Shown: positions 1 through 64,000 of the stretch, piece after piece | How the letters are laid out: every line of letters begins with the position of its first letter | How positions within the stretch are numbered: position 1 is the first letter of the stretch | The notes under the pieces: model-generated | Databases searched by the model: none | Told to the model about the DNA's origin: nothing | What the model saw: only the letters and a program-made list of their open reading frames with translations | Assembly (NCBI GenBank): GCA_009773355.1 | Contig: WRPG01000015.1 | Span: 62,001 to 126,000 of the forward strand | Direction: 5' to 3' | Length of the DNA: 64,000 nucleotides | DNA from: Limisphaerales bacterium | GTDB taxonomy: Bacteria > Verrucomicrobiota > Verrucomicrobiia > Limisphaerales > SXTU01 | Program-made: the position numbers and the translations under genes

Positions 1-172
1 AGAGCCGTTTCTGGTGCTGCTGGGCGAGGAACGTCCCGGCGCGGAGTGGGAGCAGGCGGCGTTCAACCGCATCGTGCCGCTGCTGCAAGTCGTCGTGAAC
101 AACATGCCGGAAACGCCCGGCGGTGGCGGCACGCCGCGCCGCGCGCCCGCGCCGGAGTTGATTCCCCGCTGA
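1..172 (+). CDS. C-terminal end of an unknown protein (partial)
   Basis: An open frame enters from the left edge (first full codon at base 2) and ends at the TGA at 170-172, giving 56 residues. The tail is proline/arginine rich and follows a short amphipathic stretch with a FNRIVPLLQVVVNNMP-like sequence. No domain can be named from so little. It reads in the same direction as the following exoenzyme gene, separated by 77 bases, so it may belong to the same transcript. Confidence 0.5.
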   Translation, partial: EPFLVLLGEERPGAEWEQAAFNRIVPLLQVVVNNMPETPGGGGTPRRAPAPELIPR

Positions 173-249
173 GTTTCTCCGCCGCGACTACGGAGAAAAC
201 CTGAGCCGCTCCCTGTAACACCGTTTCCCGCCTGCGCTATGACCTTGCG

Positions 250-3200
250 ATGAACACGCGCACCGCTGTCACGCTCGGGTTGGTTTTGCTCACTCACAGC
301 CTCGCCGTCGCGGCGGACTTGCTCACCAACGGCTCCTTCGAGTCCGCCGCCACGGGCTGGTCGCTGGCTGGCGGCGCGCCGCGTTACCAGCAGGTCGGCA
401 CGGCCTACGCGGGCACGAACGCGCTGCGCGTCTTCAACCGGGCCAACTTCACCAATGCGCCACAACAGGATGTGACCGTCGCCCTCGCCGCCGCGACCAA
501 CGGCGGGACATGGACCACGCGTTTCGCCGTGCAGGTGGCCGCGCCGACCACCGTGCGGGCATGGCTGCGCGTGGTCATGGACAACGCCGGGGTCATCGCC
601 ACGAACCGGCTGCTGCTCGCCGAGCGCGTGGTGCGCGCGACGAACCAGTGGGAGCGCATCACCGGCACGCAGACGTTTGGCTGGCCCGGCGCGCCGTCGA
701 GCGCGCTGTTCTACGTCGAGTGCGGCATGAAGCAGGAGCCAACCGGGAAGGCGTATCCCGACGCCATCTTCGATGACTTCGCGATTCGGCCCGACACGGA
801 CGGCGATGGCTTGTGGGACGAGGAGGAAGTGCCCGTCGCCCAAGGCGGTCTCGGAACGAGTCCGACGAACGCGGACACCGACGGCGATGGCCTGCGCGAC
901 GGCTGGGAAGTGGCCAACGGCACGAACCCGCTGGTGGCCGATGCGACGGCCGACCCGGACGGCGATGGCTTCACGAACTGGCAGGAGTTTCGCACAGCCA
1001 CCAGCGCGACGAATGCGCTCTCGTCCCCCGGCAAGCCCACGCACGCCGCGCTCACCACCAACGCCACCGCCGTGCTCAAGTATCTCGCGAAGCTCCCGCT
1101 CGCCGCGACCAACCGCGTGCTCGTCGGCCAGCATCTCACCGATACCGGGCCGGAGTGGACGAACCTCGTTGTGCGGCTCCAGCAGCGCACGGGGCAGTGG
1201 CCGGGGCTGGTGAGTTTCACGGCTGAGAGTCCGGTTACAAACTCGCCGGTCCAGACCGCCGGCATCCTGCCCTACGCGTTGGAGACGTGGACCAACGGCG
1301 GGCTGGTGCTCATCAAGTGGGCGCCGTGGAATCCTTGGAGCGGCAAGTTCGGTGCCGCCTCGGTGCCCACGCTGATTGACATCCCAGAGCTACTGAACCC
1401 TGCGCCCGCGCTGGCCACGAACCAAGTCGCGCGCAGCAATTACCTCGCGTGGCGGCAGACCATCGGCGACAGCCTCACGACCTTGCGCGATGCCGGCGCG
1501 CCGGTGCTCTGGCGGCCGTTCGCGGAGATGAACGGCACCTGGTTCTGGTGGGGCAACCTCCAACGCGACCACTACATTGCCCTATGGCGCGACCTGCACG
1601 GTTACTTCACGCAGACGCGCGGGCTGACGAATCTGCTGTGGGTCTTCGAGCCGGACCAGACGGTGCATCTGGTCGGCGGCACGACGAGTTCCGGCACGCC
1701 GATTGACTACTACTATCCCGGCGACGACGTGGTGGATGTGGTGGGCCACAACTTCTACGACGACGACTGGGCGCTGCCCTTCCGCAGCGATGAGATTTGG
1801 AGCCGCACCGGCAAAATCTTCGCCGTGCCGCAGGCCGGGCCGGGCCAGCTCCGCGACGGCTCGTTCGACAACCTCACTTATCTCAACGGCGTCACGAACA
1901 CGATTTCCCGCTGCGCGTTCTTCGTGCCGTGGAACAACATCACCGCCGGCACCAACACGAACTACCTCGCCATCGTGGACAACGTGAACGCCAGCAACCT
2001 GCTCGCGCACCCGCTGGTCGTCACGCGCGACGAGGTGAACTGGCAGGCGGAACTGCCGGCGGTCACGCCGCCGCCCCCGCCTGCGCTCGCGACGAATGAA
2101 GCCGTGGCCAATGGCGGCTTCGAGTCCGCGCTCATGGGCTGGGTGAACTACGGTCCGCTGGCAACCGTGCGAACAGTCGTCACGCCGGGCCGCACGGGCG
2201 GCAGCGCTCTCTCTGTCAGCAATCGCAACGGGGCGACCAACGGCCTCGCGCAGGACGTGCTCGCGGGCTTGCTCGCCAACGGCTCCGGCCAGCGCTACGT
2301 CACGCGCGCGTGGCTCAAGAGCGACCTGCCCACCAGCGTCCGCGTGCGGCTCGTGCTCACGGATGCGGCGGGCGCGAAGAGCCGGTTTCTCCTGGCCGAG
2401 CGACAGCTCCGCGAGGCGCAGACGAATCAGTGGAGTTTCATCGAAGGCGTGCAGACCGTGACGTGGAACAGCACGCCGACCAACGCGCTGCTCTTCTTCG
2501 AGACCGGCCAGTTGGTGGAGAATATCTTCCCGGCCTACTGGCTCGATGACGTTTCTTTCCAGCCGGACAACGACGGCGACCGCTTGAGCAACGCGGAGGA
2601 ACTCGCGCTCGGCACCAACCCGTTGCTCGCCGACTCCGATGGCGACGGCATCCCCGACGGCTGGGAAGCACGCCACGGCCTCGACCCGCTGACTGCCGCC
2701 GATGCCGCGTGGGACCGCGACGGCGACGGCTTCACCAACGTGCAGGAGTATTGGGCGGCGACCGACCCGACGCTGCGCACGAGCTTTCCCGGCAAGGCCT
2801 CCGTGACCAACGCAACCGACGCGGCGCGGCAAGTCCTCCTGCGGCTCGCGGTCGCGCCCAGCCAGCCGACGAACCGTTGCTTCTCCGGGCAGACCCTCAC
2901 CGGCGGCAACGTCGGCGTGCCCACCGAATACACGAACTTCTTTGTGAACCTCGCCCAGCAGACCGGCCACACGCCCGCCGTGATGCAACTGACTTACGAG
3001 GTGCCGCCCACGAACGTGCAGGCCGCCGTGATGAATCCCTTCGCCATCAGCCACTGGCAGGCCGGCGGGCTGGTGCTCGTCCATTACGCGCCGCCCAATC
3101 CCGTCAGCAACGGCCATCCCGGCGACCTGACCAACGTCGTGAACCTGACGACCCTCTTCACGCCCGGCACTGCCACGCACACGAACTGGATGCGGTCGCT

Positions 3201-3891
3201 CGACTTGTGCGCCGATGGCTTGCAGCAATTGCGTGACGCCGGCGTGGTCGTGCTCTTTACCATTCTGCACGAGAACAACGGCAGTTGGCTCTGGTGGCAC
3301 AAGCACCCGCGCACCGACTACGTCGCACTCTACCGTGGCGTTCACGACTACTTCACCCGCGTCCGAGGCTTGAACAACCTGCTCTGGATTTTCCATCCGA
3401 GCGAGGCGACGCACGACTTGCTCCCGATGGACTACTACTATCCCGGCGACGACGTGGTGGATGTCGTCGGGCCGAGCGTTTACAACTCGACCTTCCAGTT
3501 CCCCTTCCCGATGGATGACCTGTTCCGGGCTTATCCGAAAGCGTTCGGGCTGACGGAGGCGAACGCCAACGTCAACACCAACGCGTGGGATCTGAACATC
3601 CTGACGACCAACCTCGCCACCACGCTGCCGCGCGCGGCCTTCTTCTGCGCGTGGTCGTCGTTCCAGAACGGCGCGGCCCCGCTCACGCGCTACTCGCTCG
3701 TGCCCACCTACCTGCCGATGAACCTGAGCCTCCGCCGTCAAGGCCCCGCGTTCGCCGTGGACTGGGCCGGCGGCACGCTGGATTATTCGACGAACCTCGT
3801 CCATTGGACTGCCGTGACGAACGCCGCGCAGTCATGGCAGCCCGCGACCGGCAGTGGAATGAGCGTCTTCCGCGTGCGCCGCGAGCGGTGA
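250..3891 (+). CDS. Secreted tandem GH26 (mannanase-like) glycoside hydrolase with carbohydrate-binding and calcium-repeat domains
   Basis: 1213 residues. Residues 1-22 form a signal peptide (hydrophobic core, AVAA end). A galactose-binding-like module (NGSFES start, about 25-178) is followed by thrombospondin type 3 Asp-rich repeats (about 181-245; DTDGDG and DPDGDG motifs) and a GH26-type barrel (about 275-590). The same three-part order repeats: binding module about 617-770, calcium repeats 772-835, second barrel about 850-1150. Barrel 1 carries the acid/base motif PFAEMNG (Glu426) followed by WFWWG. Barrel 2 has LHENNG (Glu1008) and WLWWH. The expected nucleophile is Glu1103 (LTEAN) in barrel 2, but the aligned residue in barrel 1 is Gln528 (VPQAG). 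The C-terminal STNLVHWT motif is a common ending of Verrucomicrobiota secreted proteins. Likely role: extracellular attack on mannan-type polysaccharide, with barrel 1 perhaps only binding. GH26 assignment is from motifs alone. Confidence 0.85.
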   Translation: MNTRTAVTLGLVLLTHSLAVAADLLTNGSFESAATGWSLAGGAPRYQQVGTAYAGTNALRVFNRANFTNAPQQDVTVALAAATNGGTWTTRFAVQVAAPTTVRAWLRVVMDNAGVIATNRLLLAERVVRATNQWERITGTQTFGWPGAPSSALFYVECGMKQEPTGKAYPDAIFDDFAIRPDTDGDGLWDEEEVPVAQGGLGTSPTNADTDGDGLRDGWEVANGTNPLVADATADPDGDGFTNWQEFRTATSATNALSSPGKPTHAALTTNATAVLKYLAKLPLAATNRVLVGQHLTDTGPEWTNLVVRLQQRTGQWPGLVSFTAESPVTNSPVQTAGILPYALETWTNGGLVLIKWAPWNPWSGKFGAASVPTLIDIPELLNPAPALATNQVARSNYLAWRQTIGDSLTTLRDAGAPVLWRPFAEMNGTWFWWGNLQRDHYIALWRDLHGYFTQTRGLTNLLWVFEPDQTVHLVGGTTSSGTPIDYYYPGDDVVDVVGHNFYDDDWALPFRSDEIWSRTGKIFAVPQAGPGQLRDGSFDNLTYLNGVTNTISRCAFFVPWNNITAGTNTNYLAIVDNVNASNLLAHPLVVTRDEVNWQAELPAVTPPPPPALATNEAVANGGFESALMGWVNYGPLATVRTVVTPGRTGGSALSVSNRNGATNGLAQDVLAGLLANGSGQRYVTRAWLKSDLPTSVRVRLVLTDAAGAKSRFLLAERQLREAQTNQWSFIEGVQTVTWNSTPTNALLFFETGQLVENIFPAYWLDDVSFQPDNDGDRLSNAEELALGTNPLLADSDGDGIPDGWEARHGLDPLTAADAAWDRDGDGFTNVQEYWAATDPTLRTSFPGKASVTNATDAARQVLLRLAVAPSQPTNRCFSGQTLTGGNVGVPTEYTNFFVNLAQQTGHTPAVMQLTYEVPPTNVQAAVMNPFAISHWQAGGLVLVHYAPPNPVSNGHPGDLTNVVNLTTLFTPGTATHTNWMRSLDLCADGLQQLRDAGVVVLFTILHENNGSWLWWHKHPRTDYVALYRGVHDYFTRVRGLNNLLWIFHPSEATHDLLPMDYYYPGDDVVDVVGPSVYNSTFQFPFPMDDLFRAYPKAFGLTEANANVNTNAWDLNILTTNLATTLPRAAFFCAWSSFQNGAAPLTRYSLVPTYLPMNLSLRRQGPAFAVDWAGGTLDYSTNLVHWTAVTNAAQSWQPATGSGMSVFRVRRER

Positions 3892-4027
3892 ACTGCCCAA
3901 AGTCATTCCGAGCGGCCCGCCCTCCGGCAGCGGCTCAGGAACTTTCCGACTCCCAGACATATGCTTGGTCATCCAGCATCACCCTTCGTGTCGAATCCTG
4001 ATCCCAGTGCAGTGTTGAAACAGCTCA

Positions 4028-4435
4028 ATGAATCCCCCAACGCCGGCCGCCCCCGCCACCACCACCTCGCGACCGATCACCGTGCTGCTGATCGAGGATG
4101 ACCGGGCCGTTCGGGAACCGATCAAACAATTCCTGGAGCGGAGCAACTATCGGGTGCTGACGGCCGAGAACGCCGAGGAGGCCTTGCTGCTCTGGACCGG
4201 CTACCGCAGCGCCATCGGCGCGGTGGTTTCGGATTGTGACCTGGGCACCGGTCCCACCGGACTGTCCGTGCTCCGGGAGATCCACCGGTCCACCCCCGCC
4301 CTGCCGCTGATCCTCGCCAGCGGCAGCCTCACGCCCGACTTGGTGATCGAGTTGGAGCGCACCACCGCCATCAAATGCCTGCCCAAACCGTTCAGCCTGG
4401 CCGAGCTGCTGGCGTTGCTGCCACCCAAAGCCTGA
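4028..4435 (+). CDS. Stand-alone response regulator receiver domain protein
   Basis: 135 residues, a single REC domain with no output domain. The acidic pocket is Glu23-Asp24-Asp25 (LIEDD), the phospho-acceptor is Asp69 (VVSDCDLG), the switch Ser is at 98 (LASGS), and the conserved Lys is at 120 (LPKP). About 15 Pro/Thr-rich residues precede the domain. It would take phosphate from a histidine kinase not encoded in this window and act through a partner protein. The gene is isolated: 136 bases downstream of the hydrolase gene and followed by a 327-base gap. Confidence 0.9.
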   Translation: MNPPTPAAPATTTSRPITVLLIEDDRAVREPIKQFLERSNYRVLTAENAEEALLLWTGYRSAIGAVVSDCDLGTGPTGLSVLREIHRSTPALPLILASGSLTPDLVIELERTTAIKCLPKPFSLAELLALLPPKA

Positions 4436-4762
4436 TCTCCCGCCCTCCCCAAGAGGCCGATCAACTCACCGTTTCCCGTAGGGCTCTGCGTTGCGTGGCC
4501 TCGGTGCTTTGCGAAACCGTCCCCTGCCGCTTCGACCGCGCCGATTCGACACGCGCGCTCCTAGCCATATCTGGCGACGCCTGATGCCACCGGCAGCTTC
4601 GGCGCACGGCTGAGGTGCCGACTGCTACAGTTGAAACTGCGCCAGCGCATCACCGCACGGCGCAGTGGGGCGGTCTAGTCATTCACTGCACCAGAGCTGG
4701 TCCCTCGCCCGTTTCGTTCGCTGCGCTTCCCAGCGCGGTGCCAAATCCCCGCCGAACGCGAA
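4436..4762. other. Intergenic stretch with no recognisable gene
   Basis: No frame here has credible codon usage, a ribosome-binding site or family motifs. I see no RNA gene, no clear terminator and no long repeat. It presumably carries the end of the response-regulator transcript and the promoter of the gene starting at 4763, but no convincing -35/-10 pair stands out. Confidence 0.4.
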
Positions 4763-5347
4763 GTGGTGAAAACCAGCGTCGCGCACCGGACCCGCGAACT
4801 CCTCGACCAAGCCGCCAACTCGCCCGCCACGATGGCGCAACTGCGCGCCCACGCGCACCGCCGGCTGGAACGCGCCCGGCACAGTCTGCCCGCCGATGCG
4901 CTGAACCAACTCGCAGCGGATGATTTGGTCCAGCAGGCGCTGACCGAGACCTTCATCGGCACGCTGGCGCGCAATCGTGGCCGGCATCCGCGCCGACAGC
5001 ACCTGACCAACCTCCGTGTCTTCACCGACTTTTTGGGCAGCACGATCAACAGCCTCGTGAGCAACCAGCGGGTGGCGCTCGCCGCTCGCGTGCGCCACAC
5101 CGGGTTGTCGCTGGCCGCAGAAATTGCCTGCCCCGCGCCGAGCGTGCGGGAGCAGGTGGATTTCCGGTTGCGGCTGGCCGCGCTGTTCGAGGAATTGCGC
5201 GCCGAGTTCGCCCACCGCCCAGTCCTTCTCGAACTGCTCGCTGAATGGGCGCGCGATGGCGCGCACCTCGACCGACTGCCCGGAAAACCCTTCAACGCTC
5301 ACGCCGTACGCCAGGCTGCCCGCCGCATTCTCCGCCGCTCGCCGTAA
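4763..5347 (+). CDS. Small sigma-factor-region-2-like protein, copy 1
   Basis: 194 residues starting at GTG (a second GTG follows directly; no ATG or strong Shine-Dalgarno is seen). Residues about 45-110 resemble sigma-70 region 2: a DDLVQ motif, a helix, then FTDFLGSTINSLVSNQR. A GRHPR motif is shared with the next gene. No sigma region 4 DNA-binding helix is evident; the C-terminal third (QVDFRLRLAALFEELR, then AEWARDG) matches the equivalent part of the next protein instead. The two are therefore paralogues in tandem, 35 bases apart. A degenerate ECF-type sigma factor or a structural relative is possible, and the sigma link is an inference from a short motif. They may head the metallophosphoesterase/HerA operon. 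Confidence 0.6.
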   Translation: MVKTSVAHRTRELLDQAANSPATMAQLRAHAHRRLERARHSLPADALNQLAADDLVQQALTETFIGTLARNRGRHPRRQHLTNLRVFTDFLGSTINSLVSNQRVALAARVRHTGLSLAAEIACPAPSVREQVDFRLRLAALFEELRAEFAHRPVLLELLAEWARDGAHLDRLPGKPFNAHAVRQAARRILRRSP

Positions 5348-5382
5348 CTGCAATTGTGAAAGCCGGACGAAGCAAAAAGTTG

Positions 5383-5952
5383 ATGAACATATCCATCAAC
5401 CTAGCTCAATCCACCACCCACCACCTCGAACGCCTGCTCCACGACCCGACGGCCCTGGCCCGGCTCCATGTCGTGGCCCGGTATCAACTGCATCGCAAGG
5501 GTCTGCCGCTCCTCGATCCGGGCGACCTCATCGGCGACGCCGTGCAGGCCGTCCTGCGCGGCACGCGCTCGCGCCGCCACGGCCGGCACCCTCGCCTGGA
5601 AGACGTGACCACGGCCGTCGCGTTTGAACAGTGGCTCAACGGCATTATGGAGAGTCTCGCCTCGGCCGGTGGCAAGGCGGCCCGGCGGGAGCTGGACCGG
5701 ACGCTCGATCTGCCAATGCCGACAGCGTCACCTGAGAATGCGGTGCCCGCCCAGGTGGACGCGCGGCTCCAACTCGAAGCCCTCCTGGGCCGGTTGCGCC
5801 AGCACTACGCCGGCAAGCCGGAGTGGCTGCAACTGATCGCCCAATGGGAGGCGGACGGCCTGCGCCGCTGCCCGGGCACCGCCGCCGAAGCCCGGGTGCT
5901 GCGGGACACCGCCCGCGAGTTGCTGCACGAAGGCGGAATGGAGCTGAGCTGA
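5383..5952 (+). CDS. Small sigma-factor-region-2-like protein, copy 2
   Basis: 189 residues from the ATG at 5383; an in-frame GTG at 5356 and TTG at 5380 are alternative starts. It is paralogous to the preceding gene: a DPGDLIGDAVQAVL stretch replaces DDLVQQALTETF, followed by GRHPR, FEQWLNGIMESLASAG, then QVDARLQLEALLGRLR and AQWEADG in the C-terminal half. As in copy 1, region 4 is missing. It reads toward the operon at 6010, from which it is separated by 57 bases containing a perfect 8-bp hairpin. Function is not established. Confidence 0.6.
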   Translation: MNISINLAQSTTHHLERLLHDPTALARLHVVARYQLHRKGLPLLDPGDLIGDAVQAVLRGTRSRRHGRHPRLEDVTTAVAFEQWLNGIMESLASAGGKAARRELDRTLDLPMPTASPENAVPAQVDARLQLEALLGRLRQHYAGKPEWLQLIAQWEADGLRRCPGTAAEARVLRDTARELLHEGGMELS

Positions 5953-5970
5953 AAAAAAGTTCAGAAAGTT

Positions 5971-5993
5971 CCACCGAAAGGTGCCTTCGGTGG
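5971..5993 (+). promoter_or_regulatory. Perfect 8-bp inverted repeat just upstream of the metallophosphoesterase gene
   Basis: CCACCGAA (5971-5978) and TTCGGTGG (5986-5993) pair perfectly around a 7-base loop. The hairpin ends 16 bases before the ATG at 6010 and 18 bases after the previous stop codon. There is no T-run after it, so it is a poor intrinsic terminator. An operator or an RNA structure affecting translation of the downstream gene is possible. Confidence 0.4.
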
Positions 5994-6009
5994 AGCGTAA
6001 TAGGGTAGA

Positions 6010-7524
6010 ATGAGTCAACTCTACCCGACCGCAAAACAGTTCCTCCAGCTCCACCCCACTGCGGGGAAAGGCCGCCTGGCGGCTCACCTCAACATTAAAA
6101 CGCCGTCCGCCCGGCGGCTCATCGAGCGCTACCGCGGCGAGACGCAGGGCCACGGCACCGACCCGGACTACTTCCGGGTCCGCCAGCTCAAGCAGGCGCA
6201 GCCTCAGTTGGGGGCGCATGGTGTCGCCGCACGCCTCGCCCTCACCGTGGACAAGGCTCGCCTCCACTTGGCCCGTTATGAAGGGGCACAGGTGTTCCAG
6301 AGTGCGGCCATAGCCGCGATGTTCCCCCCGGCCACGATGTTGCCGCCCGCAGCCGTGGCCGCAGCGGCTCCCGCCGTGTCCACCGTGCCAGTGCCGACCG
6401 CCGGCCCCGTCAGCAAGACCCCGGAACTGCAAGACTGCGTCGGCGACGCCACGCGCGACCTCAATTACCTCGGCCCCAAGGTGCGCACGATGGAGGAGTT
6501 GCTCGTTTACGCCGAAGTGGACCGCACCGTGTGGGAGGTGGAGCGCTATACGATCAACAAATGGGATGTCGGGGCCAAGGACCCGCAGAGCGGCAGCGTG
6601 CTCACCACGCCGCTCTACCAGATCAAAGTCTGGCTGCGTCGCCGTGTCGTGGAGCAGCAACTCCAGAACCTCATCACGGGCATGCTCGACGCCTTCAAGG
6701 TCGCCGCTCCGCCCGCCCGCGTCATCACCCGCCCGCCCGCCGGGGATGGCCTCCTGGAGATCAGCATTCTGGATCTTCACCTCGGCAAGCACTGTTGGGC
6801 CGAGGAAGTCGGCGAGGCCTACGACTTGAACATCGCCCAACGCACCTTCCACGCCGCGCTGGAGGACCTGCTGGCGAAGGGGGCGGCCATGAAGCCCTCC
6901 ACCATCCTGCTCCCGATCGGCAATGATTTCTTCAACGTCGATACCATTGCCGGGACCACCACCGCCGGCACGCCGCAGGATGAAGATGGTCGCTGGCAGC
7001 AAAGCTTCGTTGCCGGGCGCAAGCTGATGGTCCAAGCCATCGAACGCTGCCGGGAGGTGGCCCCGGTCGAGATCGTGATGGTCGCCGGCAACCACGACAC
7101 GGCCCGGCTCTATTACTTGGGCGAGGTGCTCGCCGGCTGGTTCCGCCACTGCCCGGATGTCCGCGTGGACGCCTCGCCCACCCAGCGCAAATACTTCCGG
7201 TGGCATCACAGCCTGATCGGCTTCACGCACGGGAACAACGAACCCGTGGCCTCGCTGCCCATCATCATGGCGACCGAGCAGCGCGCCGCGTGGGCGCAGA
7301 CCCTCCATCACGAATGGCACCTTGGCCACTTTCATGCTCGCCAGAAGAAAGTCTTCCAAGCCGTCGCCGATCAGCACGGCGTCATCGTGCGCGTGCTGCC
7401 TTCCCTGTGCCCGGCCGACGCTTGGCACAAATCCCGGGGCTACCAAGGCGCCCGCGCCGCCGAGGCCTTTTTCTTTGACCCCACGGCGGGCTGTGTCGCC
7501 GAGTTCCACCACCACCCCGCATGA
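6010..7524 (+). CDS. Metallophosphoesterase with N-terminal HTH-like repeats
   Basis: 504 residues. Residues 1-95 hold two similar helix-turn-helix-like units (GRLAAHLNIKTPSARRLIERY and HGVAARLALTVDKARLHLARY). An Ala/Pro-rich linker (98-135) follows, then a helical region. From about 248 comes a calcineurin-type phosphoesterase with all metal motifs: DLH (Asp255, His257), GND (304-306), GNHD (360-363), His407 and GHFH (439-442). The two-metal core is therefore complete, as in Mre11/SbcD-like nucleases and in metallophosphoesterases of phage genomes. The HTH part suggests DNA binding. Its stop overlaps the start of the HerA-type ATPase gene (ATGA), so the two products are probably made in a fixed ratio and may work together. 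A weak AGGG precedes the ATG. Confidence 0.85.
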   Translation: MSQLYPTAKQFLQLHPTAGKGRLAAHLNIKTPSARRLIERYRGETQGHGTDPDYFRVRQLKQAQPQLGAHGVAARLALTVDKARLHLARYEGAQVFQSAAIAAMFPPATMLPPAAVAAAAPAVSTVPVPTAGPVSKTPELQDCVGDATRDLNYLGPKVRTMEELLVYAEVDRTVWEVERYTINKWDVGAKDPQSGSVLTTPLYQIKVWLRRRVVEQQLQNLITGMLDAFKVAAPPARVITRPPAGDGLLEISILDLHLGKHCWAEEVGEAYDLNIAQRTFHAALEDLLAKGAAMKPSTILLPIGNDFFNVDTIAGTTTAGTPQDEDGRWQQSFVAGRKLMVQAIERCREVAPVEIVMVAGNHDTARLYYLGEVLAGWFRHCPDVRVDASPTQRKYFRWHHSLIGFTHGNNEPVASLPIIMATEQRAAWAQTLHHEWHLGHFHARQKKVFQAVADQHGVIVRVLPSLCPADAWHKSRGYQGARAAEAFFFDPTAGCVAEFHHHPA

Positions 7525-9485
7525 CACCCCAGCGCGACGACCTACTCCTGCGCCTGCCCTGTTACGAGCCGGCCGGCCAGTCCGTGGACCTGACGCTCGA
7601 CGAGCTCACGCAGCATGTCCTCGTCGCCGGCACCACCGGTGCGGGCAAGTCCAGCTTGCTCAATGAAGTCCTGTGGCAGTTGCTCCACTACCAAGCCGCG
7701 AGTCCCGTGCTCAAACCCGGCCTCCTAATCCTCGATGGCAAGGCTGACGACACGGTCGAGAAGGTGAACGCGTGGGCTGCGGCAGCGGGCCGGCTGGCGG
7801 ATGTGCAGGTGCTCGATGGGGATGGGGCGCATTCGTTCCCACTGTTCGGTGACCTGAAAAGTCTGGCGGCCGTGGACCGCGTCGCCACCGCCGTGCTCAC
7901 CGCCGTTGCGCCCATGTCGGTCGATAACGAATTTTGGGCGGAGAGCCGAGCCAGCGCCGTGCGGGCGGCGCTCACCGTGCTGGTGTATCAGCCGGTGAGC
8001 TACCCCGAAGCCGTCGAGGCCATCAGCGCGTGGCTGCTGCGCAACGAGCCGCCCGAGCGGGCGCTGCGCCACTTGAGCAAGCTGGCCAATCGCCCCGGCG
8101 TCAGCCCCTTCGCCCGGCAACGGCTGCGGGCCGTCGAGACCTTTGCGGTCTACTGGGCGAAGCTCGAGTGCCGCACGCGCAGCAACGTCCAGGCGACGCT
8201 GGTGCCGCTGCTCACCGCGCTGAGCGCCGCCGTGGCAGAACCGTATTTCGCCGGCCCGTCCGCCGCACCGTTCCTTCCCCGGGCCGCGCTGGCCGAGGGC
8301 AAGATTCTGGTCGCCAGCGTGAATGCCATCACCGAGCCGGAGTTCGCCCGGTTCCTGTTCCGGCTGCTCAAGGAGAGTTTTTTCGCCGCGTTGCACGAGC
8401 GCCGGAGTTGGTCACCCGCCCGGGAGCGGCTGGCGGTGTTGTTCGTCGATGAGTTTCCGCTCGTGGTGACACCGCGCGATGCCACACACCTCGCCACTTG
8501 TCGCAGCAAGGGTGCGGCCGTGATCGCCGCCACTCAGGGGCTGGCCCCGCTGCGGCAGGAGGTAGGCGAGGCCAACGCCACCACGCTGCTGCTAAACTTC
8601 AATTCATTTTGCTTCATGCGCTCTCGGGAGCTGGAGCTGGAGCTGTTCGCCACGCGCCAGATGGGCCAGCCGCCCGCGCCGCCGCGCCCGCCGGTCGTGC
8701 GGGAATGGAACGAGGGTGGGCTGCAGACTCGCGACCCAGTGCGCTTTGATTCGCCGTGGCCGCAGTGGGTCTGCCCGGTGGGTGCGCTTGGCCGCCTCGA
8801 AGCGCACCAGGCCTACGTCGCCGTCGTGGCCGCGCGTGACCCGCAACCCGTCTGGTTCGTCCCGCGCTTCTACGAGCGCAAGGAAGCGGCGCTGACGGTT
8901 CTCTTCAGCCCGCCCACGTTTCTGCCTGAGGAGGAATTGGACTACGAGGTGGCCCGACTGGAACGCTTGATGCACGGGGCCGGACGCAAACGGTTCGCGC
9001 ACGGCGACTGCGTGACGGCGCTGGGCAGCCGCATGGACGCCGCAGCCACTCTGCGCTGGCGCGAGGAGTTGCATCTGATGCTCACCGCCTGCGCGCTGGG
9101 CACGCCTTCGTCGGAGAGTCTGGCGACGCTGCCGGCGAGCTGGATCAAGGGCTTGGTGGGCGTGCTGGCGAGCCTCGTGCATACGCATGCCCATCACCCG
9201 TTTCCCCAACCGATCTCGCATCTGGGCCAGTGGCAGGGCGCGCTCATCGTGCGGTTCATCGGCGCGGAGGAACCGGCCGAGCTGGACGGCATCATCAAAT
9301 CAGAGGAACTTGACTACGGCCCGACGGTGCTGGAGTCGCTCCAGCTCCGGCTGCAATGGACGCTCTTCCCATCCGCGTTTCGCCCGCTGCGCCCGCGTGA
9401 CCGCGCGTGGCTGCGCCAGCACCGTCCCGAGCTGCTCCCGGCGCTGCCGACTCCTCCCCAACCAGACTCCCCACCGCTGTCATGA
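7521..9485 (+). CDS. HerA/FtsK/T4CP-type DNA-translocating ATPase
   Basis: 654 residues. Walker A is GTTGAGKSS (37-45, Lys43), and Walker B is LAVLFVDEF (Asp310-Glu311). A following SKGAAVIAATQG segment carries the Gln expected of HerA/VirD4-type hexameric motors, and FNSFCFMRSRE recalls type IV coupling proteins. There is no transmembrane anchor, so a cytosolic HerA-like pump is more likely than a conjugative coupling protein. It overlaps its neighbours on both sides by ATGA (7521 and 9482) and is flanked by two metallophosphoesterases. Archaeal HerA-NurA-Mre11-Rad50 sets and bacterial HerA-nuclease defence pairs are the nearest known logic, so a DNA-loading motor for the neighbouring nucleases is a reasonable inference. 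The C-terminal 250 residues are unassigned. Confidence 0.85.
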   Translation: MTPQRDDLLLRLPCYEPAGQSVDLTLDELTQHVLVAGTTGAGKSSLLNEVLWQLLHYQAASPVLKPGLLILDGKADDTVEKVNAWAAAAGRLADVQVLDGDGAHSFPLFGDLKSLAAVDRVATAVLTAVAPMSVDNEFWAESRASAVRAALTVLVYQPVSYPEAVEAISAWLLRNEPPERALRHLSKLANRPGVSPFARQRLRAVETFAVYWAKLECRTRSNVQATLVPLLTALSAAVAEPYFAGPSAAPFLPRAALAEGKILVASVNAITEPEFARFLFRLLKESFFAALHERRSWSPARERLAVLFVDEFPLVVTPRDATHLATCRSKGAAVIAATQGLAPLRQEVGEANATTLLLNFNSFCFMRSRELELELFATRQMGQPPAPPRPPVVREWNEGGLQTRDPVRFDSPWPQWVCPVGALGRLEAHQAYVAVVAARDPQPVWFVPRFYERKEAALTVLFSPPTFLPEEELDYEVARLERLMHGAGRKRFAHGDCVTALGSRMDAAATLRWREELHLMLTACALGTPSSESLATLPASWIKGLVGVLASLVHTHAHHPFPQPISHLGQWQGALIVRFIGAEEPAELDGIIKSEELDYGPTVLESLQLRLQWTLFPSAFRPLRPRDRAWLRQHRPELLPALPTPPQPDSPPLS

Positions 9486-10309
9486 CTACTCTCCGAGTGC
9501 TGACGGTCACCGACCTGCATCAGTCCCGGACGCTGGGCGAAGGGTTGCTCCGCGCCGTGCGGGAGCATCAGCCGGATTTGGTCGCGTGCGTCGGTGATGT
9601 ACTGGATTTTTCCGGCCGGCGCGGAAGCCAGTTCATCACCCCCGAGTGCGCGGAGTTTCTGGCGGCGCTGCCGGTGAAGGAATTGGTCTTCTGCCGGGGC
9701 AATCACGATGCTGAGGATTGGCCGATCTTCATGGAGTCGTGGCCTCACGAGCGTCGCCCTCTCATCCTGCTCCACGGCACGGCGCACGTCGTCGGCCCGT
9801 TGGTGATGGTGGGCTTTCCTTGCGACACGGGCTGGGACGGGCCGTGGCGCGAGACGCTGCCCAAGGTGGGCAACGTCGCGATGCTGGACCACACCCAATC
9901 CGGCCGGAAATCCCTCACCGCCAATCCTTCTCGCTGGCTGCGGCCACTGCTGCGCCAGCACGGCTCCGCCGGCCGCGTGCTCTGGCTCATGCACGAACCG
10001 CCGATGACCCAGCCCATCGCGCATCCCATGACTTGCAATCCCGACTGGTTCAAGCTGGTGTCGGCGCATCAGCCGTTGCTCTGCGTGAGCGGCCACGACC
10101 ACCACACCCCGGCGCGCAACGGCGTGTGGCACGCGCGCGTGGGCCAGTCGGTCTGCCTCAATGTTGGCCAAGGCATCGAGACGCTGCACTACACCGTGCT
10201 GGAGTTCACCTTCCCCTCGGACGCGCCGTGTGTGCCGGCTCGCGTGCTGGTGCGGGCGTTCCCCAGCGGAGCGCAACTGGACATCAACCCCGTGCAACTT
10301 GTCCCATGA
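9482..10309 (+). CDS. Second metallophosphoesterase (calcineurin-like)
   Basis: 275 residues from the ATG at 9482, which overlaps the previous stop as ATGA. The compact phosphoesterase core is complete: DLH (Asp11, His13), GDVLD (38-42), GNHD (73-76), His171 (LMHEPP) and GHDHH (204-208). It is only distantly similar to the first metallophosphoesterase of the operon and lacks its HTH region, so it does not look like a recent duplication. Likely a phosphodiesterase or nuclease acting on DNA or a nucleotide; the substrate cannot be told. It is coupled by another ATGA to the next gene. Confidence 0.85.
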   Translation: MTTLRVLTVTDLHQSRTLGEGLLRAVREHQPDLVACVGDVLDFSGRRGSQFITPECAEFLAALPVKELVFCRGNHDAEDWPIFMESWPHERRPLILLHGTAHVVGPLVMVGFPCDTGWDGPWRETLPKVGNVAMLDHTQSGRKSLTANPSRWLRPLLRQHGSAGRVLWLMHEPPMTQPIAHPMTCNPDWFKLVSAHQPLLCVSGHDHHTPARNGVWHARVGQSVCLNVGQGIETLHYTVLEFTFPSDAPCVPARVLVRAFPSGAQLDINPVQLVP

Positions 10310-10881
10310 ACCTGCTCCTTCTCCATCCCGATCTGCGCAGTGGCTACCGCCTCAGCCGGCATTTGCATCGGCACAGCCGGCACCACGTTGTCGCCGTCGT
10401 GCAGGCACCGCAGGACGTGCCGGCAGTCCTCCAACGCTGCCGCCCGGACTCCGATATCGAGGTCCAATGGCTCGTGTGCGTGGCGACTGGGGAGGCACCG
10501 CCCAGCCCGCCGGGTCTGTCCGTGGTCGCGTTCCCCGTCAACGCAAGCGGGGCCGAACTGGTGAAACTGCTCGATCAAGTGGATCCCTCCGCCACGCCGC
10601 CGAACCCGAGGGCGCAGATTTACCGCGACATGGAGCACGAGCTGAAGGTCCAGTATTTCGGGGTGGAGGAGTCCGAGTTCCTGCTGCTGCCGCGACTGGA
10701 GTATTTCGTCGTGCTGGATCGCATTGACGCGTTGCAAGGGCAGTCCCCGCGCAGCCGCGCGTGGCCGACCGAAGGTGGCAACGAACCGGCCCCCGAACCG
10801 GGCTGGGATCCCACCGGCACCTTTCGACCGGACGTGATGCAACAGGTCTTCGAGGAATGGAAAGCCGCCGGGAAAATCTGA
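10306..10881 (+). CDS. Unknown protein, fourth member of the ATGA-coupled operon
   Basis: 191 residues. The N-terminal half (LLLLHPDLRSGYRLSRHLHRH, then alternating strands and helices to VVAFPVNASGAELVKLL) looks like a small alpha/beta receiver-like or Rossmann-like fold, but no phospho-site or nucleotide motif is recognisable. The C-terminal half contains a conserved-looking YFGVEESEFLLLP segment and ends in a helix rich in Glu/Lys. Its start overlaps the stop of the second metallophosphoesterase (ATGA), so it is very likely a functional partner in that operon. I do not recognise the family. Confidence 0.75.
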   Translation: MNLLLLHPDLRSGYRLSRHLHRHSRHHVVAVVQAPQDVPAVLQRCRPDSDIEVQWLVCVATGEAPPSPPGLSVVAFPVNASGAELVKLLDQVDPSATPPNPRAQIYRDMEHELKVQYFGVEESEFLLLPRLEYFVVLDRIDALQGQSPRSRAWPTEGGNEPAPEPGWDPTGTFRPDVMQQVFEEWKAAGKI

Positions 10882-10907
10882 GACCATCGAATCAGCCATT
10901 CCGTATC

Positions 10908-11447
10908 ATGAACGCCATGCACGCCATCATCGTTGATCTCGAAGCGACCTGCTGCGACGCCGGCTCCATTCCTCCCCACGCAATGGAGATCATCGAGATC
11001 GGCGCCGTGGCGGTCCGCGCGGGTGATGGTGCGCCGCTCGCGGAATTTCAGAGCTTCGTCCGGCCCGTGCGGCATCCCCCGCTCACGCCTTTCTGCACGC
11101 AGCTCACCAGCATCCAGCAGACAGACGTGGACGATGCACCCACGTTCCCCGAGGCGGTCCTGCGGTTGCGCGCGTGGCTCACGCCGTTCAGCCCGTACTG
11201 TTGGTGCTCGTGGGGCGACTATGACCGAAAACAGTTTCGGCAGGATTGCGCGTTCCATCGCGTGGCGTTCCCGTTCGCAGGGCCGCACCGCAACTTGAAG
11301 ACCGAGTTTGTGGCCACGCGGGGCATGACGAAGAAGCTCGGAGTGAGCGAGGCGCTGCACGCTTTGGGCCTCAAGTTTGAGGGGACCGCGCACCGGGGCC
11401 TGGAGGACGCCCGCAACATCGCGCGGATTTACCAGCGACTGTGCTGA
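10908..11447 (+). CDS. DnaQ-like DEDDh 3'-5' exonuclease
   Basis: 179 residues, a single exonuclease domain. All four acidic/His positions are visible: Asp10 and Glu12 (DLEAT), Asp104 (WGDYD), and His162 with Asp167 (AHRGLEDARN), which identifies the DEDDh subfamily. The domain resembles the stand-alone ERI-1/KapD type rather than the polymerase III epsilon subunit, because the polymerase-binding tail is absent. It lies 26 bases downstream of the preceding operon on the same strand and probably trims 3' ends of DNA or RNA. Its last 14 codons (IARIYQRL end) are echoed twice further along the window. Confidence 0.9.
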   Translation: MNAMHAIIVDLEATCCDAGSIPPHAMEIIEIGAVAVRAGDGAPLAEFQSFVRPVRHPPLTPFCTQLTSIQQTDVDDAPTFPEAVLRLRAWLTPFSPYCWCSWGDYDRKQFRQDCAFHRVAFPFAGPHRNLKTEFVATRGMTKKLGVSEALHALGLKFEGTAHRGLEDARNIARIYQRLC

Positions 11448-11524
11448 GGTGTTGGCTCGACGTTGACGTTGGCACCGCGCGGACTGCGCGGCTCGGGAAG
11501 GGCGTGCTCGCCTAGCGTCGCCGT

Positions 11525-12694
11525 CTATCTCCGGTCTAAATCTGGGGCACCCATTTTGCGCCACTGGGCTCGTGCCCAGTGCGCCAGTTCTCCCCGCAGG
11601 CCGCCTGCCTTCCGCCCAAACTCACAGGCTGAAAAGAGCCGCGCGTTGCCGTGCGGATGCAGGCGCAACCCCAAGCTCCGCAACCCGATGAACGCCAGCG
11701 AGCAGTCGAGCAACGCCCGCAATGCGGCGCGGTCGTTCCGCAGCACTCCATGCAGGGCCGGCCCCAAGCCGAATGGCACGCACCAAACGTGGACAGCGTC
11801 AGGCAGGCAGCCAAGCAGGTCTATGTCATCCGTGTAGGGTGCATTGCGAGTGCGCGGCCCGGCGTGGGACCCCAGCGCGACCAGCACCGATTCGGCATGG
11901 TCGCCCTCGTCGGCGAACGGCAGCCGCCGGTCAATTTCGCCGCGCCGCAGGCGGCGCCAGTGCGCCCACATCCCGCGAAAACTGCGTCGGTCGCGCAACT
12001 CCTCCGTTCCCTTGCCTTGAGTGCGGACCAGCCAGCGATAGGCCGGTTCCAATGCGTAGGTCATCGTGAACCAAGGGCGTGCCCCGCCGCCGTGCGGGCT
12101 GGGATACTCGATGAAATTCCGGCCCACGGTCGCCGCCTCGAGTTGCTGGAGGAGTCGGTCAGCCTGCAGGCGCAGTCGGTAGCGTTGGCGGAAGTAAGTC
12201 CGCAGGCAGCGCCAGGCGATGTCCTCCGCGCGCACCACGATGCCGGCGTCCGCGTAGCGATACCGCCCCGGCAGGGGCAGCCCGACCGGCCGCCAGCGCT
12301 CGAAGTATTCGCCACCGTAGCCAGCTTCCGTCCGGGCGTCGGACGAGTGCTCCTCACGCACCAGCAGGAATCCCCGCACGCGGGCATCGCGCTGCACCGG
12401 CAGGCCGGAGATGCAACAGACGGTCCGCCAATCGGTCGGCTGGCCCCGGTCCTCCCGGATCGCCTTGCGCTCGGCGCGCCGGGACTCCTCCCACCGGTGG
12501 CGATAGAGCTCATCGATGATGCCAGCGGCCACCCTCGGCATCAGCGTGGGACACTTGATTCCCGTCATTTCGGTGATGGCACCCGCGAAGGCTGCGGCGT
12601 CCGACTGCGCGGGCGGCGCGGCGGCTGGAGCGGCGGCCGCTGCCGACACGGTTTCGGTCGTTTGGTGGGAGGGCAATGGAGGATTAGTGATCAT
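11525..12694 (-). CDS. Unknown 389-aa protein
   Basis: I take the ATG at 12694 as the start; the open frame extends further upstream but with unnatural composition. The first 40 residues are Ala/Pro/Ser rich. The body is rich in Arg, Trp and aromatic residues and includes a VCCISGLPV motif near residue 95. Its C-terminal part (VWCVPFGLG to ALRALLDCSL) aligns without gaps to the small protein encoded at 35744-36112 (16 of 33 positions identical by eye), so the two belong to one family. Genes converge here: the exonuclease gene ends 77 bases from this gene's stop. Function not recognised. Confidence 0.65.
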   Translation of the reverse strand: MITNPPLPSHQTTETVSAAAAAPAAAPPAQSDAAAFAGAITEMTGIKCPTLMPRVAAGIIDELYRHRWEESRRAERKAIREDRGQPTDWRTVCCISGLPVQRDARVRGFLLVREEHSSDARTEAGYGGEYFERWRPVGLPLPGRYRYADAGIVVRAEDIAWRCLRTYFRQRYRLRLQADRLLQQLEAATVGRNFIEYPSPHGGGARPWFTMTYALEPAYRWLVRTQGKGTEELRDRRSFRGMWAHWRRLRRGEIDRRLPFADEGDHAESVLVALGSHAGPRTRNAPYTDDIDLLGCLPDAVHVWCVPFGLGPALHGVLRNDRAALRALLDCSLAFIGLRSLGLRLHPHGNARLFSACEFGRKAGGLRGELAHWARAQWRKMGAPDLDRR

Positions 12695-12946
12695 ACAGCA
12701 ACAGAGTGATGGTTGTTCGCACGTCCGCAGACTTGCGGGTTTCGTGTCGTTAAGTAGAGCTAGAGACAGCCCATTTCCTTTTGCTTTCGCGGGAACTCTT
12801 CTTGGTGCCAACGGAGTCAGCGGAGCCCTCCAGACCGATTCAGCGCTGGTTGGACAGGGTTTGGCCCATACCGACCATCCTCGATTCGATGCCGGCCTCC
12901 GCAGGCAGCGACGCTGCGCGTCAAATGAACAATTGCTGACAACCTC

Positions 12947-12988
12947 CGCCCGCGACATCGCGCGCATTTACCAGCGCCTCGGGTGAGG
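12947..12988 (+). pseudogene. Echo of the DnaQ-like gene 3' end (copy B)
   Basis: This 42-base segment matches 11408-11449, the last codons of the exonuclease gene, at 36 of 42 positions. It still reads ARDIARIYQRLG and then a stop (TGA). No other part of an exonuclease gene is visible upstream, so only the tail remains. It sits next to the 3' end of the secreted-protein gene broken by the insertion sequence. It may be the relic of a deleted paralogue or a recombination scar. Confidence 0.6.
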
Positions 12989-13221
12989 ACACATGGTCAG
13001 GGCAGTGGCATCGGGTCCACCGCCAACCTGGCCTTGGGATCGGCCCGGCGGATGACGATGGTGTGGAAGCCGTTGCCGCTCCCGCCCCGGTAGGCCCAGG
13101 CCACGGCCACCAGCGCATCTTCGTTCCCGTCCCGGTCCAGATCGCCCCGGGCCAGTTCCGTCAGCACGAAATGCTGCGTCGCGTCATCAAAGTGCAGTTC
13201 GTGCCCCTTGAGCTGGAACTG

Positions 13222-13225
13222 CTTG
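13222..13225. repeat. Target-site duplication, left copy (CTTG)
   Basis: CTTG lies directly outside the left terminus of the insertion sequence and is repeated at 14445-14448 outside the right terminus. Four bases is the usual duplication length for IS5-family elements. Confidence 0.8.
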
Positions 13226-14444
13226 GGAAGCGCTGATTAAAGCCAGTTTCCAGATTTTCACCTTTCACTGATTGGGAAAGAGGGCGCAGCGGCGGGAAAT
13301 TGCGGCGCGCAACTCCGGTTCGCAGGCCAGTTCGGGTTCGATCGAGATGGTGAGTCGCCTGTTTTGACCTTCATGCCAAGCCGGGCACGGCGACTTTCAC
13401 GCCCTGGCCTGCCGCGCCCCGATCACCACGTTGGCCAACCCAAAGAGCGTGTAAAGTTGATGCCCGTGCTTGACCAGGCCGCGATAGCGCACTTTGCGGT
13501 GCCGGAAGAGGTTCTTCAGGATGTGGAAGGGATGTTCCACGAACGCTCGCACGCCAGCTTTGACCTGCTCACTGGCCTTGAGCGCCGCTTTCTCTGCGCC
13601 TTCGGCCATCGCTTTGATCTGCCCGTGTTTGCGCGCGATCTGCCAGTCAATCGTCCGTTCCAGCGACACGATCTCCGCGCGCTTCTCCACGCCGGGGTAG
13701 CCCGCGTCGGCGTGAACCTGCGTCTCCTCTACGTGCAGCAATTGCGCCGTCTGGGTGAGGTCCGCGACGTTGGCCGCAGTGACCACGATGGTGTGCACCA
13801 GCTTGCTGTCCCGGTCCGCGCCGATGTGCGCTTTCATGCCGAAATACCACTGGTTGCCCTTCTTGGTCTGGTGCATCTCTGGATCGCGCTTCTTCTCCTT
13901 GTTCTTGGTGGAAGGCGGCGCGGCGATGAGCGTGGCGTCCACCAGCGTGCCTTCGCGCAGCAGCAGGCCGCGCGCGGTGAGGTCGGCGTTGATGGCACTG
14001 AAAGAGACCCTTGCACAGGTCGTGCGTTTCAAGCAGGCGTCGGAACTGGAGCAGCGTGGTGGCGTCGGGCACGCCCTCGGCGGCCAGGTCAATGCGGGCG
14101 AAGCCTTGGAGCGCCTGGCTGTCGTAGAGGGCGTCTTCGAGGGCTTCGTCGGCCAGGCCATACCATTGCTGGAGGAAATAGACCCGCAGCATGCGCTCCA
14201 GCCCCACGGGCGGGCGCCCGCGGTCTCCCTTGGGATAGAAGGGCTCGATGACGGCCAGCAAGTTCACCCACGGTATGAGGGTGTCCATGCGGGTGAGGAA
14301 TTTTTCCCGGCGTGTGACCTTCTTCTTCGCAGCGAACTCGGCTTGAGAGAAACTGGGCTGGTGCGTCATGCCAGTGAGTTTAGGAAACCACGGACTACTC
14401 GTCCCGACCTAAATCGGAAACCACAGGATTAAATCAGCGCTTCC
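13226..14444 (-). mobile_element. IS5-like insertion sequence, 1219 bp, with frameshifted transposase
   Basis: The ends are imperfect inverted repeats: GGAAGCGCTGATTaAAgCC inward from 13226 and GGAAGCGCTGATTtAAtCC inward from 14444 (complement). The first 13 bases are identical and weaker similarity continues to about 35 bases. The element is flanked by CTTG on both sides. Its length is close to the roughly 1.2 kb usual for IS5. The single transposase gene lies on the minus strand, in the same orientation as the disrupted host gene. The clean duplication and intact ends point to a fairly recent insertion, but the transposase frame is broken, so it is probably not autonomous now. Confidence 0.9.
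13397..14369 (-). pseudogene. IS5-family DDE transposase, frameshifted
   Basis: The N-terminal frame starts at 14369 (MTHQPSFSQAEFAAKKKVTR) and reads to LLETHDLCKGLFQ near 14000. The rest continues in another frame from SAINADLTARGLLLREGTLVDATLIAAP to the stop at 13397. The shift is a single extra base within the CTCTTTCAGTGCC stretch (about 13998-14006); deleting one base rejoins LF and SAINADL exactly as in intact relatives. Catalytic residues remain: Asp in VDATLIAAP, Asp in HADAGYPG, and Glu in VEHPFHILKNLF followed by VRYRGL. A programmed frameshift seems less likely than decay because no slippery heptamer is evident. Confidence 0.85.
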
Positions 14445-14448
14445 CTTG
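14445..14448. repeat. Target-site duplication, right copy (CTTG)
   Basis: Second copy of the 4-base duplication flanking the insertion sequence; see the left copy at 13222-13225. Confidence 0.8.
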
Positions 14449-15080
14449 AGCTTCCCCGCCTGCTGGTAGTCGCCGAGGGTCTTGCCTTTGGCAGTGTCGG
14501 CCTTGAGGGCTTTGGCAGCAGCGGGACCTTCGGCCCCCAGAATCTCAACCGGGAGCGCGGGCAGCAGCCGTTCGGGCAGGCGGGTGCGCTTGGACTCGAT
14601 GGAGCGGCTGACGAATTTCAGCACGGCGGTGGGCCGGACGGCCCAGCCATCCATGGCGATGTCGAAGGTCGTCATCGGATAGGCCCCGCGCTTCATGGCC
14701 GCCAGATATTGCTCCACGTTCTCGACCCGGATGCGCTGCTCGGCGGCCTTGGGGTCCTTTGACTTTGGGTCGGCGGGCACCATCAGGAATTCGTAGGCGT
14801 CGGCGTCGGGGCTGCCGAGCTTGATCTTCTCCTTCATCAACCGCTGAGCGCCAGCCGGGGTGATCGCGCCGACGACGGTGAAGTCCGCGAGTTCCAAGGG
14901 CGCCACCAGGCGGACCGTCAGGTCCGGCGGTTCGGCGGCCAACAACGACGTTGCCGAAGTTAGCGCGAGAACGAGGAGCGTGAGCGAACGATGCATTGAG
15001 CGGTCTCGGTGCGGACGAGTTTGGGCCTGGTTAAGCGGAGGCGGCAGGACGATCAAGGTGTTGCGCCATGGGGCGGCGGC

Positions 15081-15578
15081 TCATTCTTTGGGTCCCGCCG
15101 GCAAGCCGAAATAGGTGAAGAGCTTCATGGTGCGCGCCTCGATGTCTTGCTCCCGCATTTGGCCGCGTTCACAGATGGCGTTCATGGGTCCGAAGTCGTC
15201 CCGGAGGAAGTGCACCAGATCGAGCGGGTCACACGCCACTTGCACGGCGGAATGACCATCGCGCTGCAGCGTAGTGACCTCGGGCAGGCAGCACGTCACC
15301 ATGGCTCGCAAGGTGTCGGTGTCGAGGTTGCAGAAGTAAAGCCAGTAGGGCCAGGCGGCATGGAAGGCCGCATAAAACCTGCGGATCTCCGGGATGCAGT
15401 GGATTTCCCGCGGGTCCAGATCCCAGCCCTCCACGCAGAACAGGAAACGGTTCATGAGCCGCCGCAGCGGTTTCCCGGCCGGCAACTGTTCGGGACCGTA
15501 GAGGCTGAGGAAGTGGCGAAACTCGCCACGCTCCACCTTGTAGCGGCTGAACTGGTAGACAATGAGCTCTTCGGCCAT
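15081..15578 (-). CDS. Unknown 165-aa protein
   Basis: The start is taken as the ATG at 15578 (MAEELIVYQFSRYKVERGEF); an upstream in-frame ATG at 15617 would overlap the promoter region. The protein is soluble, rich in aromatic residues and Cys (FLFCVEGWD, YWLYFCNLDT, MVTCCLPEV), and predicted mainly helical, with no signal peptide and no recognised motif. It is divergent from the gene at 15698 across a 119-base gap and lies just upstream (in its own direction) of the broken secreted-protein gene, 84 bases away. Function unknown. Confidence 0.7.
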   Translation of the reverse strand: MAEELIVYQFSRYKVERGEFRHFLSLYGPEQLPAGKPLRRLMNRFLFCVEGWDLDPREIHCIPEIRRFYAAFHAAWPYWLYFCNLDTDTLRAMVTCCLPEVTTLQRDGHSAVQVACDPLDLVHFLRDDFGPMNAICERGQMREQDIEARTMKLFTYFGLPAGPKE

Positions 15579-15697
15579 GGCGGGGATAAGCCTACTTTTT
15601 CCGACCGATTCGGCCAACGGATTTCAGCGGCGATCGGCCATTCGTCGCTCGCCAATCCGGGCCAAACCCAATACTTGTGTCGGGCGGCATTTAATCC

Positions 15698-16477
15698 ATG
15701 AGTCTCAGCGAAACAACGCGCCAAGTGCTCCGTCTGGTGGAGGAGCGATCAGGCATCCCGGTGCATGTGGAACCCGACGCCACGCTGCCCGGCACCCTGC
15801 TCGCGAAGGTGGTGATGGCCCGGGGCAAGGTGCCGCTGCACCGCGTGACTTATCGGCCCAACAGCGCCACGCCGCCCGACTACCTGATCTGCCAGCAGGC
15901 GGGCTTCATCCTGCGCCTGTTTGCGGCTCCGCCCGAGCGGCGGTTGGATTTTGCCGGCACTCCGGCAGCCGAGGCGGCGGTCGATCGCTTGGTCAAAGAC
16001 CATCCCGTCGCTCAGCTACTGCCGCCGGGAGCGCTGCCGCAGTTCGGAAAGCTGCTGCGGGACGGACTGCTGAACCACCTCCGGTCCATCCCGATCGGCA
16101 TGCGCGTGGACAGCTGGCTGGCGAACCAATTCCCGGAACTACGCGAACTGCAACGGAAGGCCGTGCTGCAACAGGTGCAGGACTCGCTGCTGACCCTCGC
16201 CCCGCAGCACCGGCAGAACGCGCCGCGCCTGATCTTCGACGCCACCCAAGGCATCAGCGCCGCGTTTGCTGCTTTCTGGGCACAGCGGCTGGAGCAGCCT
16301 CAGTTGACCCTCCCCTTCAAGGCCGCTGGGCATCTGGAGGCGGGCACTGCGCTCCTGAGGATCTGGGAGGCGATTCCTGACCTGCCGGAGAACGATCCCG
16401 AGCTCGTGAACCGCTGGGCTGAATGGTTTGGGATCGCCGACTGGTGCCAGTGGGTTCCATATTTAGCGCCGAAATAG
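15698..16477 (+). CDS. Unknown 259-aa protein paired with a TPR protein
   Basis: A soluble protein without signal peptide or membrane segment. The N-terminal half (QVLRLVEERSGIPVHVEPD, then YLICQQAGFILRLFAAPPERR) has an alternating strand/helix look, and the C-terminal half is helical and Trp-rich (WEAIPDL, RWAEWFGIADWCQWVPY). It lacks an HExxH or other catalytic motif that I can name. One base separates its stop from the start of the TPR gene, so the two form an operon and probably act together. Divergent from the unknown gene on its left. Confidence 0.7.
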   Translation: MSLSETTRQVLRLVEERSGIPVHVEPDATLPGTLLAKVVMARGKVPLHRVTYRPNSATPPDYLICQQAGFILRLFAAPPERRLDFAGTPAAEAAVDRLVKDHPVAQLLPPGALPQFGKLLRDGLLNHLRSIPIGMRVDSWLANQFPELRELQRKAVLQQVQDSLLTLAPQHRQNAPRLIFDATQGISAAFAAFWAQRLEQPQLTLPFKAAGHLEAGTALLRIWEAIPDLPENDPELVNRWAEWFGIADWCQWVPYLAPK

Positions 16478-16478
16478 C

Positions 16479-17561
16479 ATGGCTGCCCTCGAGTTTTCCA
16501 TCGCCGCTACGGCCTTCGACGTGAGCCTCCTGCCGGAGAATGCTCGAACTCACGGGACGCCGGCCTTTCGCGAGGCGGTGAACGCGTTCCTGCAATCCGA
16601 GTTCCGGGATTTTGGCGGGCACGCGAGCATCCGCGTGGATGATCAGGCCATAACGGTGAGCTGGGACCCGGCGACCCGGGAGTCCAATCCCCTGCCGCCC
16701 ATCATCCAGAAGCTCCAGCAAGGTCGCCACGCCGAGGGCATCCAACTGCTGGAGATGCTGCTGACGCACCGGCCCAAGGATACGGTCCTGCTCTACAATC
16801 TTGGCCTGGCGCTGAGCGACACGGGCCGGTTGGAACGCGCCGAGCACTGCCTGCGTCGCGCTGCGGCCCTCGACCCGGAGGACGCCAACATTGCGGTGGC
16901 ACTCGGGGTGGCGCTGGGCCGGATGGGGCGCACCACCGAGGCCATCACCGTGCTGCGGGAAGCGGTCGAACGCGACGGGCAGAACCCGTGGGCACGCCGC
17001 AACCTGGGTGGACTGCTGCTACAGGAAGGGAAGGCCGAGGAAGCGGTCGGCCACTTTCAGCAGGCGACGCGCCTGCTGTCACAGGATCAGCTTGCTTGGC
17101 TGGGATTGGCGGATGCGTGCCGCCTGACCAATCGGGTGAAGGAGGCCGAGGCCGCGTATCGGCAGGCCGTGGAGATCAATCCCCACAGCGATCTGGCGGA
17201 GCGGGCGCGGGCCGGCAGCAACGCGCTCGCGCAGGCGGGCTTCGAGCACTCCCGGAAGGTGGTCGTCCGGCAGGACGTGCTGCACTACTGCATGGACGCG
17301 CTTCAGCGGTTGTCCGGCCTGCCGCTGGCCGAGTTGCAGAAGCTGTCGCTGGAGCTGGCCATGGCCGGCCGCAACGGCTTCGAGGTCCACAACCCCGACA
17401 GCCGCTACCGGGTCAAGGGCCTCCCCGGCGAGTATTCCGGGCTGGCGATGGTGTGCTTTCTCTACGTGGCCATGCAGCGGATCAGGCCCGGCACGGACAT
17501 TGGGTTCGACGTCCACGAGGAGTATGCGGCGGCCAAGAAGATGCTGGGCAAGCAGGGGTAG
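16479..17561 (+). CDS. Tetratricopeptide-repeat protein
   Basis: 360 residues. About four consecutive TPR units lie at residues 75-240 (for example VLLYNLGLALSDTGRLERAE, ALGVALGRMGRTTEAITVLR, LGGLLLQEGKAEEAVGHF, GLADACRLTNRVKEAEAAY). The first 75 residues and the last 110 residues are outside the repeats; the latter include a conserved-looking YRVKGLPGEYSGLAMVCFLY segment. It has no signal peptide. TPR proteins usually scaffold partners; the obvious partner is the 259-aa protein encoded one base upstream. Confidence 0.85.
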   Translation: MAALEFSIAATAFDVSLLPENARTHGTPAFREAVNAFLQSEFRDFGGHASIRVDDQAITVSWDPATRESNPLPPIIQKLQQGRHAEGIQLLEMLLTHRPKDTVLLYNLGLALSDTGRLERAEHCLRRAAALDPEDANIAVALGVALGRMGRTTEAITVLREAVERDGQNPWARRNLGGLLLQEGKAEEAVGHFQQATRLLSQDQLAWLGLADACRLTNRVKEAEAAYRQAVEINPHSDLAERARAGSNALAQAGFEHSRKVVVRQDVLHYCMDALQRLSGLPLAELQKLSLELAMAGRNGFEVHNPDSRYRVKGLPGEYSGLAMVCFLYVAMQRIRPGTDIGFDVHEEYAAAKKMLGKQG

Positions 17562-17792
17562 ACCCGCGCGCTCGGGTGAAGCGCCATCCGGATTTTCCGG
17601 TTTCGATTTCAAGGTGCGGAATGCACGACGCGCATTTCGGCGACGGCCGGCGAACTCGAACGGAAGCGCGTGTTAACGGCGGCGGCATGCTGCTTGACTG
17701 CATGTAAGCCCGCATGCGCTCTGATTGTGGAGGGGACCACGATCGGAAACGGTTTGTGCGGCGACTGCGTTCGATCGCGCGGGCTTTCCGTG

Positions 17793-17823
17793 GCGAATCG
17801 CCTGCATTTACCAACGACTGGGC
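17793..17823 (+). pseudogene. Weaker echo of the DnaQ-like gene 3' end (copy C)
   Basis: This stretch still reads WRIACIYQRLG, matching the IARIYQRL ending of the exonuclease gene at 10908-11447, with 23 of 32 bases identical by eye. It lies in the 270-base gap between the TPR gene and the convergent HNH gene, where I see no other gene. It could be a decayed relative of copy B, but it is short enough for chance to matter. Confidence 0.35.
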
Positions 17824-17831
17824 ATTGCACT

Positions 17832-18629
17832 TCAAGTCGCTGCGGTCCTGCCCGGTGGCCATTCGCGTCGGAAGACCCGCTCCCGATGCCAGCCTAGGTA
17901 ACATTGGTGCCCGGCAACCTGTTGCCGCAGCGCGGCCAATGTTCCCAGCCCCAGCACACGGCGAGCGCTTTCGTCGAGCTGCGAAGATACCATCACCTCG
18001 CCAGTCTCGCTGATGGTGATGAAGCCCTGATCGAAGGCGGCGTCGAGGTGCGGCGCGAAGAGCAGTCCGTTGTAAACGTCGAGGCGCTCGGCATCCGTCG
18101 CGCAGTCGGCCCAAGGCTTGATGTGGCTGGCGCGAAGGAGTTCGGGGACGGCGAGGCCGGTGATGGCACAGCGGCCTTCCCAAAACTCCAGCAGGCCCTC
18201 GCGGAAGATGTCCTGCCCCACGCGCTGAATGACCAGCCGTTCCACCTCCGTCGTGCGCGGCAGTTTCGCGGTGCGGGCTTGGAAGACGTTCAGCAGTTCG
18301 TCCGGCAGGCTCCGGCTCAACTGAAACGCGCGCCGCAGCAGTCGGTGCAATGCAGGGATGTCTGCCACCAGCCAGCCGGCGATGGCTCCCGGAGGCAGCG
18401 CTGTGGCCTCCGGCAACCCCAGATGGCCCAGCGCCTCGGCGACACTCCGCTGGGAAACTCCGAGAAGGAATCCACCGCCCGCGTCCGTGCCGAGCACGAC
18501 GGTCAGCGGGCACAGCGTGCTCGCGAAACCCAACCAATCACCGCTGCTCGCCAACTCCCGGTCGAAGCCGTTGTCCGCCGCTGCTTTTTCGAGGCGGGAG
18601 GTGACTACGGATGACCGGGGCGAAGCCAT
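17832..18629 (-). CDS. HNH endonuclease (HNH_2 type)
   Basis: 265 residues. The C-terminal half is an HNH_2-style nuclease: Cys154 (RCAITG), ASHIKPW (His169), Cys176, then the core DVYNGLLFAPHLDAAFD with Asn187 and His194. The N-terminal half (about 1-120) is a separate helical domain of unknown role. Such nucleases often occur as accessory genes of restriction and defence clusters and cut foreign DNA. It is the last gene of the minus-strand operon, 6 bases after the YhcG-type nuclease gene. Codon use resembles its neighbours. Confidence 0.85.
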   Translation of the reverse strand: MASPRSSVVTSRLEKAAADNGFDRELASSGDWLGFASTLCPLTVVLGTDAGGGFLLGVSQRSVAEALGHLGLPEATALPPGAIAGWLVADIPALHRLLRRAFQLSRSLPDELLNVFQARTAKLPRTTEVERLVIQRVGQDIFREGLLEFWEGRCAITGLAVPELLRASHIKPWADCATDAERLDVYNGLLFAPHLDAAFDQGFITISETGEVMVSSQLDESARRVLGLGTLAALRQQVAGHQCYLGWHRERVFRREWPPGRTAAT

Positions 18630-18635
18630 GGCAGC

Positions 18636-19793
18636 TCAGTCGTTCGCGGATGTGTCGGCCTTCGGTGCGAGCTGGGCGTAGAGTTCGTGCAGCTTGCGTT
18701 GCAAGAGGGCCTTTGACGGCAGCACGGTCTGGTATTCCGCCACCAACGTGGGTGAGAGGCTTCGGCTCAACGCGTATTCCACGACCTCGGCGTCCTTGCT
18801 GGCGCATAGCAGCACGCCGATGGACGGGCGCTCGTGGGGCTTCTTCACGTCGCGGTCGAGGGCTTCGAGGTAGAAGTTCAGCTTGCCCAGATCTTCGGGC
18901 CGGAACTCACGAACCTTCAGTTCGAAGGCCACCAGGCAGGTCAGGCCGCGATGGAAGAACACCAGATCAATGGCGAAGTCCTGGTTGCCGACTTGAACCG
19001 GGTATTCCGAACCGACGAAGCAGAAGTCGCGGCCCAGTTCGGTGATGAACCGCCCGAGATTCCGGAGCAGCGCCCGGTGCAGGTCGGCCTCCGAGTGGTC
19101 GGGCGACAGGCCGAGAAACTCAAGCGAGTAAGCGTCTTTGAACTGCTCGGCGGCCTCCGGGTGAACTTCTCTCAACGCCGTTGAGAGCTTTGGCCCCGCC
19201 ACCACCCGGGCAAATGCTCCGCTGGCGATCTGTCGCTCCAACTCCCGGACAGGCCAGCGGTTGGACGCCGCCAGCCGCAGGTAGAACTCGCGCTCATCAG
19301 GTCGCTTCGTTCCGCTGAGGATGTGCAGGTGGGCGGACCACGGAAGTTCTCTCAACAGCGTTGAGAGAACTGGCGCATCCCGGTAGGCGTCGAAAAACTG
19401 CCGCATCCGCCAAAGATTCTGCGGGGAAAAACCGCGTGTGCCCGCCTGGGTGCGCGCCAAATGCGCCGCCAGTTCCGCGACCGTGCCCTTGCCCCAGCCG
19501 TCGTGTTCGATGCGGGTGCTGATGACAGCCCCGATCTTCCAGTAAAGTTCGATGAGCTGGACGTTGATCGCCCGCCCGGCCTCGCAACGGGACGTCTCGA
19601 TGAGCGCCACGATCTCATTGAAAGCCGCGAGCGAAGACTGCTTGCGGGACGGACCTGCGCCGGCTGCGCGCCTGGGCCGCATCGGCAATTGTCTCACCGC
19701 TGGTGCGACTTTCTTTCCCGGTGGCTTGGCCGGCTGCTTGATAGCCTTTTGCTTTGGGGTGCTGCGAGTCTGGCGGGGTGGGCGTTTCTTCAT
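18636..19793 (-). CDS. YhcG/DUF1016-family PD-(D/E)XK nuclease
   Basis: 385 residues. After a Lys/Pro-rich tail of about 40 residues comes the DUF1016 N-terminal domain (LIELYWKIGAVISTRI, then GFSPQNLWRMRQFFDAY, LRELPWSAHLHIL). The C-terminal nuclease domain follows (FCFVGSEYPVQVGNQDFAIDLVFFHRGL, then LVAFELKVREFRPEDLGKLNFYLEALD), with the Asp-(x)n-Glu-x-Lys core visible in AIDLVFFHRGL and AFELK. The family is usually found beside restriction-modification or defence genes; one proposed role is DNA repair or cleavage. Its ATG overlaps the kinase stop (ATGA), implying co-translation with the kinase. Confidence 0.9.
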   Translation of the reverse strand: MKKRPPRQTRSTPKQKAIKQPAKPPGKKVAPAVRQLPMRPRRAAGAGPSRKQSSLAAFNEIVALIETSRCEAGRAINVQLIELYWKIGAVISTRIEHDGWGKGTVAELAAHLARTQAGTRGFSPQNLWRMRQFFDAYRDAPVLSTLLRELPWSAHLHILSGTKRPDEREFYLRLAASNRWPVRELERQIASGAFARVVAGPKLSTALREVHPEAAEQFKDAYSLEFLGLSPDHSEADLHRALLRNLGRFITELGRDFCFVGSEYPVQVGNQDFAIDLVFFHRGLTCLVAFELKVREFRPEDLGKLNFYLEALDRDVKKPHERPSIGVLLCASKDAEVVEYALSRSLSPTLVAEYQTVLPSKALLQRKLHELYAQLAPKADTSAND

Positions 19794-20746
19794 GAAATAC
19801 CGGGGGAAAGAAGCAGTTCTGTCGGTGTCGTCGGCAGGGTAATGTTCAAGTCACGCCACAACTCCATGGCACTCGAGGTGCGAGCCGAGGCATGCCTTCG
19901 CAGCGCTTTGGCCAGTGCGAAATTCAACGGCGGCGGCAGCGCCTCAGCCAACTCCCGAGGCTTGCCCGCGAGAACCTCCTCCTCTGTAAAGACCAAGAGC
20001 TTCGACGACGCCAACTGAAGCAGCAGCAGTCCCGCGTGATACAGATCAATACGGTAATCGATGGGACCGAACTCGTCCGGCTTCAATACCTCCGGAGGAA
20101 GCATCCACCTCGCGCGAGTGTTCGCTGCATCAACCTCCTGGAACAGTTTAGCCACCCCGAGGTCTGCCAGCTTGAATTGAATTGCCTTGGCCTCAGTGGG
20201 CATCTCGTCTTTGACGAATGTGGTGAAGACGTTTCCCGGGTGAATGTCCTGATGAACGAGCTTGTTGATGTGGAGAAAATGGATGGCCTGAAGGAGATTC
20301 CGAGCAATCGGCATCACCCAGTGTAGCCCCGAGAATTCATTCAAACTAAACAGGTCAGCAACGGGCCCCCAGCAACGCTCGGTGACAATGTAAAACGTGT
20401 CGCGAAACTCAAAGGCATCGTAGATGTAGGTGATCGTGGGATGCCTCAATGCGACGAGTTTGGCAAACTCCGCTTCAGCGGATGCCCTGACCTTCTCGTA
20501 AGACATTCCACGCGGTTTCAGGACTTTTACGGCGAGAGCGTTCTTCCAGGTGTCGGTGCACGAATACACCACTCCGAAGTTCCCCTCCCCGATGACGTGC
20601 CCGATTGTGTAGGTGTTACCGGTCAAGAAGCTGGTGATGACCTCGCCTTCCACAGGGGGAACGAACTGCTTTGCAGGTGGGACGGGAGACGCTGTGGAAG
20701 GCTGCACCGCTAGCCCCGCTTCGCCGGTGTTAGTGGGGTCTGTCAT
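19790..20746 (-). CDS. Serine/threonine protein kinase (Hanks type, non-RD)
   Basis: 318 residues, cytoplasmic (no membrane segment). A Pro/Ser-rich tail (1-35) is followed by a complete kinase domain: glycine loop IGEGNFGVVY (52-61), catalytic Lys74 (LAVKVLK), Glu93 region, catalytic loop VHQDIHPGN (Asp167, Asn172) and DLG (195-197) instead of DFG. HQD replaces HRD, so it is a non-RD kinase that probably does not depend on activation-loop phosphorylation. Kinases inside defence operons (for example PglW in Pgl/BREX or stand-alone Stk2-type) signal phage infection; by analogy it may activate the SMC-like ATPase or nucleases here. It starts 4 bases after the stop of a 58-aa gene and overlaps the YhcG-type gene. 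Confidence 0.9.
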   Translation of the reverse strand: MTDPTNTGEAGLAVQPSTASPVPPAKQFVPPVEGEVITSFLTGNTYTIGHVIGEGNFGVVYSCTDTWKNALAVKVLKPRGMSYEKVRASAEAEFAKLVALRHPTITYIYDAFEFRDTFYIVTERCWGPVADLFSLNEFSGLHWVMPIARNLLQAIHFLHINKLVHQDIHPGNVFTTFVKDEMPTEAKAIQFKLADLGVAKLFQEVDAANTRARWMLPPEVLKPDEFGPIDYRIDLYHAGLLLLQLASSKLLVFTEEEVLAGKPRELAEALPPPLNFALAKALRRHASARTSSAMELWRDLNITLPTTPTELLLSPGIS

Positions 20747-20750
20747 GCTC

Positions 20751-20927
20751 TCAGTTGGCGAACGTGGCTTTTGGTGGCTCGCAGCAGGTTGGGTCTACTG
20801 GGGGTGGGTTGAGGCTGGTTTGGTAGGGGGTGCCGGTGCGGGCGGACTCGGCGAGAGCGTGGTAGAGTTCGGCGGGTGACGCGTTTGGTGCGGTATTCAC
20901 GTTGAGCCTGCTCCCCGAGCTTTGCAT
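20751..20927 (-). CDS. Small 58-aa protein between the SMC-like ATPase and kinase genes
   Basis: This frame begins at the ATG at 20927, only 6 bases after the TGA of the SMC-like gene, with a GAGG Shine-Dalgarno formed by that stop region. It ends at the TGA at 20751-20753, 4 bases before the kinase ATG, so it fills the only apparent gap in this part of the operon exactly. The product starts MQSSGSRLNVNTAPN, has a short helix-forming core (SPAELYHALAESARTG) and ends in a Pro-rich tail with a CC pair. No family is recognised. A small regulator, antitoxin-like or adaptor peptide is conceivable. Confidence 0.6.
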   Translation of the reverse strand: MQSSGSRLNVNTAPNASPAELYHALAESARTGTPYQTSLNPPPVDPTCCEPPKATFAN

Positions 20928-20933
20928 CCACCC

Positions 20934-22952
20934 TCACAGCTCCTCCTTGAACAGCTTCCCGTATGGCTTGGTCGCATCCAGTTCCAGGCACAGGTGGGGT
21001 GGGGTTGTCATTCCCGTCGGCGGCTCCTCGGTGGTGGTGATGATGTATTGGAACGAAGCGGCGGCCCGGTCCTCCAGCAGTTTGGCGAGCTGGAAGAGGG
21101 GCCGGTAAAGACTCAGTTCCATGTCGGACTCGCGAGGGCTGTCGTGGATCACCAGGCCAGGGTGGTGGCCGATGCCGTTAAGCCCGGCAATCAACGCGCA
21201 GTAATCAAACGCCAGACTGCTCAATGCGTTGTAGGCCCCGCCGCCCGACCCGATGCGGGCGTTGATTTCGTCGCGGGTAAATTTTAGCTCCGCATCTGCC
21301 CGCTCTCCCTTGAAGAAGTGGCAGACGGCCATGAAGACCTCGACGAGTTCGAGTTGACGGGCACGAACGCTCTTTTGAGCTTCGTCCTGTTTCGCCTTGC
21401 TGAGTTCGAGCTGCTCTTCCACGTCCTTGAGCGTGGTGCGCGCTTCATCGAGCCGTCGGTGGCTGAACACAGTATCCTCCGCCCGGACGCGCCAGCTTGC
21501 TGCCTCCTGGTCAAGAGTGACGATCTCCTCGCGCAGCGTCGCCCGGCGTTCGCTCATCTCATTCCGCTGCCTGCGCGCCACCGCTTCTTTGCCGCGGCAG
21601 GCGTCGAATTGCTGGGAAAACTGCTGAAGGTTTCGCTTCAGTCCCGCGAGCTGCTTGGCGACGTGTTTCCGCTTCTGCTCGGCCAGCTTGGGCACGTTTC
21701 CGCCTGTGGCCGCTGGAGTCTCCTCGGACAGCCGCTTCTCTTGGAGCAGTGGGCACTGGAACAACGCGATGTTCACCGGAATCTCGCAGAACGCGCGATC
21801 TGGTTTCAGTTTCGCGATGATCACATCCAACGCATCCACATCCTGCTGCGTCGGTTGCTCGTTCTCCGTGAAGCGCCCGAGGGCGTCTTCGGTCTCCTCG
21901 ACCAGCGGGGACAACTCGTCATACTGGGCTTTCGCCAAGGCGGTCGCGCCGATGGCTGCTTCCAGTGTGGATTCGAGGTCGTCCAGTTTGAGCGTGGCGA
22001 GTTGCGCTGCCAGCTTTGCTCGTTTCTCGGCAACCAACAGCTTCGCGTGTCTGACAACAACGTCAACGAACAGCGCCTCGCCCACGGCAGGCAAACTGTC
22101 GCCGTTGGGCAACTCGGCCCGGGCGCGCTGCAATGCGTCCGTGATCCGGCGCTCGAAATAGCGCGCGTTGTCCGTCTGGGTTCCCTTGTCCCGCATCAAC
22201 GCATTGCGTCGCTCGATTTGGCGACGCTCTTCGACATCGGTCACTCCGAGGATGCACCGGGCCAGAAACTGCGCTTCGTTGGCGGAGAGTTCGGGCGAGC
22301 CGTGATCGGAACTAACATCCCGCCACTTGAACAGGCCGGCCAGGTGCGACTCTTGATCCCGCGCCAGCCATTGCAGGATATGCAGCCAGCGGATTGGCTT
22401 CTGCCCTCCGTCATCAAAAGTCTGCACGGCGAAATTCCCCACCACGCGGCTGTCGATGACTTTGACGAAATCCTCATGTGTCCGCCGGTCCTTCGCCGGG
22501 GCGACGATGAGCTGGTCCAAGGTGACGCCCTTAATCGCGAAGTGATGGGCACCAGTGTAGAGCGGCCGTGCCACGGCCCACGGTTCACCGTCCAAAATTA
22601 CTTCTCCGAGCACCCAGGCGCGATTCAGCGATTCCTTCGCGGCGATGGCCAGGCGGAGTTCCTCGTTGCCGTAGTGCTCCTCCCCGAGCAGGTAACGGAG
22701 CAGCCGGCAGAAGGAGGTCTTGCCAACGTCATGCCCCCGCCCGCGTGCCGCAGGATTCGCCTCATCCGGGTCCGCCGGTCTGGCCCAGATGATGTTGACG
22801 CCCCGATGAAGCAGAACCCGGCGAATCTCGGCCTCCACACCAGCCTCAAGTCGGTAGAGCAGCCGCACTTCGCGAACCCACAGCATCGGCTCCCGCGTGG
22901 TGTTGGGCTTCAACCAATCGCGCTTCGGGAGAATGTTCAGCTCGGGGTTCAT
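20934..22952 (-). CDS. Rad50/SMC-like coiled-coil ATPase
   Basis: 672 residues. The Walker A is atypical but complete: GHDVGKTS (73-80, Lys78) followed by FCRLLRYLLG, as in small SMC-like proteins. Long Glu/Lys/Gln-rich coiled-coil stretches lie at about 265-365 and 430-560. The C-terminal ATPase half has a signature-like region (NALSSLAFDYCALIAGLNG) and a Walker B/D-loop variant GLVIHDSPRESD. There is no zinc hook CxxC. These ATPases sense or bridge DNA ends and often pair with a nuclease. It lies 12 bases downstream of the methyltransferase gene and just ahead of the 58-aa gene. Confidence 0.85.
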   Translation of the reverse strand: MNPELNILPKRDWLKPNTTREPMLWVREVRLLYRLEAGVEAEIRRVLLHRGVNIIWARPADPDEANPAARGRGHDVGKTSFCRLLRYLLGEEHYGNEELRLAIAAKESLNRAWVLGEVILDGEPWAVARPLYTGAHHFAIKGVTLDQLIVAPAKDRRTHEDFVKVIDSRVVGNFAVQTFDDGGQKPIRWLHILQWLARDQESHLAGLFKWRDVSSDHGSPELSANEAQFLARCILGVTDVEERRQIERRNALMRDKGTQTDNARYFERRITDALQRARAELPNGDSLPAVGEALFVDVVVRHAKLLVAEKRAKLAAQLATLKLDDLESTLEAAIGATALAKAQYDELSPLVEETEDALGRFTENEQPTQQDVDALDVIIAKLKPDRAFCEIPVNIALFQCPLLQEKRLSEETPAATGGNVPKLAEQKRKHVAKQLAGLKRNLQQFSQQFDACRGKEAVARRQRNEMSERRATLREEIVTLDQEAASWRVRAEDTVFSHRRLDEARTTLKDVEEQLELSKAKQDEAQKSVRARQLELVEVFMAVCHFFKGERADAELKFTRDEINARIGSGGGAYNALSSLAFDYCALIAGLNGIGHHPGLVIHDSPRESDMELSLYRPLFQLAKLLEDRAAASFQYIITTTEEPPTGMTTPPHLCLELDATKPYGKLFKEEL

Positions 22953-22964
22953 GGGGTAATCTCG

Positions 22965-27479
<4,515 letters not shown>

Positions 27480-27481
27480 GG

Positions 27482-30304
27482 TCAATCCATTTTCGGCAGC
27501 AGCACGAACAGGCCGATGACATCCACCGGCAGGAGCGATTTCACGGTGTAGCTGCCGCGCGCGTCCGCCGCTTCGCGGACGCGGCGATGGTCGGCGAGCA
27601 GCGCTTGGGCGCGGGCCTCGGCGAAGGCATCAAGGTCGGCCTGGCGGGCGGACAGTTGGGCGAGCGCCTGCGTGACGGCGCGTTCGCGGACGTGCGGCGG
27701 CGGGTCGGCGAGCGGGGACGGTTGCAAGAGGGCGAGCGCATCGGGGCCTTCCAGCGGCGAGCCTTCACCAGGCCATGCGAGGGCGGTGGCTTCCTCGACG
27801 AGGGTGGTGGTGGTATTGCGTCCGCGTTGCGTGCCCAACTGATGGCGCAGCCGCACCACGGCGACGAGCGTGCGGCTGGTGATGCCGCCGGCGACCCAGC
27901 AACCAACACGGCCAAGGATGGCGGGGTCGGCGTCGGCGTCCTGCGCGCCGGCTCCCAAGGTGCGTTCGAGCAGCGTCTCGGCGAGCACGGAGACCAGCGG
28001 GTGGCTGCGCTGCACCGGGCGGCAGCGCGGCGCAGGCGGGTAGTCGAAGTCCACAAACAGCGTGCCTTCCAACCCTTCGGCTTCCAGTCGTTCCCGCACA
28101 TCCTCGGGCAGCGCGGACAGTGGTGTCTTGAACCCGCGCTTGAGCGTCTCCAGCGCGCCGCCAAGCCGGGCCAGAGCGCGGCCGGTGAAGCGTTGCACGT
28201 CCTCCTTGCCACCCAGCGCGGCGAGCGACTTGCGCCACTCGGGGAGCACGTCCTCGGGCTTGAGGCGGCGCTGGGCGAAGACGGTGCGGTTGCGGATGGC
28301 CTTCTCGCGGGTGTCGTTCCAGCGGGCTTCGATGGCCTTGGCTTCCTCCAGTTCGAGAAAGGCGAACGCCTGTTGCTTCTGGGGGCCGTCTCTGCGCCGG
28401 CGCAGCAGCACGGCTTTGAGCAGGGCTTGGCTGAGCGTGTGACCATCGTCGGGGAGAGGCACCGGCACACCGAGTTCCTCACGGATTTTCTCGGCCTTGC
28501 GGAGGATGACCTCCAGCACCGCGCCATCCACGGGGTTGTTGGAGCCGTAAATCAACGTGGCCCGGACGACGGGCCGCCGCTGGCCGAAGCGGTCCACGCG
28601 GCCTTCGCGCTGCTCGTGGCGGGTGGGATTCCACGAGAGGTCGTAGTGGACGACGGCATCGAACTGCTCCTGAAGGTTCACGCCTTCGGAGAGGCAGTCC
28701 GTGGCGACGAGCAGGCGGCGCTCGGCCTCGCCGAGCTGGGCGACCTTTTCCTTGCGCTCATCGGAGTTGAGTTCGCCGGTGACGACGCCGACGGTCACGT
28801 CCTTGAGCCGCGCCGCAAGATGCGCAGCCAGGTAATGCGCGGTGGCAATGTAGCGGCAGAACACGACGGGGCTGAAACCCTCCCGGACCTGCTCCACGAG
28901 ATGGTCGGTGAGGAGTTTCAGCTTCGGGTCACCGGCCTGCCCGGCGAGCTGCTCGGCCTGTTCAATCAGGCCGGCGAGCACGGCGGCCTCGCTGGCGGCG
29001 GGGGGCTCCACATCGTCGTCTGGAAGCACATCGGCCGCGCCGTCAAAGACGCGCGCCTCCAGTTCCTCATCACCGCCGGCGTCCTCCACGCCCGCGCGGG
29101 TGCGGAGGGCCTGAGCGGCGGCGGCCGGGCTGGACGCCACGCAGCGCATGAGCGCCAGCGTCCCCCAAAAATTCAGGCGCTGGGCGCGTTCATCACCGCC
29201 GGCGGATTCGACCACGGTGGCGCAGTAGTCGAGCACGGCGTCGAAGAACTTCTCCCACGCGCCGGTGAGGCGATAGGTCAGCTCCTTGGTTTCGCGGCGG
29301 GGGAAGAGGTTGCCTTCCTGCCATTCGGCGATGTCGGGGCGGCGCCGCTGAACGAAGTGCCGGGACAGGCGGTCACGCAGGCGGGTGCGTTCCTCGCCGG
29401 TCGCCTCGGCCAGTCGTTCAAACTCGGGGTGCAGAAGGCCCAGCAGCCGGAAGAAGGCCGGCTCGTCGCCGCTGTGCGGCGTGGCGGTGAGCATCACGAG
29501 ATGCCGCGCGGGGTCTTCCACCAGCCCCTTGAGCAGCTCGAAGCGCTGGTGCCGGCCCTGGCCGGTGGCGGCGCAGGTGTGCGCCTCGTCCACGATGACC
29601 AGCTCCGGGCAGGCGCGCAGGAACTCGGCGCGGCGCTTCTCGCTCTTGATGTAATCGAGGCTGACGACCGTGTGGGGATGGGTGGTGAAAATGCTTTCGC
29701 TGGGCGGCAGATTGCGTTCCAATCGCACGGCCCCCGCCGCAGTGACGGCGACGGGACGCAGGTGGAAGCGGCTTTCCAGCTCAGTAACCCACTGGTCCAC
29801 GAGGTGCGGCGGGCAGAGCACGGCGAAGCGCTCGATGTCGCCGCGGTCAATCATTTCGCGGGCGATGAGCGCCGCCTCCACGGTCTTTCCAATCCCAACG
29901 TCATCGGCGATGAGCAGGCGGACCGTCTCCAACTTCAGGGCCATCAGCAGCGGGACCAACTGATAGGCGCGCGGCTCAATGGCAATTTGGCCGAAGCTGC
30001 GGAATGGGCCGGCCCCACGACGAAGGGCGAGGACCAGCGCGTCGCGCAACAACAGCGCGGCATCGTGGCCGGCCTTCTGGCCTGGCTCCGGCTTGGGGAA
30101 CGAGGCGTCGGTGACGGGCACGGCCTCAAGCGCGAGATGAATGAATGTCTGGTCTTCCTCCGTGCCGGAGACGGGGCGGACCCGCAAGACTTCCACCTCG
30201 CTGCCGGAAAGGACAATCCACTCGCGGCCCCGGGCGCGCACGAGACTTCCGGGAGTCCAGAGGGTGGTTCGCTCCGTGGGCGGGGTTGCGACTGCGGTGC
30301 TCAT
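27482..30304 (-). CDS. SNF2/RapA-type SF2 helicase (DrmD-like)
   Basis: 940 residues from the ATG at 30304, which overlaps the upstream stop as ATGA; 26 upstream codons in frame are rejected for that reason. Helicase motifs: I DDVGIGKT (134-141), II DEAH (239-242), III LTATPHSG (272-279), V SEGVNLQ, VI YDLSWNPTRHEQREGRVDRFGQ. The last is the classical RapA/SNF2 signature. A long C-terminal region follows the motor. This type of ATPase is the DrmD component in class 1 DISARM and also occurs in other methylase-linked systems. It probably translocates on duplex DNA to distinguish or remodel invading DNA. It is encoded directly ahead of the methyltransferase. Confidence 0.9.
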   Translation of the reverse strand: MSTAVATPPTERTTLWTPGSLVRARGREWIVLSGSEVEVLRVRPVSGTEEDQTFIHLALEAVPVTDASFPKPEPGQKAGHDAALLLRDALVLALRRGAGPFRSFGQIAIEPRAYQLVPLLMALKLETVRLLIADDVGIGKTVEAALIAREMIDRGDIERFAVLCPPHLVDQWVTELESRFHLRPVAVTAAGAVRLERNLPPSESIFTTHPHTVVSLDYIKSEKRRAEFLRACPELVIVDEAHTCAATGQGRHQRFELLKGLVEDPARHLVMLTATPHSGDEPAFFRLLGLLHPEFERLAEATGEERTRLRDRLSRHFVQRRRPDIAEWQEGNLFPRRETKELTYRLTGAWEKFFDAVLDYCATVVESAGGDERAQRLNFWGTLALMRCVASSPAAAAQALRTRAGVEDAGGDEELEARVFDGAADVLPDDDVEPPAASEAAVLAGLIEQAEQLAGQAGDPKLKLLTDHLVEQVREGFSPVVFCRYIATAHYLAAHLAARLKDVTVGVVTGELNSDERKEKVAQLGEAERRLLVATDCLSEGVNLQEQFDAVVHYDLSWNPTRHEQREGRVDRFGQRRPVVRATLIYGSNNPVDGAVLEVILRKAEKIREELGVPVPLPDDGHTLSQALLKAVLLRRRRDGPQKQQAFAFLELEEAKAIEARWNDTREKAIRNRTVFAQRRLKPEDVLPEWRKSLAALGGKEDVQRFTGRALARLGGALETLKRGFKTPLSALPEDVRERLEAEGLEGTLFVDFDYPPAPRCRPVQRSHPLVSVLAETLLERTLGAGAQDADADPAILGRVGCWVAGGITSRTLVAVVRLRHQLGTQRGRNTTTTLVEEATALAWPGEGSPLEGPDALALLQPSPLADPPPHVRERAVTQALAQLSARQADLDAFAEARAQALLADHRRVREAADARGSYTVKSLLPVDVIGLFVLLPKMD

Positions 30305-33300
30305 GCCGGCCTGCCGAGGAGTTGTGCCAACGAGGCGAAGGTGGTGCTCCACGCGGAAGCGTCCGCACCGAAAACGACGCACTCGAAGCCCTTGCTCGCG
30401 AGTGCGGCGACGACTTCTGCGCTAGGCGGCTCGAACACGGCGACAACGTAGTGAGCGCGCCAGGCCAGGGGCAAGCTCTGGCCGGCGACCGTTAGCGGTT
30501 CGGCATCCGGGCCTGGCAGATTCCGGGAGCGGGCCAGCTCCAGCCAGGTGGAGAGCGGATTGCTGGACGTGCCCAAGGAAGGCGGAATTCCGGCGTTGGC
30601 GGGCGCGGCATTTTCCAACCCAATGGTTTGTGACCGGGCCAACCGGAGCAGCAGAGTGCGGGCGGCTTCGTCCCGGCGGTCGAGCAGCTCGTGGTCGGGC
30701 TGGTTGTAGTAGGACATGATGCACCGGTAGCAGGCGGCGACGCAGGTGGTGCCGGTGACGTCCGTCAAGGTGCTCTGGGTTGCGGGCAGTTGCTGCGCCA
30801 CGTCAAAGTGCATGATGTCCAGTGCCTCGCGGGCGACCTCGGCCAGCAGCGTTGGCTCGGCAACGAGGCGCGTCAGGACGCCGGCACCGCCTTCGGTGGC
30901 CTCGTAAAGAAGGAAGCCGGTCCGGTCATCGCGCACGGGCATGGGTTCGGCGAGAATTTCCCCCTGCTCCAGTTGGAACACCGCCTCGATTCCGCGCAGC
31001 AGGGCGTGCTGGATGGTGGCGATGGTCGTCTGGGACAACTCGGCTGCCGCCGGTTGGAACAGCAGGGCGTTCTTGCGGTCCTGAACCGTGGGCACAATCC
31101 ACTGTTGAGGCGACGCCGTTGGGTCGTTGGCTTCCTCATCCTCCGCTGCGTTCTTGGCCCAGTAGCCGGACACGGGATCCATCTTGAACCCAAGCTGGGT
31201 GCGATTGCGGCGACGGCGCAGGCCCTTGTTGATGCGGGTGATCGTTGCGCCGGGTCCGTAGGCCAGCCGGGCAATCTCGCCTTCGCCATCGGTGGCCGCG
31301 CCCCGCCGCACGTCGAGCAGGTGATCCCGGATCGCCCACTCGAACGTCGTTTGCAGCTCGAAGCCTTGGCGCTGGCGTTCCTCGTCATTGGCGGTGATGC
31401 GTTCCGCTGGCTGGGTCGCGACGTTCTCGATGCGGAAGGTATGCTTGACGATCTCGGCGTCACCCAAGGCAACCCCGCAGGCATGGCACAAGGAAACCGC
31501 GTCGTCCCAGTGCCCCGCGCCGCAGTTCCGGCAGATGCGCACGGTCTTGGTGGGCAACAGCACATCGGGGGCGGCCCCGGACTGCTTGTTCAAGGTGAGC
31601 ATCGCCCGCACGACACGATACGCGCGCCCCTCGTGGTAAATAAGACTGCGGGGACCGAACTCGGACAACGCGAGGAAGCGCGGCCGCTGGAGATAGGTCT
31701 GGCGGCCCCGACCGTCGCTGGTGGCCGGCACATAGGCCATCAAAGGGAGCCGGGGGAAATTGTAGCCGGGGAGAAAGCCCTCGGTGGCAAGATAGCGGTA
31801 GGTGTAAAAGTCGCTGGAGAGGCTGCTGGTGCCGCGTTGCAGCAGGGTGATTTGATCAATCGCCTGAGCATGGCGGACCTGGGCAGCGCGCTTCTCGTGC
31901 TGCGGCGCGGAGTAATCGTCCATCGTGCGGCGGGCGGCGTCGCGCTGCTGTTCCGCCGCCACGAACAAGTCGCGCCAGCGGTTGAACGCCTCGTGAAAGC
32001 GGTGAAGCGCGGTCTCCACCACCTCGGCGGCGAACGAGTCGGAACCGGTGAACCACGGTGCGAGCGCCGGGGTCAGTTCGTCCCTCAGCAGTTCCAGCAC
32101 GCGGCCGATGCGGCGACGCGCCTCGGTCGAAACCTGGGCGCGGCCCATGGCTTCGAGCAGGTCGTTCTTTAGAGGGCGATTGGGTTCAGCCAGGACGAGC
32201 AGTTCGGCGATGGAGGAATTCAGGGGCAGTTCCGTGCAGGCGAGCCAAGTGGCGGACAGGTGGCTTTCCACGAGATCGCGGTTGGCGAGATCGAGCAGCG
32301 GGGGGCGCACTTCGCCGTGGACCATCGCCTTGGGGTTCCGGAAGAAATACTGGTCATGCGGACTCTGCGAGGAACTGTAGGTCAGCACCAGGGCCGCCTG
32401 ACCGCTACGTCCGGCCCGCCCGCTGCGCTGCGCGTAGTTGGCGGGCGTGGGCGGAATGTTGCGGAGGTAAACGGCGTTGAGCGCTGAGATGTCCACGCCC
32501 AGTTCCATCGTGGGCGAGCAGAACAGCACCGGCAGGAAGCGGTTGGCCTCGCCGAGTTCGCGCAGACGTTTGTCGTCGGCAGCCAGCTCGCTCTGCTCCT
32601 TTTCCCCGAAGCGAAAGCGCTTCTCCCGCACCGCACGCTTTTCGCCGTCCACCTGGGCGGTGTGTTCCCGCGCTTCAAAACCGAAGAGCGGATGCACCGG
32701 CGTTCGCAGGGTGGCCGCCAGATTCTGGTAAAAGGCACGGAAGAAGGCGTTCTCCTTGGACTGCTCTGCGTCGGGGCCGGAGGCGTGCTTGAACAGCACA
32801 CAGGCGTCCACGAGCCGGTAGCCTGCCTGGTCGCCGAACGGAGTGCTTTCCTCGGACACAAGTCCGTGGTCGCGGGCTGCGCTGAGGAGCGCCTTCACCA
32901 AGGCATCGAACTCCTTCGCCTTCAAAGCCCTCGCCGCAGCTGAGTTGGTCCAGAGCGGATCGCCGCCGGGCGTCTTCGAGGCGCGAAGGATTCGGCCCAG
33001 CGCGCTGCGCGAACCCCCGCGAACAATCAGGTCTTCGTCGCGCAGGTTCGTGTCCTTGCGAGGCGGTGGGGTGAGGAGGAGCCAGCGCGCCCGGCGGGGT
33101 TTCTCATCTATGGCGAATCCCCACGGGGCGCGCAGCCGGCTGTGGGATTTCTGAAGCAGTTGCTCGATGACGGTGCCCTCCAGCACCTGGCTGCGAATCG
33201 CCATCCATTTCCGGAGGTGGTCGAACAACTCCCGGTAAGCGGCCTTCCGTTCGGCAGGAGTCGCAAGGCGCAGCAGGTCGGGGGCTTGGGCGAAAGCGGG

Positions 33301-35619
33301 CTCATCGGCACAGAGGTCATCAAGTCCGAGGTAATCCACGGTGACCAGCTTGAGCTGTTCGAGATTGGGATTTGTGTAGCGCCAGCCGCGGCGCTGATCG
33401 AACCAGACGCGATACGAGAGCACCTGGCGCAAGGTGCCTTCCGCCTCCTGCAAGTTGAAGCCCTTCAGCTCGGGCTCCTGGAGCCACTCGGCGCGCAGCC
33501 CTGGCGCGGACCGGTCGAAGCCCAGTGTGCGTTGCTGCGCGAGGCCGAGTTCATCCGCACGCAAGCCCTGTTCGCCGGCGGCTTCGAGTGCGCCCAAGAA
33601 GCCGGACCGGATGAGGCTGACGAAGAGGAAGTCGTTGAAGTGCCCCGCCTGGAGCGCGGCGTCCTGCCGGTTGTCGGTGAATCCCAGCAGCTTGCGGGTG
33701 AACGGCGCGAGGCTGGATTCAGCACCATGCATCCAGCGCAAGGCGCTGCTGACGAGCACGGTGGTGGCCGAACTGCGGCCTTCAGCGGAAAGCGAAGCCA
33801 GGCGGGTGCGGTCGCGGGCCGAGGTGCTGTGAGTGTGGCCACAACGCAGGCAGAAGCGAAACCGCCCTGGAATGAACCACGCCTTTTGACCGTGCCCGAC
33901 CTTGCCATCGGGCGAGACGCGAAGCTCGTGGACACGGGCACCACTGAAATGGCTTTTCAGACGCGCCGTGCCGCCGGCGTCGAATTCGAGCCAGCTTTCT
34001 GGGTAATGGTCGTCGTTGTCCGCGAAGGTGAACTCGCTGTCCGGTGGGTGGAGCGTGAGAAAGCCAAACTGCTCACGATCCGGGTTCGTGTCGTCGAGGT
34101 CGTCGCGGTCCGCCTCGTCAGCCGGAGGGGCGGCGTCATCAATGTCACGGGCGAGCAGGGTGGGGCCGCTGGTGGTCGCGGCAAGGCGCACCGGATGATA
34201 CTCGTGGCCGCATTCCCGACAGAAGTGGACGGGGTAAAGCCGTTTGTCCGGCTGACCGGGCAGGAACTGCTGGCCATCCACCGTGACCACCCGTTCCCCG
34301 GCGGCTTCCAAAGTCGCGTAGGCATGACCGGCCCCCGAGATGAACTGGTGCAGCTTGAAGGCGAAGAAACTGCGGGACGAAGCCTCAGCCCGGCCCGTGC
34401 GCTCGTGGTCCGAGCGGCTAGAGATGAGCAGCAAGGAGCGAAGGGTCGTCGCACAGGCGGCTTCATCACGCCCAGCTTCGCGGCTCAATGCCTGCGCCGC
34501 CTCCTTCAGGGCCAGCGGCCGGGCGCGATGCCAAGCAGGATTTTCGTCGGTGGTGGTGATGCCCAGCCGGGTTTCGACCCAAATGGCGAGGGGATGGCGG
34601 CGCAGTTCCTCGTCGGTGATTTGCTCCGGGACACCGGCGTCAATGGCTGCCCCCAGCGCCTCGCGAACCGTCCCGGCCCGCTGGGCGGGGTCGGTGACGC
34701 GTTCCAACTCCTCAATGATGACGTGGCTCGCGTCGATGGGGGTCGCGAACAGCTTCGAGGCGACCTCGGCAACCGTTTGCTGCTTGTTCCGCACGTTCCC
34801 CTCGCTGGCCATGGTGGCGGAGGTGCCGATGCACTGGAGCTGTTCGGGCAACAGCAGCTCCCGCACGCGTCGCACGAGCAACGCCACGTCGGCGCCCTGA
34901 CGGCCCCGGTAGGTGTGCAGTTCGTCGAGCACCAGGAACCGCAGCCCCGTGCAGTTGCCGATGACCTGCCGGTCGAGGTCCTCCTGCCGCGTCATCAGCA
35001 GCTCCAGCATCATGAAGTTGGTCAGCAGGATGTCCGGCGGGTTGTCAGCGATAGCCTGGCGCTCCTCGGTGTCTTCCTGGCCGGTGTAACGGGCAAATGT
35101 GACCGGCCGTTCGCCTGGCACGTTCGCGAGGAACTTCTCCAATTCCTCCATCTGGCTGTTCGCCAGCGCGTTCATCGGATACACGATGATGGCCCGCGTG
35201 CGGCGGGTCGCGTCCCGACGCTTCTCCGCCAGCACCGTGCTGACAATCGGAATGAAAAAGCAGAGCGATTTGCCTGAGCCCGTGCCGGTGGTCACCACGA
35301 AGCTTTCACCATCTGCCGCGAGTGCGACCGCCTGCTCCTGATGTTTGTGGAGCCGGATCGGTTGGCCGTGAAGCCGAAAGATTTCCGGAATGCGCTCGTG
35401 AAGCGCACCGTCGGCGATCAAGGATTCAAGGGAAGTCCCAGGCTTGTAGCTGGGGTTGATTTGGATCAACGGGTCGGGCCAGAAGCGTGCCTCGGCGTAA
35501 ATGGCCTCAACCTGCTGGCGGATGTCACCCGCATGGATGGTCGTGAAGGAGGTGGCGAACTTTCGATAGTCGCCGATCACCGAGTCGCGTAGCGAAAAGA
35601 CATCCATGAGCTGGTGCAT
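30301..35619 (-). CDS. Giant DEAD/DEAH-type helicase with C-terminal DUF1998 (DrmA-DrmB/DruE-like)
   Basis: 1772 residues. N-terminal SF2 motor: motif I TGTGSGKS (111-118), YPMNALANSQ, motif II DELH (232-235, a variant of DEAH), TSAT (266-269). Farther on come the second RecA-like half (FCSPTMELGVDIS; RSGRAGRSGQAAL) and a four-Cys zinc-ribbon-like stretch (ICRNCGAGHW to CHACG). The C-terminal DUF1998/MZB region holds CVAACYRCIMSYYNQPDH and LLDRRD. In DISARM the helicase and DUF1998 parts are separate proteins (DrmA and DrmB); in Druantia they are one large DruE. This protein could be a DrmA-DrmB fusion or a DruE relative. An in-frame ATG at 35607 is an alternative start. Confidence 0.9.
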   Translation of the reverse strand: MHQLMDVFSLRDSVIGDYRKFATSFTTIHAGDIRQQVEAIYAEARFWPDPLIQINPSYKPGTSLESLIADGALHERIPEIFRLHGQPIRLHKHQEQAVALAADGESFVVTTGTGSGKSLCFFIPIVSTVLAEKRRDATRRTRAIIVYPMNALANSQMEELEKFLANVPGERPVTFARYTGQEDTEERQAIADNPPDILLTNFMMLELLMTRQEDLDRQVIGNCTGLRFLVLDELHTYRGRQGADVALLVRRVRELLLPEQLQCIGTSATMASEGNVRNKQQTVAEVASKLFATPIDASHVIIEELERVTDPAQRAGTVREALGAAIDAGVPEQITDEELRRHPLAIWVETRLGITTTDENPAWHRARPLALKEAAQALSREAGRDEAACATTLRSLLLISSRSDHERTGRAEASSRSFFAFKLHQFISGAGHAYATLEAAGERVVTVDGQQFLPGQPDKRLYPVHFCRECGHEYHPVRLAATTSGPTLLARDIDDAAPPADEADRDDLDDTNPDREQFGFLTLHPPDSEFTFADNDDHYPESWLEFDAGGTARLKSHFSGARVHELRVSPDGKVGHGQKAWFIPGRFRFCLRCGHTHSTSARDRTRLASLSAEGRSSATTVLVSSALRWMHGAESSLAPFTRKLLGFTDNRQDAALQAGHFNDFLFVSLIRSGFLGALEAAGEQGLRADELGLAQQRTLGFDRSAPGLRAEWLQEPELKGFNLQEAEGTLRQVLSYRVWFDQRRGWRYTNPNLEQLKLVTVDYLGLDDLCADEPAFAQAPDLLRLATPAERKAAYRELFDHLRKWMAIRSQVLEGTVIEQLLQKSHSRLRAPWGFAIDEKPRRARWLLLTPPPRKDTNLRDEDLIVRGGSRSALGRILRASKTPGGDPLWTNSAAARALKAKEFDALVKALLSAARDHGLVSEESTPFGDQAGYRLVDACVLFKHASGPDAEQSKENAFFRAFYQNLAATLRTPVHPLFGFEAREHTAQVDGEKRAVREKRFRFGEKEQSELAADDKRLRELGEANRFLPVLFCSPTMELGVDISALNAVYLRNIPPTPANYAQRSGRAGRSGQAALVLTYSSSQSPHDQYFFRNPKAMVHGEVRPPLLDLANRDLVESHLSATWLACTELPLNSSIAELLVLAEPNRPLKNDLLEAMGRAQVSTEARRRIGRVLELLRDELTPALAPWFTGSDSFAAEVVETALHRFHEAFNRWRDLFVAAEQQRDAARRTMDDYSAPQHEKRAAQVRHAQAIDQITLLQRGTSSLSSDFYTYRYLATEGFLPGYNFPRLPLMAYVPATSDGRGRQTYLQRPRFLALSEFGPRSLIYHEGRAYRVVRAMLTLNKQSGAAPDVLLPTKTVRICRNCGAGHWDDAVSLCHACGVALGDAEIVKHTFRIENVATQPAERITANDEERQRQGFELQTTFEWAIRDHLLDVRRGAATDGEGEIARLAYGPGATITRINKGLRRRRNRTQLGFKMDPVSGYWAKNAAEDEEANDPTASPQQWIVPTVQDRKNALLFQPAAAELSQTTIATIQHALLRGIEAVFQLEQGEILAEPMPVRDDRTGFLLYEATEGGAGVLTRLVAEPTLLAEVAREALDIMHFDVAQQLPATQSTLTDVTGTTCVAACYRCIMSYYNQPDHELLDRRDEAARTLLLRLARSQTIGLENAAPANAGIPPSLGTSSNPLSTWLELARSRNLPGPDAEPLTVAGQSLPLAWRAHYVVAVFEPPSAEVVAALASKGFECVVFGADASAWSTTFASLAQLLGRPA

Positions 35620-35743
35620 TCATCCCATCGTCGGAGGCTGCGATTCCACCGCGCGGCAGATGGGAAACAGCGACGCTGATTTTAGGTTCAAAGGGCGGAC
35701 AAAGTCCACAGATGACTCGCAGCGTCGCGGCGCCGAGGTTAAT

Positions 35744-36112
35744 TCAGTTTTCTATGGGCCCTGGGTATCGTCCCGATGTCGACGGCAGCGGTGGCCAGAA
35801 CGACCCCATCAGCTCCGATACATTTGGCCGTAACTTCAGCTTGTTATCCATCAACGCGCGCAATACAGCGCGATCACCTCGGCGCGCCGTGAGCAAGGCC
35901 GCCCCAATCCGAACGGGCAGGCACCGAACGCGTAAAGACTCCGGAGAGGCAAGCCACGAACTGCCAATCGGTGGACTTTCCATGGACCTCGTGAATGGCA
36001 CTGCGCAGGGTGCCTCGACGTTCCAGTCAAAGGTTCTGAGCGGCACGAGTGATGCAGGCAAGATTCGTTTCCGTAGTGCGGCGAAGTTTTCCACATGGCT
36101 CAAGCAGGTCAT
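35744..36112 (-). CDS. Small 122-aa protein translationally coupled to the NERD-helicase
   Basis: The ATG at 36112 overlaps the last base of the NERD-helicase stop codon (TGATG), a classical coupling arrangement. The frame runs 122 codons. Residues from VRCLPVRIGAALL through DRAVLRALMD align without gaps to the C-terminal region of the unknown protein encoded at 11525-12694 (16 of 33 identical by eye), and DNA similarity between 35851-35955 and about 11714-11816 is also visible. It may be a real small subunit or a partly decayed copy; coupling and an open frame favour a gene. Function unknown. Confidence 0.5.
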   Translation of the reverse strand: MTCLSHVENFAALRKRILPASLVPLRTFDWNVEAPCAVPFTRSMESPPIGSSWLASPESLRVRCLPVRIGAALLTARRGDRAVLRALMDNKLKLRPNVSELMGSFWPPLPSTSGRYPGPIEN

Positions 36113-37812
36113 CACCCCATATCCTCCTGCGAGGCGATGATTGCGAGCAGATGTTTAGCGCGGGAGCACGCGACATAAAAGTGTTCCGGGCGAAACCCGG
36201 GGAGTGTCGCCTGAGGGTCGGGCTTGACGATGTCGGTGAGAATAAGCGCATCCGCTTCCAAGCCTTTGAAACGATAGAGACTGGCGAGAAGAATCCCGGC
36301 CCCAGATTGCCACTCGTCGAGCTTCTGAGTGAGGTGAAAGCCGCCAAGACGCCCCAGAACTGCGAGGGGTGAGGCTTGAACACTGCTGCGGGTGACGATC
36401 GCCACTTGGCTGGCCTTGAGCCCCGAAGGCGGAGCCATCCATTCCTTGATCTGCTTTTCGATTGCCTGGATTTGTGCCGCAGGGCCAGCAGCGTGAACCA
36501 CCGTGGGGACCCTGCCTTCCGGAGTGCCCTGATTAACTGGGATTTTGCGCCCGATGATCTCGCCACAGCGGCTCGCGATGCGCTCGGTGTTGCGACAGTT
36601 GACCGGCAGGACAAATGGCTTGCCCAAGTCGGGCATGATGGGGGCTGCCTGATGGAAGATCTGCTGTTCCGGATCAAAGAAAATGTAGAAGGGGCCCTCG
36701 GTCGGACGCTTGTTGATCAGCTCAAGCGTGTCCCACCAAGCGGGCATGAAATCCTGCCCCTCATCCACCACAACAGCGTCGAAGCTTCGCTCCGGAAGCA
36801 GGTCAATCGCCTGTTCGAGGAGCGCGGGAGCGGACTTGGCGAAGAACGCCTGCTCGTCCACCACCTGAGGCCAGACGAGGCCGGCTGCCTTGACCCACTC
36901 GCTGCAGAGTTTGTGATAGTTCCGGATGGTGACTGACTCGCGATAGTCGTCCGGCAACTGCGAACGGAGCCACTCAGCCAGCATTTCGTTGAAGCAAACG
37001 AAGAGAACCCGCTTTCCTTTTTCCTCGTCGGCGAACGCCCGCGCTTTCGCGATAGCGAGCACCGTCTTACCTGAACCAGCAACTCCTTGGATCGTCGCGC
37101 GAGCGTGAGACTGGAGGAACGTCAGCAGGTTGAGCTGGGTCTCGGTGAAGCGAAACAGCTTTTTTTCCTGCTCCTCGAGTTCGCTCCAAAGAGCCGGAAC
37201 CAACTGAAAGGTCGAGGTAAGCCCCCGGGTGATCCAGTCGAGTATATTGTTGCTCAGTTCGGCAGGCGGGACGAAGGGTTGGAGTCGGAAGAGCGCTTCG
37301 ATCTTCTCGCCGAGCTTGGCGAGGTCGGAGGCTCCAAACAGCAGACTTTTGTCCGCACCCGGCGGCAACGTGCCTTGATACTCGCAGTGGGGAAAAACAA
37401 CGCATCTCGCCCGTGAAAATGGCAGCTCGGAATAACCGCCGAAGGAGCGCTGCTTCAGTTGACTCTCGATGGCGCGAAGGTTCTTCGAGGCCTGCTCGAA
37501 GGGGTCTTTTACCTTGTGCGTCGCACCTTTTCGATCCCACCGGTGGGCGGCTGGGTCGAAGCTGAGGTGTCCGCCTTTGACTTCAACAATAAGGATCCCG
37601 TAGCGAGGGTGCAGAATGACGAAATCAGCTTCCCCTTCGCGGAGGATCGGCCGGCTTCCGTGCCTATCCAGATCGCGTTCCGGTCTGAGCCATGGATAGC
37701 TGTGGAAGACCACGGCGTTTTTGGGAAGCTGGCTGCATAGTGCCTCCGCCACCTTGCGCTCAGGTTCGAGGGCGATTTGGGCGGGATCAGTCCGGGGAAT
37801 GAGTCTGGCCAT
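36112..37812 (-). CDS. NERD-domain UvrD/Rep-like SF1 helicase
   Basis: 566 residues. Residues about 15-130 are a NERD nuclease-related domain with the core Asp63 (GEADFVILHP) and Glu77-x-Lys79 (IVEVKGG), so the PD-(D/E)XK site looks intact. The motor follows: Walker A GVAGSGKTVLA (about 240-250), Walker B VVVDEGQDF, YIFFDPEQQIF, and a final YVACSRAKHLLAI typical of UvrD-type motif VI. NERD-helicase fusions are common in defence islands and plasmids. It would load on single strands or ends and cut. It lies 24 bases after the 1881-aa helicase gene, with the 122-aa gene coupled to its stop. Confidence 0.9.
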   Translation of the reverse strand: MARLIPRTDPAQIALEPERKVAEALCSQLPKNAVVFHSYPWLRPERDLDRHGSRPILREGEADFVILHPRYGILIVEVKGGHLSFDPAAHRWDRKGATHKVKDPFEQASKNLRAIESQLKQRSFGGYSELPFSRARCVVFPHCEYQGTLPPGADKSLLFGASDLAKLGEKIEALFRLQPFVPPAELSNNILDWITRGLTSTFQLVPALWSELEEQEKKLFRFTETQLNLLTFLQSHARATIQGVAGSGKTVLAIAKARAFADEEKGKRVLFVCFNEMLAEWLRSQLPDDYRESVTIRNYHKLCSEWVKAAGLVWPQVVDEQAFFAKSAPALLEQAIDLLPERSFDAVVVDEGQDFMPAWWDTLELINKRPTEGPFYIFFDPEQQIFHQAAPIMPDLGKPFVLPVNCRNTERIASRCGEIIGRKIPVNQGTPEGRVPTVVHAAGPAAQIQAIEKQIKEWMAPPSGLKASQVAIVTRSSVQASPLAVLGRLGGFHLTQKLDEWQSGAGILLASLYRFKGLEADALILTDIVKPDPQATLPGFRPEHFYVACSRAKHLLAIIASQEDMG

Positions 37813-37836
37813 AATGGGAGATCGGGGATTGGTGCC

Positions 37837-40800
37837 TTACGGCACCTTGACGGCGAGGATTTTAAGCTGGGCGAACTCGACATCACTCAATTCGCGAGAC
37901 ACTGGGCTTTGAATGCGTCTCAGACGAATCCGATGGGGACGATCAGGGTTGCCCATTCGAGTGTAAAACCATTTACCCAAAACGATCTCCGCTGGATCGC
38001 CGGGAAGTCGAGCCACGACGATCGCGTTGGGTTCCGGCACACCATTCGCCGGGGTGGTGTCCCGCCATACGAAGGCGTGCGTGCCCTCCGCTAGTCCCGC
38101 GATTGCGTTTGGTTCGCAAAAGAGACCGAATTGCGGCGGCGGGATCTCCTCGCCGAGTCGTTGCACCGTCCACGCGCCGGGGGGAATGGAGGGAACAACC
38201 GTCGGGGCGTGCGGTCCCCCTTGACCTCCCCGGGGCACGGCTCGCAGCAGAGCGAGCGCACGCTCGGGAACCAACCTGGAATCGTAACAATCGGCGGTCA
38301 GGAGGCGGCGAACTGCTTCCCGATGGCGAACCGGTGCCGGCAAATCGCCCTCGATTGTCAGCAGTTGTTTGGTCAACTCCAGCCACTCACTTGCTTGAAC
38401 TGCATTGTCGGGGTGAGAAAGCTCTGCGAGATGGCCTGAGCCGCCCGCAAGGCTGTCGAAAAGGATGACGCTCCGGTATTGACCCGACTGAGAATCGGGC
38501 ACTGGATCAATGAGGCCGATCTCTCGTTCGTCCTGTTCAAGGGCCTTGGCAGCGGTGATCCGCAGCGCCTGACCCAATGTGTAGAGGATGTCCCGGTCGA
38601 GGGGCTGTCCCAATCCCGCGAAATCGAGCCGAAGGAGATGAGTCGCTTGCTTCGCCGCGAGGTGGTGATGCCGCCAGACCGGGGCCTCGGTGTCGGCCCA
38701 ACAGCGGGCACTGGCCCTGGTTGCGTTGAGCGGAGCGTGCCATTCAAACCTTCTCGGAAGGTCAAGCCGTCCAGTCCCACCCCGCTTCCACTCACTCTCG
38801 GCACAACCGCATTTCTGGCAAATCGCAAACCCCAGCTCGTTCGCTCCCGAGTTCATCACGAAGAGCTCACCACCATTGCGATAGGTGACCACGAGTCCCA
38901 TCAGTCCGCCGAAGCCGGGTTGAGGCGTGTCGCAATCGTCCGGGTTCTCGAAGGCCAGCGTGAAAATCGCCAGTTTGCCGACCCGCTCAAAATCGCTGCC
39001 AAACCGCGGCGGATCCCATCCGGCCGTGGTGAAGCCATGTTTGGGGAAAAGGAAGAAGCCTTCGCGCACCTGCTGACCGGGAGCGACGGAAGGCGGTGCT
39101 TGAGGCGGATCAGCCGTGAGGCTGTAAGCAAAATAGCCGTCACCGGACTTTCTGAATCTCCCGCGCAGGCCCCACGCTTCACTGTTAACGACCGCCCCAG
39201 TCCAATGTTTAAGCAGCCCTCGTGAAGTGACGATTTGTCCGCCAACCAACAGCTGTGATCCCGGGGCATACTCCCGCATCGCCATCATGCCGTCCCGTTG
39301 CAGCCGGAACTGATCCTCTTCACGAGTGTGATTCGATCCATCCGAAACCTGCACCCGGAGCCGGCTCAGTCCGATGGGGAACCCGTAGCGCGGCAGGAAT
39401 CTCGCGTCAGCCAACGCCTCGATCACCGTCAGGCGATGAAGCGCCTGAAGCTGGAAAAAGATGGAGTTGGCTTGGGATCGAAGGTGACCGGCACTGTCCG
39501 CCGCGCCAGTGCTTGGCGGAACGGCATCCCATGCGCTTGAAAGCTCTTGGTAAAGCGCCAGCCAATTCGTGATGCATTGCTCGAACTGATTTCGAAACGA
39601 TGCCAAATTGCCCGCCCAGTCCGCCTCTCCAGCCTGCACTTTGGGACAACCCGTCCACAGGCTCTGGAGCGTCGCCACATATTCGGGGGGTGCCGTCTGT
39701 CGTAGGTCGCCCAGGTAACTCAAAAACTGGTTCGACAACGGATTGGCAGCCGGTGGAGGCAGCGGAGGTTTGGCAGCCATGGTTGTTCTCCACAAAGCTG
39801 GGAGGGGCTGTCCCGAAAATGCGCCCATCCGTCCGTAAGCGTCCATCGCACCAGTGGCGTTGCTTTGGGAGAAATGCGTTCGGAAAAACTCGCCCAGTAG
39901 CCACGCGTGAGCATGTCGTCTCACCAGCGGCGCGCGATCGAGGAACACGGTCGGTCTCCGCAGGTCGCGTTCGAGATAGCGCCGGAAATCGAGGAAGACT
40001 TCGCGCTCGTAAGTCGAAGGGCGTGCGAAACCCAACACCGCCGAAGTGCCATCGGCGCGCCGCCCGGCGCGACCAGCACGTTGCAAGTAGTTGGCCTTGC
40101 CGGGGGGAAGATTGCCGAGCAGCACTGCGCTGAGGCCGCCGATGTCAATTCCGAGTTCGAGCGTGGTAGTGCTGCTGAGAATGTTGCGCATCCCCTCGCG
40201 AAACAGGTCCTGGAGTCGCGCGTTCTCTTCTGGTGCCAACTGGGCACTGTGCTCCTCGGCCCAGAGCCCGATCTTGAATCCCGACCAATCAAGGAGTTCC
40301 CGCCGGCGGCGGCCGAGGCGGGCATCCTGGTCAACGGCTTCGGGAGATATCTTGATCAGACTCGCAGTTGGTGCGCCCGGGTAAAAGCCCGCCACGCTAC
40401 GGGGCCAGACCTGCCCAGTGATCTCGCACCGATACAGGGTCGCGGGGCGGCGTAATCCAAGGTGATGGAACCGGATTTGCAGCGCCGGAACGATGTTGTC
40501 CCCATTGGTTGGCGCGTTCGGGATGAACTTCAGCCAAGGATGTCCGGCAGATTGAGCGGCCTGACTCAAGGCATCAAACGCCGCCCGCATGAGCGTCCGG
40601 GCAAGCTCACTGGCCTGCTCTTCAGCCACTCCGATAGAAACCAAGAGATTTCGAGTGAACGCATTCCGCCGCGAAGCCTGCGGTCCCTCGAAGTGCTCCC
40701 CGATGAGCGGCAACATGCTCCTTCGATAGGCTTGGTCCGCCGAGACGGACTTACCTAGCAGTCCGTTTCCGTATTGATAATCGCGATCCTCCTCTTCACT

Positions 40801-43482
40801 TCCCAAGGTGATCGCACCCTGATTCCGAACGGCGTCAAGCAGGGAGGCGAGGTAGTCGGGCCAGCACCCTTCAAGTTTGGTCGCTACTGAAGCCGGGAGA
40901 ATTCCGATCAGATCGTTGGGCGCAGGAATCTTGCTGATTCCAGGATATGTGACTTCGACAAGACCGAGGGTCTCCAAGGAAGGGTTCGGCCATGCCGGAC
41001 GGCGCGCTAGTTCTCGGCCAAGGAGGGCCGCAAGAGAGTTGAGAATCTCTCTGGCATTGGCGTCCCAGCTGTCATGCACGTTTGCAGCCCCGGGCCGGTG
41101 CTTCTTTCCTGATTGGGCATCGTAAAGTTCCCGCACAGTTTCCGATGTCTTCAAGACGCTGACCCAGTCGGTAATGGAGCCTCCCTCCCCCATTTGTCGG
41201 AGGTCGTCCTCGGCCCGCGCCAGCCGACGTTCCACAATTTGTCGTCGTGCAGCACTGGCTGACTTCAACTCGGAGCGAAGATCCTCAATCTCCTCGCGAA
41301 GCTCGGCCAATTCCTCCACGGTTCCCGCCAGGTTCACGTTGTTCAGGCGTTCGACCGCCGCTGCGCGGAACACCTGGAGCTCGTGCTGCCGGGTAAGCCG
41401 AGGTCCCAGTCGGGCGGCTTCGGCCCGGCTATCGGAGAAAACGAGCAATCGCCGCCCCCGGGCCGGTTTCCAGACCCGGTTGTCCCCAGGATATTCCGGC
41501 ATTGCGGCGAGGGCGGTTTCGGCGACAACGCTGAGTTGCAACCTCGCTCGGGCTGCGAACCAGCCTACCGAGCCAGTTGAAAGCGGCGTCCCGCTCAGAG
41601 GACATTCATCCACCTCCCACAGGGTGACGGGGCCGACGCCACCGTAGGCTCCCGTGGCCGGATCGAAATGAATGACCGGACGTCCTTGGACTGCGTGCAG
41701 GGAGAAGAAGCGGATTGGGCTTGGCTGTGGCGCTCCGGGATTTTCCGAGTCGGCCTCGGGATCGCTTTCATCTCCGTAGAGCACGGTTGATGGAGGAACC
41801 GGCTCCAGAACGCCATTGGCCTGGCGACCGGCCACGCCCCACCAACCTGACTCGTTGCAGCGAAACGCCGTGAGCGGGTGGACGGCACCTAGCCCAAGGA
41901 AGGCCAAGTCGGCGCCGCTGCTGAAGACACTGCGGCTTTCAGCAATGGGAACCATCGCGTCCGCGGCTTCACCGCCGAACGCAACCTGGATTCCCTCCGG
42001 CCCACGCATCAGATAGTGCATACGGTTGGGCAGCAAGGGCAGACAGGCCACTTCCGTTCTCGCGATGGCACCCATTTGTAACAGCCTCCGCGTCGCTTCA
42101 ATCGAGTAGTCTTCCTGATTTCCGAACAGCCGTCCGGCAAGTTCCCTTAGCGGGGTTCTGCCAGGCTTGCCGTCGTTCCAGAGAATCTCCTGCAAGGCTG
42201 CCACGGTGCCGGACTGCGCCAGAGCACGAGCGAGCAACGGGGCAACATGCAGAGGGCAGTTTTCGGCTGGGTCGAACGGTAGCCCGAGGGATTTGAGAAT
42301 CGTTCGCCATTGCTGCCACGCGAATTCGGTGGCAGATCGAAAGGTGGGTCCTTCCGCGCTCGCTACGATGGTGTCTTCATCGGGGAACGCAGCTCCGCTC
42401 AGAACCCTGGCCATCGCCGCAGGCAAAGGAAGTGGCTCCGGATCAACCCCTAGGTTGGGACGATGGGGTCTTCCCGCGACCACCCTCACGAGGGTTTCTG
42501 GTTTGCTGAAAAGTTTCGCCGCAAAGGGCTTCAACTCTTCAACGCTCCCACCTATGGTGGCCGATGTGGCGATGAAGAGCACTTCCTCCGGTCGGCGACC
42601 GCATCGCATAAGGACTCTTCGGAGCAGCAGAGTGATCTCTGCGGCGAGATTGCCGCTGTAAATGTGGGCCTCGTCGAGAATCACCACCTGCAGGTTGGAG
42701 CCAAAAAAAACCCCGTCCTGGGGGCGGCAAAGCATGTATTCCAACATCGAGTAGTTGGTCACGAGGATGTCTGGATTTGGGCCGTTCCCGTTCGGGATGG
42801 GTTTCCCATCGCGATCTTCCCGTCCACGAGCCTGTTGTCGGGTTCGGAACCGTGCCGAGGTCGATGGCGGACGTCCCCGATTGTCCGCTATCTTGGCGTT
42901 CTCCGGCGTCTCGCTAGTGAAGTGGAAGAAGCTCACGCGGTCCTGCCCAGCGAGCCACTTGTCGAGGCGGCCCACCTGGTCGTTCACTAGTGCGTTCATC
43001 GGGTAGAGGATCAGGGCACTGATTCCCTGTCCCGCCTGCCAAGGCGAGTCCCATAGCTCATTCAACATCGGAATGAGGAAGCTTTCCGTCTTACCCGCGC
43101 CGGTGCTTGCAGAGACCACGATGGCTGGTCGTCCGGCCTTGGGGTAGCTGCGGTCCACGGCAGCTTTGATGCTCTCCAATTGATGTTTGTAAGGTTTCAA
43201 CGTAGTCGGAAACACACCTGTGGCGGCGAGCTGTGCGCCGAGTCCCGCATGGATCAAGCCCTGGCTTACGAGATCACCCATCGTTTCATCGGCGACGGTT
43301 GAAGGAAACGCGCCCTCGACCCAAAGGTCGCTGCCGAGACCGCCGACCTCTGGGCGCCCCGACCAGATGTTCCGCAAAGCCCCACGGAGCGTATCGTCTC
43401 TCACGAAATGGTCATCAAGGGCGAAGTCGGTAACGCGACTGATCAGGGCATCACGTAGGGCAATTGTGTTGAGATGACTCAT
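37837..43482 (-). CDS. Giant DEAH-type helicase with degenerate DUF1998-like C-terminus (DruE-like)
   Basis: 1881 residues. SF2 motor: ASTGAGKTE (125-133), YPMNALVNDQ, DEAH (270-273), TSATIGG, and in the second half TTTLELGIDIGGL and QRAGRAGRRADGTS. A coiled-coil-like insert (about 745-800, rich in Glu/Leu/Arg) separates parts of the protein. The C-terminus has the DUF1998-like FDSLAGGSGHLAEL segment, but the four-Cys cluster seen in the 1772-aa protein is reduced (ICQKCGCAES remains, and the final region has only LLTADCYDSRL). The two giants are therefore distant relatives rather than recent copies. Length and build match DruE, the signature of Druantia systems. It lies 28 bases after the 929-aa gene. 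Confidence 0.88.
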   Translation of the reverse strand: MSHLNTIALRDALISRVTDFALDDHFVRDDTLRGALRNIWSGRPEVGGLGSDLWVEGAFPSTVADETMGDLVSQGLIHAGLGAQLAATGVFPTTLKPYKHQLESIKAAVDRSYPKAGRPAIVVSASTGAGKTESFLIPMLNELWDSPWQAGQGISALILYPMNALVNDQVGRLDKWLAGQDRVSFFHFTSETPENAKIADNRGRPPSTSARFRTRQQARGREDRDGKPIPNGNGPNPDILVTNYSMLEYMLCRPQDGVFFGSNLQVVILDEAHIYSGNLAAEITLLLRRVLMRCGRRPEEVLFIATSATIGGSVEELKPFAAKLFSKPETLVRVVAGRPHRPNLGVDPEPLPLPAAMARVLSGAAFPDEDTIVASAEGPTFRSATEFAWQQWRTILKSLGLPFDPAENCPLHVAPLLARALAQSGTVAALQEILWNDGKPGRTPLRELAGRLFGNQEDYSIEATRRLLQMGAIARTEVACLPLLPNRMHYLMRGPEGIQVAFGGEAADAMVPIAESRSVFSSGADLAFLGLGAVHPLTAFRCNESGWWGVAGRQANGVLEPVPPSTVLYGDESDPEADSENPGAPQPSPIRFFSLHAVQGRPVIHFDPATGAYGGVGPVTLWEVDECPLSGTPLSTGSVGWFAARARLQLSVVAETALAAMPEYPGDNRVWKPARGRRLLVFSDSRAEAARLGPRLTRQHELQVFRAAAVERLNNVNLAGTVEELAELREEIEDLRSELKSASAARRQIVERRLARAEDDLRQMGEGGSITDWVSVLKTSETVRELYDAQSGKKHRPGAANVHDSWDANAREILNSLAALLGRELARRPAWPNPSLETLGLVEVTYPGISKIPAPNDLIGILPASVATKLEGCWPDYLASLLDAVRNQGAITLGSEEEDRDYQYGNGLLGKSVSADQAYRRSMLPLIGEHFEGPQASRRNAFTRNLLVSIGVAEEQASELARTLMRAAFDALSQAAQSAGHPWLKFIPNAPTNGDNIVPALQIRFHHLGLRRPATLYRCEITGQVWPRSVAGFYPGAPTASLIKISPEAVDQDARLGRRRRELLDWSGFKIGLWAEEHSAQLAPEENARLQDLFREGMRNILSSTTTLELGIDIGGLSAVLLGNLPPGKANYLQRAGRAGRRADGTSAVLGFARPSTYEREVFLDFRRYLERDLRRPTVFLDRAPLVRRHAHAWLLGEFFRTHFSQSNATGAMDAYGRMGAFSGQPLPALWRTTMAAKPPLPPPAANPLSNQFLSYLGDLRQTAPPEYVATLQSLWTGCPKVQAGEADWAGNLASFRNQFEQCITNWLALYQELSSAWDAVPPSTGAADSAGHLRSQANSIFFQLQALHRLTVIEALADARFLPRYGFPIGLSRLRVQVSDGSNHTREEDQFRLQRDGMMAMREYAPGSQLLVGGQIVTSRGLLKHWTGAVVNSEAWGLRGRFRKSGDGYFAYSLTADPPQAPPSVAPGQQVREGFFLFPKHGFTTAGWDPPRFGSDFERVGKLAIFTLAFENPDDCDTPQPGFGGLMGLVVTYRNGGELFVMNSGANELGFAICQKCGCAESEWKRGGTGRLDLPRRFEWHAPLNATRASARCWADTEAPVWRHHHLAAKQATHLLRLDFAGLGQPLDRDILYTLGQALRITAAKALEQDEREIGLIDPVPDSQSGQYRSVILFDSLAGGSGHLAELSHPDNAVQASEWLELTKQLLTIEGDLPAPVRHREAVRRLLTADCYDSRLVPERALALLRAVPRGGQGGPHAPTVVPSIPPGAWTVQRLGEEIPPPQFGLFCEPNAIAGLAEGTHAFVWRDTTPANGVPEPNAIVVARLPGDPAEIVLGKWFYTRMGNPDRPHRIRLRRIQSPVSRELSDVEFAQLKILAVKVP

Positions 43483-43510
43483 GGTGAAACCAAAAAGGTT
43501 GGAAACTTTG

Positions 43511-46300
43511 TCAGCATATCTCCCTGAGCCAGCGGCCCAAGGCGTAGTAGCGGTAGTCTTTGCTTTTTGTAAGAAGACGATAGGCTCGAGGAATGGTGTT
43601 CGCCCGCTGGGGCAGGATCGTGGCCAGGTTAGGCACAGTCTGCCTCAACCAAAAACCGTCCCGATTGCCGTGAATCCAGCCAAGCTCCTCGGCTCGCTCC
43701 TCAGTATCAGCGAAGTCAGAGAGCGCCATCAGTTGGCCCAAAAAGGCTTGTCGATGCGCATTAGCCACAAACTCCTCGAGGTAAGTCTTCACCACCTGTG
43801 CGGCGAGAATCGGGCAAACCTCCACCAAGGTCCACATAGCACTCCCGAGGGCGTTAATGCCCTTGTCGTTTGGGGCCAATCTTTTCACGAGTTCGCCCGC
43901 AGTTTCCGCGTCGGGCATCGGCAGGGCCTCAGTCAGCAGGTCGTTGAGGGTCGAGTTCCACGCTTCGTTTCGGGGCGGCATTTCCATTCTGTCACCGGCC
44001 ACACCTTGCTGAGATGTTTGCGCAAGCCAGACCGGCAGAATCCGAACATAGTGCTCTGAGAACCAAGCACAGATTCTTTGGAAGTGGCCGCCATCCTCTT
44101 TGAGGATCGGAGCTTTCCAAGCGCGGAGCATTGCGGCAGCAGCCTCCACAGAAGTCGGTGGTGTTTTCACTAACTCAATTGACCAAGATGGATGATCGAA
44201 CCACGCGCCAAGACGGCTCCCTCGGAAAGTGAGTGCGACAGCATGTAAGTGATAACCTTTACCGCCTCCCCAGAACCAGCCGTCGTCCCGACGAACGAGC
44301 TGGTCTTGGGGAATTTCCGCCACAACGGACCGCAGATTCCCCAACGAATACCAGACGTGGACACGATGATCCTTCCCAAGCTCAGTAAAACTTGACCGAA
44401 TTCGAAATCCGTTGTCTTCCAAGCTCCATCTGACTGACCCAATTACGCCTCCATCAAGGACGCAATCAGCGACGGTCAAAAACGGGTGGTCGGATTGGTA
44501 GGGGTCACGCACGATGCATAGCCGCGAACCGTAGCCAGCGAGATCAGGAAGTTTGGAACGCCGAGCCTTGAGGCGACCTAGAAGCCTTTGCCCCTCCACG
44601 AAACTGAACTCTCTCGCATCGCTCACCTGCCCCTCTCTACTCGGCATGCAGAAACTCCATGTCAGTTTTCGAGCCTCGCCGAGCAAGAGATTGCTTCCAT
44701 GCGGATGCTGCCGGGGAGTTGCGTCCTCGGTCCACTTTAATACCGCGACGAAGGGCACCGGCACCTTGAGGACATCAGTGCGATGCTGGCTGCCAGCGGT
44801 AATCCGCACCCTTAGCACGACCGGGCGCACCGCATCCTTTTCAGTGAGCGTTAAGCTCGAAGGCATCTTGTCTAGTTCCACATGCCGCCCGTCCCCACGG
44901 CGCCAGCGAAGGCGGGAAAAAGCCCAACCTGGTGGAATGCTAAAACGAATTGGGAGGCTCCAAGGTGGAGAAACTTCGGCCCACTGGGGGTCGCTTAGGT
45001 CGAGCGCTTGAATGAACCACGCCGAAACTCCAGCGGAACCCCCTGACACGGCCCCTGTTGCCATAGAGCTGGTCCAGACCACATCGTCATCAAGCAGCGC
45101 ATCAATCTGCCCCGTCCAGCCCGGTGAGATTCGATGCAGTCGGTATCCGAGGGGGAGGTGGTAGGACTCGGACGGTTCGGGCCGCAAATCAATATCGCTG
45201 GCCGCAATGACGAGAATTTCGGTTCCAGCTCGCAGACTCTCGCCCGGCGGAATGTTCACTCCAGTTCGCCACGAGTAGAGCGAAACTTCTTCCAGCGGAT
45301 CCCAGAGCACGGCCTCATCGTGGGCCACAACACAACCGTCAGCGCTGACGATGGAGAGGGCCAACGTAGGCTGGACAGGCAGCGTGATCGCCTCCAGCGA
45401 ATCACTAAAGTAGCTCCCATCGATTTGCCGCATTAGTCTCGCGAGCACTTTGTCACCGAACTTGAGCTGATAGTCGGTCGATTCCAGACCGAGATCACTC
45501 AAGTTGCACAGACTCGTTGTGAAGAAGGGCACCCCAAGGCCGGACAAGCCAAGCTTAGGCGTGGTGAAGAACCTGACTTCAGCCGCCTCGAGGTCCGCCA
45601 CTTCCATCACCTGTGCGCTACTTTTCTCAGCGGCTTTAATTAAGTCGCCACACCACTCGGGCAAGACCCACGGAATTGACTTCAGGCGAGTCTCCAGCGT
45701 TGTTCTGGACAGCTTCCCAAGCCGAAACATCCGCAACGAGCGCCATAGCTGTTGGAACCCTTGTGCTCCCGAATCGCTGGCGTCGAGTAGCTTCTGAACG
45801 CTGATCGGAAGTGTCTGGCCAGATAGCCAAGGTGCAAGCCGTTGCACCGCATCATCGTGGGTAAAACCGAATTGAAGGTAGATGAGACGATACCAGTTCT
45901 GACCATCGGCTTCATCGAAGGTGTGGCGAAGGGAAAAGTGTCTAGCAGCCTCTTCCAGTAATTCCCGGTGCAGGGCTGTTGGCTGTCCGGCTGTGTTGAA
46001 GAGTTCCCAATATACCCGTTTATCCCAAGGCACCTTCTCTAGCTTGCTCAACACCGCCCACGCCGTCCCGTCGCCACCATCCCGTCGCACAACCTCACTT
46101 TCCAGCCAGAGGAGCACTAACCCTAATTGCGGCTTTCGCAAGCTCCGGTCATTGCTCCACGCCTGATAAGTCAATTCTCGTCTCCATTTCCGCAACTCGG
46201 CATAGCCCTCTGCCGCGTTGGGTGATTCGACAAGGGACCAGCCCAAATGCTCTGGGGCGGTCTGTAGTAGACGCTCGGCAAGTTCTCTTGTTGTGGGCAT
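43511..46300 (-). CDS. Unknown 929-aa protein, first gene of the minus-strand defence operon (DruH-like by position)
   Basis: The ATG at 46300 opens the operon, facing the WYL regulator gene across about 395 bases. The N-terminal 130 residues are helical and rich in Trp/Arg (GYAELRKWRRELTYQAW). The middle is mostly beta (many short strands with Trp, Pro and Gly), and the last 200 residues are helical again (ICAWFSEHYVRILPVWLA, then ALGSAMWTLVEVCPILAAQVVK). No nucleotide-binding or nuclease motif is visible and there is no signal peptide. A large featureless protein encoded just before a DruE-like helicase is the layout of Druantia type III (DruH-DruE), so I infer a similar role in target recognition or complex assembly. 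Sequence relatedness to DruH is untested. Confidence 0.7.
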   Translation of the reverse strand: MPTTRELAERLLQTAPEHLGWSLVESPNAAEGYAELRKWRRELTYQAWSNDRSLRKPQLGLVLLWLESEVVRRDGGDGTAWAVLSKLEKVPWDKRVYWELFNTAGQPTALHRELLEEAARHFSLRHTFDEADGQNWYRLIYLQFGFTHDDAVQRLAPWLSGQTLPISVQKLLDASDSGAQGFQQLWRSLRMFRLGKLSRTTLETRLKSIPWVLPEWCGDLIKAAEKSSAQVMEVADLEAAEVRFFTTPKLGLSGLGVPFFTTSLCNLSDLGLESTDYQLKFGDKVLARLMRQIDGSYFSDSLEAITLPVQPTLALSIVSADGCVVAHDEAVLWDPLEEVSLYSWRTGVNIPPGESLRAGTEILVIAASDIDLRPEPSESYHLPLGYRLHRISPGWTGQIDALLDDDVVWTSSMATGAVSGGSAGVSAWFIQALDLSDPQWAEVSPPWSLPIRFSIPPGWAFSRLRWRRGDGRHVELDKMPSSLTLTEKDAVRPVVLRVRITAGSQHRTDVLKVPVPFVAVLKWTEDATPRQHPHGSNLLLGEARKLTWSFCMPSREGQVSDAREFSFVEGQRLLGRLKARRSKLPDLAGYGSRLCIVRDPYQSDHPFLTVADCVLDGGVIGSVRWSLEDNGFRIRSSFTELGKDHRVHVWYSLGNLRSVVAEIPQDQLVRRDDGWFWGGGKGYHLHAVALTFRGSRLGAWFDHPSWSIELVKTPPTSVEAAAAMLRAWKAPILKEDGGHFQRICAWFSEHYVRILPVWLAQTSQQGVAGDRMEMPPRNEAWNSTLNDLLTEALPMPDAETAGELVKRLAPNDKGINALGSAMWTLVEVCPILAAQVVKTYLEEFVANAHRQAFLGQLMALSDFADTEERAEELGWIHGNRDGFWLRQTVPNLATILPQRANTIPRAYRLLTKSKDYRYYALGRWLREIC

Positions 46301-46695
46301 GACTTGCTTGGCGTTAGTTCAGAACGATTTTCTGCGCATGGCAGCTACGGAACAGTCGTTAGAATGCACTGGCAGTCTCGGAGTAAGGATCGTTTCGAAA
46401 GTGCTTCGGCCCGAAAGTGGATTCCTCCGCCCGATAGCCCGTTTCCGATTTGGCGAAATTGCTGAGGAACGGCCCGGTGCTGGCAGATTTGCAGTAGTAG
46501 AAGCCCATTTGGTTTCCTTCGTGCTATTGTTCAGCATTGTGGTCGGTTCGGAACTTGAGGGCAAGGTTTCGTCGCCCGGGGTTTACTTTCCCGTTCCCAA
46601 ACCGCGCCGCAACTGGAGGATTCACGCTCGCATTCTGCCCACACCCATTTGACAACCGCTGTCACCGGGGCGCAGAATCTTCGCACCTCACCGCC
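46301..46695. other. Divergent control region between the defence operon and the WYL regulator gene
   Basis: About 395 bases with no credible gene; a short antisense open frame here has unnatural composition. It must hold the promoter of the minus-strand operon starting at 46300 and the promoter of the plus-strand gene at 46696, and it is the natural place for WYL operator sites. Apart from the TTGACA/CAGAAT candidate listed separately, I found no long palindrome. Confidence 0.5.
46649..46678 (+). promoter_or_regulatory. Candidate sigma-70-type promoter for the WYL regulator gene
   Basis: A perfect TTGACA (46649-46654) is followed after 18 bases by CAGAAT (46673-46678, 4 of 6 consensus). Transcription would start near 46685, about 11 bases ahead of the ATG at 46696, leaving almost no leader and no clear Shine-Dalgarno. 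The motif match is good for a GC-rich genome but is not proof. Confidence 0.4.
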
Positions 46696-47703
46696 ATGCC
46701 CCAGGTCGCCGCCGAACTCCACTCCCGCCCGCCCTTCGAGCGCATGATGCGCATCCACGAGTCCCTCAAAGCGGGGCGCTACCCCAATTGCTCGCAGCTC
46801 GCCAAGGCCATCGAGGTCTCCACCCGCACCATCAAGCGCGACGTGGACTTCATGAAGTTCCGCCTCGACCTGCCCATCGAATACGACGCGCGGCGCTACG
46901 GCTACTACTACAGCAAGGCCGTCGAGAAGTTCCCCAGCGTGCCGGTCACCGAGGCCGAGGTCTTCGCCCTGCTGGTCGCCCACAAGGCCATTGCCCAATA
47001 CCACGGCACCCCGTTCGAGCAGCCCCTTCAGGTGGCCTTCCGCAAGCTGACCGGTCAGCTCAACGACCAGCACGCCCTGTCGCTGGGCAACCTGGAGCAG
47101 GCCCTCTCCTTCCACCCGTTCGCCCCGGACGAGGCCGACCTCGAGACGTTCCAGATCCTCAGCCGGGCGTTGCAGGAGCAGCGCGCCGTGCAGTTCCTCT
47201 ACAAGAACCTCGGGGCGGACAAGGCCCAGACCCGGCGCGTGCATCCCTACCACCTGGCCTGCGTGGAAAATCGCTGGTATCTGGTCGCCCACGACCCGGC
47301 CCGCGGGGCGATGCGCAACTTCGCCATGACGCGGATGCGGCGGGTGCTCCTGCTGGAAGACAAGTTCACGCTGCCCAAGGGCTTCCGCATCGAGGACTAC
47401 CTCAAGGGCAGCTTCGGCATCTTCCAGGCCGGCGACGACTTCGAGGTGGTGGTGGACTTCGACAAGTGGGCCGGGGAGCTGGTCCGCGAGCGCAAATGGC
47501 ACCGGTCGCAGCAGTTGACCGACCTGCCCGGCGGGGGCGTGCGGCTGCACCTGCGCCTGAACAACCTCGCCGAGGTGGAGCGCTGGATTTTGAGCTGGGG
47601 CACGCACGCCACCGTGGAGCGGCCGGAGCGGCTGCGGGAAACACTGCGCAAGACGGCCGAGTCCCTGCTGGAAGCCTACCGGGTCGCCCGGAAGGAAGCC
47701 TGA
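46696..47703 (+). CDS. WYL-domain transcriptional regulator
   Basis: 335 residues from the ATG at 46696. The N-terminal winged-helix region (RMMRIHESLKAGRYPNCSQLAKAIEVSTRTIKRDVDFM) binds DNA. The middle WYL domain (about 145-225) includes RRVHPYHLACVENRWYLVAHD; the usual W-Y-L trio lies within NRWYLVAHD. A C-terminal WCX-like extension (FGIFQAGDDFEVVVDFDKW to RWILSWG) completes the usual architecture. WYL regulators such as BrxR and CapW control phage-defence operons, and some WYL domains sense nucleic acid ligands. It is divergent from the large minus-strand operon and first in a plus-strand run leading to AddB/AddA-type genes, so either or both could be its targets. Confidence 0.92.
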   Translation: MPQVAAELHSRPPFERMMRIHESLKAGRYPNCSQLAKAIEVSTRTIKRDVDFMKFRLDLPIEYDARRYGYYYSKAVEKFPSVPVTEAEVFALLVAHKAIAQYHGTPFEQPLQVAFRKLTGQLNDQHALSLGNLEQALSFHPFAPDEADLETFQILSRALQEQRAVQFLYKNLGADKAQTRRVHPYHLACVENRWYLVAHDPARGAMRNFAMTRMRRVLLLEDKFTLPKGFRIEDYLKGSFGIFQAGDDFEVVVDFDKWAGELVRERKWHRSQQLTDLPGGGVRLHLRLNNLAEVERWILSWGTHATVERPERLRETLRKTAESLLEAYRVARKEA

Positions 47704-47809
47704 CCGGCCGAAGAATCTCGCCTTCAGTTTCAACTTTCTTGGCCTTGTGCCAGCCGTTGGCAGAGGGGTGCTGATAGAGTGGGTTCATAACAGAAAACCA
47801 AAGACCGCC

Positions 47810-48289
47810 ATGAGCCCCATCCTCGAACGAGTCCAAGAGTTTCTTACCGCCCATGAACTCAACGCACACCCCCACGGAGACGGCGAGGCGCTGGTAGTGC
47901 CGATGACCCTGACCCACTGCCGGTGCAGCGTGGTGTTTCATCACGCACCGGGCGCGGACGAACTGGTCGTTATGGCGATGCACCCCACCATCGTGCCACC
48001 CGAGCGCCGGGCGGCTGTCGCCGAGTTCCTCACCCGCCTGAACTGGAACCTCACCGGTAACCGCTTCCTGCTGGACTGGCAGGACGGCGAGGTGCGCCTG
48101 CGGCGGGACGTGGACGTGCTGGTGGTGCCCGGCACCGACCAAATCGGCACTTGGTTTTACTCAGCCTGCCTCCTGGTGGACGGATTCTTTCCGGCCCTGA
48201 TGAACGTGGTCTATCGCGGGATGAACCCGGCGCAGGCGCTTGAACAGGGCGAGGCGGACTACCAAAAGCTGGTCGCTCGGGAGGATTGA
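47810..48289 (+). CDS. YbjN-like (type III chaperone-fold) protein
   Basis: 159 residues from the ATG at 47810; upstream in-frame codons lack natural composition. The N-terminal ILERVQEFLTAHELNAHPHGDGEAL followed by alternating strands, and the later RRAAVAEFLTRLNWNLTGNRFLLDWQDGEVRLRRDV, are typical of the YbjN/T3S-chaperone fold. The C-terminus is a long helix. Members of this fold act as small adaptors or chaperones. It lies between the WYL regulator and the nuclease-helicase pair on the same strand, 106 bases after the former and 53 before the latter. Role here unknown. Confidence 0.65.
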   Translation: MSPILERVQEFLTAHELNAHPHGDGEALVVPMTLTHCRCSVVFHHAPGADELVVMAMHPTIVPPERRAAVAEFLTRLNWNLTGNRFLLDWQDGEVRLRRDVDVLVVPGTDQIGTWFYSACLLVDGFFPALMNVVYRGMNPAQALEQGEADYQKLVARED

Positions 48290-48342
48290 CCGTTGCCCGC
48301 CGGCGCGCCGCTCCCTAACTTCTGCCCACCAAGCATCCCAGC

Positions 48343-51090
48343 ATGAAAGTCACCTTCGGCCTCTGCCTCGACGGCTTCGCCTCCGCAGACCCGCAGCCTA
48401 GCTTCGACGAGGTCGTATGCGGCCCCGTCGGCTTGCTGCGCCTGTTGGAGCTGCGCCTCGGCCTCGTTGGTGCCTTGCCCAGCCACGGCCGGCGCGTGGT
48501 GGGCTACCGCGACGCGCTGGCGGCGTTGGCCGCTGCGGGCCCGCAGTTCTACAGCGTCTCCTTCGCGCAGGATGACTACGCGGTTGCCGAGACGCTGCTT
48601 CGGTGGCGCGATGAACTCGTGCTCGCGGGTTGGGATGGGCTGGCAGCGCCGGGTTTCAGTCCCCGGCTGGCCACGCTCGCGGCGGTGGAAGCCACGCTCG
48701 ACCCCGCGCTGAGCACCGGCGAAGGCGACCGTTTGCGCACCATCGCGGCGGCACTCGACGACCGCTCGCCGCAGTTCGACCGCGTGACGGTCACCGATCC
48801 GCTCCACGAGCTTCCAGCCCGTTGGCGGCAGCTCTTGCAAAAGCTGGGTGCGAAGTTTCTCGACGCGGACGCCGCGCTCACCGCCGCACTCGGCGCGCCG
48901 GACATCGACTTGGGAAAGTTCCAACGACTCGTCGCTGGCTTGGCGGTAGCAGCCCCGTTCCGTGGGGACGGTTCCCTCAACGTGGTCCGGGCCTACTCCA
49001 CGGAGACGCTTGCGCTGGCCGCCGCCCAGTGGCGGCGCGCCGCCGGTGCGAACGTCGCCGTCGTCGAAGGGGCTGACCTGCCTGTGCTGGATGCGGCGCT
49101 GGCCCGGACCGACGAACCGGTCGCCGGCGTGGCTGCGCGCTCGGTGCACCGCGCGATTCCGCAGGTGCTGCCGCTCGCCCTCCGGCTGCTCTGGCGACCG
49201 CTGGACCCGCAGCACCTGCTCGAATTCCTCATGCACCCGGTGTGCCCGGTCACGGGCTGGCTGCGACACCGGCTTGCTGAAGCGCTCCGTGACGCTCCCG
49301 GCGTGGGCGGCGCGCCGTGGCTGGAGGCTTTGGAGTCGGCGCGGCAAGCGGTGCGGAAACGATTCGCCGCCGACCCCGCCGCCTTGAAGGAGAACCTTGA
49401 GCGCATCGAAGCCGATCTGAACGAGTGGATCATCCTCGCCGGACATGACCCGGTCGTCGGCGCGCCGGGGGAGGCGATTACCGATGCGTGCGCGCGGGTG
49501 GCGCGCTGGGCGGGTCGGCGTGCCAATTCAAAAGTAGCCGACAGCCCCGAGGCGGCGCTGTTCCGTGCCTTGGCTGCGGCGGCGAGTGAGTTGGGCGAAC
49601 TGACCCGGACGCGCGACGTGCTCACCCGGGCGCAAGTTGAGCGATTGCTGCGGCTCGTCCAGTCCACCGGCTGGGCCGGCGCGCCGCAGGCCGCCGAGTT
49701 GGGGGTGGCCCCCGTCCGCGCGGCGGGTGCCTTCGTGGAGCCCGTGGATGCGCTGCTCTGGTGGGATGCCTCCGAACGACCGACTGCCTCGACCGCGCCG
49801 TGGACTGGCACGGAACGGGACACCCTGCATCGCGCGGGCGTTGAGCTGCTGCCCGAGGCGGCGCTGCTCAAGACGAATGCCCGGCTGGCCCTGCGTCCGC
49901 TGCTGGCGGCGCGCCGCCGACTCGTGCTCTTCCAACCGCTGCAACGCGCGGGAGAAAAGGTCGGCGAACATCCGCTCGTCACTCGCCTCCGCGCACTGCC
50001 CAAGGAGTGGAATACCCAACCGCTCTTCCGCGACCTGGATCGCGAGGCATTGGCGGACGCGCCAACGACGCCACTGGCCTGGACCAAGCTCGAACCCCGG
50101 CCCTTGCCGCGTCCGCAGCGGTGCTGGCAGTTGCCGCCGTCCGCGCCCATCCCGGCGCGCGAATACGAGAGCTACACCAGCCTCAGCAGTTTCATCTTCA
50201 CCCCGCACGACTATGTGCTGGACCGCGTGGCGCGACTGCGCGCCGGCCCGCTGGCGGGCGCGAGCGTCATCCCGGACTTCCGGCTGTTCGGCAACCTGAT
50301 CCACCGCCTCACCGAACGGATGTTTGCTGCGACCTCGACGCTGGCGTGGCCGACCGCCACGGAGGCGCAACTCGCCCGCTGGCTCGCGGTGCAATGGCCG
50401 ACCCTGCTACCGGAAGAAGGGGCGACCTTGCTGCTGCCGGGGCGTCAAAGCGAATCCGTGCGGTTGCAGGAGACCGCGCAACGCGCGCTCCTCCGCCTGC
50501 TTGAAGTGCTGCGCGCAATGCGCGCCGTCAGCGTTAAGGCCGACGTCGAGCCGGAGCGCCGGACGTTCCGCACGATCAGCGCCACGGGCAAGCCCATCTG
50601 GCTGACCGGCCGGGTGGACCTGCTGGTCACCGACGCGGAAGGCCGGCAGGTCGTCGTGGATCTTAAGTTGGGCGGTGCCGACAAGCGCACGGTCGAGCTC
50701 GAACAAAACCGGGCGTTGCAGCTCGCGGTCTACGGCTTCCTCGTGGCCGGCGCACCGCCCTTCCCACCCGGCGTCTTCCTCATCCTCAACAACCAGAAGG
50801 TGCTCACGGACGAGCCGGGCTTGATCGCCGGGGAAGCGCCCATCCTATCCGAGACCCGGGCGACTGGTCCGGCGAGCTGCTGGCAGGATTTCCTCACGAT
50901 GTGGGACTGGCGGCGAAAGCAACTGGACCGTGGCCTGATTGAGGTGAGCACGGTGGCGGGCGGCCTGGACGCAACGGCCGGTCCACCGGACCTGGTCCCA
51001 CCGCTAGCCAACTGGATTCCCACCAAGGCGGATGGCCTCGGTGAGTATTCGCCCCACGGCGCGCTCACTGGCTGGGAGGAAGAGCAATGA
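48343..51090 (+). CDS. AddB-like PD-(D/E)XK nuclease protein
   Basis: 915 residues. There is no Walker A; the N-terminus has the CGPVGLLRLLELRLGL motif seen in helicase-dead AddB-type proteins. The C-terminal nuclease domain shows GNLIHRLTERM (His motif), GRVDLLVTD (Asp, about residue 760) and VVVDLKLGG (Asp-x-Lys), then QLAVYGFLV. The region equivalent to the usual CPFxFYL iron-sulphur Cys reads SLSSFIFTPHDYVLDRV, so that Cys is missing. It pairs with the AddA-like gene that starts by ATGA overlap at 51087. Together they would resect double-strand ends for recombination, and can also degrade linear invading DNA. Confidence 0.85.
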   Translation: MKVTFGLCLDGFASADPQPSFDEVVCGPVGLLRLLELRLGLVGALPSHGRRVVGYRDALAALAAAGPQFYSVSFAQDDYAVAETLLRWRDELVLAGWDGLAAPGFSPRLATLAAVEATLDPALSTGEGDRLRTIAAALDDRSPQFDRVTVTDPLHELPARWRQLLQKLGAKFLDADAALTAALGAPDIDLGKFQRLVAGLAVAAPFRGDGSLNVVRAYSTETLALAAAQWRRAAGANVAVVEGADLPVLDAALARTDEPVAGVAARSVHRAIPQVLPLALRLLWRPLDPQHLLEFLMHPVCPVTGWLRHRLAEALRDAPGVGGAPWLEALESARQAVRKRFAADPAALKENLERIEADLNEWIILAGHDPVVGAPGEAITDACARVARWAGRRANSKVADSPEAALFRALAAAASELGELTRTRDVLTRAQVERLLRLVQSTGWAGAPQAAELGVAPVRAAGAFVEPVDALLWWDASERPTASTAPWTGTERDTLHRAGVELLPEAALLKTNARLALRPLLAARRRLVLFQPLQRAGEKVGEHPLVTRLRALPKEWNTQPLFRDLDREALADAPTTPLAWTKLEPRPLPRPQRCWQLPPSAPIPAREYESYTSLSSFIFTPHDYVLDRVARLRAGPLAGASVIPDFRLFGNLIHRLTERMFAATSTLAWPTATEAQLARWLAVQWPTLLPEEGATLLLPGRQSESVRLQETAQRALLRLLEVLRAMRAVSVKADVEPERRTFRTISATGKPIWLTGRVDLLVTDAEGRQVVVDLKLGGADKRTVELEQNRALQLAVYGFLVAGAPPFPPGVFLILNNQKVLTDEPGLIAGEAPILSETRATGPASCWQDFLTMWDWRRKQLDRGLIEVSTVAGGLDATAGPPDLVPPLANWIPTKADGLGEYSPHGALTGWEEEQ

Positions 51091-54000
51091 AGCTCCCCAT
51101 TCAATTCATCGGGGCCGGGGCCGGCTCGGGCAAGACCACGGCCGTCGTGAAGACGATCGTGGCAGCGCTGCTGGATGGCTCCTGCGCGCCGGCGGGCTTG
51201 ATCGCCACCACCTACACGGTGAAGGCGGCGCAGGAACTGCGCGAGCGCATCCGTCGTGCGCTGCTCGAAGGCGGCCATACTGCGCTGGCCGGGCAGCTCG
51301 ACCTGGCGCTCATCGGCACGGTGCACAGTGTGTGCGCCCGGCTGCTGCGGCGCTTCGCCTTCGAGGCGGGCATCTCGCCCGCGGTCGAGGTGCTGGCCGA
51401 GGAGGAAGGGGCCCGCCTGCGCGCGCAGGCGGTGGATGCGGCCAGCTCGCCTGAGGAAATCCGTGAGCTGCAACGCGTCGCCCTGCGGCTCGGACAGTTG
51501 GAGGCGCGCACCCGAGAGTTCTGGTATCCGGGGCAGTTGCGCAAGCTGCTCGACGAGATCCGTTCCAACGACTTCGCCGCCGAGCAACTGCCGGCCATGG
51601 CCGCGCACGCTGCGGAGGAGTTCTTGAGCCTGTTCCCCCGCGCCGCCACCGAGGACCTCGACCAGCGGCTCCAGCAGGCCATCGAAACCGTCGTGTCCGC
51701 GCTGGAGCAGAGCGGCAACACCAAGAAGAACACCGCCGACTATGTGGACGCCCTGCGGCGCGCGCAGAAGCAGTTGGCGAAATCGGACCTCACCTGGCTG
51801 GACTGGGTGCGGCTGGCCAAATCAGGCCCCGCCGACAAGGTGGCCGCGTTGGCCACGCCGGTCACCGACGTGCTCGCCCGCTTCGGCGAACATCCCCGGC
51901 TGCACGCGGACATTCGCGATTACACCCGCCGTCTGTTCCAGCTCGCGCAAGGCACGCTGCGCTGCTTCCAAGAGCTCAAGCAGAAGCAGGGTGTGCTCGA
52001 CTTCGCCGACTTGGAGCATCTCTCCCTGCGCCTGCTCCGGGAGAACGACACCGCGCGTGCCGCGTGCCGCGAAGGCTGGCAACTGGTCATCGTGGACGAG
52101 TTCCAGGACACCAGCCCGTTGCAACTCGCGCTCTTCATGGAGTGGGCGAAGCTGGCCCGCCGCTCGGTTTGGGTGGGCGACGTCAAGCAGGCCATCTATG
52201 GCTTCCGGAACACCGACCCGCGTCTCACCGACGCGGTCGTGGCGGGCCTGCGCAAGGCGGGCGCAGCGGACGAAGTTCTCGGTGTCTCCTACCGGTCCGT
52301 CCCCGAACTGGTGACGCTAGTCAATGAGCTGTTCCAAAAACCGTTCGCGGACTCCATCGGGCTTAGCCCCAAAGACGTCACCCTTACTGCCGACCGCAAG
52401 TCGTTCCCAGACGGCGCGCCGGCTCTGGAATTCTTCGACCTGCGCAGCGGCGTGGCCAAGAAGGATGGCAAGGGCGAGTTGAAGCTGAAGCTCAATGACC
52501 TCGCGGCGTGCGTCGCAGACGGCATTCGAAAGCTGCTCGACCCCAAAACGGGCCGCGCCATCTTCGACCGGCAGTTGGGGCAGCCGCGTCCCGTTGCCCC
52601 CGGCGACATCGCCGTCCTGTGCCGAAAAAATCAGCACGCCCGGAACATGGCCACCGCGTTGAGCGCCGCCGGCTTCACGGTCAGCCTCGGCGGGGCGGGG
52701 TTGCTGGCCACTCCGGAAGGATGCCTCGCACTGGCCTGCTTGCGACGCGTGGCGGACAAGGACGACAGCCTCGCCGCCGCCGAGGTCGTGGCACTGGGAA
52801 CTTGTAGCGAATCCGAGGTCTGGCTCGCCGAACGCCTGCAATTTCTGGCCGCGAACCCCGGTGCTGCGGACCGGTGGCGTCTGGATGGCCCGCAGGCCGA
52901 CGCACGCCTCGTGCGGCTCGAAGCGGTGCGGACACAGTCCCACTGGCTCTCGCCGACCGAGGCCCTCGACTTGGCGCTGGCCGCCGGGGAGGTGCTGGCC
53001 ACGGTCACCGCCTGGGGGCCTTCGCCGGAACGTGCGGCGCAACGGCGTGCGAACGTCGAGGCGCTCCGCGGCATGGCGGGCCGCTACGAGGACCATTGCC
53101 GCTCGGGGCGCGACCCCGCCACGATGGCGGGCTTCCTCAACTGGTGCGCCATTCAGCAGGAGAACGGGGCCGACGCCAAGGCGAGCGACCCGAGTCCGGG
53201 CGCCATCCAAGTGCTCACCTACCACGGAGCCAAGGGGCTGGAGTGGCCAGTCGTCCTCTGCACCGATCTGGAGGAGGCCGACCCGGCAGACCTGTTCGAC
53301 GTGCAGAGCGTCAGTCCGGACGCGGGCAAGGAAGTCTCCTTCGAGAACCCGCTGGCCGGACGGTCCCTGCGCTTCTGGGCCTCTCCGTTTGGCAGCAACG
53401 AAGCCGGCATTCCACTGTTGGACGACCTTCAGCAGAGCCGGTTGGCGCAGGAGCGCGAGGCGCAATCGCGCGCCGAGGCGCTGCGTTTGCTCTACGTGGG
53501 CCTGACCCGCGCACGTGACCTGCTGGTCCTCGTGCGGCTGCCCGGCCAGGAGTTGAAGTGGCTGGACTTGCTCGGCGCAACGGCCCTGTCCACCGCGGTG
53601 GATGAGGTGACGATTGCGAGCGGCAAAAACATTCCATGCCGGACCCAGATTTTGTTGCCAACCCAAGTTACACGGCAGGCTTCCGGCACGCCGCTGCGCT
53701 GGCTGGCCACCGCCTCCTCGCGCACGCCACGGGTGCCGGCGACTCTTTCCCCGTCGCACGCCAAGGCTGTGCCTGAGATCACTGCCGCCGAACCCATCAC
53801 GTATGGCTCACGTCTGCCGGTGATCGGAACGGTGGAGGAGGCTGCGCTCGGCGACGCGCTGCACGCCATCCTCGCGGCGGAACTCCTCAACCCGAACACG
53901 GCCGGCCGTGAAGCCAAGGTGCGCGAGCAGTTGGCTGGTTTCGGTTTGGCAACGTCTCTGGAAGCCGCCGCCGTGGTGGCGATGCTGGATCGTTTCCGCG

Positions 54001-54305
54001 CCGACCTCGCCCAACGCTTCTCGCCCTCGCGCGTGTTGGTGGAGACTCCGTTCAGCTTCCCACTGCCCAACGGCCAGCGCGTCAGCGGCGTGATGGACCT
54101 GTTGTTGGAAACCCCAAAGGGCTGGGTGCTACTGGATCACAAGTCCTACCAAGGCCGCCGCGACCAGTGGGCCGCGAAAGCCCTCACGTTCTCGGGGCAG
54201 CTCGCGCTCTACGCGCAGGCACTGCGTGCGAGCGGCATGACGCTCGCCGAAGTCTGGGTGCATTTCCCGGTGGGCGGAGGCTTGGTGAAACTGCAACAGA
54301 TTTAG
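51087..54305 (+). CDS. AddA-like UvrD-type helicase-nuclease
   Basis: 1072 residues, starting within the stop of the AddB-like gene (ATGA). Walker A GAGAGSGKTTA (9-19, Lys16) and TTYTVKAAQELRERI (motif Ia) are followed by motif II VDEFQDTSP (about 336-344), WVGDVKQAIYGFRNTDP (motif III), YHGAKGLEWPVV (motif V) and LLYVGLTRARDLLVLV (motif VI). The C-terminus carries a RecB/AddA nuclease domain (SGVMDLLLETPKGWVLLDHKS, with Asp and Asp-x-Lys). The architecture is that of an end-processing helicase-nuclease. Being next to a WYL regulator inside a defence island, it may be an accessory copy rather than the housekeeping enzyme. Confidence 0.9.
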   Translation: MKLPIQFIGAGAGSGKTTAVVKTIVAALLDGSCAPAGLIATTYTVKAAQELRERIRRALLEGGHTALAGQLDLALIGTVHSVCARLLRRFAFEAGISPAVEVLAEEEGARLRAQAVDAASSPEEIRELQRVALRLGQLEARTREFWYPGQLRKLLDEIRSNDFAAEQLPAMAAHAAEEFLSLFPRAATEDLDQRLQQAIETVVSALEQSGNTKKNTADYVDALRRAQKQLAKSDLTWLDWVRLAKSGPADKVAALATPVTDVLARFGEHPRLHADIRDYTRRLFQLAQGTLRCFQELKQKQGVLDFADLEHLSLRLLRENDTARAACREGWQLVIVDEFQDTSPLQLALFMEWAKLARRSVWVGDVKQAIYGFRNTDPRLTDAVVAGLRKAGAADEVLGVSYRSVPELVTLVNELFQKPFADSIGLSPKDVTLTADRKSFPDGAPALEFFDLRSGVAKKDGKGELKLKLNDLAACVADGIRKLLDPKTGRAIFDRQLGQPRPVAPGDIAVLCRKNQHARNMATALSAAGFTVSLGGAGLLATPEGCLALACLRRVADKDDSLAAAEVVALGTCSESEVWLAERLQFLAANPGAADRWRLDGPQADARLVRLEAVRTQSHWLSPTEALDLALAAGEVLATVTAWGPSPERAAQRRANVEALRGMAGRYEDHCRSGRDPATMAGFLNWCAIQQENGADAKASDPSPGAIQVLTYHGAKGLEWPVVLCTDLEEADPADLFDVQSVSPDAGKEVSFENPLAGRSLRFWASPFGSNEAGIPLLDDLQQSRLAQEREAQSRAEALRLLYVGLTRARDLLVLVRLPGQELKWLDLLGATALSTAVDEVTIASGKNIPCRTQILLPTQVTRQASGTPLRWLATASSRTPRVPATLSPSHAKAVPEITAAEPITYGSRLPVIGTVEEAALGDALHAILAAELLNPNTAGREAKVREQLAGFGLATSLEAAAVVAMLDRFRADLAQRFSPSRVLVETPFSFPLPNGQRVSGVMDLLLETPKGWVLLDHKSYQGRRDQWAAKALTFSGQLALYAQALRASGMTLAEVWVHFPVGGGLVKLQQI

Positions 54306-54411
54306 GCAGGAGAAATTGCGCGCCAGCGAAGGGGCCTCGCTCCGGCAACTGCCCACTGAGCGAATGCAATGAGGCATTTGCCGGTCAAGCCCCCCGCGAA
54401 GCGGCACGGCA

Positions 54412-55827
54412 TCAGCGAACTCCATCCTTTCGCAGCGTTCGCTCGTCGCACTCCAACGCTTGGGCTGCGGCCGTCCAGGTTCCGTGCCGCTCTTTGGCCC
54501 ACCGGGCCAGGCTTGCACTGAACTCCTTGATGCGCTGCTGACGGCTGCCACTCCCGAATTCCGCATTCGTTGGCGCGCTCGGCGATCCCAGGCTGCGCCA
54601 TTCCGCCAATGCCCGGCCCACCGAATTCTCCTCACGCCAAGCGATGAGCATCATTGCCAGGCGTTGCAGGTCACGCAGGTTGCCCGGCAGGGGGTGTTCC
54701 TGGAGTGCCTGAGCCAGTTCCTCCGACCAGGGCGGCGGCGTTTCCTGCGCCGGGTCCCCAGTGAGCTCCCGCCAGACTGCCTGCCAGTCGCCTTTCAGGT
54801 CCGCACGACATTCGCGCAACGGGGGAATGTTTACCGAGAGGTGGCTGACACGGTCGAAGAAGTCGGCGTCCAGCCGGTTGCGTAGTTCGGCAAGCGGGAG
54901 GTTCGAGGCACAGACCATTTCGAAGTCGACGGAGATTTCCCGGTCGCTCCCCAGGGGCCGAAAGCGGCGCTGTCGGTCCTGCAGCGTCCGCACCAGCTTG
55001 CGTTGCGCGGTCTGCGGCAGATCCTGCACCTCATCTAGGAACAGGATTCCTCCATCCGCCTCCTTTAGATGGCCAGGCCGATTCACCGCCGCCCCGGTGA
55101 ACGCACCCCGCGAATGCCCGAAGAGCGCGCTTTCCGCCAGCGACGAATCCAGGCCGCCGCAGGGCACGGTCACCACCCGCTTCCTCTGCTTGAGCGTCGT
55201 GATGAAGGTTTCGACCAGCCGGGTCTTGCCCGTTCCCCGCTCACCCAGCAGGAGCAAGGGCGCGCCGGTGACTCCGGCAAAGCGGTGCAGGCGATCGAAG
55301 GCCGCCCGCCGTGCCACCGACGCCGGCTCCGGTTCATAGATGGCCAAGGCAGGCTGGGTGCGAGCCAGCTTGCGTAGCTCCGACAGGTAGGTGGTGACCG
55401 GGAACGTCACTTCGTCAATCCTGCACTTTTTTCTCTCAGGCTCAAACTGGGACGACCAGAGGCGAGAGTTTGTTGGCAACGCGCCGCCCGCATGAAGGAT
55501 CAACCAAACCGCGTGCATCGCGGGCGTCCCCGGCGACACATTGATATGGAATCGCGCGCCGCCCTGCAGGAGCGGGATCACATGCCTGCGCACCGCGGCG
55601 TAGATCTCCTCGTGAGAAGTTGGGTTCTGCAGTGGGACGAGCACGGGCTGGATGGGGATCCCTTCCAGCATTTCAGGTGCCTTGCCTGCCTGCCGGGGTT
55701 GGAGCAGGTAGATGACCTTTTCCAGGGCGACGCCGAGATTATTCAGCGCGGTGATCGCGTTGACCAGCACCTCAACTCCGTGTCTTTCCGAATGCCAGCA
55801 GACCATCACGTTCTCTTTGTTACTCAT
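54412..55827 (-). CDS. CARF-like sensor fused to a sigma-54 activator AAA+ domain (RtcR-like)
   Basis: 471 residues. Residues 1-150 form a Rossmann-like sensor: NVMVCWHSERHGVEVLVNAI at the start and FHINVSPGTPAMHAVWLIL (93-111) at the second ligand-binding loop, the pattern of CARF domains in RtcR. The AAA+ domain follows: Walker A GERGTGKT (195-202), GAFTGA (241-246), Walker B ILFLDEV (261-267), ASN and R-finger region RVSHLSVNIPPLRE. GAFTGA is the loop that contacts sigma-54, so this should be a true sigma-54 activator. The C-terminus ends in an HTH (WTAAAQALECDERTLRK). No RNA-repair genes (rtcA/rtcB) are nearby; instead it closes the helicase/PLD operon, 9 bases after the PLD gene. Likely triggered by a cyclic or linear nucleotide ligand. 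Confidence 0.85.
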   Translation of the reverse strand: MSNKENVMVCWHSERHGVEVLVNAITALNNLGVALEKVIYLLQPRQAGKAPEMLEGIPIQPVLVPLQNPTSHEEIYAAVRRHVIPLLQGGARFHINVSPGTPAMHAVWLILHAGGALPTNSRLWSSQFEPERKKCRIDEVTFPVTTYLSELRKLARTQPALAIYEPEPASVARRAAFDRLHRFAGVTGAPLLLLGERGTGKTRLVETFITTLKQRKRVVTVPCGGLDSSLAESALFGHSRGAFTGAAVNRPGHLKEADGGILFLDEVQDLPQTAQRKLVRTLQDRQRRFRPLGSDREISVDFEMVCASNLPLAELRNRLDADFFDRVSHLSVNIPPLRECRADLKGDWQAVWRELTGDPAQETPPPWSEELAQALQEHPLPGNLRDLQRLAMMLIAWREENSVGRALAEWRSLGSPSAPTNAEFGSGSRQQRIKEFSASLARWAKERHGTWTAAAQALECDERTLRKDGVR

Positions 55828-55836
55828 AGGATTCTC

Positions 55837-57363
55837 CTATCTCACTACGACGGTGGCCCCGAGTTCGGCGGCGAGTTTCCGCGCGTGCGGTCGCTCTTCA
55901 TCGCTGCGCAGGAGAACATATGTCCGCCCGTCGCATTCAAACACCGGCGGCACGTAGGAAACCTTCTCCTTGGTGGTGATGGTTGTTCCGTCCTTGCCAG
56001 GTTTTTCCACGGCATGCTCTCGCTTGCGCTCCCGCGCCTTCTGCGGCAGCTGGGGCGGACGAACTTCCCAATCGTAACGAATGCGCCGCGGGAGCCCGCG
56101 TTTGTCACCAGCGAACTCTGATCTTAGGGTGGGCTCCTTGGCTCCTTTCATGGCAAGGGCATCCGCCGCCATGATCGGAGGCAGGGTTTGAACCACTTCC
56201 TCCACCACTTGGCGCGCACCATCCCTGACGGATTGGTCAGCGGGACAGATTTCGCTGAACTCACCCTGCAGGCTTGGGCGCGCGACGAATTGCCAGGGAA
56301 AGCGTTCGCACCAACTGCGCACGGTTGCCTCCAGCGCGGCCGCTTGGGCTCCCTGCAGCCTGATGCCGGCTTCGAACCCGGCATCCAGTCCCTGGCTGGC
56401 CAGATTGGCCGTCATCACCAACCCCTCACCATCGGCCCAGATCGCCTTGGCGTGGAGCCGCTCATGGGCCACCACCCTGATGCCATGGGCGACGAGCGTC
56501 TCACAAACCTGCTTCACCGCAGGGCGCGGGCGCGTCAGCACCGTGACCCGGACTCCCCGCCCGGCGGCAGCAATGAGCGCCGCGACCGATGCGTGTTCTT
56601 CCTCCAGCCCATAGCTGCTGACCAGCAACTCCTTCTGGGCCGCAGCCAGCAGGCGGAGCACTTCCTGCCGCAGGCCATGGTCCACCCGTGTCGTCGCAAC
56701 CATCGCCCGTGGTTCAGGGATCGTTGGGAGCTTCGGCCGTGCCTCGACGGCAGCCAGCCGGCCAAGCTCGACCAATTCGTGTTCAGCCTCGCCCCAGAAG
56801 GCGTGATTGAATAATCTAGCCAGCGCTTGGGAATCTTCCGCTCCCAGTTCAACTCCCAACTCGACCCCCTCATGGAGCGCCCGGTTGAAGTTGGCGGTGG
56901 AAAGCAGCCCGCCCGCCTGCGGGGTTTGCGGATCGATCACCAAGAACTTCGCGTGAAAATGTTCCGCCGAACGCAGCGTCACCCGGCCGGCCAGCCGGTC
57001 GAGCAGCAGCTTGTGGTCGTCCACCATCCTGGCCGTGAAGGCGTCGTCCTCCTGCGGGCAGCTGCGCAGCCGCTGCTCGGAGGCATTGAGCATGTAGATC
57101 CTCACCCCGCGGGCGTGGGCCTGATCGAGGGCGGCGGCGAGCTTTTCATCCGCAATCAGGAAGGACGCCAGCAGGATCACTTCCTTGGCCTCGCCGATCA
57201 GCTTCAACAACTGGGCGTGCAGCAGTCCCTGGAGTCCGGCGGGCACCAGTCCGTGGCGCACGCCGCCATCGTCCATAGGTGTGGTCGGACCCCGGCGAAG
57301 CCAGCTCGCGGGCAGGGTGATGGTGTTGTCAACGCTGCGGCTCAGTTTCAAGGGTGCGATCAT
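55837..57363 (-). CDS. Double-HKD phospholipase-D-family nuclease
   Basis: 508 residues from the ATG at 57363, with GGAG 8 bases upstream and 4 bases after the previous stop; a frame start farther upstream would overlap the preceding gene. Two complete HxKx4D motifs are present: HAKFLVID (His137, Lys139, Asp144; followed by STANFN) and HAKAIWAD (His304, Lys306, Asp311; followed by MTANLAS). Both halves needed for one PLD active site are therefore intact. A basic C-terminal region (about 395-508, including QKARERKREHAVEKPGK) may bind nucleic acid. PLD-family enzymes serve as nucleases in DISARM (DrmC), Dpd and other helicase-linked systems. There is no signal peptide, so it acts in the cytoplasm. 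Confidence 0.88.
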   Translation of the reverse strand: MIAPLKLSRSVDNTITLPASWLRRGPTTPMDDGGVRHGLVPAGLQGLLHAQLLKLIGEAKEVILLASFLIADEKLAAALDQAHARGVRIYMLNASEQRLRSCPQEDDAFTARMVDDHKLLLDRLAGRVTLRSAEHFHAKFLVIDPQTPQAGGLLSTANFNRALHEGVELGVELGAEDSQALARLFNHAFWGEAEHELVELGRLAAVEARPKLPTIPEPRAMVATTRVDHGLRQEVLRLLAAAQKELLVSSYGLEEEHASVAALIAAAGRGVRVTVLTRPRPAVKQVCETLVAHGIRVVAHERLHAKAIWADGEGLVMTANLASQGLDAGFEAGIRLQGAQAAALEATVRSWCERFPWQFVARPSLQGEFSEICPADQSVRDGARQVVEEVVQTLPPIMAADALAMKGAKEPTLRSEFAGDKRGLPRRIRYDWEVRPPQLPQKARERKREHAVEKPGKDGTTITTKEKVSYVPPVFECDGRTYVLLRSDEERPHARKLAAELGATVVVR

Positions 57364-57367
57364 ATAG

Positions 57368-58582
57368 TTAGCTCCAGATTCCAAGGTCAAAGGCGGCCAG
57401 GAGGCGACGAGACAGAGGGTCGGCTGGCCGTTGCAAGGCTTCCGTCAGCAGTTGCCCCGGCGTGGGGAGAACGGGGGAATGAAACGCAAACCGCGACCGG
57501 ACCGAGTGCGCCAGCGTCTCCACATCGGCGCGGGTCAAGTATCGGTCAATGCTTTCCCGCAGCAGCCAGGCGGCCCATAGGCTGGCTTCCTGTTCCGAGG
57601 AGGGAGCCAGCTCCACTTGCCGCAGGGTCGTCGGCTCGAAATGCCCAAGACCGTTGAGAGTTCCTCCGGGCACGGCCGGCACGGCAAGGTCCCGGCAAAA
57701 CTGTTTTCGGGCGGCGACCGGACAGGACTTGAACTCCTGCGGAACCATCAGGCGGCCCGCCCGCTTGCTGCATTGTTGGACCGCCTCCGGACCGGTCCCG
57801 TTTCCCAATGCAACCAGCCGCTCCCAGAGATCCTTGAAGGAGAAATGAGAGACCGCGCCCAGGGGGAGGGGGCCGTTTACCCGCAGTTCGCCGAACTTGG
57901 CCTCCCGTTCCCTGCTTTCAGGAGCCAGCATTTTCCCCTCCAAACGGAGCGAAGGCTGGGGGCTGGCCTCGTCCCAGCGGAGACGGAGGTCCAACGAGGC
58001 GGACTCGCCCTCAAAGCCGGTTTTGGCCAGGCATTTGATGACAAATGCAGCCGCGCCTTCACCTTCCACCAGCCGCAAAACCGGGTGGTCGATGGCTTGC
58101 TCCAGCAGGGCCGGCACCGGTCGCCCCTGATCGGCCGCACTTTCCCTCGCCTTGCGCATCTCGCGCTGCTGGTGCCGCGCGGACTCTGCGTCTGCACCGA
58201 AGACGGGCTCCACATGAATCAAACCCGGCAGCACCAGCGGGTCGTTGCAGTAGTAGAATCGCCAGAGGCGCTCCTCGGCGACAAACACCTGGCCCAACCT
58301 TAACGACTCCTCACCCAGGGGACTCAGGCGGGCAGATTCCAACCGCACCACCCATTCCAAAAGCCCAAGTTCGACGCAGCGGCTCAAAGCCAGCCTGCCC
58401 ACCTCCTGCGGCAGCCCACCCAACAATTCCCTCGCGACATTCGCGGGCCGAAGTTCGCCGCCCAGATCCTTGGCGAGTTGCGTGACAGCCAGCCATTCCG
58501 GGCGGTGGCGTCCCACGGCCACGGTGGCCTGCGTGTCGAAGGTGGATACTTTGATGGGGCGAGCCAGTTCGATGGTTTGCAT
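57368..58582 (-). CDS. Unknown 404-aa protein of the CARF/PLD/helicase operon
   Basis: The ATG at 58582 follows the helicase stop by 2 bases. The N-terminal third contains a possible winged-helix part (WLAVTQLAKDLGGELRPANVARELLGGLPQEVGRLALSRCVELGLLEWV), which may bind nucleic acid. The middle is acidic and Arg-rich (RHQQREMRKARESAADQG) and includes FVIKCLAKTGFEGESASLDLRLRWDE. The C-terminal part is helical (EASLWAAWLLRESIDRYLTRADVETLAHSVRSRF). No enzymatic motif is recognisable. Tight spacing on both sides (2 and 4 bases) makes it an essential-looking partner of the helicase and the PLD nuclease. Confidence 0.7.
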   Translation of the reverse strand: MQTIELARPIKVSTFDTQATVAVGRHRPEWLAVTQLAKDLGGELRPANVARELLGGLPQEVGRLALSRCVELGLLEWVVRLESARLSPLGEESLRLGQVFVAEERLWRFYYCNDPLVLPGLIHVEPVFGADAESARHQQREMRKARESAADQGRPVPALLEQAIDHPVLRLVEGEGAAAFVIKCLAKTGFEGESASLDLRLRWDEASPQPSLRLEGKMLAPESREREAKFGELRVNGPLPLGAVSHFSFKDLWERLVALGNGTGPEAVQQCSKRAGRLMVPQEFKSCPVAARKQFCRDLAVPAVPGGTLNGLGHFEPTTLRQVELAPSSEQEASLWAAWLLRESIDRYLTRADVETLAHSVRSRFAFHSPVLPTPGQLLTEALQRPADPLSRRLLAAFDLGIWS

Positions 58583-58584
58583 GA

Positions 58585-61350
58585 TCAGTAGGCAATGTCA
58601 GAGCGGTAGTGCGATGAGCCAGCCAATGAGCGCAGCAGCGGGGACTTGCATCGGTCGCTGGCGAAGTAGGTCCGGTCCCCGACGAGGACCAGTTGGTAGC
58701 GAGCGCGCGTGAGCGCCACGTTGAGGCGGTTGGGGCTGTTGAGGAAGCCTACCCGGCCGCTGTTCACGAAGGAGAGGAACACCACGTCCGCCTCGTGGCC
58801 CTGGAAGCGGTCCACCGTGCAGAGGGCCACGTCGACGCAGGAGCTGCCGGCTGGCAGCTTGAATGTGCGTGTGCGTCCGTGCATGCCGCTGAGCTTCTGC
58901 AATCTGCGACGCAGCAGGGCTTCCTGCCCCTTGTAGTAGGTGAGGATCGCAACTTCCCAAGGCTGGCCGTCCCGGCGTGCCTCGGTTCCGGCCCACGCCA
59001 CGAATGCTTTGAGTTCCTTGAGCACCTCCTCGGCCTCCGCCGGATTCTCGTTCTTCTTCCGGGCGGGCATCCCGCCGCCCGACGACGGCTTTACCTCCAG
59101 CCAAACTGCCCGCCGAACATAGCGGCGGTAGCCCCACGCACGCTTGGCCTGCATGTCCGAGGCGTCGCGGAGCAAGACGCGGGATGTGTCCTGTGAATAG
59201 AACTGCTCGCGCGGAAAAGCGGTGAGGTCGGGGTGGCCGCGGTGCTGGTAACTCAGCGACACCAGTCGCTCCTCCAGCTCATCTGGCGGCAGCCCGTCCG
59301 TGAGGGCCACGGCGGGGGCGCGGTCATGCAGTCGCTCAAACCCGCTCTGCAGGAGCTCGAGGATCGAAGGCATCGCGCAGCGCCGCAGGGTCTGGATCTC
59401 GCGGTGCAATTCCGCGCCGGCGTCCTTGGCGGCACCGTCCCACCCCTCCGATTTGATCCCGCGGAAACCAAACCAGCCCTCACTCAAGGAGCGTGGCATC
59501 AGGTCTCTAATCTCAGCCCGCACCTTCTGCTCTTCTTCCGGATTCTGGCGCAGCTCGTAACTCCGAGCCAGCCGCCAAGCGACCGCCCGGGCCCAGTTTG
59601 CTTCCTCTTCGGCATCGGACGAGCGGCGTTCGCGGTTGGGCTGCGCTGCCCGGGCGGCCTGCCAATCCATCATCGAGTCCACCGCCAGACCGCAATCGTT
59701 GATCAGGCCCAGCGGAAGACGGTGCTGGAAGCGGCGCAACGCGTCCGGGCTGCCGAAAATGATCGCGGCGCTGAGCAGGTCGAACTGGGGTTCCGCAGGG
59801 TCGGCCGCATCCAGATCCAAGCAGCGGATTCCGCGGCTGTCGCATTCCGCTCGCAGAAGTTCGCGGTGCGGTTCGTCCTGAACCACCACCAGCCGGGTGT
59901 GCCGAGCTCCTTCGAAGGCTTGGTAGGCGGCGGCAGCCTGAACCGCAGGCAGCAGATTCCGCAGGTTGTCCTGAAGGTGCTGCTCCTCCACGAACGGGGA
60001 GAGCTGGCGCAAGTCGCCGACAATCACCCACCGTCTTGCGTGCAGTGCAGGGACCAGAAACTCGGTGAACGTAGTCTTGCTGGCCTCGTCGATGATCATC
60101 ATGTCAAAGGGTTCGCACTGGCCCCCTCTGATGGTGGGATGCTGGAGAATCCCAATCGTCGTGCCGCAGACCAGGTTGGAGGACTCGAGAATAAGGCTGG
60201 CGAGCGCGGACTGGCCATCGGCCGCCTCGGAGCGCAACGCCTCCGACAGGATGCGCCGCGCCGCCGCGCCGCGCGGATCCACGTCGCCCGGGCTCTCCAG
60301 GAACGTGCGGAGCCTCTCCCGCCAGGTCGCGAGCAGGCGGCTCAGGATCCATGGTTCCACCGCGTCGTCGGTCACCTTCTCCTCATCGCCGATGCGGACC
60401 GGCAGAATCGACTTCTGGCCGGACTCCAAGGCGTCCTGCTCGTCGAGCAACCGGCGGAGCACGTTGTCCACGGCCACGTGGGTGGACGCCACCAAGAGCA
60501 CCCGCTGCCCACGGCGGACCATCTGCATGACCAGCTCGCAGATCGCCGTGGTTTTGCCGGAGCCCGGCGGGCCCTCCAAGAGGGCGAAATCGGGGGTGGC
60601 CAGCGCCGTCTCCACGAATTCACGCTGCTCATCCGTCCCGTCACGCAGGGGCTGCCCGCCTGCCTGCGACCGCAGAAATACCCAGGCGGATTCCTCCAGC
60701 TCCGACGAACGCAGCGAGGGCCATGACGCTTCCCGGACCATCAGCTCCAGCAGAGGGGTCTGCCGGCGCAGCGGGTTGTCGTAGAGCGCCTGAACCGCGT
60801 CGAGTTGCCGCTTCAAACCATAGGTGTCTGGTCGCAGCCAGAGCAGCCGTGGTGGCGAATCCGCATCGCCTTCCGAGCCGGGTTCCTCGGTGCGAGGCTG
60901 CTGCTCCAGAAGCAGGGCACGGTATTCCACGTTCGAGTCGAGGCGGCTGATTTCAGAGCTTCGTTCGCATTTTTCCGAGTCGCAGACTGCCCTCGTCCGG
61001 AAGAATGCGTCGAACGTCTCCTCTGGTTCCTCGGGTCGTTCGGGAAGCACCTCCAAGATCACCCAGCATCCCTCGCGCTCGGCGCTTGCTGATGCCTTCC
61101 GGTTCCCACCTCGCCGTTTGAGCCGTGCGGCTTGGAGGTTCGCGGTCTCCTGGTCGTCCGGAAACCTCCACGCCAGGACCAGTTTGTTTCGCTCCGCGGC
61201 CCGCCTGGCATTGCGGAGATAGTGCCGGTAGGGCGTCAACTGGGATCCCACGTCGCGGATGGCACCTCCCGCTTCGCCGTGCAGTGACAGGTTGGCGTAA
61301 TTTATCAGCACGGGATTGAGGCTCGATCCGTTGCCGGGGTTTGCGGTCAT
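58585..61350 (-). CDS. UPF1/Dna2-like SF1 helicase
   Basis: 921 residues from the ATG at 61350, chosen because AGG lies 6 bases upstream; a GTG at 61485 would add 45 low-quality residues. Motifs (numbered from 61350): Q-like DEQREF (about 239-244), Walker A GPPGSGKTT (260-268), ASTHVAVDNVL (Ia), DEAS (421-424), GDLRQLSP (III), then QGHEADVVFLSFV (V) and NVALTRARYQLVLVGD (VI). This is the SF1B UPF1/Sen1/Dna2 pattern acting on RNA or DNA with 5'-3' polarity. The first 240 residues are an accessory region. No nuclease motif is seen, so cutting is presumably supplied by the PLD protein of the same operon. It is the first gene of that operon. Confidence 0.9.
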   Translation of the reverse strand: MTANPGNGSSLNPVLINYANLSLHGEAGGAIRDVGSQLTPYRHYLRNARRAAERNKLVLAWRFPDDQETANLQAARLKRRGGNRKASASAEREGCWVILEVLPERPEEPEETFDAFFRTRAVCDSEKCERSSEISRLDSNVEYRALLLEQQPRTEEPGSEGDADSPPRLLWLRPDTYGLKRQLDAVQALYDNPLRRQTPLLELMVREASWPSLRSSELEESAWVFLRSQAGGQPLRDGTDEQREFVETALATPDFALLEGPPGSGKTTAICELVMQMVRRGQRVLLVASTHVAVDNVLRRLLDEQDALESGQKSILPVRIGDEEKVTDDAVEPWILSRLLATWRERLRTFLESPGDVDPRGAAARRILSEALRSEAADGQSALASLILESSNLVCGTTIGILQHPTIRGGQCEPFDMMIIDEASKTTFTEFLVPALHARRWVIVGDLRQLSPFVEEQHLQDNLRNLLPAVQAAAAYQAFEGARHTRLVVVQDEPHRELLRAECDSRGIRCLDLDAADPAEPQFDLLSAAIIFGSPDALRRFQHRLPLGLINDCGLAVDSMMDWQAARAAQPNRERRSSDAEEEANWARAVAWRLARSYELRQNPEEEQKVRAEIRDLMPRSLSEGWFGFRGIKSEGWDGAAKDAGAELHREIQTLRRCAMPSILELLQSGFERLHDRAPAVALTDGLPPDELEERLVSLSYQHRGHPDLTAFPREQFYSQDTSRVLLRDASDMQAKRAWGYRRYVRRAVWLEVKPSSGGGMPARKKNENPAEAEEVLKELKAFVAWAGTEARRDGQPWEVAILTYYKGQEALLRRRLQKLSGMHGRTRTFKLPAGSSCVDVALCTVDRFQGHEADVVFLSFVNSGRVGFLNSPNRLNVALTRARYQLVLVGDRTYFASDRCKSPLLRSLAGSSHYRSDIAY

Positions 61351-61754
61351 GCGCATCCTGTTATCAGGTGGCGTGCCAGCCAGCCGCTGGTTGATTTCGC
61401 CTTGTTTTTGAATAGGGAAGGCCCATGGGCCAGCGGGAAGAGCGGGTGAAAGCGCCCGCAGCCGGGCCAGTTTTGCAGTTGCCACCTGCTGTCCGGAGCC
61501 CCAGCAATCCCCCCATCTGCCCCGCCGCGGTGGCGGGTGGCGAAGTGTTTGCCAATTTCGATTTCACGGGTGCCACCCTATCGCCACTCAATACGCCACG
61601 GGGTAATACAAATGCCAATACCTCAGGATTGGTTTTCAAAATGCACCCGCCGCCTGCATTTTTGGCCCGGTGGGAGCGCCTCACTCAACTCGTGTCCCGG
61701 TGACTGCGGATGTCAGACCCCGGCGTCCAAACTCGGCGGACAACAAATAACATC
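61351..61754. other. Divergent intergenic region between the CARF/PLD/helicase operon and the gene at 61755
   Basis: About 400 bases. It holds an unlikely 45-codon N-terminal extension of the helicase frame, the sigma-54-like candidate at 61540-61554, and whatever drives the plus-strand gene at 61755. AT content rises around 61590-61650 (TAATACAAATGCCAATACC), as promoters often do, but I cannot pick a clear -35/-10 pair. Confidence 0.4.
61540..61554 (-). promoter_or_regulatory. Candidate sigma-54 (-24/-12) promoter for the CARF/PLD/helicase operon
   Basis: On the minus strand the sequence reads TGGCAAACACTTCGC. Aligned to TGGCACGnnnnTTGC it matches 8 of 11 conserved bases, with the invariant GG and GC elements at the required spacing. 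Transcription would begin near 61529, about 180 bases ahead of the chosen helicase start. The operon ends with a sigma-54 activator, which makes the site more meaningful than its score alone. Confidence 0.3.
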
Positions 61755-62207
61755 ATGGCCCGACACCACCTCATCTACTGGTATCGCACCAACAAGGACG
61801 TCGCCGCCGCCAGCCTGTGGCACCTCCGGGACCGCGACGTCGAACCAGGCGGCGGCATCGCCCGAGGCACCATCGTTCAGGGGCATTACGGCTTCGCCGT
61901 GGCCGAGTGCGACGTGCCCGACCTGTCGGCGCGCTCCGTCACGTTTCACCCGACACGCCGCTGCCGCTGGCAGGAACGCGAACTGGACTGCATGGTGCAT
62001 CCCAACCTGCCTGCGGGCACGCTCACCAAGCCGGAGCTGCGTTCGTTCACCTATGTCGTGGCCGAATTGACTGCACCCGACGACACCGCCCTGGCCGCGC
62101 AGCTTGGGGTGACCCCGGTGCGCACCGCCGACGGCCGCACCCTCATCAACTTGGAGATCGCGAACATCACGGGCCAGCCCAAGCCGCGCAAAGCTCGGCT
62201 GCTCTGA
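61755..62207 (+). CDS. Unknown 150-aa protein
   Basis: The start is taken as the ATG at 61755 (MARHHLIYWYRTNKDVAAAS); an in-frame ATG at 61710 is possible. The protein is a mostly beta, soluble sequence with several charged loops (VAECDVPDLSARSVTFHPTRRCRWQERELDCMVHP) and no signal peptide, membrane segment or known motif. It ends 22 bases before the PcfJ-like gene on the same strand, so the two are probably cotranscribed. Function unknown. Confidence 0.65.
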   Translation: MARHHLIYWYRTNKDVAAASLWHLRDRDVEPGGGIARGTIVQGHYGFAVAECDVPDLSARSVTFHPTRRCRWQERELDCMVHPNLPAGTLTKPELRSFTYVVAELTAPDDTALAAQLGVTPVRTADGRTLINLEIANITGQPKPRKARLL

Positions 62208-62229
62208 CAACCCGAGGGACAGGACGGCA

Positions 62230-63453
62230 ATGGTCGTGTCCAACTTGAAACACCCCCGCTCACCCGGCTTCCGCTTCAGCCAAGGCCAGCTCTGCATCAC
62301 CACCGCGCAGGAGGAGATGCGGCTGGGCACCTGGCCGCTGCTGGAGGCGACGCGCCGGCGCAACGGCGAATCGAAATGGAGCCGCTTCGTGCCGGTCTTC
62401 CGCCTGCTTCGACCCAAGCATGATCCGCTGGCGATCGAGCCCGGGCCTGCCGGAGTGCGCGGCCAGTCGGTGGACCCGCTGCTGGAGAAGCACCTCGCCT
62501 TCCGACTTTTTCGCCAAGCCATTCCACCCAGATTGGCGCAGGCGGCGGAGCGCTTTTCTGCCCGGCAGTGGGCGGTGCTGCGGATGGTGCAGGAGCGCGA
62601 GGTGGCCGCCGATCTCCTCGAACAGAATCCCGCCCTCGGGTTCTGCGCGGCCAACCTCGGCAAGTTTAGGACGCTCTTCGGGAACCTCGGGAAGCAGGCC
62701 GCCGAGTTGTCCCGCCGCCCGCAGCGCGAGGTGCTGGCGTGGCTCGGATTTCCCGACACGCAGGCGTGGGTCAACATCGTGCGCAAGCTTCTGCCCGAGA
62801 CCGTGACGGTCGAGCGTGTGCTGGCACTGCGGGTGGTGTCTGCCGTTCCCGAAGTGACGCAGCGACTGGCGCATGTTCCCGCCATCAATACCGGTCTGCT
62901 GGAACTGGCGAACCAGCCCAGCCTGCTGACGCAGGTGTCACCGGCCTTGCTCAACGAGATTGCCAATGCGGAGGAGGAACGGTTGCAAGCCTCGGCGGTG
63001 CGGCTCTTGGAGGACATGGTGCGCGAACTGGAGCACATGGGCCGCCGCCCTCGCCTCGCGAGCCTGAAGACACTGGCGAGTCTGCGTCAGCGCAGCCACG
63101 AAGTCGCCGAGGAGTTTCAACAGCACGTGGACGTGATGCGCAGCGCCGGCAGCTTCCTTGAGCCACCGGTGCCGGGCACGGCAGACATAGTGCCCCTCAC
63201 GGACGCCGGGCAGTTGCTGGAGGAGGGGCGGGCGCAGCGCAACTGCGTCGGTGGCTACACTTCGCGCGTCGTCGGTGGCAAAGTGTTCGTCTATCGCGTG
63301 CTGAAGCCGGAACGGGCGACCCTGTCGCTTCGCTCGGGGGCTGACGGCGGCTGGGAAATCGAGCAACTGCTGCGGGCGTGCAACCAGCCGGTTTCGCCGG
63401 CAACGGCCCAGTCGGTGCGTTTATGGCTGGCGCGGGAAAGCGTCTCGATCTGA
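62230..63453 (+). CDS. PcfJ-like protein
   Basis: 407 residues. The N-terminal 300 residues are helical with leucine-rich stretches. The C-terminal region carries the PcfJ-type signature (LTDAGQLLEEGRAQRNCVGGY, residues about 319-339, followed by VVGGKVFVYRV and ATLSLR). The family is named after a protein of the conjugative plasmid pCF10 and is scattered over plasmids, phages and bacterial genomes; its biochemical role is not known. An AGGA sequence lies just upstream of the ATG. Its presence is consistent with mobile-element ancestry of this end of the window. Confidence 0.75.
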   Translation: MVVSNLKHPRSPGFRFSQGQLCITTAQEEMRLGTWPLLEATRRRNGESKWSRFVPVFRLLRPKHDPLAIEPGPAGVRGQSVDPLLEKHLAFRLFRQAIPPRLAQAAERFSARQWAVLRMVQEREVAADLLEQNPALGFCAANLGKFRTLFGNLGKQAAELSRRPQREVLAWLGFPDTQAWVNIVRKLLPETVTVERVLALRVVSAVPEVTQRLAHVPAINTGLLELANQPSLLTQVSPALLNEIANAEEERLQASAVRLLEDMVRELEHMGRRPRLASLKTLASLRQRSHEVAEEFQQHVDVMRSAGSFLEPPVPGTADIVPLTDAGQLLEEGRAQRNCVGGYTSRVVGGKVFVYRVLKPERATLSLRSGADGGWEIEQLLRACNQPVSPATAQSVRLWLARESVSI

Positions 63454-63497
63454 GGCCGCAAGGAGCTGTGGTTCACCATCACCCCCGCGACGTGCTT

Positions 63498-64000
63498 CTA
63501 CTCCGGCCGGAGCGCGGGGAGGACAGTTTCACGCCGAAGGATGCCGCTGCCATGGTGATCCAAGTCCAGCCGCCGCCACATGATTCGGACCGCATCGCCC
63601 AACGCCTGGATGTCCCCACGGGCATCGTGACGCTGGTATCGGGAGGTATTGATTCCGAGCCGCTCCATCACGCGGTCGAGCGAATGGCCGGTGCCGACCG
63701 CAGTGCCAAAGAGCCGCCGGGAAATGGCGATGGTGTCGATGGATTCGACCGTTCGCCGCTGCGCTTGGTGCTGATGGCAGGTGGCCTCTAGGAACTTGGT
63801 GTCGAAGCGGTGCCCATTGTGGGCCATGATCACCGAGTCGCCAACGTAGCAGGAAAATCGCTCCAGCATTTCGATGGGACGGGGCGCATCGCGGACGTCC
63901 CGATCGGTGATGCCGGTGTAGTCCGAGATGAAGCGGGAGATGGGTCCGGCTGGCCGGCAATAGCTGAAGAACTCATCGCCAACCACGATCTCTCCGCAGC
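63498..64000 (-). CDS. DnaQ-like DEDDh exonuclease (C-terminal part, runs off the right edge)
   Basis: 166 residues are visible; the frame is open to the edge (GEIVVGDEFFSYCRP), so the N-terminal DxE motif lies outside the window. Seen here: the family sequence PISRFISDYTGITDRDV, the second Asp motif AHNGHRFDTKFLE, and the final HDARGDIQALGDA with the His and Asp of the DEDDh site. It resembles the proofreading epsilon domain more than the ERI-1-like exonuclease encoded at 10908-11447. The gene converges on the PcfJ-like gene with 44 bases between the stops. Confidence 0.88.
   Translation of the reverse strand, partial: CGEIVVGDEFFSYCRPAGPISRFISDYTGITDRDVRDAPRPIEMLERFSCYVGDSVIMAHNGHRFDTKFLEATCHQHQAQRRTVESIDTIAISRRLFGTAVGTGHSLDRVMERLGINTSRYQRHDARGDIQALGDAVRIMWRRLDLDHHGSGILRRETVLPALRPE

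Follow-up and report, generated by a model that had tools for sequence, protein, structure and literature searches.

Type IV coupling proteins such as TrwB of R388 and DotL/IcmO have a nucleotide-binding core that carries an all-alpha insertion, and they normally take DNA from a relaxase. In HerA-NurA, which works with Mre11-Rad50, a hexameric-type motor is encoded in an operon with nuclease-type genes, and one study reports an interaction of Mre11 with HerA (PMC2288612). DndH/DptH is the ATPase of phosphorothioation-dependent restriction. Phages encode a family, phrog_704, that is annotated as 'DNA repair exonuclease', and to our knowledge the role of nucleases of this type is not established. 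The operon described here, which offers a testable handle on these phage nucleases, lies amid numerous mobile-element and defence genes in a stretch of 64,000 nucleotides (the window; positions C59:62001-126000 of its contig, C59) from a Limisphaerales genome that totals 6.16 Mb on 162 contigs. We found nothing in the literature on this combination of genes.

Four genes on the forward strand, P2 to P5, are chained by overlaps of the form ATGA at positions 7521, 9482 and 10306, as the original prediction had proposed. One such overlap is ordinary, since 17 of the 108 called genes on the contig end in one, but the contig has three in succession only in this operon. P2 (6010..7524, 504 residues) is a phage-type metallophosphoesterase with an N-terminal HTH-like region, and P3 (7521..9485, 654 residues) is an ATPase. 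P4 (9482..10309, 275 residues) is a second metallophosphoesterase (Metallophos 1e-10) with complete motifs, so that both of the predicted phosphoesterases are present. P5 (10306..10881, 191 residues) is an orphan: it matches nothing in Pfam or NCBIfam, and a search of 12 genomes found it no relative. P6 (10908..11447, + strand, 179 residues), whose ATG at 10908 lies 26 bp past P5, proved to be the expected DEDDh 3'-5' exonuclease, with an RNase_T match of 5.7e-22 and the motifs DLE, GDYD and HRGLED; its KapD-like score of 103 bits in NCBIfam is under the equivalog cut-off of 169. The predicted interval, 5383-11447, does contain the operon, but its first 570 bases belong to a separate gene that had gone unnamed, P1 (5383..5952, + strand), for which an alternative in-frame ATG at 5245 is possible.

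The motor had been predicted to be of HerA type, and this assignment does not hold. P3 matches the Pfam family TrwB_AAD_bind (9.9e-10), and its profile, compared with solved structures, has DotL (6e-12) and TrwB (1.1e-8) as its best sequence matches and no HerA at E <= 0.01. The predicted structure (pLDDT 78, pTM 0.64) has TrwB as its top fold match (Z 27.6 over 380 residues, rmsd 3.8), followed by the C-domain of DndH (Z 23.6), DotL (22.9), HerA (about 20-22) and FtsK (about 18). Both the nucleotide-binding core and the all-alpha insertion align with TrwB. Residue 1 of the model aligns to TrwB residue 101, showing that the N-terminal membrane anchor is absent, and the highest 19-residue hydropathy mean in P3 is 1.48, with no stretch of that length strongly hydrophobic. 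HerA chains align to model residue 1-5 only from about their own residue 110-150 onward, implying that the HerA N-terminal HAS-barrel domain is missing from P3. This missing domain and the order of the fold matches rule out a HerA-type motor. As judged from its sequence and predicted structure, P3 is an ATPase of the conjugative coupling-protein type without a membrane anchor. It further differs from TrwB and DotL in having an extra C-terminal region and in having no adjoining relaxase or secretion genes that we could recognise.

The resemblance to HerA-NurA-Mre11 processing that had been noted for this locus is thus confined to the arrangement of a motor in an operon with nuclease-type genes. 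P3 lies nearer to TrwB and DotL and has the lower HerA fold score and missing domain described above, P2 is of a phage family rather than a cellular Mre11, and neither NurA nor another known HerA partner is found among P1-P6 with Pfam, NCBIfam or PADLOC.

P2 has no Pfam match, and its profile matched no solved structure. Residues 175 to 503 match phrog_704 (E 4e-70), and at least 1915 phage records contain relatives, which are annotated as DNA repair exonucleases; in IMG/VR, a pattern scan confirmed at least 591 of the 600 candidates listed. On this sequence evidence, P2 belongs to a family that is abundant in phages. Its calcineurin-type metal-site motifs (DxH, GND, GNHD, THG and GHxH) are invariant in three element copies and are shared with Mre11/SbcD, whereas a Rad50/SbcC partner is absent and the neighbours of P2 are P1 and P3. 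P2 also differs from its phage relatives in its setting, being located in a bacterial element and gene-overlapped with a motor.

The phage copies of P2 that we inspected have no constant neighbour, such as a terminase, and neither the phage collection nor IMG/VR, the latter scanned with strict patterns, yielded a match to P3. We rejected a phage packaging module on these grounds, and a plasmid conjugation module because P3 has just three weak plasmid matches. The motor is of the conjugation kind, but the gene set was not found as a well-described packaging or conjugation module.

Elsewhere in the order, P3 with the long C-terminal region occurs at seven loci in five genomes: L028 (G401), L029 and L016 (G496), L030 and L031 (G431), L032 (G383) and L123 (G590). 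It is absent from all ten congeners, implying that P3 was acquired. Within the order, P2 copies were detected in the window, G496, G401 and G383, and also, on reading the P3 locus, in G590. The G383 copy is located among phage-like genes and is far from the others in the tree; each of the four non-phage copies found immediately precedes P3. The P2-P3 junction is an exact ATGA in the window, L029 and L123, and in L028 about 11 bp separate P2 from P3. These four P3-linked copies form one clade (100/100) in an unrooted tree otherwise made up of phage copies and two outliers, which is consistent with a single capture of P2 into the element lineage. The coupling has been kept despite divergence of P2 to about 50% and of P3 to about 36% identity, and this conservation supports the view that the pair is a functional unit. 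P3 occurs without P2 in L030 and L031, and the P3 tree does not separate the P2-linked members from other long members.

The original prediction had called for a survey of P3 neighbourhoods, and those of its relatives pointed to mobile elements and not to known defence genes. In both L030 and L031 a P1 homologue adjoins P3, an SSB gene lies upstream of P3 (Pfam 4.5e-26 in L031), and KfrA-like genes (KfrA_N 8.6e-8 and 7e-6) and integrases are present, the L031 integrase being identified from its sequence without a Pfam match. At L123, P2 and P3 are accompanied by a P1 homologue, a receiver protein and an integrase with a weak match that precedes tRNA-Ala, and L032 contains P3 and an integrase followed by tRNA-Cys. 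The integrases near P3 at these four loci are tyrosine integrases. The association of a motor-nuclease module with SSB, KfrA and tyrosine integrases argues for mobile-element DNA handling rather than HerA-NurA repair.

The window contig itself contains an integrase (C59:146836-147924) that is 51% identical to that of L032 and adjoins a tRNA-Cys(gca) gene (C59:148096-148170). The 18-bp 3' end of this tRNA gene recurs once, at C59:42296, 106 kb away, and a search of 158 kb that allowed three mismatches gave no further copy. An integrase at a tRNA gene with a repeated 3' end is the arrangement of an integrative element, and the operon (C59:66.0-73.4k) is positioned between the tRNA gene and its repeat. 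In congeners the tRNA does not adjoin the right-flank gene. Segments within the 106-kb region are 88-89% identical to congeners, and we describe the stretch as delimited by an att-like repeat rather than as a single mobile element. No convincing att pair was found among direct repeats around L030, L031, L123 or L005. Taken as a whole, the observations support the assignment of the motor-nuclease module to integrative elements.

Several further features of the contig touch on its history. Upstream of the window, a run of integrase-like genes, some of them with weak or no Pfam matches (C59:48-56k, equivalent to L007:6360-14192, + strand), suggests stacked integrations. The GH26 gene at 250-3891 (+ strand) encodes a protein 86-90% identical to copies in four congeners, and the DNA similarity of this segment to these congeners ends at about window position 3702, immediately ahead of the operon region. 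The contig, which also has a transposase, contains dispersed homologues of further element genes. They include a gene at 15081-15617 (- strand), here far from P3, whose homologues immediately precede the gene of the P3-like ATPase in L005, L006 and L017, and a PcfJ-like gene (3.9e-7) at 62230-63453 (+ strand) that is homologous to element proteins in the same three loci.

The element context could also accommodate a role in maintenance of the excised element, with FtsK- or SbcCD-like replication, dimer resolution or end repair and no part in transfer. Such a role would fit the presence of SSB and of KfrA, a plasmid-replication-type protein, with P3 in L030 and L031, the lack of a membrane anchor on P3 and the repair annotation of the phage relatives of P2. 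Nevertheless, we consider it unlikely given that P3 resembles TrwB and DotL more closely than FtsK and that no replication initiator was recognised adjoining P3.

P1 has no sequence match in Pfam. Its predicted structure is helical, and the top eleven structural matches are ECF or other sigma factors, the best being a modest, ECF sigma region 2-like match (Z 8.4 over 84 residues); whole-length matches have an rmsd above 15. The model of P1 thus resembles an ECF sigma factor in region 2. Directly upstream is a paralogue (4763..5347, + strand, 34% identity to P1), likewise ECF-sigma-like, that aligns with the P1 homologues beside P3 in L030, L031 and L123. A receiver-domain protein (4028..4435, + strand; Response_reg 1.7e-17), whose membership of the module is uncertain, is 34% identical to the receiver domain of L123:7415-8263, a protein that is likewise located near a P1 homologue and P3.

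The P4 profile matched no solved structure. Among 255 genomes of the order, 10 others have P4, in most cases as a chromosomal gene standing on its own. A 50% identical homologue adjoins P3 in L031, and an insertion is common to the window, L031 and L166 copies and absent from the others. The L166 copy adjoins an integrase and contains a stop, and in the L031 copy (L031:7807-8607, - strand), a possible pseudo-enzyme, the DxH and GNHD motifs are gone but the frame is intact. These losses imply either that P4 catalysis is dispensable or that those elements are decaying. About 500 bp from the L031 copy is a gene for an IscB-type protein (L031:5913-7328, - strand; RRXRR 7.8e-49 plus HNH).

The degraded P4 copies, the mostly stand-alone occurrence of the gene, and the scattered element homologues and transposase on the contig would all fit a chance or decaying assembly from stacked insertions with no joint function. 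This explanation is very improbable: none of the operon's reading frames in the window is interrupted, the motifs are intact and the overlaps tight, and P2 and P3 have remained coupled across the divergence noted above.

More distant relatives of P3 provide a link to DNA transfer. The L124 relative neighbours a TrwC relaxase-helicase (Pfam 3e-73), and a gene homologous to this relaxase is found near the P3 relative of L125. The L006 element, which has a P3 relative, contains a MobA/VirD2-like gene whose weak match (1.7e-4) is below the Pfam cut-off, and L005 has a gene that is relaxase-like by eye with no Pfam match. Beside the long P3 subfamily no relaxase or type IV secretion genes were recognised in the stretches read, of which L031 is the most complete, and neither these nor an origin of transfer were identified for the window element.

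We tentatively favour the explanation that the operon serves a family of Verrucomicrobiota integrative elements as a module for processing and pumping DNA, with P2 in the place of the relaxase. From the fold of P3, its coupling to P2 and the neighbouring genes we infer that the operon probably processes or moves the element's own DNA. P1 would switch the module on. Following excision of the element by the integrase, the N-terminal region of P2 would bind the DNA, and the two-metal site of P2 would nick or trim it. A P3 hexamer, recruited by P2, would then pump the processed DNA. This pumping would either feed a transfer channel that a different element provides in trans or serve to resolve the excised copy and make it secure, with P4 and P6 trimming ends or clearing by-products. 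P2 would in this way fill the place held by a relaxase in the more distant P3-bearing elements. It is a rather speculative possibility that the element is mobilised independently of a relaxase, the captured phage HTH-phosphoesterase recognising and cutting the DNA and handing it to the translationally coupled soluble motor. If so, the tying of a motor to a metallophosphoesterase of phage origin would represent a new way of handing over DNA during horizontal transfer; otherwise, the operon would encode a motor-nuclease machine of a new kind that serves element maintenance or defence.

Anti-phage defence is the main rival to an element DNA-handling module, although we think it rather doubtful. 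Here the coupling-protein-like motor would load the two phosphoesterases and the exonuclease onto invading DNA, comparable to DndH/DptH or HerA-nuclease systems. The C-domain of DndH is the second-best fold match of P3, HerA defence complexes share the fold at the scores given above, and the PADLOC model mad8 matches the P3 ATPase at 2.9e-10. A large defence cluster (17832-35619) starts about 6 kb downstream of the operon, and mobile elements commonly carry defence cargo. Against this reading, PADLOC names no system in the operon: its matches to P2-P6 are single-domain or weak, and no Dnd/Dpt partner was recognised with Pfam, NCBIfam or PADLOC. Moreover, relatives of P2 and P3 adjoin integrase, SSB and KfrA genes rather than known defence genes, and P2 is itself of a phage family.

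The downstream defence cluster (- strand) encodes an HNH protein, a DUF1016/YhcG nuclease, a mad6-like Ser/Thr kinase, an LmuB-like protein, a DrmMI/Eco57I-type methyltransferase, a DpdE-like helicase (1.7e-182) and a DruE-like protein of 1772 residues (2.2e-92). It appears to be a hybrid, matching PADLOC models of several different systems with no single system obvious. A possible separate system is present at 54412-61485 (- strand), where genes for a sigma-54-activator-type AAA protein and an SF1-type helicase have two genes between them.

Follow-up and report, generated by a model that had tools for sequence, protein, structure and literature searches.

The window, that is, the whole 64,000-nucleotide stretch of DNA analyzed here, contains an operon of four genes, which encode a UPF1-like helicase, a 404-aa protein of an unnamed family, a PLD-family nuclease with two HKD motifs, and an activator with a CARF sensor; a sigma-54 promoter and an enhancer precede it. 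We consider it likely that this is an inducible antiviral cassette switched by its own dedicated sigma-54 activator. The four-gene arrangement is not a matter of chance, because the order is kept across phyla, and the defence reading rests on the genomic context.

Organization of the locus and domains of the proteins

According to the list of open reading frames, four consecutive genes are located at 54412-61485 on the minus strand and are transcribed in the order helicase, 404-aa protein, PLD nuclease, and regulator. With ATG 57363 as the start of the PLD gene, the intergenic gaps are 2, 4, and 9 bases, and the tight packing described in the initial annotation thus agrees with the coordinates of the frames. 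The features, all on the minus strand, are as follows.

61443-61458, minus: enhancer (UAS) dyad CGGGCGCTTTCACCCG, of the CGGGY-N6-RCCCG class (0 mismatches)
61363-61378, minus: sigma-54 -24/-12 promoter, TGGCACG-CCAC-CTGAT (consensus scan)
58585-61311, minus: UPF1/SMUBP-2-like SF1B helicase (Pfam, PADLOC, and PDB matches; start assigned by homology; open frame to 61485)
60550-60573, minus: helicase Walker A, GPPGSGKT (invariant in the helicase alignment)
57368-58582, minus: unnamed 404-aa protein (without Pfam, NCBIfam, or PADLOC family; AlphaFold2 model)
58289-58513, minus: winged-helix domain, residues 24-98 of the unnamed protein (structure comparison)
55837-57363, minus: double-HKD PLD-family nuclease (Pfam PLDc_2, 5e-22; open frame to 57390)
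56932-56955, minus: first HxKx4D of the PLD nuclease, HAKFLVID (H146, K148, and D153 invariant in 44 relatives)
56431-56454, minus: second HxKx4D of the PLD nuclease, HAKAIWAD (H313 invariant and K315 nearly invariant in 44 relatives)
54412-55827, minus: CARF-AAA+-HTH sigma-54 activator of the RtcR_PspF1 subfamily, 471 aa (PADLOC PDLC01994)
55329-55827, minus: CARF sensor domain with the motif NxSPGTPAMHAVW (CARF profile matches)
55090-55107, minus: GAFTGA loop, regulator residues 241-246 (mostly at least 90% conserved in 41 regulators)

The helicase is recognized by Pfam AAA_11/AAA_12 and matches SMUBP-2 in the PDB at 1e-29; its C-terminal half matches the PADLOC MkoA model (1.9e-90). The initial annotation placed its start at ATG 61350, which should be revised. 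Because the homologues begin with MALLxYANL, the true start is probably GTG 61311, 39 bases further in, and with this start the -24/-12 promoter would fall just upstream of the gene.

No family was found for the 404-aa protein in Pfam, NCBIfam, or PADLOC, consistent with its earlier description as unknown. Its AlphaFold2 model, based on 52 relatives, has a mean pLDDT of 91.9, and residues 24-98 form a MarR-like winged helix (Z 10.7 for residues 25-97, with 70 residues aligned at 1.9 A). Searches with Foldseek and VIA-align gave no convincing match for the beta-rich C-terminal part; the winged helix dominated the match list and the C-terminal part was barely covered, and for this reason we do not claim a new fold. 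A333/W336 and a DWxL-type tail at the C terminus are conserved in the family and are candidate contact sites.

The catalytic residues of the PLD nuclease are H146/K148/D153 and H313/K315/D320, and five of the six are in invariant or nearly invariant columns among 44 relatives. Its best matches in both NCBIfam and PADLOC are DrmC, and MkoB is matched in part (3.2e-13). For the regulator, the whole protein matches the PADLOC model RtcR_PspF1--CARF_AAA_HTH at 1.1e-153 (residues 4-467 on positions 2-463 of 468). The AAA+ part is recognized by Pfam Sigma54_activat (5.4e-37), contains the Walker motifs and GAFTGA, the loop contacting sigma-54, and resembles FleQ over residues 163-413 in a structure comparison (Z 25.4). 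Thus, Pfam matches and motif residues bear out the initial assignment of an SF1B helicase, a PLD protein with both HxKx4D motifs, and an AAA+ domain with GAFTGA.

The initial annotation further suggested a CARF-like domain at the N terminus of the regulator, and comparison with CARF profiles recovered it. In profile searches limited to residues 1-166, the models CARF1--CARF_HEPN (1.4e-9) and Csx1/Csm6 (2.1e-5) are matched, and among 32 relatives of the regulator, 29 match CARF1--CARF_HEPN and 19 match Pfam Csm6_CARF. On the basis of these profile matches, the sensor is a CARF domain. The match list of a fold search with the regulator was filled by AAA+ chains, and a sequence profile of the CARF domain matched no CARF structure in the PDB. 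In cOA-binding CARFs, K or R after strand 4 contacts the ligand, and this residue is not required of RtcR-type members. The strand-4 motif of the present family, NxSPGTPAM, has P at the position of this K and is invariant across the alignments. With proline in place of the lysine, the domain seems unlikely, from its sequence, to sense ordinary cyclic oligoadenylate. RtcR-type CARFs mostly do not have the strand-4 lysine and may bind other ligands (PMC4012209).

Distribution of the cassette

The helicase alignment was used to scan 84,980 species genomes and gave 80 loci; the profiles of the other three genes were not used in the choice of loci and were run over them afterwards. Sixty-two loci, in which the sequence continues for at least 5.5 kb beyond the helicase, were suitable for comparison. 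The 404-aa protein is present in 61 of these 62, the trio including the PLD nuclease is present in order in 56, and the regulator is the fourth gene in 41, in bacteria only. The neighbourhood survey therefore upholds the proposed linkage of the four genes, with their order kept. Regulator-bearing loci belong to Pseudomonadota, Myxococcota, Planctomycetota, Spirochaetota, and Fibrobacterota; one further regulator-bearing MAG is labelled Cyanobacteriota, and its copy groups with those of Phycisphaerales. The archaeal loci (Heimdall- and Lokiarchaeota, Nitrososphaerota, Thermoplasmatota, and methanogens) have the trio, or the visible part of it, and no regulator.

In the helicase tree, the copy in the window clusters with those of Myxococcota, Pseudomonas, and Insolitispirillum (support 99). 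Loci L075 and L080-L085 form a deeper branch with helicases of approximately 1100-1200 aa and no regulator, and several of them have a middle protein of approximately 550 aa; this branch is possibly a second subtype of the cassette. Several loci have unusual gene structures, and in some the cassette is disrupted. The helicase is split into two frames in Motilimonas (L031, 7595-11663) and in a Rhodocyclales MAG (L045, 9438-12265). In a Polyangiaceae MAG (L076, 9306-13352), a helicase frame of 1348 aa has a -24/-12 site and an enhancer dyad, and genes 2-4 have no separate match downstream.

On plasmids, a tblastn search recovered the complete four-gene set, with its order unchanged, from Pontibrevibacter (Alphaproteobacteria) and two Vibrio species. 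On a plasmid of Vibrio aerogenes (L004, 9418-17722), the cassette is beside a type III-B CRISPR locus, in which the Cas1 gene is unusually long (3012 bases). On a Klebsiella plasmid (L003, 9597-13365), the cassette is disrupted: genes of the IS21 family immediately precede the PLD gene, and the annotation contains no intact helicase. In the phylum of the window, the 404-aa protein was found in one of 289 genomes, and among relatives in one of 97; a pattern scan of genome contigs for this protein found no relative. As the cassette is sporadic, it has probably moved horizontally. Scans of viral contigs with the PLD alignment or the regulator pattern found no relative, a tblastn search of phages with the Vibrio PLD protein gave no match, and neither did a DNA search of E. 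coli genomes. Thus, within those collections, the cassette is neither phage-borne nor an E. coli system.

Sigma-54 promoter and enhancer

Control by sigma-54 had been proposed from the GAFTGA motif only; it now gains support from a conserved -24/-12 promoter, an enhancer, and the presence of one rpoN in the genome to which the window belongs. To find promoters, the 120 bases before each helicase start were scanned for TGGCACG-N4-TTGCW. A well-scoring site was found at 39 of 46 regulator loci and at none of 22 regulator-free loci (15 archaeal loci and 7 bacterial loci with room for the regulator gene), with 1.3 expected in shuffled sequences (Fisher 4e-12, without a correction for kinship). Among the seven misses, two are broken helicase genes, and when the site found at the real start is counted, the ratio becomes 41 of 47. 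The sites are mostly located 25-65 nt upstream of the helicase. At six loci that have the promoter and no visible regulator, the contigs or the matches end before the fourth gene. An independent-pairs test of the regulator against the promoter had four usable pairs, of which about three agree and none oppose (p 0.25). Since only four pairs are strictly independent, shared descent may explain part of the promoter pattern. Archaeal copies have neither the regulator nor the promoter, and the archaeal genomes tested have no rpoN.

An unbiased search for upstream dyads found CGGG-N8-CCCG in 11 of 27 loci, compared with 0.3 expected. As CGGGY-N6-RCCCG without mismatch, the dyad is present at 14 of 47 regulator loci, compared with 0.21 expected in shuffled sequences, and at 0 of 14 archaeal loci. 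Of the 19 regulators with a recognition helix of the form C[DN]ExTLR, 13 are accompanied by the dyad, and the 27 regulators with other helices never are; this is the pattern that binding of the dyad by the HTH would predict. In the window, the UAS is 147 nt upstream of the helicase start and approximately 65 bases upstream of the -24 element. The combination of UAS and promoter occurs once in the 6.16-Mb genome, at the helicase operon, and the reversed control gave 0. Hand-picked repeats, GGGTGGCACCC (around position 61577) and TACACCTATAGGTGTA of Vibrio, were considered as the general enhancer and rejected, as the unbiased search gave CGGGY-N6-RCCCG; the repeat TACACCTATAGGTGTA may be a site of the Vibrio clade's own.

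Regulators without GAFTGA

Three regulators in two lineages have lost GAFTGA, namely those of the sister Rhodobacterales loci L002 and L052 and that of Moraxella oblonga (L040). The -24/-12 promoter is absent at all three loci, and it is present with 40 of the 43 regulators that have GAFTGA. This joint loss of the motif and the promoter supports the sigma-54 wiring. The Rhodobacterales regulators (L002, 13335-14756; L052, 14193-15614) retain the CARF domain, the HTH, and the enhancer dyad. The genome of Jannaschia (L052) has no rpoN, and the enhancer is retained upstream of the operon. These regulators may be sigma-54-independent activators or repressors. In M. oblonga (14402-15796), GAFTGA was lost independently; rpoN is present in this species, and a sigma-70-like TTGACA/TACAAT pair precedes the operon. 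The Rhodobacterales and Moraxella copies are natural experiments in which an inducible system becomes independent of sigma-54.

Genomic context in the window

Besides the operon, the window holds a defence island that spans 18636-47733, with the following genes.

18636-19793: YhcG PDDEXK nuclease
20934-22952: LmuB-like protein
22965-27485: type IIG/DrmMI-like methylase
30301-35619 and 37837-43482: two DruE-like helicases
36112-37812: NERD-helicase
43511-46300: unmatched 929-aa protein, in the orientation shared with the island genes

A convergent pair of AddB-like and AddA-like helicase-nucleases is located at 48343-54305; the GC content of this region is 69%, compared with 65% for the window, and no full-length counterpart of the AddA-like protein was found in ten genomes of the genus. 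At 62230-63453, a gene for a PcfJ-like 407-aa protein is divergent from the operon and adjoins the gene for a 165-aa protein without a Pfam family.

Possible function of the cassette

Drawing on what is established for RtcR, sigma-54 activators, and UPF1 helicases, we infer a mechanism, including complex formation, the substrate, the ligand, and the antiviral role. A signal from infection or RNA damage would bind to the CARF domain, a hexamer of the activator would form on the enhancer CGGGY-N6-RCCCG, and its AAA+/GAFTGA ring would open sigma-54 RNA polymerase at the -24/-12 promoter. The operon would be transcribed, including the activator gene, and a positive loop would result. Of the products, the UPF1-like helicase may travel along foreign RNA or single-stranded DNA, and the winged-helix protein, for which the winged helix suggests an adaptor role, may couple the helicase to nucleic acid or to the nuclease. 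The PLD nuclease would cut, and the products of the trio would together degrade foreign nucleic acid. As for the signal, damaged tRNA induces RtcR itself (PMC7790460), and the authors of the CoCoNuT study proposed the same signal for defence-linked homologues of RtcR (PMC11090510).

On balance, we lean towards a broader history, in which an ancient and unnamed antiviral trio of a helicase, a winged-helix adaptor of a new family, and a double PLD nuclease is common to bacteria and archaea. Bacteria would have added an infection sensor through sigma-54 rather than through allosteric activation of the nuclease, and the step from the activator to sigma-54 would have been dismantled at least twice, with the cassette kept. 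The trio, with copies in Asgard and other archaea, seems to represent a defence family that is widespread and has no name.

A device of the abortive-infection or toxin type is possible, although we hold it doubtful. The nuclease would attack RNA or DNA of the host, and sigma-54 would keep it silent until a signal reaches the CARF domain. Tight gating by sigma-54 and a positive loop would suit such a costly effector, and CARF-linked nucleases, as in type III CRISPR, often kill or arrest the host. However, the archaeal copies and some bacterial copies have neither the regulator nor the gate, and this speaks against the trio being extremely toxic.

It is unlikely that the cassette is a Mokosh system with an added partner and regulator. 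The matches of the helicase to MkoA (1.9e-90) and of the PLD protein to MkoB (3.2e-13) point in this direction, and the pairing of a UPF1-like helicase with a PLD nuclease is common to the two systems. However, the matches extend over no more than the second half of each model, DrmC models outscore MkoB, and PADLOC has no match for the conserved middle gene.

We regard as quite unlikely a response to stress or nucleic acid damage, with the operon serving RNA quality control or decay, in which the regulator would sense broken RNA and the helicase and nuclease would clear damaged RNA, as a degrading counterpart of repair by RtcAB. The regulator is a relative of RtcR, below the NCBIfam cut-off, the inducer of RtcR is damaged tRNA (PMC7790460), and relatives of UPF1 act on RNA. 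However, the sporadic presence, the carriage on plasmids, and the setting in a defence island fit defence better than housekeeping, and the operon contains no rtcA, rtcB, or other RNA-repair gene, as the initial annotation stated. It is very improbable that the regulator is only incidentally part of the operon, as a general bystander with further defence genes of the island under its control: RtcR-like CARF regulators do accompany several other defence systems (PMC4012209, PMC11090510), but in 41 of 62 loci this one closes the cassette, and the UAS-promoter combination occurs once in the genome.

The CARF proteins investigated so far are mostly nucleases or regulators linked to CRISPR. In the present case, a readable promoter and enhancer connect a CARF sensor to one defined set of effectors, and the old question of what RtcR-type CARFs sense outside RNA repair therefore becomes testable with reporters.

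Comparison with known systems

The regulator shares with RtcR and RtcR_PspF1 a CARF sensor, an NtrC-type AAA+ domain with GAFTGA, an HTH, and a sigma-54 promoter. It differs from RtcR in being the last gene of an operon of a helicase, a winged-helix protein, and a PLD nuclease, without rtcAB. Assignment as an RtcR equivalog was rejected, since the NCBIfam score is 184.5 bits against a cut-off of 650 (3.5e-54) and there is no linkage to rtcA or rtcB.

Mokosh type I (MkoA and MkoB) likewise has a UPF1-like helicase and a PLD-domain nuclease, and the cassette may work like it. However, the cassette adds a conserved third protein and a dedicated CARF-sigma-54 regulator. MkoA is matched only at 505-1085 of 1112 and MkoB only at 315-593 of 610, another gene is located between the two genes, and in PADLOC the PLD protein scores DrmC models above MkoB. 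Because the models match only the second halves of the helicase and the PLD protein, membership in Mokosh is not claimed.

CoCoNuT systems resemble the cassette in several respects: types II and III have a UPF1-like helicase, CnuH, RtcR homologues occur with types II and III-A, and type III-C has PLD pairs joined to a winged-helix domain (PMC11090510). However, CoCoNuTs carry the CARF gene at their 5' end (PMC11090510), whereas the regulator is last in the cassette. A CoCoNuT assignment was rejected, as no gene for a McrB-type GTPase (CnuB), which has a coiled-coil partner in CoCoNuTs, was found in the four-gene cassette or in the annotated plasmid copies. DISARM provides the best library match of the PLD protein, DrmC. 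However, the PLD protein of the cassette has two HKD motifs, is about twice the length of DrmC, and scores 87 against a cut-off of 133; furthermore, the helicase is UPF1-like and there is no DrmA or DrmB, for which reason DISARM was also rejected.

The initial annotation held that the operon corresponds to no named system. This stands for the cassette as a whole, for which no matching system was found, but not for its parts, as the regulator subfamily is catalogued in PADLOC and the helicase with the PLD nuclease resembles Mokosh. Existing software may report the trio as Mokosh, a stray helicase, or DrmC. Neither the trio as a named system nor the family of the middle protein was found in the libraries and literature searched; subscription papers, including the 2020 classification of CARF, are outside this scope, and an earlier mention is possible. 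CARF-sigma-54 regulators tied to defence genes were predicted earlier (PMC4012209, PMC11090510). What was known already, therefore, comprises the subfamily of the regulator, the prediction that it is linked to defence, and the theme of a helicase with a PLD nuclease (Mokosh, DISARM, and CoCoNuT type III-C); the evidence from the promoter, the enhancer, and the loss of GAFTGA, for which we found no precedent, is new relative to the literature searched.
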